From the NCBI GenBank assembly GCA_002897635.1, contig BDTD01000027.1, forward strand, positions 1 through 36,730: 36,730 nucleotides of DNA, given 5' to 3'. Shown here one piece after another: positions 1-36,730 of this stretch (positions within the stretch are counted from its first letter, which is position 1; each line of letters opens with the position of its first letter). This stretch comes from a bacterium BMS3Abin11 (GTDB lineage: Bacteria > Pseudomonadota > Gammaproteobacteria > BMS3Bbin11). The notes under the pieces were generated by a model, which had not been told where the DNA came from, made no database searches, and saw nothing but the letters and a program-made list of their open reading frames with translations. The position numbers and the translations under genes were made by a program.

Positions 1-2462
1 GCGCTAGCGACCGCGACTCCATTGATCAGCACATCAATATCGTGATCCGTTTCAGAGAATCCCTGCAGTTGCAGTTTCAGACTGGCATTGGTGCCGCCAG
101 CGAGACCATTAAGATTGAAACCGAAGTCCTTGCTGCTGCCATTGGTTAACCAGTCCCAGTACCAGTAATCGGCTGTCGCCTGAACCAGTACCGCAATTTT
201 ATCCTGTTCGCTGTGCTGGGTTGCCGTGAAGCTGCCCTGCACCAGTGCCGGACTCGGAGAGCCTCCGTCTGCGGTAGTCATTTTCTGGCCCTTACCTTTC
301 TTCAGCCAGTAAACATTATCTATCGTGTAGAGGCTGTCGATGCCTTCGGCATAGAAATACAGACCGCTGTTATCGGTAGCTGCCTGCCAGGCCACCTCGC
401 CATCTCTGTGACGCAACTGGAGATAACCCTTTTTGATACGTTTCTTGATTTTCTTTGCAGACAGGCCTAACAGGGGGGCTATTTCATCAGCAGCAAGATA
501 ATAGAGGCCATCCTCGCGTATGCCAATTTTGATCCCGGCTTTTCTTGCCGCATGGCGAGCACGTGCTGCAGCCTTACGTGCCTTTGCCTCACCCTTGCGC
601 ACCTCACGCTTGAGGTGATGCGCCATGGCACCCGTATCGGCTGTAGTACGCAAGGCTTTCCCACTAACACGTTTGCTAGCTATCCCGCCCAGGCGGGATG
701 GGCCACCATCTACTGTAATACGATAGGGTCCATAACGACGTTGGGTTCCATCAGCCTGTATCTCGATCAGCCGGTAGACATGCTTTTCTCCGCTCTCGAC
801 CCCGTTGTCTCTAAAACGATAACTCCCCCCCTGTGGTGCCGTCAGACCCAGACCGGGAACTGCCTCGCTATTAAGACGAGTAAACTTGCCCGTGTGAGTA
901 TTTTTGCGTTCAACATAGAAACCGTTAGTGCCAACCTCTGAGGCCGTCTCCCATTCAACGATGCCCTGTCCACTATCGGTCCGTACCTCGAAACGGGATA
1001 CCACGGCCTGGGTCAGGCCCGGGCCAATTTGCAGCTCGCAGATTTCGCCGGTGCTATAGGTGTTACCCGCAGCATACTCGGTCCAGGTGGCCTGCGTTCC
1101 GGTCGTAGAACCACCGACAGTACCTGTCACGATTGTATTCACACCCGGTGTCGGCACATTGACATTATACGCAACGACGGCCTCAGTCCCCGCCGCGAGT
1201 ATGCCGATATCCCATGAGTAGGTACCTGTACTGCCAATTCCCGGCCCAGAAAAGGTTCCCTGTGTTGGAAAACCTGTGCGAACGCCCTGATAGGTAATAC
1301 CTGCAATATTGGGTATCTCACCGGTAACCGTTGCGAGAGTGATATCCTGTGCCGTCGGGTTGATCAGCCGAACTGTCACTACAAACCGGTTTAAATCGCC
1401 TGCACCGGCTTGCCTGGCCCACTGAGCCAGATAGGGTTTGGTTGGGGCTCCTCCAGCAGCACCTGTACTACCTGTTGGCAGGTAGGTTCGGAATGCTCTA
1501 CCATCATTCAGTACAAATCGAGTAGTTGGTGCCCCGTTGGCCTGACCCTGGGGGTTTAAATACCAGTTGCCATAATTGTTAGTCCCGCCCCCTTGATTAA
1601 TGGGTATGCCAAAAGTCCAGATACCGTAATCTTCTGCGCTGTCGTCCTTACCTTCTATGGTGATCGTGTCCGAGACCCAATTCCCGTTACCCGAGATATT
1701 TACAATACCCGTAGTCGTACCGAGTCGGCTGGTGATTTGAACCGGACTGGCGGTAGAGCCATCAAAATCAAAATTATTCTCGCCAAGAGAGCAACCTGAT
1801 GTCACATAAGGGTAGTTGGTAGTGTTACGCGAATTTGTATTGCCTGTAGCCCCTGAGTTGCTAGTGTAATAAAAAATATTCAGTTCAGTATTGTTCACAC
1901 TATCATAGGCACGTATCCCCAGTAGATTGACGTCATCACCAGTAGTAACGGCACTGCTCTCATCAATCCGAATTTCCCAAAGCCCGGCAATGGTGGTAAA
2001 TGTTCCGCCTCCCCCCCAAACCTGATCACTAGCGCCACACCCCCCTGCATTACATGTAGCAGTGTACCTGACTGCACCTGTCGGATCGATGATCTGATAG
2101 TTAACGCTGGTATTGAAGCCGCCACCATGTAACCGATCATTATCACCGGTCAGGCCACTGCCGCTACCAATGTCCATATCCCAGAACTGCACGTTCACAA
2201 TACCCGCTGATGCAGGCACCTCAACCCAGTAGGAATAATAGGTATTCAGAGCTGTATTTGTGCATAAGGTAGCATCATTGGCAGTGTAAAAATCACCAAA
2301 ATCACACGGTGCTCCTTCACCCTCAATGGTGATCCGATTAGCCGTACCAGAACCTGTGGTTGCAGCCCAAGCTGATAACGAGAAGAAAAATACAGCTACT
2401 GCTACGTAAGGTAAAAGGAGATATTTCTTGAAGACAGGTTTCAGTCTGCACCATTCCGACAT
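1..2462 (-). CDS. Large exported C25 (gingipain-like) peptidase family protein, N-terminal part; runs off the left edge
   Basis: An uninterrupted frame of 820 codons runs from ATG at 2462 to the window edge, so the C-terminus, including any catalytic His/Cys, is not visible. A GAGGG ribosome site precedes the ATG. A signal peptide with a hydrophobic stretch ending SLSAWA is at about residues 12-32. Then come a beta-rich domain (about 35-330), a DUF11-like segment (about 355-440), and a segment like the repeat 'VEWETASEVGTNGFYVER' found in exported bacterial proteins (about 485-580). A Lys/Arg/Ala-rich stretch (about 605-640) leads to a region with GLYYLAADEI, GLYFYAEGIDSLYT and NVYWL. These resemble the region preceding the catalytic domain in C25 peptidases of environmental Proteobacteria. 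The family name is from recollection of these motifs. The gene is divergent from the PqqD-like gene with a 160-base gap. It could be a T2SS substrate, which is inference. Confidence 0.72.
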   Translation of the reverse strand, partial: MSEWCRLKPVFKKYLLLPYVAVAVFFFSLSAWAATTGSGTANRITIEGEGAPCDFGDFYTANDATLCTNTALNTYYSYWVEVPASAGIVNVQFWDMDIGSGSGLTGDNDRLHGGGFNTSVNYQIIDPTGAVRYTATCNAGGCGASDQVWGGGGTFTTIAGLWEIRIDESSAVTTGDDVNLLGIRAYDSVNNTELNIFYYTSNSGATGNTNSRNTTNYPYVTSGCSLGENNFDFDGSTASPVQITSRLGTTTGIVNISGNGNWVSDTITIEGKDDSAEDYGIWTFGIPINQGGGTNNYGNWYLNPQGQANGAPTTRFVLNDGRAFRTYLPTGSTGAAGGAPTKPYLAQWARQAGAGDLNRFVVTVRLINPTAQDITLATVTGEIPNIAGITYQGVRTGFPTQGTFSGPGIGSTGTYSWDIGILAAGTEAVVAYNVNVPTPGVNTIVTGTVGGSTTGTQATWTEYAAGNTYSTGEICELQIGPGLTQAVVSRFEVRTDSGQGIVEWETASEVGTNGFYVERKNTHTGKFTRLNSEAVPGLGLTAPQGGSYRFRDNGVESGEKHVYRLIEIQADGTQRRYGPYRITVDGGPSRLGGIASKRVSGKALRTTADTGAMAHHLKREVRKGEAKARKAAARARHAARKAGIKIGIREDGLYYLAADEIAPLLGLSAKKIKKRIKKGYLQLRHRDGEVAWQAATDNSGLYFYAEGIDSLYTIDNVYWLKKGKGQKMTTADGGSPSPALVQGSFTATQHSEQDKIAVLVQATADYWYWDWLTNGSSKDFGFNLNGLAGGTNASLKLQLQGFSETDHDIDVLINGVAVAS

Positions 2463-2535
2463 GGATCACACCCTCTAGAAAATATAGTCTTAATTATTCA
2501 AGTCTAGCATAAAAAACATTACACACCTTTCCGTT

Positions 2536-2545
2536 CCCCCCCCCC
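2536..2545. repeat. Ten-base poly-C tract in the divergent C25/pqqD intergenic region
   Basis: Ten consecutive C residues lie 73 bases upstream of the C25-like start and 77 bases upstream of the PqqD-like start. Homopolymers of this length slip during replication and can alter promoter spacing. No convincing pair of promoter boxes could be placed around it. Confidence 0.6.
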
Positions 2546-2622
2546 AAATACAATCTCAAATCTTTACCAATATGGTAGACTATATTTGTCACTGATCAAT
2601 ACAGATTGATTTCGGCTTTTTT

Positions 2623-2904
2623 ATGAATAAACCAGGCACAGCAACCATATTCAAACTGCGGGCAGATATACGCCACTCTCGTGTTGGTGATGAAGGTGTC
2701 ATTTTACGCCAGGATGATGCTGAGGTTCTAGTGGTTAACGATGTGGCAGCTCGTATCGTGGAGCTGTTTGACAGTCAGCGATCACTCGATGATGTCATAA
2801 TGGTGCTGGCGCAGGAATATGAGATCGACCACGTTACGCTGGAAAAAGACGTCATACAGTACGCGTCGGAATTGCTGGAATCTGGTATAGCCGAAACAAC
2901 CTGA
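2623..2904 (+). CDS. PqqD-like peptide-binding (RRE-type) protein
   Basis: This 93-residue protein has the size and fold signature of PqqD-family proteins. A 'GVILRQDD..VLVVNDVAARIVELFD' pattern at about residues 24-50 is followed by a helical region with DDVI and an acidic C-terminal helix ending ELLESGIAE. In characterised systems PqqD domains bind the leader of a ribosomally made peptide and present it to a modifying enzyme. The downstream 57-residue peptide with a YxxP motif is therefore the natural candidate ligand. No Shine-Dalgarno is evident before ATG 2623. The gene is divergent from the C25-like gene. No radical SAM enzyme, kinase or lasso cyclase lies within the window beside it; a partner could be beyond the left edge. 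Assignment to the PqqD family is fairly secure; its function here is inferred. Confidence 0.8.
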   Translation: MNKPGTATIFKLRADIRHSRVGDEGVILRQDDAEVLVVNDVAARIVELFDSQRSLDDVIMVLAQEYEIDHVTLEKDVIQYASELLESGIAETT

Positions 2905-3028
2905 GGTAAACGGCCAGACAGGTAATGCAACGGAAATTTACCCTGTGGCTCGGTTACGGCATCAGCTATTGGTTAAATAACCTCTCCAGATATTCCCTGG
3001 GGTTCTTTAATCACTGCAGTAAAGCTTG

Positions 3029-3037
3029 TGCTAGAAT
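3029..3037 (+). promoter_or_regulatory. Possible extended -10 promoter element upstream of the small peptide gene
   Basis: The sequence TGCTAGAAT fits an extended -10 box (TGnTATAAT) with one mismatch in the hexamer. It would start transcription near 3044, about 40 bases before ATG 3084. No good -35 box is seen. If real, it lies after the possible upstream start at 2925 and favours the short form of the peptide. Confidence 0.3.
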
Positions 3038-3083
3038 GTATCGATCAAGCAATTTGTTATTGTTCTACTGTCAGAACAGACGC

Positions 3084-3257
3084 ATGAATACTAAAGATTT
3101 AAAAAAAACTAACAGCCGTATTGGCGATAGCAAACGCCCTTATACAACACCGAAGATACTCAGCCGGGAACATCTGGAGGCTATGGCCGTAATCTGCTCC
3201 GGCCCGACCGCAAAAGCTGATGTAATTACCTGTTCAGGCGGCCCCATAGGATCCTGA
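3084..3257 (+). CDS. Small peptide with YxxP leader-like motif and two cysteines; candidate RiPP precursor
   Basis: This is a 57-residue peptide. Residues 1-18 are polar and basic. Residues 19-26 (PYTTPKIL) match the YxxPx(I/L) pattern that RRE/PqqD-type domains recognise in lasso-peptide and related leaders. Residues 27-36 (SREHLEAMAV) are helix-like. The tail from Cys38 to Ser57 holds Cys38 and Cys50 and is rich in Gly, Ser, Pro and Thr (CSGPTAKADVITCSGGPIGS), typical of a core peptide. The gene lies 179 bases downstream of the PqqD-like gene on the same strand. A longer in-frame version could start at 2925 (110 residues), but its extra N-terminus has no protein-like character. No family name is known to me. 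The precursor role is inference from motif and neighbourhood; it could instead be an unmodified small protein. Confidence 0.62.
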   Translation: MNTKDLKKTNSRIGDSKRPYTTPKILSREHLEAMAVICSGPTAKADVITCSGGPIGS

Positions 3258-3394
3258 GACATCGTTTTTTCAGAATACCCCCTTTATCAAAATATCAGGA
3301 ACAAGTATTTATTTTTTATCTTAAACCCAATCAGTTTGTTATAGGTAAAGGTATAAAATATAGTCATGGGATCGGCTGTTCCAATCTGTGGTTT

Positions 3395-3428
3395 TTCCGA
3401 GTTGTCGGATCTACAATTATTTTCTTCC
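3395..3428. repeat. Decayed right arm of the GTAGGTGCGAATTC-type palindromic repeat
   Basis: The segment ends with CTACAATTATTTTCTTCC. Intact copies at 8581 and 13969 end with CTACAATTGTTTTCTTCC. The left arm is not recognisable. The remainder of the 200-base gap 3258-3457 is AT-rich and holds nothing else that I can name. Confidence 0.5.
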
Positions 3429-3457
3429 TCGCAGGTAACCGGTTTTGAAACCTGAAA

Positions 3458-4864
3458 CTAGTTTAAACCAAACAACGAAAACGGTCCGTTATTTCTGCCC
3501 CTGACATTAATCGCATAATAACTATCAACATTCGACCCATCACCCAGTCGTCCATTTTCACCTGAGCCCCAGGCGAAAACGAAGCCGTCCTGGCGCACTG
3601 CCAGACTGTGGCTACTGCCAACTGCTACTTCAATGATGTTGCCGAGCTGCTGGCCGTTACTGAGAACCACTGTGGCGGTGCCGGGCACGGATGAATTTGT
3701 CCCGTCACCCAACTGGCCATTGCTGTTGCTTCCCCAGGCGATGACGCGGCCATCCCGGGTCAGGCCTAGTGCATGAGAATCACCCAGTGCTAGACGTTTG
3801 ATGTTACTTATTAAATTACCCGCACCATCGGCGATGAGGTGGGCGTAAGATTCATCCTGGCGCGATGTGGAATTCGATGCATTGTTATTAAAAGGCACTA
3901 CAAGCGCCGAACTTCCCCAGCCTAGCAGGCGGCCATCGTTCTTTACCGCAATACTGCCGTCACCTCTTGCTACGACCTGTGTAATCCCGGCAATGAAGAC
4001 GTTCTGGCTATTGCGAACAAACACTGGATAGGTCTGCGGCTGCAGGGTGCCATCGGCAAGCTGGCCGGCACTGTTTTCACCCCAGGCGAGAACATGGCCG
4101 GTGTTGGTCAATGCCAGCAGATGACTATCGCCTACCGCTACCGCAATAATGCCGGTATAACGGTTACCCTGCGCATCACGCATGTATTGCATATCAAAAT
4201 CTGTCGCTGGATCGCCATCTTTATAGCGGCTGCCGAGAAATTCAATAGTGGGATCAAAAAACTTGTCACGGTAACGATTGACCGGCTCGCGACTTTGTTG
4301 TTTGTCTTTGAAGGCAGTGAGATCGCCCCAGACCAGGACATTTCCATCCTGATTCACAGCGGCCGCGAAGTTCGCTCCCAGTGCCATAGTAACGATATTT
4401 GCAATTGGCTTACCATCTGGGTCAACGACCGCAGTGGGATAGGTCAGGGTATTGCTGACGACAGGTAGTGGTGAGGGGCCTGTTCCGTCAACGGGTTGAT
4501 CTCCTTTGAACCTGCCACCATAGAGCAGACCGCTGCCTAGCTGCCCCTTTTCATTCGGACCCCAGCCCAGCAGTGTTGCGTCATCCAGCAGCACCATATT
4601 ATTGTCACCGTAGGCCGCCACCGCTATCGCGCCAGCCAGTGCATTGAAACGTATATCAACAACCGGGATGGGATTGAGAGCATCCAGCGTTAACCCATCA
4701 CCGAGCTGCCCGTTGGCATCAGAGCCCCAGACAAACTGGTTACCATCTCCTCTGGCGACCAGGTTATGCGCATCACCTGTGCTAATCCTGTCGGCATACA
4801 GTGGCGCGGAAACAAGTAATAGCAAGGCTATTGCAAACAGTTTTAAATAATTTTTTAGCAACAT
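3458..4864 (-). CDS. Exported RCC1-repeat beta-propeller protein
   Basis: This 468-residue protein starts at ATG 4864 behind AGGA. Residues 1-24 form a signal peptide ending SAPLYA. The rest consists of about seven RCC1-type blades, each with a W-G motif followed by N/S-x-GQLGDG, for example WGSDANGQLGDG (about residue 47), WGPNEKGQLGSG (about 100), WGENSAGQLADG (about 262), WGSNSNGQLGDG (about 377) and WGSGENGRLGDG (about 430). Two blades (WGDLTAF and WGSSALVV) have degenerate loops. RCC1 propellers act as protein- or ligand-binding platforms; the function of secreted bacterial versions is mostly unknown. It is divergent from gspD and could be exported through the adjacent T2SS, but only proximity supports this. 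Confidence 0.85.
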   Translation of the reverse strand: MLLKNYLKLFAIALLLLVSAPLYADRISTGDAHNLVARGDGNQFVWGSDANGQLGDGLTLDALNPIPVVDIRFNALAGAIAVAAYGDNNMVLLDDATLLGWGPNEKGQLGSGLLYGGRFKGDQPVDGTGPSPLPVVSNTLTYPTAVVDPDGKPIANIVTMALGANFAAAVNQDGNVLVWGDLTAFKDKQQSREPVNRYRDKFFDPTIEFLGSRYKDGDPATDFDMQYMRDAQGNRYTGIIAVAVGDSHLLALTNTGHVLAWGENSAGQLADGTLQPQTYPVFVRNSQNVFIAGITQVVARGDGSIAVKNDGRLLGWGSSALVVPFNNNASNSTSRQDESYAHLIADGAGNLISNIKRLALGDSHALGLTRDGRVIAWGSNSNGQLGDGTNSSVPGTATVVLSNGQQLGNIIEVAVGSSHSLAVRQDGFVFAWGSGENGRLGDGSNVDSYYAINVRGRNNGPFSLFGLN

Positions 4865-4932
4865 TTTTCCTATCTTGAGGCTACTCTTGTGTGCGACTCT
4901 GCTATATTTGCTGGTGGTGTATGAATAATATG

Positions 4933-4954
4933 CTGGAATAGACTGATATTCCAG
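4933..4954. promoter_or_regulatory. Inverted repeat in the RCC1/gspD divergent region
   Basis: CTGGAATA and TATTCCAG form a perfect 8-base inverted repeat with a 6-base spacer, extendable by two pairs after a mismatch. It lies 69 bases upstream of the RCC1 gene start. No U-run follows, so an operator is more likely than a terminator. The function is unproven. Confidence 0.35.
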
Positions 4955-5001
4955 TATAAATCAATATTAAACGTGCTCATTATAAAGTGATGGAATGAAC
5001 A

Positions 5002-5074
5002 TGTAGGTGCGAATTCATTCGCACAGGGAATGGCGCCTGCTGAAACTATTTGTGCGAATGAATTCGCACCTACA
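5002..5074. repeat. GTAGGTGCGAATTC-type palindromic repeat pair, copy 1 (family A)
   Basis: Two 24-base arms (5002-5025 and 5051-5074) are exact reverse complements of each other, and each arm contains its own inner palindrome around GAATTC. The spacer is 25 bases. The element fills the space between the RCC1 gene and gspD. Other copies are at 8581, 13877, 13969, 15963 (single arm) and 28377. Confidence 0.9.
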
Positions 5075-5135
5075 ATATTGCACATGTTGTATTGTCTTTA
5101 ACACGATGATACTGGTTTACCTGATCTTAAAAAAT

Positions 5136-7016
5136 ATGACTCATAAATATCTGAACACTGCTAATGTCGCGCTATTCAGCATAGCCATCATGCTGATAAC
5201 CACAGTGCCATCGCTTGCCCTGGCACAGACACCAGTTAACAGCCCGCAACAGGTACTGCCCAACAAGGCCAGAGATAAACTGACGCTGAATTTTCAGGAT
5301 GCGGACATCCGTGCCCTGATCAATGCCGTCTCCAAAATTACCGGCAAGAATTTTGTCATCGATCCGCGCGTTAAAGGTAAAGTGACACTGATATCGGGTG
5401 AAGAACTGGGGCCGGATCAGATCTACGAAGTCTTCCTGTCGGTACTGGATGTACATAATATCGTCGCCATTGAAGCGAACGGCCTGGTCAAGCTGCTGCC
5501 CAAGGCTGTGGCCAAACAATTCCCGACACCGATTAAATTCGGTAAAACGGGTGCGCGCGGAGAAACGCAGATCACTGAGGTCTACCAGCTGAAATACGGT
5601 TCGGTACGCGATATCGTACCGATTTTAAAACCTCTGCTACCACCAACCAGTCATTTCGCTGCGCATGTCCCGACCAACACCATCATCATTACCGATACCG
5701 CAGCAAATGTTAACCGTATTCTGGGAATTGTCGCGAAACTGGATCAGGAAGAAACGGTTGGTGACACCCGTGTCGTCTATTTGCAGCATGCACAGGCCAA
5801 GGACATCGTTGGCTTGCTGACTAAATTGATCGTTTCCTACCAGAAAACCGGCAACCCCAAGGCCGCTCAGCAAAAGGTCTCTATTCAGGCAGATGAGGCT
5901 ACCAACTCATTGGTCATTCACGCCCAGGAAGAGCAGATGAAGGTGATCCGCAAGGTCATAGCTCAACTGGATATTCGCCGCGCGCAGGTTTTTGTCGAAG
6001 CCATTATCGCTGAAATCAATGAGGATCGGCTGGGTCAGCTGGGGATTTCCTGGGAAGGCACCAACATAAATTCAAACGGCCAGATCAACGGTGGGACTGA
6101 ATACAATATTGGCAAGGGTGGACTCCGCCTTGGTTTTCTTTCAGGTTACGTCACCAGTCTGACTGGCGATCGGATACCGGAGTTCCAGCTCATTCTGCAT
6201 GCCCTGCGCACAGACAGTGAATCCAACATTCTGTCGACGCCAAATCTTCTGACACTGGATAATGAGGAAGCCGAGATTCGTGTCGCCCAGGAAGTGCCCT
6301 TCATCACCGGCCAGTTTACGACCAATGTTACGACTGCCGTACCAAGACCAACCACACCCGGTACCCCTGGCGGGGGAGCTGTCGGTCCAATCGTCAACCC
6401 ATTCCAGACCATCATCCGCAAGGATGTCGGCCTGATACTGAAAATCAAACCTCAGGTCAATGCCGGCAATACCATCCGCCTGGAAATCTCGGAAGAGCTA
6501 TCCAATATAAGCAAGACGCGCGTTCAGGGTGCTGCGGATCTGATTACCAACAAGCGCATCGTAAAAACTACCGTGGTGGTTGAAGACGGCCAGACGATCG
6601 TGCTTGGCGGCCTGATACTGGATGACCTGTCGAACACCGTTGACGGAGTGCTTGGCCTGTCAAACATTCCCTTCATTGGAGGTTTTTTCCGCAATAAACA
6701 GAAGCAGCAGCGCAAGCTCAATCTGATGCTGTTCATCAAGCCCACCATCATCCGCACAAAAAGTGACATGATCGGTTTCACCGAGCGCAAATACGGGGCC
6801 ATGCGGTCACGCCAGCTTGATGCCAATGGCCGGTCAGAATACCTTATTAGAGACATGTCACCTTCGGTTATGCCACCACTGAATGAAGTACCTGTGGCCA
6901 CCCCCATTGAGCAGGCGATGCACGCTGAGAAAAAACAGAAAAATAAATGGTGGCCGAGTACACCAGAGACCTGCAGCGAAGAGGACTTCGCCGACAACCC
7001 CTGTCCTGACGATTAA
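5136..7016 (+). CDS. gspD: Type II secretion secretin GspD
   Basis: This is the outer-membrane secretin channel of the T2SS. From ATG 5136 it is 626 residues: a signal peptide (about 1-33, ending LALAQ), an N0 domain (LNFQDADIRALINAVSKITG), N1-N3 domains (for example VPTNTIIITDTAANV) and the C-terminal secretin domain with EVPFITGQ, VVVEDGQTIVLGGLI, IPFIGGFF and LMLFIKPTII. The frame is open back to 5007, but that extension runs through the palindromic repeat, so the start before the signal peptide is preferred. ATG 5106 is an alternative, and neither has a clear ribosome site. It is the first gene of the plus-strand gspD-E-F-C operon, 13 bases ahead of gspE. No pilotin gene is seen. Confidence 0.96.
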   Translation: MTHKYLNTANVALFSIAIMLITTVPSLALAQTPVNSPQQVLPNKARDKLTLNFQDADIRALINAVSKITGKNFVIDPRVKGKVTLISGEELGPDQIYEVFLSVLDVHNIVAIEANGLVKLLPKAVAKQFPTPIKFGKTGARGETQITEVYQLKYGSVRDIVPILKPLLPPTSHFAAHVPTNTIIITDTAANVNRILGIVAKLDQEETVGDTRVVYLQHAQAKDIVGLLTKLIVSYQKTGNPKAAQQKVSIQADEATNSLVIHAQEEQMKVIRKVIAQLDIRRAQVFVEAIIAEINEDRLGQLGISWEGTNINSNGQINGGTEYNIGKGGLRLGFLSGYVTSLTGDRIPEFQLILHALRTDSESNILSTPNLLTLDNEEAEIRVAQEVPFITGQFTTNVTTAVPRPTTPGTPGGGAVGPIVNPFQTIIRKDVGLILKIKPQVNAGNTIRLEISEELSNISKTRVQGAADLITNKRIVKTTVVVEDGQTIVLGGLILDDLSNTVDGVLGLSNIPFIGGFFRNKQKQQRKLNLMLFIKPTIIRTKSDMIGFTERKYGAMRSRQLDANGRSEYLIRDMSPSVMPPLNEVPVATPIEQAMHAEKKQKNKWWPSTPETCSEEDFADNPCPDD

Positions 7017-7029
7017 CGACTTTCATAAA

Positions 7030-8562
7030 ATGGGCCTGCAGGATAGCCACAATGAAAACGTCGTCCCGGCAACTGAGTACGCCGCCGGGATCCCCTACCG
7101 GTTTGCGCGGGAGCAGAATGTATTGCTGACCGGGATTAGTGTTCAGGAAGACAAAAGAATTGCCAGCCTGTGCTGTCCGGTCGCCCCTCCTTTCACTATC
7201 GTCGCTGAGCTGCAGCGGTTTCTCAATGCCGGCATTGAGCTCAAAGTTATTAATAAAGATGCCTTTGACAGCCAGTTGCGCAGGGCCTATAGCCGTGGCC
7301 AGTCAGAGGCGACACAGATGGCGGAGGATCTGAGTGAGGATATCGATCTCGATCAACTGATCCAGGACATTCCACAGGCCACCGACCTGCTGGAAGAAGC
7401 TGACGATGCCCCCATCATCAGGCTCATCAACGCGCTGTTTAATCAGGCCATACGCGAACAGGCCTCGGACATCCATGTCGAAGCCTACGAAAATTATTCG
7501 GTCGTGCGTTTCCGTATCGACGGGGTATTAAAAGACATCACCAATTTCCATCGCGGTTTTCATGGTGCGGTAGCTTCACGCCTGAAAGTCATGGCAAAAC
7601 TCGATATCGCTGAAAAACGCCTGCCACAGGATGGTCGCATCTCCTTGCGTGTCGGCGATCATGCTATAGATGTCCGCGTTTCAACCCTGCCGACGCAACA
7701 CGGCGAGCGTATCGTGCTGCGTATTCTTGATAAGCAATCGTCGCGCTTTAATATTGCCGATCTGGGCATGGACGAAAACATGCGGCAGCGCTTCAGGCAA
7801 CTGACCCGCGCACTGCACGGTATGTTCCTGGTCACAGGGCCGACAGGCTCGGGTAAAACTACTACTCTGTATGCCGGCCTCAGCCATATCGACCGGAATC
7901 AGCGCAACATCATCACGGTCGAAGACCCAGTAGAGTATGATCTGGAAGGTATTGGCCAGGTACACGTCAATACCAAAACCGGACTGACCTTTGCCAGCGG
8001 CCTGCGTTCCATATTGAGACAGGACCCAGATGTCGTGCTGGTCGGTGAAATCCGTGATCTGGAAACAGCAGAGATCGCCATACAGGCCAGTTTGACCGGG
8101 CACCTGGTGCTGTCCACATTGCATACAAATACTGCTATAGGTGCTATCACCCGGCTACAGGATATGGGGGTAGACAGTTATCTGATTGCCTCCAGTCTGT
8201 CCGGACTACTGGCACAGCGGTTAGTGCGTGTGCTGTGCAAGAATTGCAAGAAAGAATCGCCTGCTACAGCAAAAGAATTACAGATGCTGGATCTGGAGAA
8301 TTCCGCAGACGGCACTCTATATCATCCGGTCGGCTGCACAGAATGTAATCAGACTGGCTTTCGCGGTCGCATTGGCATCTTTGAGTTAATCGTCATCGGT
8401 AACAACATCAAAACCATGATACATAATGGTGCTGACGAACAGGCGCTGGTAAAAGAGATAAGAAAAACCAGCCCCTCCATCCTCAGTGACGGCCTCGGCC
8501 GGGTACGACAGGGCGTCACCAGTCTTGATGAGGTTTTGCGGGTGACGATGTATGATCAGTAG
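7030..8562 (+). CDS. gspE: Type II secretion ATPase GspE
   Basis: This is the cytoplasmic hexameric ATPase that drives pseudopilus assembly. It is 510 residues from ATG 7030, just after the gspD stop. The N-terminal domain (about 1-140) would contact GspL. The ATPase core holds Walker A GPTGSGKTT (about 270-278), the Asp box ITVEDPVEYDLEGI, Walker B-like VVLVGEIRDLETAEIA, and the His box LVLSTLHTN. The zinc-binding tetracysteine motif, CKNC (about 402-405) and CTEC (about 436-439), is intact, as expected for GspE. The frame is open upstream into gspD, but a longer start would overlap the secretin gene. Confidence 0.97.
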   Translation: MGLQDSHNENVVPATEYAAGIPYRFAREQNVLLTGISVQEDKRIASLCCPVAPPFTIVAELQRFLNAGIELKVINKDAFDSQLRRAYSRGQSEATQMAEDLSEDIDLDQLIQDIPQATDLLEEADDAPIIRLINALFNQAIREQASDIHVEAYENYSVVRFRIDGVLKDITNFHRGFHGAVASRLKVMAKLDIAEKRLPQDGRISLRVGDHAIDVRVSTLPTQHGERIVLRILDKQSSRFNIADLGMDENMRQRFRQLTRALHGMFLVTGPTGSGKTTTLYAGLSHIDRNQRNIITVEDPVEYDLEGIGQVHVNTKTGLTFASGLRSILRQDPDVVLVGEIRDLETAEIAIQASLTGHLVLSTLHTNTAIGAITRLQDMGVDSYLIASSLSGLLAQRLVRVLCKNCKKESPATAKELQMLDLENSADGTLYHPVGCTECNQTGFRGRIGIFELIVIGNNIKTMIHNGADEQALVKEIRKTSPSILSDGLGRVRQGVTSLDEVLRVTMYDQ

Positions 8563-8580
8563 CAAGTTAAATAAATTAGC

Positions 8581-8663
8581 TGTAGGTGCGAATTCATTCG
8601 CACAAAAGGGGTTGGCTGTATTTCTATGTCCGAATAAATTCGAACCTACAATTGTTTTCTTCC
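8581..8663. repeat. Family A palindromic repeat, copy 2, with ATTGTTTTCTTCC tail
   Basis: The left arm GTAGGTGCGAATTC... and the right arm ending CGAACCTACA (8650) are followed by ATTGTTTTCTTCC. The right arm has diverged from the left (CCGAATAAATTCGAACC). It fills the 142-base gap between gspE and gspF. Confidence 0.85.
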
Positions 8664-8704
8664 GGTATGCTGTTGCAAAAGATTACATGAGATTGGTGTA
8701 ACAA

Positions 8705-9922
8705 ATGGGCGCATACGAATATCAGGCACTGGATGAAAAAGGCCGTACCTGCAAAGGTGTACTGACCGGCGACACACCGCGCCAGGTACGGCAGATGCTG
8801 CGTGAACAAGGCATGCATCCCCTGTCATTGACTCCCATCAATGAAAATACCCGACAGGGACAGACCGCCCCCAGCCGCAAACGCATACCGCCGGCTGAAC
8901 TGGCCGTCATTACACGTCAGTTTGCTACCCTGCTGGGTGCAGGATTGACAATTGAAGAATCACTGGAAGGCCTGATCGAGCAATCGAGCAATCATCGCAT
9001 ACGATCCATCCTGACCGCCGTTCGCTCTTCGGTAATGGAAGGAAAATCATTATCCGAAGCCATCAGCCTGTTTCCTGCCGCTTTTCCAAGTCTGTACCGG
9101 GCATCACTGCATGCCGGAGAGGAAACAGGGCGGCTGGATCTGGTACTTGAGCGGCTGGCAGATTATACCGAGAACACCACGACACTGCGCCGACGCATCA
9201 TGATTGCCCTGATCTACCCGGTAATACTGACCGTAGTCGCCATCCTTATCGTCACCAGCTTACTGACCTATGTGGTACCCAAAGTTGTAAAAGTTTTTGA
9301 AGAATCCGGCCAGACCCTGCCGCTGCTGACTAGGGGCATGATCGCCATTAGCGACTTTCTTCAGGCATGGGGCATTTGGATACTGCTGGCAATAGTCCTC
9401 GGAACGATTATTTTTCGTCTCATTTTCAGACAGCCCGGCCCAAAACTGGCACTGCACCATTTTATTCTTCGCATGCCATTGATAGGTAGCATAGTCCGCA
9501 ACCTCAATACATCAACGATGGCCCGCACACTGGCCATCATGTCAGGCAGCGGCGTACCCTTGCTATCCGCCATGGCGGCAAGTTCCCATGTGGTGAACAA
9601 CCTGGCCATGCGCCAGGCAATGGAACAGGCAAGAATCGATGTCGGTGAAGGAATGAGCCTGAATAAAGCACTGAAAAAAAGCGGTCTGTTCCCACCGCTA
9701 CTGACACAAATGGTAGCCAGTGGTGAATCCAGCGGCAGACTTGATGAGATGCTGGAAAAATCTGCCCAGGTACAGGAAAATGAACTGGAGGCCCGCACCT
9801 CCATCATGGTCGGCCTGTTTGAACCGATGATGATTTTGGTCATGGGTGCCATCGTGCTGGTCATCGTACTCGCTATACTGCTACCCATCTTCGATTTAAA
9901 CGAGCTGATCTATGCCAGGTAA
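8705..9922 (+). CDS. gspF: Type II secretion inner-membrane platform protein GspF
   Basis: This 405-residue polytopic inner-membrane protein couples the GspE ATPase to pseudopilin assembly. The N-terminus MGAYEYQALDEKGR is typical of the family. Two homologous T2SSF domains are visible: the first at about 65-190 with LLGAGLTIEESLEGL and LHAGEETGRLD, the second at about 265-390 with MSGSGVPLLSAM and MVASGESSGRLDEML. Hydrophobic segments lie at about 165-190, 215-240 and 370-398. The ribosome site is weak. It overlaps gspC by 11 bases, indicating translational coupling. Confidence 0.96.
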   Translation: MGAYEYQALDEKGRTCKGVLTGDTPRQVRQMLREQGMHPLSLTPINENTRQGQTAPSRKRIPPAELAVITRQFATLLGAGLTIEESLEGLIEQSSNHRIRSILTAVRSSVMEGKSLSEAISLFPAAFPSLYRASLHAGEETGRLDLVLERLADYTENTTTLRRRIMIALIYPVILTVVAILIVTSLLTYVVPKVVKVFEESGQTLPLLTRGMIAISDFLQAWGIWILLAIVLGTIIFRLIFRQPGPKLALHHFILRMPLIGSIVRNLNTSTMARTLAIMSGSGVPLLSAMAASSHVVNNLAMRQAMEQARIDVGEGMSLNKALKKSGLFPPLLTQMVASGESSGRLDEMLEKSAQVQENELEARTSIMVGLFEPMMILVMGAIVLVIVLAILLPIFDLNELIYAR

Positions 9923-10430
9923 AAAAGCAGCAGATAAAATGACGGCAATGCTTCGCTCCACCGCAATCTATCTGCTTGCACTGGCGCTGTTGACCTGGGC
10001 CGGGCTGGACGTCTACCAGCGTTACCAGTTTTATCAGGTGAGAATCAATAAACAGCAGACTCAACCAACTGAATCAAATAAAATCCTCTCACTAACGGCA
10101 AAAAACACTAAGACGGTCGCGAAACAATATCTTTTTGGCAGGCTACTGCTTGATACTCAACCAGTAGTCCTCACCCAGGCACCAGCAACAAAACTAAACC
10201 TGAAACTAATCGGGGTCATCGCAGCCAGCGAAGATGGCGTCTCCAAAGTCATCATCCAGATAGGCAACAGCAATGTCGATGTCTATTCCGTCGGCGATAC
10301 ACTACCAAAGGGAAATGCAACCATAGAAAAGATAGAAGCGACACAGGTGCTGCTCAGGCGGAATGGTAAGCTGGAGAGTTTGGCGATTATCAGGCCGGAA
10401 CTGGAAAACAACGGCGAGATTAAGGATTAA
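9912..10430 (+). CDS. gspC: Type II secretion protein GspC
   Basis: This 172-residue bitopic protein links the inner-membrane platform to the secretin. A transmembrane helix is at about residues 13-32. A linker is followed by the homology region, with YLFGRLL (about 73), LNLKLIGVIAAS, a Gly-Asn-Ser segment and a 'SVGDTLP.GNATIEKI' pattern. No PDZ domain or C-terminal coiled coil follows, so it is a short form. An alternative start is at 9939. The last codons (E-I-K-D-stop) fall in an ATTAAGGATTAAGG purine repeat, so the C-terminus is set by repeat DNA. It is last in the gspD-E-F-C operon; gspC more often comes first in such operons. Confidence 0.85.
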   Translation: MPGKKAADKMTAMLRSTAIYLLALALLTWAGLDVYQRYQFYQVRINKQQTQPTESNKILSLTAKNTKTVAKQYLFGRLLLDTQPVVLTQAPATKLNLKLIGVIAASEDGVSKVIIQIGNSNVDVYSVGDTLPKGNATIEKIEATQVLLRRNGKLESLAIIRPELENNGEIKD

Positions 10431-10463
10431 GGACGAAAGATGAAAGGTATCCGATATTGTTTC

Positions 10464-10551
10464 GTAGGAGTGCCGTCTCGGCGCGATTGCTTCATAAAAC
10501 GTAATACGTAAAACGTTCCTGTCGAAAATCGCGCCGAGACGGCACTCCTAC
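10464..10551. repeat. GTAGGAGTGCCG-type long inverted repeat (family B) between convergent T2SS operons
   Basis: Arms 10464-10487 and 10528-10551 are 24-base exact reverse complements. Between them lies an ACGTAA-type repeat (10493-10517). The right arm overlaps the last codon and stop of gspM. The hairpin could stop transcription from both sides, although no U-run follows it. Confidence 0.9.
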
Positions 10552-11036
10552 AAAGAGACTTCTAACCGAATATTCACCATCGGAAACTGCGCCGATTTCG
10601 TTATTGAAACCCTGGTTACTTCAATTCCCCTGGCGCTGATCTGATCCAGCCATTGCAGCCAGTCTTCAAACACGACTTTATCAAACCATATCTTTGCTGT
10701 GCCACTCTCTTTACCGGGTTGAATCTGTTTTATCTGATCACGCAGTTTCAATTTTTTCGCTGTCTGATCGATGATTGTTAGCAAGGGTACATCAGTAGAA
10801 TTACCGCTGCCAGTTTTGTTCTGTTCGAGCTGGCGGATCATATCTGCCTGTTCCTGCATCCATGCAAGATCTTCTGAATATTTAACAAGCTGCAACCGCT
10901 GGCGTTTGAGTTGATCCTGCATGGGTACCCACAGCAGCGAATACAGCAAGATACTCAAAACAACTAAAATGCCAATCCCCAGTACTCGCTGATCTCTGGC
11001 AGGCAGTTTATACCAGTATTCCTTTAACGCGTTCAT
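10548..11036 (-). CDS. gspM: Type II secretion protein GspM
   Basis: This 162-residue bitopic inner-membrane protein partners GspL. The N-terminal WYKLPARDQRVLGIGILVV leads into a transmembrane helix at about 18-38. The periplasmic part begins with a helical, Gln/Leu-rich stretch and ends in the ferredoxin-like GspM domain with VFEDWLQWLDQISARGIEV and VNIRLEV. ATG overlaps the gspL stop (4 bases). The stop TAG is the TTTGTAGGAG edge of the family B repeat. It is the last gene of the minus-strand operon. Confidence 0.9.
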   Translation of the reverse strand: MNALKEYWYKLPARDQRVLGIGILVVLSILLYSLLWVPMQDQLKRQRLQLVKYSEDLAWMQEQADMIRQLEQNKTGSGNSTDVPLLTIIDQTAKKLKLRDQIKQIQPGKESGTAKIWFDKVVFEDWLQWLDQISARGIEVTRVSITKSAQFPMVNIRLEVSL

Positions 11037-12202
11037 GTAGCCGCCCTGCTGATCTCAAAACGTGCCTGCACCTTGCTACCACGGGCACCTGATTGTTTCA
11101 GGCTAACCTCGATGGATCTGTTGTTCTGTAACCGTTCCCGTATTCGATCCAGGTGCGCGAAATCATCCAGTGTCAGAACGGCAGTTAAATCCCCATCCCG
11201 ATAATTCAGTTCTTCAACAACAACTTGCTGGCCTTTTAACAGACTGGCAGTAGTCACCAGCAGGTAGGTAAAATCATTTTCGGTAACCCGATTTTGCAGG
11301 CTGTCTATTTTATTTTTTGTCTGTACGCGTGCTCGACCAGGCAGTAATTTTGAACCCGGGAACAGCTCTTGATAAAGAGACTGCATAGATAGTTCGAGTT
11401 GTGTATTTGTTTCTCGCAACCAGACCAGTTCACCGACATCACTAGCCAGTTTTACGAAACCCGCCAGCGCAATTATCGCAACCGCAGGCCAGTACCGTTT
11501 CAAAAAGCTGTGCTTGCTGCCCTGCGTGAATTCTCCATTCAACAGGCCGGCACCATTATCAGGTGCCTGCTGCGAAAGCCAGTCCGACAGACCAGTTCCA
11601 ATTTCAGTCTTAATTAGCTGTTGATCTATTCCATCAGGCAGCAGAGCTTCAAGCCGTTCATCAATAAGCAGAGTTGTTTCTTTATCCTGCTCATTCAACC
11701 AGACCGGTAGATTCTCAAGATCAGTCACCGCACCCTCATACAAACCAGACCTGACCAATACACGGTTATTCTCGGACAGCGTGATGACTGCAGTCCCGGG
11801 CTTCGCGCCCGGCAACAGAAAATAATCAGGCAACATGGCATCAACACTGATACCGGCTTCATGAATCTGCTGCAGCCAGGAAGTCATCAATTCGCGGCTG
11901 ACGTAAGCAAAAGTAACCCTGTTTTCTTCTCCCGTATGCAGCAGCAGAAAATGCAAATCATCAACCGAACTGATCACACTGTCTTCAATAGCATAGGGAA
12001 TCGCCGCCATCAGCCTCGCCCGGTTCCTCACTGGGATCGCCTCAACCCGAGTCACCACCTGCTCACCCCGCACAACCGCCACACAACGCTGCCCGTCAAC
12101 AGGCAGCTCAGACAGAGTTTCAACCACACCGGAATTCTCGACGCCTTTAGTGCCAAGGTTTACCCATTGGTAGGGGGAGGATGTTGTGAAGTAGAGGGCC
12201 AT
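11033..12202 (-). CDS. gspL: Type II secretion protein GspL
   Basis: This 389-residue inner-membrane protein recruits the GspE ATPase. The N-terminal half is the actin-like cytoplasmic domain, with AAIPYAIEDSVISSVDDLHF typical of GspL. A transmembrane helix is at about 236-256 (WPAVAIIALAGFVKLAS). The C-terminal periplasmic domain, with VVVEELNYRDGDLTAVLTL, dimerises with GspM. ATG 12202 is preceded by a C/T-rich repeat tract and has no Shine-Dalgarno, which is unusual inside an operon. Translation may depend on coupling or be leaderless-like; this is inference. Confidence 0.92.
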   Translation of the reverse strand: MALYFTTSSPYQWVNLGTKGVENSGVVETLSELPVDGQRCVAVVRGEQVVTRVEAIPVRNRARLMAAIPYAIEDSVISSVDDLHFLLLHTGEENRVTFAYVSRELMTSWLQQIHEAGISVDAMLPDYFLLPGAKPGTAVITLSENNRVLVRSGLYEGAVTDLENLPVWLNEQDKETTLLIDERLEALLPDGIDQQLIKTEIGTGLSDWLSQQAPDNGAGLLNGEFTQGSKHSFLKRYWPAVAIIALAGFVKLASDVGELVWLRETNTQLELSMQSLYQELFPGSKLLPGRARVQTKNKIDSLQNRVTENDFTYLLVTTASLLKGQQVVVEELNYRDGDLTAVLTLDDFAHLDRIRERLQNNRSIEVSLKQSGARGSKVQARFEISRAAT

Positions 12203-12307
12203 GGGGTTAAGGTTAAAGGTTTAAGGGGTGAGAGGAAAGGTTAAAGATAAAGGATCAAAGATGAAGGATTTAGAGAGTATTGTCTGGGTGTTGTCTTTCC
12301 CCTGTTT
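12203..12307. repeat. Low-complexity purine/pyrimidine tract between gspK and gspL (family D)
   Basis: This 105-base gap reads AAGGTTTAAGGGG, GGTTAAAGATAAAGG and ATCAAAGATGAAGG on the plus strand. It belongs to the same AAGGATTAAAGA-type family that occurs at 10421, 15650, 21178, 21350, 22670 and 34610. It holds no gene. Confidence 0.7.
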
Positions 12308-13273
12308 TTAAAGAACCGGCCTCCGCCTAACCACCCCAATCTTCCCATTCTTCCTTTCAACCAGGCTATTAATTTTAGCCCTTGTCCTGCCGATTTCCGT
12401 ACTGCTTTTTATCAGAAAATAGCTGCTCTGGTTCGTTATCAGGGGAGTGGCAATATCCTGTTCGCCTGCCATCATATCATGTTGCAGAAATTCCTCTACC
12501 GTATAGCCATTAGCCTTTGGGCGATCGCTGACCAGTCTCTGGCTCTCATCAATCGATAAAAGATTCTTACCTAAAATACGCAGTAAACCTGCGGGGGCGG
12601 TATTTATATTGATGCGGATATTGTTGGCAGGCAGTGCTGCAATAAACGGGGCGAGCTTCTGCACCGTTTTTTTGTCAAAACCTTTCACCTGCAGCAATTC
12701 AGAAATATCGCTGAAAGCACGATTCGCTGCGCGATAGGGTGGTGTCATATTGAGGTATTCGATATCTTCTGCACCGCTGGTACTTCGTACATCCTGATCA
12801 GGATCCAACCAGTCCAGCACTGCATCAGACAACAGGGGATTCAACTCCAGAGAAATCAGCAGCCGGCGAAAGGCCTGCGTCCAGATCCGTGGATCAGGTT
12901 TGTTACCCGTTTGTGGTGGAATAATGCGGGATTCGTCTATCATATTATTCAGGTTTAGCCGTCCCTGCATATCCTCAATTACGGTCTGCAGGCTGCCCTG
13001 TTCGATTTCAACGCCCGGTCCCAGGCTATTCCAGGCTTCTCCCGGGTGATCGCTCTTGCTCTCCAGACTATCTTTAATCAGCACACTAACCGCCCAGGCC
13101 TCTGAGCCCAGCAGGGTCTGCCAGGCCTGGCTACTGTTTCGGGTGTTTTCTGTTGTACGCAGTTGCAGCAGTATATCTTCAGACAACCATGCGGCTGTAG
13201 TGATCATTATGACCAGGATAAACAGCACAATGAGCAGTGCCATTCCTTTTGATGTACTCTTTCTACAATGCAT
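12308..13273 (-). CDS. gspK: Type II secretion minor pseudopilin GspK
   Basis: This 321-residue protein is the large minor pseudopilin at the pseudopilus tip. The prepilin site is KGMALLIVLFILVI (cleavage after Gly10), followed by the hydrophobic helix. Unlike other pseudopilins it lacks Glu at +5, as expected for GspK. The body has MQGRLNLNNMI (about 103), an alpha-domain helix-hairpin-helix region with ISELLQVKGFDKKTVQKL, and INTAPAGLL, all family hallmarks. The start overlaps the gspJ end by 11 bases. Confidence 0.95.
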   Translation of the reverse strand: MHCRKSTSKGMALLIVLFILVIMITTAAWLSEDILLQLRTTENTRNSSQAWQTLLGSEAWAVSVLIKDSLESKSDHPGEAWNSLGPGVEIEQGSLQTVIEDMQGRLNLNNMIDESRIIPPQTGNKPDPRIWTQAFRRLLISLELNPLLSDAVLDWLDPDQDVRSTSGAEDIEYLNMTPPYRAANRAFSDISELLQVKGFDKKTVQKLAPFIAALPANNIRININTAPAGLLRILGKNLLSIDESQRLVSDRPKANGYTVEEFLQHDMMAGEQDIATPLITNQSSYFLIKSSTEIGRTRAKINSLVERKNGKIGVVRRRPVL

Positions 13274-13862
13274 GTTTTATCTCGAAGACACGCCGGTACT
13301 GCTTACCGTTCGCCATACGAATCTGCCATTCCACCCCATCAGGCAACTTGTCTACAGCTTCCCAGCTTGACGAAGACAGCATCGATCCATTGAGATTCTG
13401 TAGCACGTTCACGGTGATACTCTCCACATCCGTCAACAACAGATGTTTTATCTCGCGCGCACCCTGATCACGATCCAGCACCCGCCAGTTTATCCGTATG
13501 AGATCGCCATTTTCCCAACGGTAGGCCGCACGCTGCAACGTACTTTCTCCTGCCAGCGTGACATTGCGCCGTGCCGTGGTAAAACGCAGCAGTTCACCGG
13601 CAACATTTATATTATTGAGAATTAATAACGGTTCCTGATCACCGTAAGCATCACGCACGATACGCTGCGACATGAAGCGCATATCCTGCTCCAACAGACT
13701 GAACGCAAGCTGCAGTTGCCTCAGCTCATCGAGCTCTGCCTCCAGCACAGCACTATTATCAAGAAAGCGATTAAGGCTGGCATAACTGACCACGGCAATG
13801 ACGGCAAAGATACCGATAGCGACGACCATCTCTAACAGGGTGAAGGCGCGGCTATGTTTCAT
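13263..13862 (-). CDS. gspJ: Type II secretion minor pseudopilin GspJ
   Basis: From ATG 13862 this is 199 residues with a classic short prepilin leader (MKHSRA/FTLLEMVVAIGIFAVIAV) and Glu5 after the cleavage site. The frame could be extended upstream to 13898, but that adds only repeat-derived residues. The C-terminal half includes VEWQIRMANG, similar to GspJ's last strands. It forms part of the GspH-I-J-K tip. It is separated from gspI by a 228-base gap occupied by two family A repeats. Confidence 0.92.
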   Translation of the reverse strand: MKHSRAFTLLEMVVAIGIFAVIAVVSYASLNRFLDNSAVLEAELDELRQLQLAFSLLEQDMRFMSQRIVRDAYGDQEPLLILNNINVAGELLRFTTARRNVTLAGESTLQRAAYRWENGDLIRINWRVLDRDQGAREIKHLLLTDVESITVNVLQNLNGSMLSSSSWEAVDKLPDGVEWQIRMANGKQYRRVFEIKHAL

Positions 13863-13876
13863 GTGCAAAATCACTC

Positions 13877-13945
13877 TGTAGGTGCGACAAATTCGCACAC
13901 CCCTGCCTCGAAAAAGAACTTTGTCCGAATGAATTCGGACCTACA
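13877..13945. repeat. Family A palindromic repeat, copy 3
   Basis: The left arm has lost a few bases (GTAGGTGCGACAAATTCGCA). The right arm is TCCGAATGAATTCGGACC. It lies within the T2SS operon between gspI and gspJ. Confidence 0.85.
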
Positions 13946-13968
13946 ATATTACCCCAGCAAAGCATCCC

Positions 13969-14050
13969 TGTAGGTGCGAATTTATTCGCACAAAGAGGTT
14001 TGGTCTTGCTCCGTGTCCGAATGAATTCGAACCTACAATTGTTTTCTTCC
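13969..14050. repeat. Family A palindromic repeat, copy 4, with ATTGTTTTCTTCC tail
   Basis: It is in tandem with copy 3, in the same orientation, 23 bases apart. The tail ATTGTTTTCTTCC matches that of copy 2. It ends 40 bases before the gspI stop. Confidence 0.85.
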
Positions 14051-14090
14051 AGGGAGATGGAGGTGACATCAGAACTGTTAGCGCTATATT

Positions 14091-14591
14091 TCATGGCGCC
14101 TCTCTTTTGATCGACGGGCTGACTGGCGGGGGCTGGCCTCCGTCCGGACCCGGCGCGGGGGCGATCTCTGTGTTTATAACTTCCGGTGTATCCAGTAAGT
14201 AACCCGTCAACATGCCGGCCTCTTCTGTCTCATCCCTGTCAGTAAAGACAACAACATCCAGGCGAAAAAGTAAGGGGTCTGCGGTAGTGCTTGTAGTTTC
14301 TCGAAAATACCAGACTCTTTCAGCCATCTCTTCTGATCCTTGCTCCGTACCGGGAACAGGCTTAATAGCTAGTATTCTGAGTGTTTCAAGGCGGTTGGCG
14401 GCCACCCAGTTGGCGACCATGCGCTGCTCTAGTGTGGCAGTAGTCTCTGCATAGCCGGTAATGGCTCGCGAGACTGCAAGTATGCCGACAGCAACAATAC
14501 CGAGCGCGATAATGACCTCAAGCAGCGTGAAGCCCTGACACAATCCTGGTCGTTTACTGCACTGCACTGATTTCCATTTTCCGCTTCTCAT
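14091..14591 (-). CDS. gspI: Type II secretion minor pseudopilin GspI
   Basis: From ATG 14591 this is 166 residues. AGGG lies about 9 bases ahead of this start, and the start overlaps the gspH end by 38 bases; a TTG start at 14627 is possible but less likely. The prepilin leader is longer than usual, with cleavage at CQG/FTLLEVIIALGIVAVG. The family motif ANRLETLR is at about residue 75. The C-terminal 40 residues are Pro/Gly-rich (PAPGPDGGQPPPV) and extend beyond the usual GspI length of about 120-130 residues. Confidence 0.9.
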   Translation of the reverse strand: MRSGKWKSVQCSKRPGLCQGFTLLEVIIALGIVAVGILAVSRAITGYAETTATLEQRMVANWVAANRLETLRILAIKPVPGTEQGSEEMAERVWYFRETTSTTADPLLFRLDVVVFTDRDETEEAGMLTGYLLDTPEVINTEIAPAPGPDGGQPPPVSPSIKREAP

Positions 14592-15024
14592 TGGTGAGAA
14601 CCCTGTAACGCACCTCTTCAAGATCAAACTCTGCGGAGAATGGTGTCATGAAACCATCAGGCTCGCAACGAAGGTATGCCTTATCTTCATCCGAAGAAGT
14701 GTCTTCAACATCAAGATTCAGGCTAATACCTTCAGGCAACTGACGCAGACGAAAAATATCATCCTGCTTAACTGCCTGCCACTCAGCATTGTCAAAAACA
14801 ACAAATTTATACGCCGTCGCACCTTCATCAGTCAGCGCAAGCACCCTGCCCTGGGTAATACTCTCCTGGCACATTTGATCAACCAATGCGACAAAACGGC
14901 GCGCCTCCTTTTCAACAATTTGAGATGGATCACGACGAAAATTGATCGATACGATACCGACCGTTAGTGCGATCAGGAAGACTACGATCATGATTTCGAG
15001 GAGAGTGAAACCTGATTGTTTCAT
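14554..15024 (-). CDS. gspH: Type II secretion minor pseudopilin GspH
   Basis: This 156-residue protein has the shortest prepilin leader, MKQSG/FTLLEIMIVVFLIALTVG, with Glu5. Downstream, ARRFVALVDQMCQESITQGR is the conserved GspH/FimT helix, and ALTDEGATAYKF matches the first strand region. It lies between gspG and gspI, the usual order. Confidence 0.92.
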   Translation of the reverse strand: MKQSGFTLLEIMIVVFLIALTVGIVSINFRRDPSQIVEKEARRFVALVDQMCQESITQGRVLALTDEGATAYKFVVFDNAEWQAVKQDDIFRLRQLPEGISLNLDVEDTSSDEDKAYLRCEPDGFMTPFSAEFDLEEVRYRVLTNEKRKMEISAVQ

Positions 15025-15037
15025 AAAGGAATGATTT

Positions 15038-15124
15038 ATGTTTTACGATTTACGTATTACGGAACTTCAAGTAAATTGAATCAGTGGCGGCCTGCATGTT
15101 ACGTAAACCGTAAAACATAACACG
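15038..15124. repeat. Inverted pair of ACGTAA-type repeats (family C) between gspG and gspH
   Basis: 15038-15062 (ATGTTTTACGATTTACGTAT...) and 15098-15124 (GTTACGTAAACCGTAAAACA...) are imperfect reverse complements 35 bases apart. Related copies are at 10493, 23375, 23526, 24354, 29272, 30473 and 34576. Confidence 0.75.
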
Positions 15125-15125
15125 A

Positions 15126-15548
15126 TCAGTTGGCATCCCAATTCCCAATATCTGCCGCGCCTTCTTCCCCGCCTTCCACGCCATCGGTGCCATAAGACCA
15201 GATTTCAAATTCCATGCGTTCACCGGGATAGAGATATTGATACGGGTTACCCCAGGGATCCTGTGGCAGGCGTTCGATATAACCGTCTTTTTTCCAGTGT
15301 TTGGGCACCGGGTCTCCGGTAGGGCGCGTTACCAGCGCCGCCAGGCCCTGGTCTGTGCTCGGATAGGTGAAGTTATCCAGCTTATAGAATTTAAGTGCGC
15401 TGGCAAGTGCCTGAATATCGCTTTGTGCCTTGGCAATAAATGCCTGTTCCTGCCGCCCCATAACACGAGGTAGCACAAGCGTCGCAAGCAGGCCGATGAT
15501 GACAATCACGACCATGATTTCGATTAGAGTGAATCCTTTTTGTTTCAT
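15126..15548 (-). CDS. gspG: Type II secretion major pseudopilin GspG
   Basis: From ATG 15548 this is 140 residues, the normal GspG length. The leader is MKQKG/FTLIEIMVVIVIIGLLATLVLP with Glu5. The C-terminal part has TDQGLAALVTRPTG, DGYIERLPQDPWGNPYQYL, and the calcium-site region WSYGTDGVEGGEEGAADIGNW, all diagnostic. The frame stays open upstream for another 26 codons, but these are translated tandem heptamers (ELGTWNL repeated) and are not part of the protein. It is first in the gspG-H-I-J-K-L-M operon. GGA-containing heptamers sit just upstream instead of a normal ribosome site. Confidence 0.97.
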   Translation of the reverse strand: MKQKGFTLIEIMVVIVIIGLLATLVLPRVMGRQEQAFIAKAQSDIQALASALKFYKLDNFTYPSTDQGLAALVTRPTGDPVPKHWKKDGYIERLPQDPWGNPYQYLYPGERMEFEIWSYGTDGVEGGEEGAADIGNWDAN

Positions 15549-15561
15549 GGGATTAGGTTTT

Positions 15562-15631
15562 AAGTTCCAAGTTCCAAGTTCCAAGTTCCAAGTTCCAAGT
15601 TCCAAGTTCCAAGTTCCAAGTTCCAAGTTCC
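15562..15631. repeat. Ten exact tandem copies of AAGTTCC (family E)
   Basis: 70 bases consist of ten perfect 7-base units, 13 bases upstream of the gspG start. Perfect identity implies recent expansion, and the copy number is likely to vary between strains. The unit is not a multiple of three, so any readthrough frame changes with copy number. Confidence 0.97.
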
Positions 15632-15644
15632 AGGGTAGTATAGT

Positions 15645-15730
15645 TGGGTTTTCTTTTTTAATCTTTCGTCTTTCGTCTTTCGTCTTTAACCTTTCCCCTT
15701 TCCCCTTGTCTTTTCATCCTTTCCCCCTCT
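15645..15730. repeat. Pyrimidine-rich low-complexity tract (family D)
   Basis: Repeats of TCTTTCG and CCTTTCCCC occupy the part of the 15549-16023 gap next to the heptamer array. No gene is seen in it. Confidence 0.7.
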
Positions 15731-15799
15731 TACCTGACATCCGGTATAAACTTCACGACAAATAATCCCAGTCTTAAGAAAGCTTTAAGATTCAGTCTG

Positions 15800-15960
15800 T
15801 AGTCTGATACCTACGGCATCATCAAATATCAGCCTGGGATTTATTCTTCCCCGCATGCCTGGCAAAAGTAAAAGCAGACTCTCTCCTGTTCAGCTTAAAA
15901 AACGATATTTGGTAACCCTCTAAGTGAACATTCACCCACGTTCCTGCGTGGGTTTTTTTT
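15800..15960 (+). ncRNA. Candidate small RNA ending in an intrinsic terminator
   Basis: A strong plus-strand terminator at 15934-15960 has no protein gene upstream of it on that strand; the nearest genes (gspG, fabB) read leftward. About 130 bases of non-repetitive sequence precede it. The 5' end is a guess; TAGTCT (15810-15815) or TGATAC could be a -10 box. It matches no RNA family I recognise. Confidence 0.35.
15934..15960 (+). terminator. Strong intrinsic terminator
   Basis: A 7-base stem ACCCACG/CGTGGGT with a 6-base loop is followed by eight T residues. On the minus strand no U-run follows the stem, so it acts on plus-strand transcripts. Confidence 0.85.
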
Positions 15961-15962
15961 GT

Positions 15963-15986
15963 TGTGCGAATGAATTCGCACCTACA
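15963..15986. repeat. Single arm of the family A palindromic repeat
   Basis: The 24-base arm GTGCGAATGAATTCGCACC plus TACA is identical to the right arm at 5051-5074. No partner arm is nearby. Confidence 0.85.
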
Positions 15987-16008
15987 AAAACCATCGAAAT
16001 CCCGATGA
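15986..16008 (-). terminator. Possible weak terminator of the fabA-fabB operon
   Basis: On the minus strand CATCG-GGATTT-CGATG (15992-16007) is followed by GTTTTT, 16 bases after the fabB stop. The stem is short. Confidence 0.4.
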
Positions 16009-16023
16009 TTTGGACAAGATCCT

Positions 16024-17238
16024 CTACATCCTGCGGAATATCAACGTCGCATTCGTCCCACCAAAACCAAAACTGTTCGACATAATGGTATTCAACTCAA
16101 TATTATTTTTCATTTCACTCACTATCGGCACACCTTCTGCGCCTTCATCAATCTCTGTAATGTTGGCTGATGCGGCAATGAAGTTATTTTGCTGCATCAA
16201 CAATGAATAGATGGCCTCATGTACTCCTGCTGCACCCAGTGCGTGACCGGAAAGAGATTTGGTTGAGGTGATCATTGGTATATCCATGTCGCTAAATGTT
16301 TTTTTCACTGCTTCCAGTTCACGGATATCACCCACCGGCGTACTGGTACCGTGAGCGTTGATATAGTCCACTGGCGTATCAACCATTGCCATGGCCTGCT
16401 GCATGCAGCGTACAGCACCTTCGCCGGATGGCTGCACCATGTCGTAGCCGTCTGAAGTAGCACCGTAGCCGACCAGCTCGGCATAGATTTTGGCACCACG
16501 TGCCCTGGCATGTTCCAGTTCTTCAATTACCAGCGTACCGCCACCACCGGAGATGACAAAACCATCTCGACTTGCATCATAAGGACGTGAGGCCGTTTCA
16601 GGGGTTTCGTTATACTTTGATGACAGCGCACCCATGCCGTCAAACAGGACTGATTGTGTCCAGTCGACTTCTTCACCACCGCCTGCGAACACAACATCCT
16701 GTTTGTCGAGCTGAATTAACTCCATGGCATTCCCGATACAATGTGCTGATGTAGAACAAGCAGAGCTGATGGAATAGTTGACACCTTTAATCTTGAACGG
16801 TGTAGCAAGACAGGCGGAGTTTGTGCTGGACATGGTTCGGGTCACCATATACGGGCCGACACGGCGTATTCCCTTCTCGCGCATGTTATCGGCTGCCAGT
16901 ACTACATTTGATGTTGAACCACCGCCGGATCCCATAATGAGGCCTGTGCGAACATTACTAACCTGCTCTTCTGTCAGCCTGGCATCTTCGATTGCCTCCT
17001 GCATGGCAATATAGTTATAGGCCGAGCCATCACCCATAAAACGGAGAATTTTACGATCTATTGATGCAGTCAGATCAATATCGACCGGACCATTTACATG
17101 GCTACGAAAGCCCATTTCGGCCTGCACTTCGCTAAAGCGAATACCGGATCGGCCATTTTTCAGTGAATCCAGCACCTCGGCAACATTATTACCCAGGCTT
17201 GAAACCACTCCCATACCTGTAACGACTACTCTGCGCAT
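16024..17238 (-). CDS. fabB: 3-oxoacyl-ACP synthase I (FabB)
   Basis: This 404-residue beta-ketoacyl-ACP synthase elongates unsaturated acyl chains after FabA isomerisation. The catalytic triad is visible: Cys in [12 protein letters not shown] (about 160), His in [11 protein letters not shown] (about 297), and His in [12 protein letters not shown] (about 332). The N-terminus [16 protein letters not shown] and the C-terminal [13 protein letters not shown] are typical. The start lies one base after the fabA stop, with GAAGAGAG in the end of fabA as ribosome site, so the two are co-translated. The fabA-fabB arrangement is typical of Gammaproteobacteria. Confidence 0.97.
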
Positions 17239-17239
17239 G

Positions 17240-17761
17240 TTAACTAGATCTCTCTTCTGATGTAAACAATCCCACCTTCAAGTTATGGGCAGTATAAATC
17301 TCCTTTCCGTCCACTTCCAGTGTGGCATCGGCTATCCCCATATACAATCTACGTTGAATAACACGCTTGAGATTTACATGGTAGGCGACTGTTTTGACAT
17401 CTGGTGTCACCTGACCGGAAAACTTCACCTCACCGGCACCCAAAGCCCGGCCATGACCCAGCCCGCCCAGCCAGCCGAGATAAAAACCTATCAACTGCCA
17501 CATGGCATCCAGACCCAGACAACCCGGCATCACTGGATCTCCTTCGAAATGACAGCCAAAAAACCATAGATCTGGTTTCACATCCAGCTCGGCAACGATA
17601 TGCCCCTTGCCATTCACACCACCATCCTCACTAATCTCGGTAATACGATCAAACATCAGCATATTCGGTAACGGCAACTGAGCGTTACCTTTACCAAACA
17701 ACTCACTGTGACCACATGCGATCAATTCATCATAAGTATAGCTGCTTTTTCTGGATGTCAT
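17240..17761 (-). CDS. fabA: 3-hydroxydecanoyl-ACP dehydratase/isomerase (FabA)
   Basis: This is a 173-residue bifunctional dehydratase/isomerase that introduces the double bond in unsaturated fatty acid synthesis. The catalytic His71 lies in [16 protein letters not shown] and the catalytic Asp85 at the end of that motif. The length matches the E. coli enzyme (172). ATG 17761 is chosen because it gives [17 protein letters not shown], the normal N-terminus; the open frame up to 17869 overlaps the upstream helicase gene. A sigma70-type promoter with a perfect TATAAT lies just upstream. Confidence 0.97.
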
Positions 17762-17803
17762 GGGGGGTTTGATTCCTTGGGTATACCATTTTATATGTGG
17801 CGC

Positions 17804-17831
17804 ATTATATATTATTAAATAGCTCCTACAA
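17804..17831 (-). promoter_or_regulatory. Likely sigma70 promoter of fabA-fabB
   Basis: On the minus strand TTGTAG (17826-17831), a 16-base spacer and a perfect TATAAT (17804-17809) precede fabA. The predicted transcription start is near 17797, about 36 bases before ATG. The -35 hexamer is poor (3 of 6), so an activator may be needed. Confidence 0.55.
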
Positions 17832-20800
17832 TCAATCTCCGATGGGTTTGAACAATTCCGACAGATCATCCGCGGTCAGCTGACCACCTTTGCCACCTGC
17901 TTCCTGATAAATCGAATCAGCCAGCGCCTGTTTATTTTTCTGTAGAATGAGTATGCGGTCTTCTATGGTATCTTCAGCTATGAGTTTGTAGACGAAAACT
18001 GGTTTGTCCTGGCCAATACGGTGAGCGCGATCGGTAGCCTGGTTTTCGGCGGCCGGATTCCACCAGGGGTCGTAGTGGATGACGGTATCGGCGGCGGTCA
18101 GGTTGAGGCCGACACCACCGGCTTTTAGACTGATCAGAAATACCGGCACTTCGCCGCTCTGGAAACGGTCTACCTGTGCATCGCGATTCTGGGTCTGTCC
18201 GGTGAGCAGGCAGTAGTCTATCTTTGCTGCCTTTAGCTCATCCTCTATCAGACTCAACATGCGTGTGAACTGAGAAAAAATCAGTATTCGCCTGCCTTCC
18301 TCGATCATCTCCGGCACCATGCCCATCAATAGATCCAGCTTGGCGCTCTGTTTGACATTACTGGCCTGTGACAGGGACAAAGTTCGTGGGTCACAACACA
18401 CCTGACGTAATTTCAGCAGCGCATCAAGGATCATAATATGGCTGCGCGACAGCCCTTTGCTGGTGATTTCCTGCCGTACCTTGGTATCCATCGCAATGCG
18501 GATGCTCTCATACAAATCGCGCTGCTGGCCCTGCAGGCTGACGCTTCGAATGATCTCTGTTTTAGCCGGCAGTTCGCTGGCCACATCCTGTTTACGGCGG
18601 CGCAGCAGGAAGGGTTTGATACGTTGACGCAGCTGTTCCTGACGCATGCCATCGCCCTGTTTTTCAATGGGGTTACGGAACAGGCTGTTGAACCGAGTCA
18701 AACCACCGAGGAAACCCGGCATCAGGAAATGAAACATCGACCACAGCTCGCCGAGGTGATTTTCCAGCGGCGTACCGGTCAGGCACAGGCGATGCCTGGC
18801 CCTCAGTGTAAACACGACCTGGGTAGTTTTCGATTTTGGATTCTTAACAAACTGTGACTCATCCAGTACGATCGTATAGAACTCATGCTCCAGCAGTCTT
18901 TCTTTATCACGCCTTAGCAGCGGGTAGGTGGTAATCACAATATCATAATCATCAATCAGCTCGAAACGGGCGTGGCGCTCGCTGCCATGCAGTATCAGAA
19001 CACTTAGATCAGGGGTAAAAAGGCGCGCCTCACGCGCCCAGTTACTGACCAGGGAGGTCGGCACAACGACCAGACTGGGCTGTTGCATGCGCCTGCACTC
19101 TTTTTCCAGCAGTAAATGCGCCAGTGTCTGTACCGTTTTACCCAGCCCCATATCGTCAGCCAGGATGCCGTTGAATTCATACTCTCTTAAGAACTGTAGC
19201 CAGTTAAGCCCCTGCCGCTGATAATCCCTTAACTCGGTCTGCAGGCCGCATGGAATATCCACCTTCCTGATACCATCAAAATCCCGTAGCTTTTGATTCA
19301 ACTTCTGCAATATGCTGGCACCGTGCCAGTTTAAATCCGGATTTTCCAGTAGTGCGCTCATCTGCGCGCCCTGATGACGGCTCAGTAACAGGCCGCCATC
19401 CTGGTTCAGCGGGTCTCTGTCATAGAGTTCGAGCAGGGTGTCGAAGATGGTCAGCATACGCGCTGAATCGAGCTTTAGCAGGCGGTCGCCTTCTAGCTGG
19501 ACAAAGTAATCAGGCGACTGCAACAGGCTTTCGCGCAACAGTTCCGGCCGGCTGTGCTGCTGCAGGATTTCCAGCAGCACTGGCAGCAAATTTAGCTGTT
19601 GACCCTCACTATCGATATCCACCCCGAGTTTGAGATTAAACCACTTGTCACCGGCATCGACTTCAACATGCGCATGCCATTCGCCGGCCTCTTCAATTGC
19701 CAGACCAAAACTGTCATCAAACTCGACCTGCCAACCCAGCCGCTGCAGTTCGGCAACACTGGACTGCATAAATTCATACCAGAACAAACTGGTTTCAGCG
19801 CGGCTACGGGCTGAACAGAACCAGTCCATGGTATCGGCGCCCGGCGCACCATCAAGCCGCAGGCCCTGCAACCTGAGTAATTCCTGTGCCTGCGGCTCAA
19901 ATTCAGCATTACGGCTAACAATGTAAGCGATATTGCCTTCCATGTGTGTTTCACGCGACTTGGTAGCGGGCTTAGTGCAGTCAATATCCCCATATTGAAA
20001 ACTGAGGCGCGCAGCATTAGTCTGACCCTGCAGCCCAGTAAGTTCATCCAGATCCAGCCCCATCATGCGCAGCTTCACGGTCGGTATCTGCACATCTACC
20101 ACTATCTGTTTGATATCAAGATCAACCGGCAGGGGGATTTTAATAGCCGGTATATCAAGAATCAGATGTCGACTGACATCCTCCAGCTTTTTCTTCGGGA
20201 TAAAAGGTGCATCCAGCAACAGTGCAAGCTGCTGCGCATCCAGCTCATTGTACTGCAAGCAACCAATCTGCCCGGACTCGGTATCCACATACCAGAACCT
20301 GTCGACGCGAAAAATATGACTGGCCGGCGGCAACACCTGCGCCTGCAACACACTGCCTTCCTGTTCTTCCTGCCAGTTAAATTGCAGTGTTCGCTCAGCA
20401 GCCATCTGCAACGCATCAGCATCAAAGTCCCTCCAGTAACAGCGTCCAGTCTGCAGCATTTTCTGCAGCGCCAGCTCAGCCAGCTCACCCTCCAGCAACC
20501 TGCTGGATGACTGGTTCACGTAAGAAACCTGTCTACCCACCAGCGAGCCGATCAGCTTGTCGGCAGGCAATACGAAATCATCGAAATAATGGCCCACAGC
20601 GATGCGATCAAAAGAATGCTTAACCGGTTTGCCGTAGCCACCCTTTTTCAACACACGCGACTTAAAAACAGATGCCCTGATCTTGAAACGTGAGTCAGCC
20701 TCACTGGCCGGTTCAGGGTTGATTAGATATTTCAGTTGTATAGTGTCCTGTGCAGATTTCCTGCCGCCTTCTGCCTGCTCAATTAATACCGTCGTCTCAG

Positions 20801-21170
20801 ACAACAGGGCCAGCCATTCTTCAACAGGCTGATCAACCCCACCAGAACTTGCAGTAATAGCATAGCGATCAATCAAATCACACAACACCGCCACCACATG
20901 CTTGCAGTTGAAACTTACCGGGCAACTGCATTCACCACTGACCTCTATCAGGCCATCATATTCATAGACTTCAATTTCCTGATGATAGACCAGACTCCGT
21001 CTGCCGGAGACAGAAGACTGCACAGCTAGCTCCTCGCCCTCTTCTGTTGCCTTCACTCGCCTGACATGGCCGGCCTTCCAGTAATCAGTCCCTCGCTGAA
21101 AAGAACCCTGATCAAACCAGGGACGGATTCTTTCCAGGCTGAGTTTGGACAGGAGTTGGGGGGAGGTCAT
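17832..21170 (-). CDS. SNF2-family helicase with N-terminal SWIM zinc finger
   Basis: This 1112-residue Swi2/Snf2 ATPase probably remodels protein-DNA complexes. The SWIM zinc finger is CxC-x5-CxH at residues 81-91 ([11 protein letters not shown]). A long middle region (about 130-620) has no motif I can name. The ATPase core has DDMGLGKT (about 672-679), the DEAH-type box LDESQ (about 769), [15 protein letters not shown], and the C-terminal lobe with [14 protein letters not shown] and DRAHRIGQ (about 1015-1065). The ATG is preceded directly by CTTAATCCTTAATC repeat DNA with no ribosome site. The stop abuts the fabA -35 box. No methylase or restriction gene accompanies it, so it is probably the stand-alone housekeeping type. 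Confidence 0.93.
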
Positions 21171-21177
21171 AAGAAGA

Positions 21178-21387
21178 AGATTAAGGATTAAGGATTAAGG
21201 ACGAAAGACCGCTGCAGCCCCGCTCACTCGTCATTCTGGCAAATACCGGAATCCAGTGGTATTAGCATTAATGAAAACCAAAAACTTACTAGATACCCGC
21301 ATTCGCGAGTATGACGGTATGTTCTTGATGTCTATAAGTCTCATAATGACGTTTTATCTTTCATCCCTGATCCTTTATCTTTCAACC
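21178..21387. repeat. Repeat-filled gap: family D tracts flanking a GTCATTC-type inverted element
   Basis: 21178-21209 is ATTAAGG repeated. 21229-21316 starts CGTCATTCTGGCAAATACCG and ends GCATTCGCGAGTATGACG, a diverged copy of the widespread CGTCATTCCCGC-type palindromic repeat. 21350-21387 is TTTATCTTTC-type family D again. There is no gene here. Confidence 0.65.
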
Positions 21388-22104
<717 letters not shown>

Positions 22105-22157
22105 TTAAAAATATTTCCTGTAGGCGGGATAAAATTCATTATAGGCACCCTTAGTCT

Positions 22158-23189
22158 TTAGTCTTTTATCGCACGACCTACTAGCACCTTTGCCTGTTCC
22201 ACCCAGGTCTCCCGGCGAATTCTTCGCGGATAGGAACCAATTACCTTGGAAATATGCCGGACCTCATCCTCATTAAAATCAGAAATCTGACGATAACTTC
22301 TGATACCCGCCTTTTTAAGCTTGCGTTCGAGATGAGGGCCAATACCTTTGATTTTTTTCAGGTCATCATCCGGATACCGGCTCACCTCCTCCAGCGCCTC
22401 ATTTTCTTCATCAAGCGCCTCTACTTTCTTCCTCTGCCGTTCAGTCGTTTCCGCCACACTGGTCAGAAAATCAGCAATTTTCTTCTTATCAGCCTCTTCT
22501 GTTATCCGCTGCGTTTCAGAAAGAGGCACCACTTTCGAAGACCGGGTTGTTTCGACTTGCTTCGGTGCAGCAAGCTCAGCAGCTATTTCTTCAACAACAG
22601 GCTTTTTATCGGCAGTAACGACCACTTTAGCCTTACGCCCCTTCTTTCGAACCTTCGGCCGCACGTCTTTAATCTTTAATCCTTCATCTTTTATCTTCGA
22701 TCCTTCATCTTTCGCCTTTAACTTTACCCCTTTAACTTTAAACTTTTTATCTTTTATCTTTGATCTTCCATCTAAACTCATCGCGCCGGGGACGACGCTC
22801 CTACTCCTTTTGTTTTTCCCCTTTCCCCTTCCCCCTTCAACCTTACGCCCCTCTTTTCGAACCTTCGGCCGCATATCTTTAATCTTTAATCCTTCATCTT
22901 TTATCTTCGATCCTTCCCCTTTCCCTTTTCCTCTTTCCCCTACGTTTTTCCCATACCCCGCGCTCATCAACACCTTGAGTTCACGCTCCAGCCGGGTGAC
23001 CTTGTTCTTCAGCTCATTATTCTCCATCACAGCAAGAGTCTGCCCATCCCGCGCCGACTTGCTGGCGAAGTCCTGAGCTTTGTTGTCCCCACTGGGACGC
23101 AAAAGTATCCACATCACCCAGGCAGTCAGAACAACAACTCCGAGCATGATTGAAATAAAAGAAACCAGTTCCTGCATGAATGGGCCCAT
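22158..23189 (-). CDS. Membrane-anchored helix-hairpin-helix protein with repeat-derived central region
   Basis: This is a 343-residue protein. A transmembrane helix at about 8-29 is followed by a short coiled coil (about 45-75). The central region, about 78-195, is Lys/Arg/Glu-rich and consists of direct repeats such as SKIKDEGLKIKD (twice) and RPKVRK (twice). The C-terminus (about 275-343) is a helix-hairpin-helix domain with LKKIKGIGPHLERKLKKAGI and SYPRRIRRETWVEQA, as in the COG3743-type proteins fused to membrane anchors. The central DNA is made of the same family D and family B repeats seen between genes. The start ATG 23189 is 2 bases after the upstream stop; ATG 23177 is an alternative. 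The function of the family is uncertain. Confidence 0.8.
   Translation of the reverse strand: MGPFMQELVSFISIMLGVVVLTAWVMWILLRPSGDNKAQDFASKSARDGQTLAVMENNELKNKVTRLERELKVLMSAGYGKNVGERGKGKGEGSKIKDEGLKIKDMRPKVRKEGRKVEGGRGKGKNKRSRSVVPGAMSLDGRSKIKDKKFKVKGVKLKAKDEGSKIKDEGLKIKDVRPKVRKKGRKAKVVVTADKKPVVEEIAAELAAPKQVETTRSSKVVPLSETQRITEEADKKKIADFLTSVAETTERQRKKVEALDEENEALEEVSRYPDDDLKKIKGIGPHLERKLKKAGIRSYRQISDFNEDEVRHISKVIGSYPRRIRRETWVEQAKVLVGRAIKD
22631..22916. repeat. Intergenic-type repeats inside a coding region, including a 76-base direct duplication
   Basis: 22631-22706 and 22841-22916 match at 72 of 76 positions and lie exactly 210 bases (70 codons) apart. Between them are TTTATCTTT-type family D tracts and one family B arm (22780-22804, CGCGCCGGGGACGACGCTCC). 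All of it is read in frame by the helix-hairpin-helix gene. Confidence 0.9.
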
Positions 23190-23191
23190 CT

Positions 23192-23365
23192 CTATTTGTT
23201 TATTGAAAGTGGAACAGGTTCATTAAGTACACTACCGTCATCACACAAGTCCTTAACCCCGCACATCCAGTACCAGGTAGACCCAAGTATCCAGACTGCA
23301 AGCAGGATCAGTGGGATCTTTATTGAAATTCTTTTTTTTTCTTTATTGGCTTGTTCGAAATGCAT
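23192..23365 (-). CDS. Small single-span membrane protein (57 residues), possible remnant of an OmpA-family protein
   Basis: From ATG 23365 to TAG 23192 this encodes 57 residues. A basic N-terminus (NKEKKRISIK) is followed by a transmembrane helix (about 17-34, IPLILLAVWILGSTWYW) and then MCGVKDLCDDGS. The W-Y-x-C-x-x-K-x-x-C pattern right after a signal-anchor helix recalls the N-terminus of some gammaproteobacterial OmpA-like proteins, so it may be a truncated form. It is 2 bases upstream of the helix-hairpin-helix gene and probably co-transcribed. No ribosome site is visible; ACGTAA repeats lie upstream. Confidence 0.55.
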   Translation of the reverse strand: MHFEQANKEKKRISIKIPLILLAVWILGSTWYWMCGVKDLCDDGSVLNEPVPLSINK

Positions 23366-23374
23366 GGAATACCC

Positions 23375-23404
23375 GTATTACGTTTTACGAATTACGTGTT
23401 AAGG
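23375..23404. repeat. ACGTAA-type repeat (family C)
   Basis: It contains TATTACGTTTTACGAATTAC, followed by GGAACCTCTGATTAAG, a sequence related to the outer ends of the element at 33563. Confidence 0.65.
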
Positions 23405-23497
23405 AACCTCTGATTAAGTACATTCTCAACCGATCGGCAATGATTTTCAAGAGTATCATTAGCGATTCATTTATTGATGAATAAAATTACATCGTTT

Positions 23498-23520
23498 ATC
23501 GCGCCGAGCGGCACTCCTAC
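23498..23520. repeat. Single arm of family B repeat
   Basis: ATCGCGCCGAGCGGCACTCC plus TAC. It matches the right arm at 10528 except for one missing base. Confidence 0.8.
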
Positions 23521-23525
23521 GAAAA

Positions 23526-23589
23526 GATTGTTTTACGTTTTACGATTTAGGTTTTACGTAAAACCTAAATCGTAAAACGTAAAACAATC
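23526..23589. repeat. Perfect 64-base palindrome without spacer (family C)
   Basis: The half GATTGTTTTACGTTTTACGA + TTTAGGTTTTAC (23526-23557) is followed directly by its exact reverse complement (23558-23589). It lies 53 bases upstream of pyrF. Confidence 0.97.
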
Positions 23590-23642
23590 CCCTAACCTTC
23601 CCCCTTTCCCCTTTTTCCTTAAACCTTTGTTACAATCACGCA

Positions 23643-24371
23643 ATGACAAAAAGATCCCTGCTCTCCGACAAAAACATCCCCGTTGAAGACCGTCTGATAT
23701 TCGCACTGGACTATCCATCCACTGAAGAGGCACGCACCATCGTTAAAACACTGGGCGACAGTGTCACATTCTACAAGGTAGGACTGGAACTCTTTATGAC
23801 CGGCGGCGGTTTTGATTTGGTTAAATGGCTTACCGACCGGGGCAAGAAGGTATTCGTCGACCTGAAATTCTTTGATGTACCGCAGACGGTACAATCTGCC
23901 GTCAGGGCATTGAGCAAACACGGTGCCGCCTTTGCCACCATCCACGGCAATGACAGTATCATGGCTGCTGCTGCGAAGGACAAAGGGGAGATGAAGGTGC
24001 TGGCAGTCACAATGCTGACCAGTCTTGATGAAGGGGATGTGCGAGACCTCGGCTTTCAGGTCGATGTAAAAGACATCGTTTTATCCCGCGCCAAACGTGC
24101 ACTGCAACTTGGCTGCGATGGCGTTATCTCATCCGGCCTGGAAGTGGCCGAACTGCGTGAACACCTGGGTGACAAATTCATCGTCGTCACCCCCGGCATC
24201 CGACCGGTGAAAAATACCGATGACCAGAAACGCACCGTCGATGTAGAAGAGGCCTTCCACAATGGTGCCGACTACATTGTAGTAGGCCGCCCAATCAAGG
24301 AACATGCCAACCCGAAGCAGGCAGCAGAAGATATCCAGGAGCGGATAAAGAAAGTTTTACGTAATACGTAA
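23643..24371 (+). CDS. pyrF: Orotidine 5'-phosphate decarboxylase
   Basis: This 242-residue enzyme makes UMP from OMP in the last step of pyrimidine synthesis. The N-terminal LIFALDYPS, the catalytic VDLKFFDVPQTV (Lys at about 75), and VTPGIRP and DYIVVGRPI near the C-terminus are all diagnostic. The final codons, VLRNT-stop, are read from a TTTTACGTAATACGTAA repeat, so the natural C-terminus has been replaced or trimmed by repeat DNA. The 5' side is also repeat-filled, and the ribosome site is not obvious. Confidence 0.97.
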   Translation: MTKRSLLSDKNIPVEDRLIFALDYPSTEEARTIVKTLGDSVTFYKVGLELFMTGGGFDLVKWLTDRGKKVFVDLKFFDVPQTVQSAVRALSKHGAAFATIHGNDSIMAAAAKDKGEMKVLAVTMLTSLDEGDVRDLGFQVDVKDIVLSRAKRALQLGCDGVISSGLEVAELREHLGDKFIVVTPGIRPVKNTDDQKRTVDVEEAFHNGADYIVVGRPIKEHANPKQAAEDIQERIKKVLRNT

Positions 24372-24392
24372 CACATAAAACGTAAGACATAA
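24354..24392. repeat. ACGTAA-type repeat (family C) overlapping the end of pyrF
   Basis: TTACGTAATACGTAACACAT is followed by AAAACGTAAGACATAA. It supplies the pyrF stop and ends 10 bases before the ABC transporter gene. Confidence 0.8.
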
Positions 24393-24402
24393 GGCACATT
24401 CA

Positions 24403-26163
24403 ATGCCCCAACCCCCTTCAACATTTCATCTCTTCTCCCAATTCCTGAAAAGCTTCCTGCATTTTGCCGGGCTGCGTGCAGCCTGGGCTGCTGGACTACT
24501 ATTCACTGCAGGGCTGTTGCAGGGTATCGGCCTGCTAATGCTGATTCCCCTGCTTGGTCTCACCGGTTTTATCAGTACCGATACAAAACCAGATAAAATC
24601 GTCACCACGCTGCAAGGCTTTTTCGATTCACTGGGTCTGAATTACAGCCTGACAACGGTACTGTTCATCTTCTTCCTGGTACTGACTGCAGAAGCCCTGT
24701 TCAATCGTTACCGCAGTATTTTGCTAAACAATTTACAGCTGGATTTCACCGACCACCTAAGAAATCGTCTTTACCGCGCCATCGGCCATGCAAGCTGGCA
24801 ATTTCACAGCCATCATCACTCCGCCGACTCGGTTCACCTGCTCGATGAAGTTGTCAGTGATATCGGTCAGGGTACTTACAGCGTACTACAGCTATTTGTC
24901 GTAATTTCCTATGCAATAGTTTTTCTGCTGGTTTCACTACAGATATCACCTGTAATGACTGTGCTGATAATGATCACTGGGTTATTGTTTTACGGCCTGG
25001 TAATACCGATAAACCGCCGGGTATTCCGACATGGCCAACGAGCTGTTGAAGCAAGCAGGACTCTCTACCGTACCATGGCCGATTTTTTTGCCGGACTGAA
25101 GCTGGCCAAAAGCTATAACCGCACACAAAACCATATAGAGGAATTCATCACCAACACCCGCAAACTTCGCAGCGAACAAAAAGCACTGATGTCCTCATCC
25201 GCTTCGGCACAAATGTGGCTGCGCATATTTACTGTCGCATTGCTCAGTCTCTTCGTCTACCTTGCCCTGAAAGTCTTCGGCATGAGTGCGGACCGCCTGA
25301 TACTGCTAATCATCCTGGCCAACCGCCTCTACCAGGCACTGTCCAACGGACAAAACTACTGGCAGTATATGCTGCGAATGCTGCCGGCCTATGAGACCTA
25401 TGTCCAGGCCGCCGATAAATTCAACCAGCATGCTGAGATAATTTCCAGTAAAGGCAAGACAGTTCCCCCACTGCAGCATAAAATAACACTACAGTCGGTC
25501 AGCTTCTATTACACGGATAAACAACAAGCGACGCTTGACGATATAAGCATCTCAATCCCGGCGAAAAAAACAACTGCCATCATCGGCCCATCCGGAGCCG
25601 GTAAAACCACACTGGCAGATATACTGATGGGCATACTGACCCCTGATGAAGGAAAACTGTTTATTGACGAGACTGAACTTGAGCCCGGAATACTACCGGC
25701 ATGGCGCGAACATGTCGCCTATGTGCCACAGGAGGTCTACCTGTTTGATGGCAGTATACGTTCCAACCTGAACTGGGCCTGTCAGCAGGATAAAGAAGAA
25801 GAGGATTTGTGGGCAGCACTGGAGGCAGCGGCCGCGGCGGACTTCATCCGGCAATTACCCGATGGCCTTGATAGCCTCGTTGGCGAACGTGGTCTGCGTC
25901 TGTCGGGTGGAGAACGCCAGCGCATCGCCCTGGCCCGTGCCATCCTGAGAAAGCCAGATGTACTGATCCTCGATGAAGCGACCAGTGCACTGGATACGGA
26001 AAATGAACGCAGAATACAGGAGGCTATCGGCAGCCTGCATGGTAACCTGACAATCATCCTCATCGCTCACCGACAAAGCACTTTACGGCAGGCGGATCAT
26101 GCGATTGAACTGGATAAGGGGGCGATCAGATTAAAAACGAAGGTTAATCAACCCACCCCCTAA
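24403..26163 (+). CDS. ABC transporter, fused membrane and ATPase domains (MsbA-like exporter)
   Basis: This 586-residue half-transporter would act as a homodimer. The membrane domain (about 1-340) has several hydrophobic segments, at about 22-48, 65-85, 160-185, 188-208 and 270-290. The ATPase domain has Walker A GPSGAGKTT (about 395-403), a Q-loop VPQEVYLFDGS, the signature LSGGERQ (about 501), Walker B VLILDEATSALD (about 523), and the switch His in LIAHRQST. Its place at the head of a polysaccharide cluster suggests export of a lipid-linked glycan or lipid A-type substrate, but the substrate cannot be read from sequence. AAGG precedes the ATG. Its end overlaps the convergent ElyC-like gene by 20 bases. 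Confidence 0.92.
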   Translation: MPQPPSTFHLFSQFLKSFLHFAGLRAAWAAGLLFTAGLLQGIGLLMLIPLLGLTGFISTDTKPDKIVTTLQGFFDSLGLNYSLTTVLFIFFLVLTAEALFNRYRSILLNNLQLDFTDHLRNRLYRAIGHASWQFHSHHHSADSVHLLDEVVSDIGQGTYSVLQLFVVISYAIVFLLVSLQISPVMTVLIMITGLLFYGLVIPINRRVFRHGQRAVEASRTLYRTMADFFAGLKLAKSYNRTQNHIEEFITNTRKLRSEQKALMSSSASAQMWLRIFTVALLSLFVYLALKVFGMSADRLILLIILANRLYQALSNGQNYWQYMLRMLPAYETYVQAADKFNQHAEIISSKGKTVPPLQHKITLQSVSFYYTDKQQATLDDISISIPAKKTTAIIGPSGAGKTTLADILMGILTPDEGKLFIDETELEPGILPAWREHVAYVPQEVYLFDGSIRSNLNWACQQDKEEEDLWAALEAAAAADFIRQLPDGLDSLVGERGLRLSGGERQRIALARAILRKPDVLILDEATSALDTENERRIQEAIGSLHGNLTIILIAHRQSTLRQADHAIELDKGAIRLKTKVNQPTP

Positions 26164-26911
26164 ACCAGTAAACCCACCACCCCAGATATTCTTTGATACC
26201 CAGCGTCGTCAACTCCAGTGCTCCTGCATCTGGCAGCCAGTCGAGTATAGAGGGATCGGGTTCTGGTACCTGATAGTCGGTTGCTGCCGGAACCACATCA
26301 ATTCCGAGTTTCTCAAACACCCCTTTTGCACGGCGCATGTGGTAGGCTGAGGTGACCAGCAGGATCTTTTTGATAGCGTTTTCCTGCATGATTTTTACTG
26401 CATTTACACCATTTTCCCGGGTATTTCGGCTCTGGTTTTCCAGCAGCATTTTGTCCCGCGGAACCGCAAACTCACTGAGCAAATCAGCCATAAAATCCGC
26501 CTCAGGCGAACTCCCCTCCGCCGCTCCGCCGACCAGCATCACACGCGGGGCCTTACCAGCCCGGTAAAGGCGCATGCCGTGAAACAAGCGATCAACCGCA
26601 TCGTTGAGTTCAATAAGCCCCATGCCGAAACCGGTCGCATTGGTAAAACCACCCAGCACCACAATGGCATCCGCTTTCGGCATCTGTTCAATAGCTACGG
26701 GTGGGTAGTCCTGCTCCAGCGAATTGATAACAAAAATGGAAAAAGCATTGGTCGCACTGCCCCATAGGATCAGCACACCCAACAGGATCAATACAGCTGC
26801 TCTACCCGCATGGCCACGAAGCACAGCGATGAGACCTAGCAGACTGATGAGTATGGCAAGGCCAAGCGGGTAGACGAACAGGGGGAGTAGTTTGGTAAGG
26901 AGATAATCCAT
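26144..26911 (-). CDS. YdcF/ElyC-type DUF218 membrane protein
   Basis: This 255-residue protein has two N-terminal transmembrane helices (about 8-30 and 36-60), then the DUF218 domain from about 75 with ADAIVVLGG, GKAPRVMLVGG, a conserved Glu (SSPEADFM), LENQSRNTRENG and LLVTSAYHMRRA. ElyC-type proteins affect envelope integrity and lipid-carrier use in E. coli; their exact chemistry is not settled. The position between an exporter and an O-antigen ligase fits an envelope-glycan role. The stop lies 2 bases ahead of the convergent gene's repeat-like tail. It is immediately downstream of the ligase gene (2-base gap). Confidence 0.88.
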   Translation of the reverse strand: MDYLLTKLLPLFVYPLGLAILISLLGLIAVLRGHAGRAAVLILLGVLILWGSATNAFSIFVINSLEQDYPPVAIEQMPKADAIVVLGGFTNATGFGMGLIELNDAVDRLFHGMRLYRAGKAPRVMLVGGAAEGSSPEADFMADLLSEFAVPRDKMLLENQSRNTRENGVNAVKIMQENAIKKILLVTSAYHMRRAKGVFEKLGIDVVPAATDYQVPEPDPSILDWLPDAGALELTTLGIKEYLGWWVYWFRGWVD

Positions 26912-26913
26912 AA

Positions 26914-28332
26914 TTAAAATAACGATTTACGGTTTTGATCTGAAGTCCGCCCATGCCGTTCAACAGGCATAGCAAATGCAATCCAGCCCAGCGCCAGGAT
27001 CACCATAAACAAGGCCGCATTTGCCGGGATATGGAAATTAAAATCTGTCGTACTATGGATCATTAATGAAATAATCCCCATCACAGAAGAGAAAGCCATG
27101 CCGCGCATCAAAGGATGCCGTCGTTTTCGCATAGCACGTATGGCGGCGGCAAATGTAATGATAACGATTGCCGCCAGTAGCAGGATGCCTATCCAGCCGG
27201 TATCAGACATAAACTCCAGGTAATCATTATGGGCATGCTGGTAATAACCCGGTTGCCAGATATTCTGGTACGCAGGAAAAATAACAAAGAAGGTTCCGGC
27301 ACCTGTTCCGGTCAGTGATGCATCCTTATGCAGGGCACGAGTCTGCATGCTGGTGTTTAGACGGTTCAAGGTATTTGTACGCATATCCAGTGATACCTCC
27401 TCTTTCTTCATATTTTCAAAACGCTGCTGCAATTGATCAAGCCCAAACCACTGACTGACAATAAGGATATCGATAATGACCAGGCTGGTAAGCAGGATCA
27501 CCACCGGACGGGGAGAGTGCTTCATCAATAGCAATGCAAGGATCCCGGCGAGGGTCATACTGGAGAAAAAGGCTGTGTTACCCATGCGAGAATGCGTCAA
27601 AACCAGGGTAATGACCATTATCGCCAGGTAAATACGTATTCTCACCTTACGGCTCAACAGAGACTGCGCCCAGCCACGAATTCGCTCACGCCAGGAACGA
27701 CTACCATACTCGGACATGCTCGACAGCAACAGGCCTATACCAATGGCGAGATTCAACTCAAGAAAACCCGCCAGCTGATTGCGGTTGGCAAAGGTCCCTT
27801 GTGCTGATGAAGACCCGTAGTAAATTTCCTGACTACCGAACAGAGCCAGGCTGGCAATGACCGCCTGCAGCACGCCGAGAACAACCAGCCATAAAGTGAA
27901 TACGCGCAAACGTTTCATACTATCCACCAGCAACAACACTAACGTAAAAATCAATACATAAGCCAGCCCGGTGATGAGTTGCTCACGCGTCGCATTGACA
28001 TCAACCGAAATCGGTGCAGAAGCAATATCCGGCGTAACTAGCCGATACATCTCAGCCGATAACGGTGCAATCCTCTCAAGCAGTCCCATTGGCAACGGAA
28101 TAATCTGAAGTAAATTCCATCCCAGCCAGAAGATAAAAAAAAGCAGCACAAAACGCGCCGCTTTAAAGGCCCTCGTGAAACTCACCTTACCCTGCCGATA
28201 CTGCAGCAGCCAGACCGCTGCCATCACATAAACCACCATCGACATCAGCATCCACGACCAGTCGAAAGTCGATCCACGTGGCAGTGGAAGAACTGCGAAC
28301 AAAGCCAGTAATGTGTAGAAGAGATAATTCAT
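26914..28332 (-). CDS. O-antigen ligase/polymerase-like membrane protein (Wzy_C family)
   Basis: This 472-residue polytopic protein has about 11-12 predicted hydrophobic segments, for example at about 5-20, 30-45, 63-80, 128-148, 155-175 and 230-265. A large periplasmic loop at about 330-385 carries GTGAGTFF and the YYQHAHNDYLEFMSDTGWIG region, the typical ligase/polymerase signature with its conserved His. Such proteins join O-antigen to lipid A core or polymerise repeat units; sequence cannot tell which. It is co-directional with the VpsP-like gene, from which it is separated by a family A repeat, and with the ElyC-like gene. Confidence 0.9.
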   Translation of the reverse strand: MNYLFYTLLALFAVLPLPRGSTFDWSWMLMSMVVYVMAAVWLLQYRQGKVSFTRAFKAARFVLLFFIFWLGWNLLQIIPLPMGLLERIAPLSAEMYRLVTPDIASAPISVDVNATREQLITGLAYVLIFTLVLLLVDSMKRLRVFTLWLVVLGVLQAVIASLALFGSQEIYYGSSSAQGTFANRNQLAGFLELNLAIGIGLLLSSMSEYGSRSWRERIRGWAQSLLSRKVRIRIYLAIMVITLVLTHSRMGNTAFFSSMTLAGILALLLMKHSPRPVVILLTSLVIIDILIVSQWFGLDQLQQRFENMKKEEVSLDMRTNTLNRLNTSMQTRALHKDASLTGTGAGTFFVIFPAYQNIWQPGYYQHAHNDYLEFMSDTGWIGILLLAAIVIITFAAAIRAMRKRRHPLMRGMAFSSVMGIISLMIHSTTDFNFHIPANAALFMVILALGWIAFAMPVERHGRTSDQNRKSLF

Positions 28333-28376
28333 AATTTACATTTTTTAGTAATTCAGATATTCAAGAACCCGATTAA

Positions 28377-28446
28377 TGTAGGTGCGAATTCATTCGCACA
28401 AAATAGTCCGGTTATACTTCCCTGTCCGAATGAATTCGGACCTACA
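28377..28446. repeat. Family A palindromic repeat, copy 5
   Basis: The left arm GTAGGTGCGAATTCATTCGC and the right arm TCCGAATGAATTCGGACC are 22 bases apart. The right edge supplies the stop codon TAG of the VpsP-like gene. Confidence 0.9.
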
Positions 28447-29164
28447 AACCCCTTTCCCCTTTTTCCTTCAGCATCTCCTTCCTCATCCTCTCCAATTCCT
28501 TCTCATAAAACCCCATCAACACCTCATCCCCCTCAACAAACGGCTCCACCCTCTCACCAAAACCCTGCTCAAACGCCAATCTTATCGTTTCTTTCGGCTG
28601 CAGCTCCATCGCCCGCCTTAGTGTCTTATCAACCACATCCCTGGTCTCATCATCAATAAACGCCCAGCCATGGAAACCGGCCTGCAAAATTATCCTCTGG
28701 TTAACCTTAAACCAGGGCGCCAGACGTGCGGCATTCTGCAACGCAGAAATCATTGGCTCATCGTATTCCCATAGCTCATATTTGATACCGATAATACTCG
28801 CCCAGTAAGGTACCCAGGACGGCCGCAGTGTTAGCAGGTGCTGGTACATTGACAAGGCCTCGCGGTTGGCAGCAACTGACTGGCTGGGGCTGGACTGAGA
28901 ATCAAACATGTGTGCCTTGTAGCGATAGAGCTGAGATTCGTAGGAGAGGTATTCCGGATTCTCGGGATCGTATTTGATAGCGCTCTGGATATTGCCAAGG
29001 CTCTCCTGCCAGCTCTCCTTATCAGGAATAACCCTGTTCTTCTGCCAGGTTTTTATATCACTCTGTGAGCCTACGGCATTAAGGTTTGCAAATAAAAGCA
29101 GGCCCACATAGCCGGACAAGCCGAACAACGCAATGGCAATAATTAATGTTTGAGTACGTGACAA
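28442..29164 (-). CDS. TPR-containing membrane protein, VpsP-like polysaccharide biosynthesis protein
   Basis: This 240-residue protein starts MSRTQTLIIAIALFGLSGYVGLLL, a signal anchor (about 5-27). The remainder is helical with TPR-like spacing, including AIKYDPENPEYLSY, YQHLLTLRPSWVPYW, and RLAPWFKVNQRI. The overall pattern and the adjacent O-antigen ligase-like gene resemble VpsP-type proteins of exopolysaccharide clusters; this is recognition by pattern and could be wrong. The last residues (KEKGERGL-stop) are encoded by a GGGGAAAGGGG tract and the edge of a family A repeat. Upstream, 29165-29337 has no gene, only AT-rich DNA and repeats. Confidence 0.6.
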   Translation of the reverse strand: MSRTQTLIIAIALFGLSGYVGLLLFANLNAVGSQSDIKTWQKNRVIPDKESWQESLGNIQSAIKYDPENPEYLSYESQLYRYKAHMFDSQSSPSQSVAANREALSMYQHLLTLRPSWVPYWASIIGIKYELWEYDEPMISALQNAARLAPWFKVNQRIILQAGFHGWAFIDDETRDVVDKTLRRAMELQPKETIRLAFEQGFGERVEPFVEGDEVLMGFYEKELERMRKEMLKEKGERGL

Positions 29165-29271
29165 AATGTAGTTTATAAAATAGTTTTGTAGCAGTTATTC
29201 AAGGTTAATATTAAACACTTTTTGCAGTAGAGGATAATAGGAAATTTATGTTTTATGCATTTGGTTTTGAT

Positions 29272-29330
29272 CTTACGTAACACGTAAAACATAAAACGAC
29301 TCTTTCCCCTTTCCCCTTTCCCCTTTAAAC
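29272..29330. repeat. ACGTAA-type repeat followed by CCCTTTCC tract
   Basis: CTTACGTAACACGTAAAACA is followed by TTTCCCCTTTCCCCTTTCCC, which runs to 9 bases before the nucleotidyltransferase ATG. It shares the flank TTTTGATCTTAC with the copy at 34576. Confidence 0.75.
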
Positions 29331-29337
29331 TCACCCC

Positions 29338-30468
29338 ATGCCAAAGATACTAACCCCTTACGATTGGTATGCTTCAATTCTACGGGAAGAATCACCATTA
29401 TTCTCTGACCTGGATAGCAATGTATCCGAAGAAGCCCTCTGGCAGGCTGGTCTGGAAAATGGTGTGACGGTGTTGGTCAATCACAAACTTGCCAATTCAG
29501 AGGCTCTAGAATCACTTCCACAAACTTACAGAGAAAAGCTACATAAATATGCCCTGAATGCGGCGGCTACTGAACTTGGACAGGAACACGAACTACAGAT
29601 GGCACTTTCCCTGTTCACCGACGCTGGCATACCCTTCCTGTTGATGAAGGGCACACCACTCGCCTACACCCACTATCCCCAGCTATATCTTCGGAGCAGA
29701 AGTGACACCGATCTTTTATTTGAAAATATGGATGATGCAGAAAAAGCATTCAACCTGTTGGAGACTCATGGGTACCAACGCCCCAATGCCGTCAGTGGCG
29801 AATTCGTCAGTCATGAATTCTGTTGCTACAAAAAGGACAAAGCCGGTGTTGGTAGTACACTGGATATGCACTGGAAGCTTAGCAACGCACACCGCTTCGC
29901 ACGCGCGTTTAACTTCACTGAATTGGCAGCCTCATCTACACAAATAACTGAACTGGGCGAGAAGGCCCAATCCCTTGGCCCAATCCATGCCCTGCTTCTA
30001 GCCTGCATGCATCGCATTGCTCATAAGATCGAAGGGATGGAAAACCGGTTGGTCTGGCTATACGACATTCATCTACTGACTGAGAAGTTCAGTGATCAAC
30101 AGTGGAGACAATTTATCATCCTGGCTACAGCAAAAGGAATGTGTGGGATCTGCCTGGATGGCATTCAACAATCTGCGAAGATATTAAACACCGACATTCC
30201 AGAAGAAGTAAAAATCCAGTTAGAGGAAGGGGCAAGCCATGAGAAATACAGCACCGAGATGGGCGAATCACAGCTGACTATGGAGATGTCAAACCTGCGA
30301 GCCTTACCTGGCTGGAAGGAAAGAGCGGGACTGATAAAGGAGAGGGTCTTCCCTGATGCCAACTACATGATGGTGAAATATGACACGCAAAAAAAATATC
30401 TGCTGCCATACCTTTATCTTAAGCGTGCAATAGGGGGGATCTTTAAGGTATTAGGTACCAGGTCTTGA
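29338..30468 (+). CDS. Uncharacterised nucleotidyltransferase-family protein (NTP_transf_5 type)
   Basis: This is a 376-residue protein. The N-terminal half has the family pattern PFLLMKGTPLAYTHYP followed by RSRSDTDLLF (about 122-130), with the D-x-D that would bind metal and nucleotide. It continues with DMHWKL (about 178) and a helical C-terminal half with HRIAHKIEG and RLVWLYDIHLL. Members of this family are found with PqqD/HprK-type peptide systems and lasso-peptide clusters, and also in polysaccharide loci, but substrates are mostly unknown. The only PqqD-like gene here is 26 kb away. No Shine-Dalgarno is visible; the start follows a CCCTTTCC tract. It is on the opposite strand from its neighbours. 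Confidence 0.8.
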   Translation: MPKILTPYDWYASILREESPLFSDLDSNVSEEALWQAGLENGVTVLVNHKLANSEALESLPQTYREKLHKYALNAAATELGQEHELQMALSLFTDAGIPFLLMKGTPLAYTHYPQLYLRSRSDTDLLFENMDDAEKAFNLLETHGYQRPNAVSGEFVSHEFCCYKKDKAGVGSTLDMHWKLSNAHRFARAFNFTELAASSTQITELGEKAQSLGPIHALLLACMHRIAHKIEGMENRLVWLYDIHLLTEKFSDQQWRQFIILATAKGMCGICLDGIQQSAKILNTDIPEEVKIQLEEGASHEKYSTEMGESQLTMEMSNLRALPGWKERAGLIKERVFPDANYMMVKYDTQKKYLLPYLYLKRAIGGIFKVLGTRS

Positions 30469-30472
30469 ACTA

Positions 30473-30502
30473 CCGTAATACGTAACCCGTAACACCTAAA
30501 AC
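30473..30502. repeat. ACGTAA-type repeat (family C)
   Basis: CGTAATACGTAACCCGTAAC and CTAAAAC directly follow the nucleotidyltransferase stop. Confidence 0.7.
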
Positions 30503-30530
30503 AAATCCCTTCACCCTGGAACCTGGATCT

Positions 30531-31298
30531 TTATCTTCCTCTTTCCCCTGGCTTCCACCACTGCCCAACCTTCCGCAACGGCTTCGCATAAAGCGTCCAG
30601 AAATATGGCCGCAACCCATTCACCACCCACGCCTTCCGATCCATACGATTCGCAGCCAGCCGATTTGATACCTTAGCATTACTCACACCGCCGGCCCGCA
30701 TATACACCATCACCATTGGCACACGGACAACATTAATCTGATGCTTCAGCAAAAAGCGAAGCATGATTTCATAATCTGCTGCCGAACCAAGATCAAGATT
30801 GAATAAACCGTATTTTTTATAAACAGATGCCCTGACGAAAAAAGTAGGATGCGGTGGCATCCAGCCCTGATAGAATTTCCTGGGATTGAACTCACCCGAA
30901 TGCCAGAAACGCTTCACCTTATTTTTATCTTTGCCATCAATGTAAACGAGATCACCATAACAGGCGTCAATATTCTCATCGGTGAAGGCTTCCTCTACAC
31001 GGGAAAGTACATTGCTTGACGGGTAAAAATCATCAGCATTAAGTATACCAATCACCTCACCCGTAGCCATCTGGATACCCTTATTCATCGCGTCGTAAAT
31101 ACCCTGGTCAGGCTCAGATACAAGCTTTGCAATATTATTTTTATATGAACCAGCAATATCCAGCGTGGCATCAGTAGACCCACCATCAATCAGGATATGC
31201 TCCACATCAACACCCTGCCTTCTCACACTAACCAGACAACTAGCTAGAGTATCAGCAGAATTAAGCGTTGCTGTAATAATAGAAATTTTTATTGCCAT
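30531..31298 (-). CDS. Glycosyltransferase family 2 (WcaE-like)
   Basis: This 255-residue GT-A enzyme starts from ATG 31298, which has GTGGGG as ribosome site; a start at 31316 adds six unconserved residues. It shows ISIITATLNSADTL at the N-terminus, LIDGGSTDAT, EPDQGIYDAMNKGI and LNADDFY (metal-binding), typical of the GT2 group that includes WcaE. It should add a sugar to a cell-surface glycan at the inner membrane; donor and acceptor are unknown. The final residues (PGERGR-stop) are read from a GGGGAAAGAGGAAGATAAAG purine tract of family D. Confidence 0.9.
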   Translation of the reverse strand: MAIKISIITATLNSADTLASCLVSVRRQGVDVEHILIDGGSTDATLDIAGSYKNNIAKLVSEPDQGIYDAMNKGIQMATGEVIGILNADDFYPSSNVLSRVEEAFTDENIDACYGDLVYIDGKDKNKVKRFWHSGEFNPRKFYQGWMPPHPTFFVRASVYKKYGLFNLDLGSAADYEIMLRFLLKHQINVVRVPMVMVYMRAGGVSNAKVSNRLAANRMDRKAWVVNGLRPYFWTLYAKPLRKVGQWWKPGERGR

Positions 31299-31309
31299 GC
31301 ACCCCACAT

Positions 31310-31465
31310 CTACCATCGGTCAGGCAACTTTTTCGATGCATGAAACACGCGTAGAATTTCGATTTTCTGTAATCGAGGCCGGACACGATAAGGGACAATA
31401 TAGCGTGTTGCAGGAATCACCAGTTCTCGTGTCCCGGGCAGTCGACCAGTGTGGCCTAAAGGCAG
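31310..31465 (-). pseudogene. Remnant of a ParE/RelE-family toxin (C-terminal half only)
   Basis: A minus-strand frame encodes GRLPGTRELVIPATRYIVPY, then RVRPRLQKIEILRVFHAS and KKLPDRW-stop. This is the highly conserved C-terminal half of ParE-type plasmid-stabilisation toxins. The N-terminal half is missing: upstream in this frame there is only antisense-like or out-of-frame sequence belonging to the carbamoyltransferase 3' end, and no antitoxin gene is present. It is squeezed between the GT2 and carbamoyltransferase genes, suggesting that an ancient insertion was largely deleted. Confidence 0.8.
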
Positions 31466-31485
31466 ATTATCTCCTACATCAAGAC

Positions 31486-33333
31486 TCAAGCCCTCCAAAC
31501 CAACCAGTCCCCCATCACCAACACATCCATCTTTGTCCTTAAAAAACACGCCAGTGCTTCTTCAGGTTTACACACCACCGGTTCATTCTCATTAAACGAA
31601 GTATTCAACACAATTGGCACTCCGGTAAGATCATTAAACTTATCAATGAGGTTAAAATAACGAGCATTGGTTTCCTTATAAACAGTCTGCAACCGACCAG
31701 ACCCATCCACATGAGTAACAGCAGGTATTTCTGCACGTTTCCCTTCACGAATCTGGAACACCTTCATCATAAACGGCACATCATCATCCTCTTCAAACCA
31801 GTCACTAACAGAACCACGCAAAATCGACGGTGCAAAAGGCCGGAAAGATTCACGCCGTTTGATCTTCAGATTAAGAATATCTTTCATATCAGCACGGCGA
31901 GGGTCACAAACAATAGAACGGTTACCCAAAGCCCGAGGCCCCCATTCCATACGCCCCTGAAACCAGCCGATCACCTTACCCTCAGAGATTGCTTCAGCCG
32001 TTTTTCTGCACAAATCATCTTCATTTGAGATCAGTTCAGTGGTACAACCTTCGGCAGAAATCTCCGCCTGCTTCTTTTCCAGCACCTCAGCAATCTGTTC
32101 ATTGGAAAATGATGGCCCCCAGAAAGCATGATCCATCACAAACCGATCAACACCCTCTTTTCGTAGGAGCGCCGGGGACGGCGCTCCTACATCAATATTT
32201 TCATCCTTGATTTTAGAACTTGAAACTTGAAACTTAAAACTTGAAACTTCGGTTTTCTCATACCAAACTATAAGCGCCGCCCCAATCGCCCCACCCGCAT
32301 CACCCGCCGCCGACTGAATATACACCCGCTTAAACGGCGACTTCCGGTACACCTTGCCATTAGCCACAGAATTCATAGCGCAACCCCCCGACAGACACAG
32401 ATCATCCAGTCCATGTCGATCATACAAAGTATTCAACAAATGAAAAAAGGCCTCCTCATACCTTGCCTGCACTGAATGGGCAATATCAAAATGCCTTTGC
32501 GTCAACTCCTCTTCATTTGCACGAACAGGCCCCAACAGTTCAACCAGCTTGTCAGAATATATCTGTCCGAATACCGGTGCCCCGTCATCCCACTCATAGA
32601 CCACATTCTCTTTATGGTGCTTGAAGTACTCAAGGTTTAATCGGTAGCCACCATCAGGCATCAGTTTGACGACCTTGCGCATCTCCTCCAGATAAACAGG
32701 CTTGCCATAAGGCGCCAGCCCCATCACCTTGTACTCATCCCCGTAATGCGGGAAGCCAAGATATTGCGTTAATGCCTGGTAAAAGTTGCCTAGCGAATGT
32801 GGGAAGTACACCTTTCCATCAACATTAATCTTTGATCCTTTGCCCATACCCCATGCACCACTGGCAAAATCTCCAAAGCCATCGACAGACACCACCACCG
32901 CTTCATCAAACGGCGAAACATGGAAGGTCGAGGAAAGATGCGCAATATGATGCTCAACAGGGTAAACCTTGCCGGCAAAACGGGAATCCTCGAAATGTTT
33001 CTGCAACTGCACGTCCAGCCCTTCCCGATCACGACGATTACGCAACTTATCCAGCACAAACTTCAGCTCAGGCCGCTTCATCAGCGTATAGCCAATCTTC
33101 TTCCAGTAATTCGCCTTCGAGTCCTGATTGATCGCCACCGCATCCACATCGGCCAGCGAAAGCCCTGCCTCACGCAAGCAATAAGCAATCGATTCAGACG
33201 GAAAACCCGCCCAGTTTTTTTTACGCCGGAAGCGTTCTTCTTCAGCGGCTGCAACCAGCTTGCCATCGATGACGAGTGCTGCGGCGGAGTCGCCGTGATA
33301 GGCGTTAAGGCCAAGAATTATCATTTTTTTCAA
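31486..33333 (-). CDS. NodU/CmcH-family carbamoyltransferase
   Basis: This 615-residue enzyme transfers carbamoyl from carbamoyl phosphate to a hydroxyl, here probably on a sugar. The N-terminal domain begins ILGLNAYHGDSAAALVIDG and has the metal-binding VEHHIAHLSSTF (about 125-137) and SVDGFGDFASG. The C-terminal domain has GWFQGRMEWGPRALGNRSIV (about 456-475), RESFRPFAPSIL, and VLNTSFNENEPVV. Between them, at about 361-395, is an extra segment (VSSFKFQVSSSKIKD... GAPSPALLRKEGV) that is a translation of intergenic repeat DNA and is absent from the family as I know it. The frame is intact across it, so the protein may still be active. It lies in the polysaccharide cluster upstream of a GT2 gene. 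Confidence 0.93.
   Translation of the reverse strand: MKKMIILGLNAYHGDSAAALVIDGKLVAAAEEERFRRKKNWAGFPSESIAYCLREAGLSLADVDAVAINQDSKANYWKKIGYTLMKRPELKFVLDKLRNRRDREGLDVQLQKHFEDSRFAGKVYPVEHHIAHLSSTFHVSPFDEAVVVSVDGFGDFASGAWGMGKGSKINVDGKVYFPHSLGNFYQALTQYLGFPHYGDEYKVMGLAPYGKPVYLEEMRKVVKLMPDGGYRLNLEYFKHHKENVVYEWDDGAPVFGQIYSDKLVELLGPVRANEEELTQRHFDIAHSVQARYEEAFFHLLNTLYDRHGLDDLCLSGGCAMNSVANGKVYRKSPFKRVYIQSAAGDAGGAIGAALIVWYEKTEVSSFKFQVSSSKIKDENIDVGAPSPALLRKEGVDRFVMDHAFWGPSFSNEQIAEVLEKKQAEISAEGCTTELISNEDDLCRKTAEAISEGKVIGWFQGRMEWGPRALGNRSIVCDPRRADMKDILNLKIKRRESFRPFAPSILRGSVSDWFEEDDDVPFMMKVFQIREGKRAEIPAVTHVDGSGRLQTVYKETNARYFNLIDKFNDLTGVPIVLNTSFNENEPVVCKPEEALACFLRTKMDVLVMGDWLVWRA
32148..32252. repeat. Composite repeat insertion inside the carbamoyltransferase gene
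   Basis: Read on the plus strand it contains AACACCCTCTTTTC, the family B palindrome GTAGGAGCGCC/GGCGCTCCTAC (32163-32190), a family D stretch (TCATCCTTGATTTTAG) and family E heptamers (CTTGAAACTTGAAACTTA). The same order AACACC(T/C)TCTTTTCGTAGGAG recurs at 33450 between genes. Confidence 0.9.
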
Positions 33334-33843
33334 AAAATTAAGTAGGTCTCATGTCAGTAAGTCTTTGGACTTGAGTCTTGAAACCTGGAACTTCACCTGC
33401 GGGAGACGCGCCTCGCGGCAAAGCTTCTGACTTACCATCCAACCCTTAGCAACACCTTCTTTTCGTAGGAGTGCCGACTCGGCGCGATTAAACATTGATC
33501 GCGCCGAGGACGACGCTCGTACAATAATCTTTTCATCCACGCCGTTATTACTTGAAACTTGAGGGGACCTCTATTTATTTAAAATACCCCGTCATTGCGA
33601 GCGCAGCGCGGCAATCTCATGTTTAGAAACAGTCGCTTAGAGATTGCTTCGTCGCTACGTTCCTTGCAATGACGAATAAATAGAGGTTCCCTTGAAACTT
33701 GAAACTTGAAACTTGAAACTTTTATTTCTTCCCCTTCATTCCTTACACCGCTCATTTTGGTCTTTCGTCTTTCGACCTACGACTGTTTAGCGTTCAAGAA
33801 GTATAAGTATCAACAGCATATCAAGGTCCGACCCTGGGGGGGG
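33334..33843. repeat. 510-base intergenic region packed with repeats
   Basis: 33370-33415 holds heptamer-like and GCGGGAGACGCGCCTCGCGG sequences. 33465-33522 is a full family B palindrome. 33563-33691 is a separate nested element. 33690-33721 holds four CTTGAAA heptamers. 33750-33785 is a TCTTTCG tract. 33836-33843 is a run of eight G. I see no gene; a possible 63-residue frame (33349-33540) is only translated repeat. Confidence 0.85.
33563..33691. mobile_element. MITE-like nested palindromic element
   Basis: The outer inverted ends GGGACCTCTATTTATT and AATAAATAGAGGTTCCC enclose an inner inverted repeat, CGTCATTGCGAGCGCAGCG... (from 33590) and ...CGCTACGTTCCTTGCAATGA CG (to 33674). No coding capacity is present. 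The inner part is the common CGTCATTGCGAG-type repeat known from many bacterial genomes. Confidence 0.7.
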
Positions 33844-34236
33844 TTACAAAATTACATTTTCATGCAACCAGTGATTCAACTCTTCTTTACTTAATTCCCC
33901 AGCAGCCAGTTGCATAGTGATAGCCTCTAACTCTGCTTGATCAGGGAGATTTTGAGCCCCATTCACGTCCAGAAATACCAACGCGGATAAGACTGCTGCA
34001 CGCTTGTTGCCATCACAAAACGGGTGGTTCATCGCAATGTGGAACATATAGGCGGTTGCCATATCTATCAGCCCAGGATGTAAATAAACTCCGTCAAATT
34101 GTTGCTGAGGCATCGTTACCGCGGATTCCAGCAAGCCGGGGTCACGCAAACCCGGCATTCCACCTTCATGCTCTATGGTGTTTGCCTGAATCTGAATAAC
34201 ATCCTCGACACTGAGAAAAAATATCTCCTCAGGCAT
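33844..34236 (-). CDS. doc: Doc-type (Fic fold) toxin of a type II toxin-antitoxin pair
   Basis: This is a 130-residue death-on-curing family protein. The Fic/Doc core motif HPFCDGNKR is at residues 71-79, complete with the catalytic His and the Asn-Lys-Arg anion site. RDPGLLESAVTMPQ (about 31-44) and LHPGLIDMATAYMFHI match the family. Doc from phage P1 is a kinase that phosphorylates elongation factor Tu; the same activity is likely but not shown. It starts directly after the antitoxin stop with no gap. Confidence 0.93.
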   Translation of the reverse strand: MPEEIFFLSVEDVIQIQANTIEHEGGMPGLRDPGLLESAVTMPQQQFDGVYLHPGLIDMATAYMFHIAMNHPFCDGNKRAAVLSALVFLDVNGAQNLPDQAELEAITMQLAAGELSKEELNHWLHENVIL

Positions 34237-34464
34237 TTATTTAGCCAGGTTTTTTAACATCTCACCGTAACGAGGCCGTAGCTTGTCCAGGGATTCAGCA
34301 ATCCGATCCTGTCCAATACCCACATTCGCAGGCGTAATAATAAGTGAACTTCCTGAAATCGTAAGCTGGAGAGGCGTATTGTTGTTGATACCAAGCGCGT
34401 CAATAATTGGCTTATCCAATACCAGTGCCTGACTGTTACCGTGTTTTTGTAATGTCTTGATCAT
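34237..34464 (-). CDS. MazE/AbrB-type antitoxin partner of Doc
   Basis: This 75-residue protein starts from ATG 34464, which has AGGGG as ribosome site; the frame could also start at 34479. The N-terminal 45 residues form a SpoVT/AbrB DNA-binding swapped hairpin, with IKTLQKHGNSQALVLDKPII and LQLTISGSSLIITP. The C-terminal part (about 50-75) would wrap the toxin. The classical P1 antitoxin Phd is a different fold, but AbrB-type proteins paired with Doc occur widely. It is probably autoregulatory through the operator just upstream. Confidence 0.88.
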   Translation of the reverse strand: MIKTLQKHGNSQALVLDKPIIDALGINNNTPLQLTISGSSLIITPANVGIGQDRIAESLDKLRPRYGEMLKNLAK

Positions 34465-34482
34465 AGATAGCCCCTTCATAAA

Positions 34483-34501
34483 GTTATAACAATGTTATAA
34501 C
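34483..34501 (-). promoter_or_regulatory. Operator-like pair of GTTATAAC palindromes upstream of the toxin-antitoxin pair
   Basis: Two identical 8-base palindromes GTTATAAC (34483-34490 and 34494-34501), three bases apart, lie 19 bases before the antitoxin start. The 11-base periodicity puts both on one DNA face, as expected for an antitoxin autorepression site. Confidence 0.65.
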
Positions 34502-34575
34502 AATAAATATATAATTACCAGCGCAGCAACTCACGCAGTAGGCCTGAGGTTTCTACCTTGATCTCCGTTTTTGAT

Positions 34576-34640
34576 CTTACATAAAACGTAACACGTAAAC
34601 CGTAAAACGTCTTCCCTTTCCCCTTCCCCCTTCATTCCTT
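34576..34640. repeat. ACGTAA-type repeat followed by CCCTTTCC tract
   Basis: CTTACATAAAACGTAACACG, AAACCGTAAAACGTC and TTCCCTTTCCCCTTCCCCC, followed by TTCATTCCTTACACCGCTCA, a sequence also present at 33735. Confidence 0.75.
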
Positions 34641-34660
34641 ACACCGCTCATTCATAATAC

Positions 34661-35479
34661 TTACAGCTTATGTCTTGCGTCATACTTTTTAATTACAATC
34701 ATCTGCTGATAAACCACCTTCATCAAACAAAACACCAACCCATCTTTACCATCAAGAAAACCCAGCCTGATAATATAGCTATAGACAAAATACAGAAAAG
34801 GCCGGAACGGCAATCGCCATGCAATACGTTTCAAAGTCGCTCGACGTTTTAATGGATCACCAGTAAATACCTCACCGATACGTAAACGATCACACTGCTG
34901 CTGCAACTCATACTCGGCATCTTTGGACGAATACCGGTTCTGCCGTTCAAACCATTCATCCATGCCTTTTAAATTCTCATCAATTAAATCATTCTCAAGA
35001 TCACGAACTTCACCCTTAACCTCCTGAGTTTCAGCATGCCCCCGATTGATATAACGCACCCTGTCCTTATGTACAAAGCGAACTACCCAGGTAGGATACA
35101 GACTGCTGTACCGTAACCATCGCCCCCACATATAAAAACGCCGCCGCATTCGCCAGGCACCGATACCTGACGGGTCTTCACTAGCAATACGGCACAGTTC
35201 ATCAGCTAACTCGTCAGGGACTTTTTCATCCGCATCAAGGATAAGTACCCAGTCGTTCTTTATCTCAATATTTTCCAGAGACCAGTTACGCTGTGATCCA
35301 AAACCTTCAAAAGCATGCTGAAAAAACCGCGCACCGTTTTCTTTTGCTATCGCTTCAGTTTTATCGGTACTGAATGAATCAACGATAATGACATCATCAC
35401 ACCACTTCAATGATTCGAGACATAAAGGCAGGTGTATTTCTTCGTTCAGGGTGTAAATCAGAACACTGACTTTACACAT
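34661..35479 (-). CDS. Glycosyltransferase family 2 (WaaE/KdtX-like)
   Basis: From ATG 35479 this is a 272-residue protein with the N-terminus MCKVSVLIYTLNEEIHLPLC. In-frame starts at 35497 and 35512 would add repeat-derived residues. Motifs: VIIVDSFSTDKTEAIA, WVLILDADEKVP (metal-binding D-x-D) and a W/R-rich acceptor region with RRRFYMWGRWLRYSSLYPTW. The C-terminal part has a hydrophobic patch (FLYFVYSYIIRLGFLDG) that would associate with the membrane, as in the lipopolysaccharide-core glucosyltransferase group. Sugar specificity is unknown. Confidence 0.9.
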   Translation of the reverse strand: MCKVSVLIYTLNEEIHLPLCLESLKWCDDVIIVDSFSTDKTEAIAKENGARFFQHAFEGFGSQRNWSLENIEIKNDWVLILDADEKVPDELADELCRIASEDPSGIGAWRMRRRFYMWGRWLRYSSLYPTWVVRFVHKDRVRYINRGHAETQEVKGEVRDLENDLIDENLKGMDEWFERQNRYSSKDAEYELQQQCDRLRIGEVFTGDPLKRRATLKRIAWRLPFRPFLYFVYSYIIRLGFLDGKDGLVFCLMKVVYQQMIVIKKYDARHKL

Positions 35480-35499
35480 TACAATGCCATCCGGCATCT

Positions 35500-35570
35500 G
35501 TAGGAGTGCCATCTCGGCGCGATAAGAAGTTGATACATGCGATTGATCGCGCCGGGGACGGCGCTCCTAC
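35500..35570. repeat. Family B palindromic repeat
   Basis: The left arm GTAGGAGTGCCATCTCGGCG and the right arm CGCGCCGGGGACGGCGCTCC are imperfect reverse complements with about 20 bases between. It fills the gap between the two glycosyltransferase genes. Confidence 0.88.
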
Positions 35571-35578
35571 AAAATCAA

Positions 35579-36730
35579 TCATTTCTTTCCAGTAATTTCT
35601 TCATAACACTGTTCCATCTGGACGGCCACAATCCCCCACCTCAAATGCCTCTCAATCCATTCTTTCCCCTTCAATCCCATATTCTTTCTAACATCAGCAT
35701 CCATCAACAAATCATTAATGCACGTACCCAGCTTATCGGCACTCGTAACCACTCCTCCGCCAGAAGCTTCAACAATCCCTTTCGCCCCCACTTCTTCCGT
35801 CACCACTACCGGTACACCCCGCACTATCGACTCAGGAACAACATTACCGAAGTTCTCGGAATACGATGGCAGTACCAGCAAGCTGGCTGACTGCAGCAAT
35901 GCTTCCTTATCGGCATCTGAAATAGATCGAGGAATAAAAGTTACCCTTTCTTTAACACCCGATTCTGCCGCCACTTTATGCAAGGTCGGCAGATAAGCCT
36001 CCTCATCATTCCCCGCAATCACTAACTGCCAGCCCGGCACATCAGCCCAGGCACGAAGCAATCTATCGAGGCCCTTCTTCCAGTTGATACGACCAAAATA
36101 TACAACATAATTACCGGCTGACAGGACATCGACAATATCTTCGGTCAAATCCTCCTGACGCCATGCTTCAGGCAGATCTACACCATTGGCAATATTGATC
36201 ACTAAGGGCCGGCGAAATGAAAACTCAGACATCTCTACTGCTTCATCAAAAGAGGTAACATGCAAACGAGTTGCCTGCTCCAGTGTTTTCTTTTCAATCA
36301 ACCTGAGCCAGGCTGTTTTTAACCAGCGGCTTTTTCGTTGCACCAGTTCTTTAACCAGCATCCCGCGAGTGGACAATACATAGGGGACATCTGCAGCATA
36401 AGCGATACGCGCCGCAGCAGAGGTAGGCCAGAGAAAAACTGAATGCAGGTGAACAATCTCAAATTCGTGTATTCGGGTTTTTAGGGCTGTTTTCATCTGC
36501 GGGGAATAATAGAGCCTTCTTGCAAGCTTATTAAATACAGAATTCGCCGCGGGGACGCGCCTCCCACAAGTAAAAATAGAAGGAAAATACCAGACCTTTA
36601 CACCATCTAAATCGACTGCCCTGTTGATGGGCACATCACTATCATGATCTCCATCTACAGTAGTGGTAAACACATGTACCTCGTGACCGAGGGCTGCCAG
36701 AGATTTACAAAGTCCATGTACAGAGTAGAT
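35579..36730 (-). CDS. Glycosyltransferase family 4, N-terminus beyond the right edge
   Basis: The frame is open to the window edge (384 codons) with no convincing start inside; the GTG at 36673 falls in the middle of the conserved LAALGHEVHVFTT strand. The N-terminal GT-B lobe has EIVHLHSVFLWPT and PYVLSTRGMLV. The C-terminal lobe has VVYFGRINWKKGLDRLLRAW, WQLVIAGND, and the E-x7-E region SENFGNVVPESIVRGVPVV, diagnostic of GT4. An unusual segment, TCGRRVPAANSVFNKLA, lies at 36525-36573 and appears to come from inserted repeat DNA. It probably builds the same surface glycan as the neighbouring genes. Confidence 0.9.
   Translation of the reverse strand: MYSVHGLCKSLAALGHEVHVFTTTVDGDHDSDVPINRAVDLDGVKVWYFPSIFTCGRRVPAANSVFNKLARRLYYSPQMKTALKTRIHEFEIVHLHSVFLWPTSAAARIAYAADVPYVLSTRGMLVKELVQRKSRWLKTAWLRLIEKKTLEQATRLHVTSFDEAVEMSEFSFRRPLVINIANGVDLPEAWRQEDLTEDIVDVLSAGNYVVYFGRINWKKGLDRLLRAWADVPGWQLVIAGNDEEAYLPTLHKVAAESGVKERVTFIPRSISDADKEALLQSASLLVLPSYSENFGNVVPESIVRGVPVVVTEEVGAKGIVEASGGGVVTSADKLGTCINDLLMDADVRKNMGLKGKEWIERHLRWGIVAVQMEQCYEEITGKK
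36541..36571. repeat. GGGAGGCGCGTCCCCGCGGC-type repeat inside the GT4 gene
   Basis: Read in the gene direction it is TTGTGGGAGGCGCGTCCCCG followed by CGGCGAATT. A related copy, CTGCGGGAGACGCGCCTCGC, is in the gap at 33399. It is in frame. Confidence 0.55.

Follow-up and report, generated by a model that had tools for sequence, protein, structure and literature searches.

A two-copy, probable RiPP-type gene cassette pairs a candidate precursor peptide with a large exported C25-type protein in a gammaproteobacterium

YxxP-type motifs are typical of the leaders of lasso peptides and of linear polyphosphorylated peptides (LPPs) (PMC10368454, PMC13381572). LPP systems (LppA/B/K/S/N/D, from Bacillota) combine a YxxPx(V/I/L) leader with a discrete RRE, an HprK-like kinase and a SipW/archaeal-type signal peptidase I (SpI) protein, and the SipW-like SpI and the RRE remove the YxxP leader (PMC13381572). 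In the paeninodin type of lasso system, HPr-kinase homologues phosphorylate the C-terminal serine of the precursor (PMC8498205). Other relevant systems join a PqqD-like protein to a radical SAM/SPASM enzyme and/or an HprK-related kinase (SynChlorMet, GeoRSP and HPr-rel-A of NCBIfam), or a small precursor with a conserved, non-diversifying core to a PqqD-type chaperone and a radical SAM/SPASM enzyme (PqqA/PqqD/PqqE and mycofactocin). The C25 peptidases include the gingipains and PorU, the sortase of type IX secretion.

The locus described here lies at the left end of the window, which is the whole of the 36,730-nucleotide contig BDTD01000027.1 (C27), and exists in two copies within one genome, the second on contig C16. 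It is part of an undescribed but widespread gene set that would produce a small, chemically modified peptide next to a large exported protease. With LPP loci the gene set shares the leader type, and C16 carries an HprK-like kinase, an RRE and an SpI-like protein with a YxxP precursor; one related locus (L068) also has an NTP_transf_5 gene beyond its C25 gene. It differs from them by a radical SAM/SPASM enzyme, an exported C25/FN3 partner, a conserved Cys-Lys-Cys core ending in serine, an SpI nucleophile that is mostly cysteine, hosts among Gammaproteobacteria, Acidobacteriota and others, and a motif of YxxP...E..E..A..C rather than YxxPxVLxHQ; the full LPP pattern, a YxxPxVLxHQxIxFETxxS leader on a linear peptide that has no further maturase and a Bacillota host, was not found. 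The B1-type RRE, HprK-like kinase, C-terminal serine and YxxP motif (WxxP in paeninodins) recall paeninodin-type lasso systems, which differ in that the present genome has no B2 and the cassette has two conserved cysteines, a radical SAM maturase and a C25 neighbour. Matches to the SynChlorMet, GeoRSP and HPr-rel-A models all fall under curated cut-offs (the nearest, PqqD_rel_X, reaches 26 of 35 bits), and here the precursor is unlike any of these models and the partner is a C25 protein. Unlike the PQQ and mycofactocin systems, whose partner genes were not identified at any peptide locus, the set has a cysteine-containing core, a kinase and a C25 gene. The C25 domain of the C16 protein has an intact His-Cys pair like PorU and the gingipains, but is here paired with a peptide cassette in a gammaproteobacterial host.

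Features of the locus at the left end of the window, with the evidence for each
Feature	Positions	Strand	Evidence
C25-type exported protein with an architecture like that of PorU and gingipains; 820 aa present	3-2462	-	Open ORF at 3; similarity to C16 C25
FN3/Ig-like beta-sandwich domain, EWETxSE..GFYV..YRLIE..YGP	723-1001	-	Iterated profile, E 2.9e-30
PqqD-type stand-alone RiPP recognition element (peptide chaperone), 93 aa	2623-2904	+	PF05402; TfuB1 match; C16 paralogue
Precursor peptide, 57 aa	3084-3257	+	C16 paralogue; family alignment; purifying selection in relatives
Leader motif Y-T-T-P-K-I, predicted PqqD-binding site	3141-3158	+	7-sequence alignment; lasso/LPP leader motif
Predicted core C-SGPTAKADVIT-C-SGGPIGS, one Lys between two Cys, C-terminal Ser	3195-3254	+	Family conservation

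The sequence-only reading had described a PqqD-like gene followed by a short peptide with a YxxP motif and a Cys-x11-Cys spacing, and both genes are as described (Y20-T-T-P23-K-I25 and C38-x11-C50 in the peptide). An earlier ATG at 2925 would extend the peptide to 110 aa; the shorter form is preferred because relatives support its start. The peptide is 45% identical to its C16 paralogue (E 1.5e-5), with dN/dS of about 0.32, a saturated value, and dN/dS among relatives is 0.11-0.38. A chance reading frame is ruled out by the paralogue, by these ratios in relatives and by a control in which none of 91,055 shuffled ORFs contained the full motif. The PqqD-type protein matches PF05402 at 44.3 bits (cut-off 23.4) and is 41% identical to its own C16 paralogue; its best match of solved structure is TfuB1 (6jx3), the B1 (RRE) of a lasso peptide system (E 3.3e-6), which agrees with the earlier interpretation of the YxxP leader as lasso-like. 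A scan for promoters and terminators gave nothing above chance level.

The third gene is truncated by the left edge of the contig, so that its 3' half, with the catalytic domain, lies beyond the window. Its product had been read as a divergent, exported, C25-like protein. Export and divergence stand, the former from a hydrophobic N-terminal signal recognized by inspection; the fragment itself, which ends before the catalytic domain, has no Pfam C25 match. We call it C25-like only because it matches the PorU model weakly (5e-4) and, over about 370 aa, is 36-40% identical to its C16 paralogue, a complete C25 protein. Its FN3/Ig-like domain is common to the exported partners of the peptide family. 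A structure model of this region (mean pLDDT 65) returned generic beta-sandwich matches only and was not used for function.

On C16, paralogues of all three genes stand in the order C25, peptide and PqqD, followed by genes for a radical SAM/SPASM enzyme, an HprK-like kinase and a signal-peptidase-I-like protein. The C25 peptidase is complete (PF01364, 243 bits), and the PorU model matches it (fragment) at 176 bits, under the 420-bit cut-off. A second HprK-like gene, at C16:2-451, is truncated by the contig edge. The missing halves of this gene and of the C25-like gene of the window are nowhere in the assembly, and further genes may therefore lie in a gap. The left ends of the two contigs share no k-mers that would support joining them directly. 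No known maturase had been seen to the right of the peptide, which is true within the window, yet the radical SAM/SPASM gene adjoins the peptide paralogue on C16.

Relatives were sought blindly, with the peptide alone, in 369 Gammaproteobacteria. Each of the four non-self matches below 1e-4 has the same cassette as its neighbour: radical SAM and HprK-like genes adjoin four of four, PqqD is near three within the stretch seen, and C25 is near three by Pfam, the fourth having a C25 tail at a contig edge. C25 occurs in just 16 of the 369 genomes, giving a probability of 2e-4 for at least three of four. For most other gammaproteobacterial C25 genes, the surrounding stretch that was retrieved contains no cassette, and the link is thus to one C25 subgroup rather than to C25 generally. 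The peptide was also found in 56 of 396 Acidobacteriota genomes. At 60 peptide loci, radical SAM was present in 38, PqqD in 35, C25 in 29 and HprK in 28, compared with 1, 3, 9 and 2 of 30 control loci chosen by FN3 domain (p = 9e-9 for radical SAM, 6e-6 for PqqD and 7e-5 for HprK). The starting peptides of the search were ones found near C25, a choice that favours members like them, and several of the loci belong to genomes that are close relatives of one another. No partner gene was found within 8 kb at 20 of the 60. Six congeneric genomes, several of them incomplete, lack the peptide, and a first peptide search with two rows in 95 relatives gave chance-level matches only.

The family motif is YxxPx[ILV]...E..E..A..C, of which the Y, P and I of the leader are invariant in a 7-sequence alignment. 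Two cysteines are present in all 64 distinct peptides and a C-terminal serine in 62; counted over 67 peptides, the final residue is always S or T, and a single lysine lies between the cysteines in 62. Peptide homologues beside PqqD genes, and conservation of the YxxP motif and the cysteines, had been proposed as tests of the locus; many genomes provide the former, with C25 and radical SAM genes adjacent, and relatives keep both sequence features. The core is kept across phyla (GPTAKA..C..GPI.S in the window peptide and in L025), and this conservation speaks for a specific function and against an arms race between antibiotics. At E up to 10 the peptides matched nothing in Pfam or NCBIfam, save a sub-threshold DUF5972 match in one relative. 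In the open-access literature we found no description of the family, and no paper that links HprK to SPASM, or that links C25 to either PqqD or precursors of RiPPs.

Taken with the short precursor, whose leader motif is conserved and whose gene adjoins that of an RRE (PqqD), and with the linkage of radical SAM/SPASM genes to the precursor family (on C16 and at the 38 loci, the window contig having none), these data make it probable that the window and C16 hold two copies of a RiPP-type cassette that would work as follows. From gene content, conservation, co-occurrence and catalytic motifs, we infer that the PqqD-type protein would bind the YxxPxI leader, and that the C16 radical SAM/SPASM enzyme, possibly serving both peptides, would modify the C-x(n)-K-x(n)-C core, most plausibly by forming a thioether, or another bond made by radical chemistry, at the cysteines or the lysine. 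That the peptide is a precursor to be modified or processed, as had been proposed, is supported by the PqqD, C25 and radical SAM genes that adjoin its relatives. Phosphorylation of the C-terminal serine, as in paeninodin systems, may be carried out by the HprK-like kinase, whose motif H..GxS..GK(S/T)..SDD (H, GxxGxGK(S/T), DD) is kept in 15 proteins and whose AlphaFold model (pLDDT 90) has the PEPCK/HprK fold by fold search. The SpI-like protein (35.5 bits to TIGR02228, cut-off 51.85) might remove the leader, as in LPP systems. Its His and Asp are kept in 14 of 14 proteins; in nine, C16 included, cysteine replaces the serine nucleophile before a conserved methionine, and peptidase activity is therefore uncertain. 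This change from serine to cysteine is an oddity. The peptide would then act outside the cytoplasm with the adjacent exported C25/FN3 protein, which may trim, bind or carry it. Genes for a radical SAM enzyme, a kinase and a leader peptidase are absent from the window locus itself, so the scheme has to assume that these enzymes act in trans or are encoded in the gap of the assembly.

That the locus is instead a lasso peptide or LPP system, with the radical SAM and C25 genes as incidental neighbours, is unlikely. The YxxPxI leader, lasso-like RRE, HprK-like kinase, SpI-like protein and the NTP_transf_5 gene of L068 do match the LPP set, its MsbA-like transporter left aside (PMC13381572), but LPP leaders follow the longer pattern given above and LPPs are described as Bacillota-restricted, and the frequency of radical SAM genes at peptide loci compared with controls speaks against chance neighbours. 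A lasso peptide is rejected because the whole genome, 99.9% complete, has no B2 peptidase gene (PF13471); no Asn-synthetase-like macrolactam cyclase was found among the inspected genes beside peptides. It is also unlikely that the window peptide is a decaying, functionless duplicate of an active C16 copy, as the lack of a maturase on its contig and the unusual separation of PqqD and peptide from C25 could suggest. Against decay, the frame is intact and keeps every family feature although the two copies have diverged, the dN/dS between them is low (if saturated), and the window retains its own PqqD paralogue. Maturase sharing has precedent in tandem loci (L147 and L148), where two C25-peptide pairs accompany one radical SAM/PqqD/HprK set, and the two cut genes leave room for more in the gap.

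Within the two-copy cassette, it is a real possibility, if not a probable one, that the modified peptide, rather than being a diffusible product, works specifically with the exported protein, as a cofactor, as an inhibitor resembling a propeptide or as a surface tag that is bound or attached to it; the C25 enzyme, a relative of PorU, could join the peptide to the FN3/C25 protein. A gene with the FN3-like domain lies within 600 bp of 39 of the 67 peptides, always on the same strand (39 of 39), and such neighbours occur even where neither a C25 nor a radical SAM gene is nearby (L157, L160, L186, L187, L194 and L200). Tandem loci have one peptide per C25, the C16 peptide frame overlaps the C25 stop, and the core does not diversify as in bacteriocins. 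All complete C25 domains, in the C16 paralogue and in relatives, keep their His-Cys pair, with structure matches to 6za2 and 4ief (PorU and gingipain). However, peptide-FN3 binding is putative, the FN3-like fold is generic and frequent in secreted proteins, and for 21 peptides the inspected stretch contains no FN3-like gene. In the window itself the exported gene points away from the peptide gene and lies 676 bp from it.

The analysis defines an unnamed precursor family of at least 64 distinct members in two phyla. The family can now be assigned a maturase, a kinase and a leader peptidase, all three probable, and is tied to large exported proteases outside Bacteroidota. A bolder reading, possible but not probable, is that a radical SAM-modified, Ser-phosphorylated peptide would be the dedicated extracellular partner (cofactor, inhibitor or covalent tag) of exported FN3/C25 proteins, with a C25 enzyme resembling PorU joining or activating it; the cassette would then serve, outside Bacteroidota, to conjugate peptides or to control proteases.

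At the left end of contig C27, all of which the window spans and which belongs to a 2.67 Mb, 99.9% complete genome, the sequence-only reading had proposed a peptide-modification locus made up of a PqqD-like gene, a YxxP peptide and a C25-like exported protein (see table). The PqqD assignment was borne out by the Pfam match, and the closest solved relative is TfuB1, a lasso-type RiPP recognition element (RRE; 6jx3). The C25 assignment held in part: the exported fragment is 36-40% identical to a C25 protein on a second contig, C16, and a Pfam search found no C25 domain in it because the contig ends ahead of that domain.

Searching the genome with PF05402 and the peptide recovered one paralogue of each, adjacent on C16, where all three window genes have counterparts (45% identity for the peptide, 41% for PqqD). 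The order there is C25 protein (1297 aa; PF01364 at 242.7 bits), peptide (65 aa, its reading frame overlapping the C25 stop), PqqD and a radical SAM/SPASM protein (PF04055 and PF13186), with genes for an HPr-kinase-like (HprK-like) and a signal-peptidase-I-like (SpI-like) protein on the opposite strand. A second HprK-like gene is truncated at the left end of C16. Neither its second half nor that of the window C25 gene was found in the assembly, and we suspect that both contig ends abut a single gap. The same cassette is present at a Gammaproteobacteria-labelled locus, whose C25 protein is 74% identical to that of C16, which suggests this class for the genome studied here.

Features of the window and of selected relatives (L-numbers, loci analysed)
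Feature	Source	Position	Strand	Remarks
Exported protein gene	window	3-2462	-	truncated by left contig edge
PqqD gene	window	2623-2904	+	PF05402, 44.3 bits, above Pfam cut-off
Peptide gene, 57 aa	window	3084-3257	+	at left end
Exported RCC1-repeat protein	window	3458-4864	-	PF13540, seven repeats; PF25390, 199 bits; convergent with peptide gene
Type II secretion gene cluster	window	5007-15626		near exported C25-type gene and peptide
Polysaccharide-type region	window	24403-36730		ABC transporter, Wzy_C ligase, NTP_transf_5 (PF14907), glycosyltransferases, carbamoyltransferase
Fic/Doc-like protein	window	33844-34236	-	by inspection; small gene pair, 33844-34479
AbrB-like antitoxin	window	34237-34479	-	by inspection; same pair
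SpI-like protein, Cys for Ser	L003	7478-7906		
Group A peptide	L155	15283-15468		three Cys, ends CNQPGS; own radical SAM, HprK-like and C25 genes; borders group B cassette
Further YxxP peptide type	L029	1032-1238		IYEPPKIITYTSEEILEEIGPAHACSPFDPGCGVLG; ahead of radical SAM and HprK-like gene; Desulfobacteraceae MAG

The HprK-like proteins retain the His, P-loop and DD pair that the lasso kinase BsfK needs (PMC10368454), and the C16 model (pLDDT 90) has structural matches to PEPCK and HPr kinase. All complete C25 domains that were checked keep their His-Cys pair. The SpI-like protein has matches to SEC11A and to the archaeal and SipW models of signal peptidases; in nine of 14 such proteins, C16 included, Cys stands just ahead of the conserved Met, where relatives carry the Ser nucleophile (examples: L003, L067, L068, L069, L150, L151, L152, L154 and L159).

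When 369 Gammaproteobacteria were searched with a three-peptide profile and nothing else, four non-self matches fell below 1e-4. Radical SAM and C25 genes lie beside all four, one showing just a C25 tail at a contig edge, as does an HprK-like gene, and at three of them PqqD was detected too. Of the 369 genomes, 16 have C25 at all. When the region preceding the C25 domain was used to scan 84,980 genomes, relatives of the exported protein turned up in Desulfobacterota, Kiritimatiellia, Planctomycetota, Nitrospirae, Acidobacteria and others. Five adjoin both a radical SAM gene and a YxxP peptide of a second, three-Cys kind (group A; YEKPxLRIIELAAEEVLAAGCK...C...C..GS), with an HprK-like gene in four within the stretch covered. 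At the acidobacteriotal locus L025 the exported protein is accompanied by a peptide closely related to that of the window (group B), and the peptide was found in 56 of 396 genomes of that phylum. Group A and group B cassettes are adjacent in one genome (L155).

Within 8 kb of 60 peptide loci we tabulated radical SAM at 38, PqqD at 35, C25 at 29 and HprK at 28, with all five gene types together at 10. Thirty control loci of similar length, picked by query-region match (mostly the FN3-like domain) ignoring peptides, gave 1, 3, 9 and 2, respectively (Fisher p: radical SAM 9e-9, PqqD 6e-6, HprK 7e-5; loci not all independent). The modification-locus reading is supported, and extended by the C16 cassette and the relatives with radical SAM and HprK-like genes.

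Two Cys occur in 64/64 distinct peptides and a C-terminal Ser in 62/64; with three more added, the last residue is Ser or Thr in 67/67 and exactly one Lys lies between the Cys in 62/67. Selection of the peptides relied on Y, P, E, E and the first Cys; it did not draw on the second Cys, the Lys, the Ala three positions before Cys or the C-terminal residue, though the search profile in itself favours similar sequences. Four close peptide pairs gave dN/dS of 0.11-0.38.

The gene for an FN3-like-domain protein lies less than 600 bp from 39 of the 67 peptides, always codirectionally, and the domain also occurs in the window exported protein. Some FN3-paired peptides have no C25 or radical SAM gene nearby, as at L157, L160, L186, L187, L194 and L200, where short peptides (KxYEKPxI...C.K..C..GP.TS type) directly follow exported proteins ending in the domain. 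This proximity and shared strand point to a partnership of peptide and exported protein, although the FN3-like fold is generic.

In linear polyphosphorylated peptide (LPP) systems of Bacillota, cleavage by an SpI-like peptidase requires the RRE and a kinase phosphorylates core Ser (PMC13381572); in paeninodin-type lasso systems the Ser that an HPr kinase homologue phosphorylates is the C-terminal one (PMC8498205), so that the HprK-like gene here matches the invariant Ser at the peptide's C-terminus. LPP cassettes have been reported from within capsule loci (PMC13381572); the window's polysaccharide-type region lies 20-30 kb from the peptide cassette. By analogy with both systems, PqqD would present the YxxPxI leader. 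The radical SAM/SPASM protein may replace or supplement their steps by a predicted bond-forming change at the Cys-Lys-Cys core. The helper genes are alike, whereas the putative radical SAM maturase and the C25/FN3 exported-protein tie are features of the present cassette, of which no earlier description was found in the open-access literature and family libraries searched. Most likely it is a RiPP-type cassette that combines a radical SAM maturase with helpers resembling those of LPP and paeninodin systems and is linked to exported proteins of the C25/FN3 kind. The window and C16 together would need a single maturase set for two C25-peptide pairs; at the tandem loci L147 and L148, two such pairs do lie next to one set.
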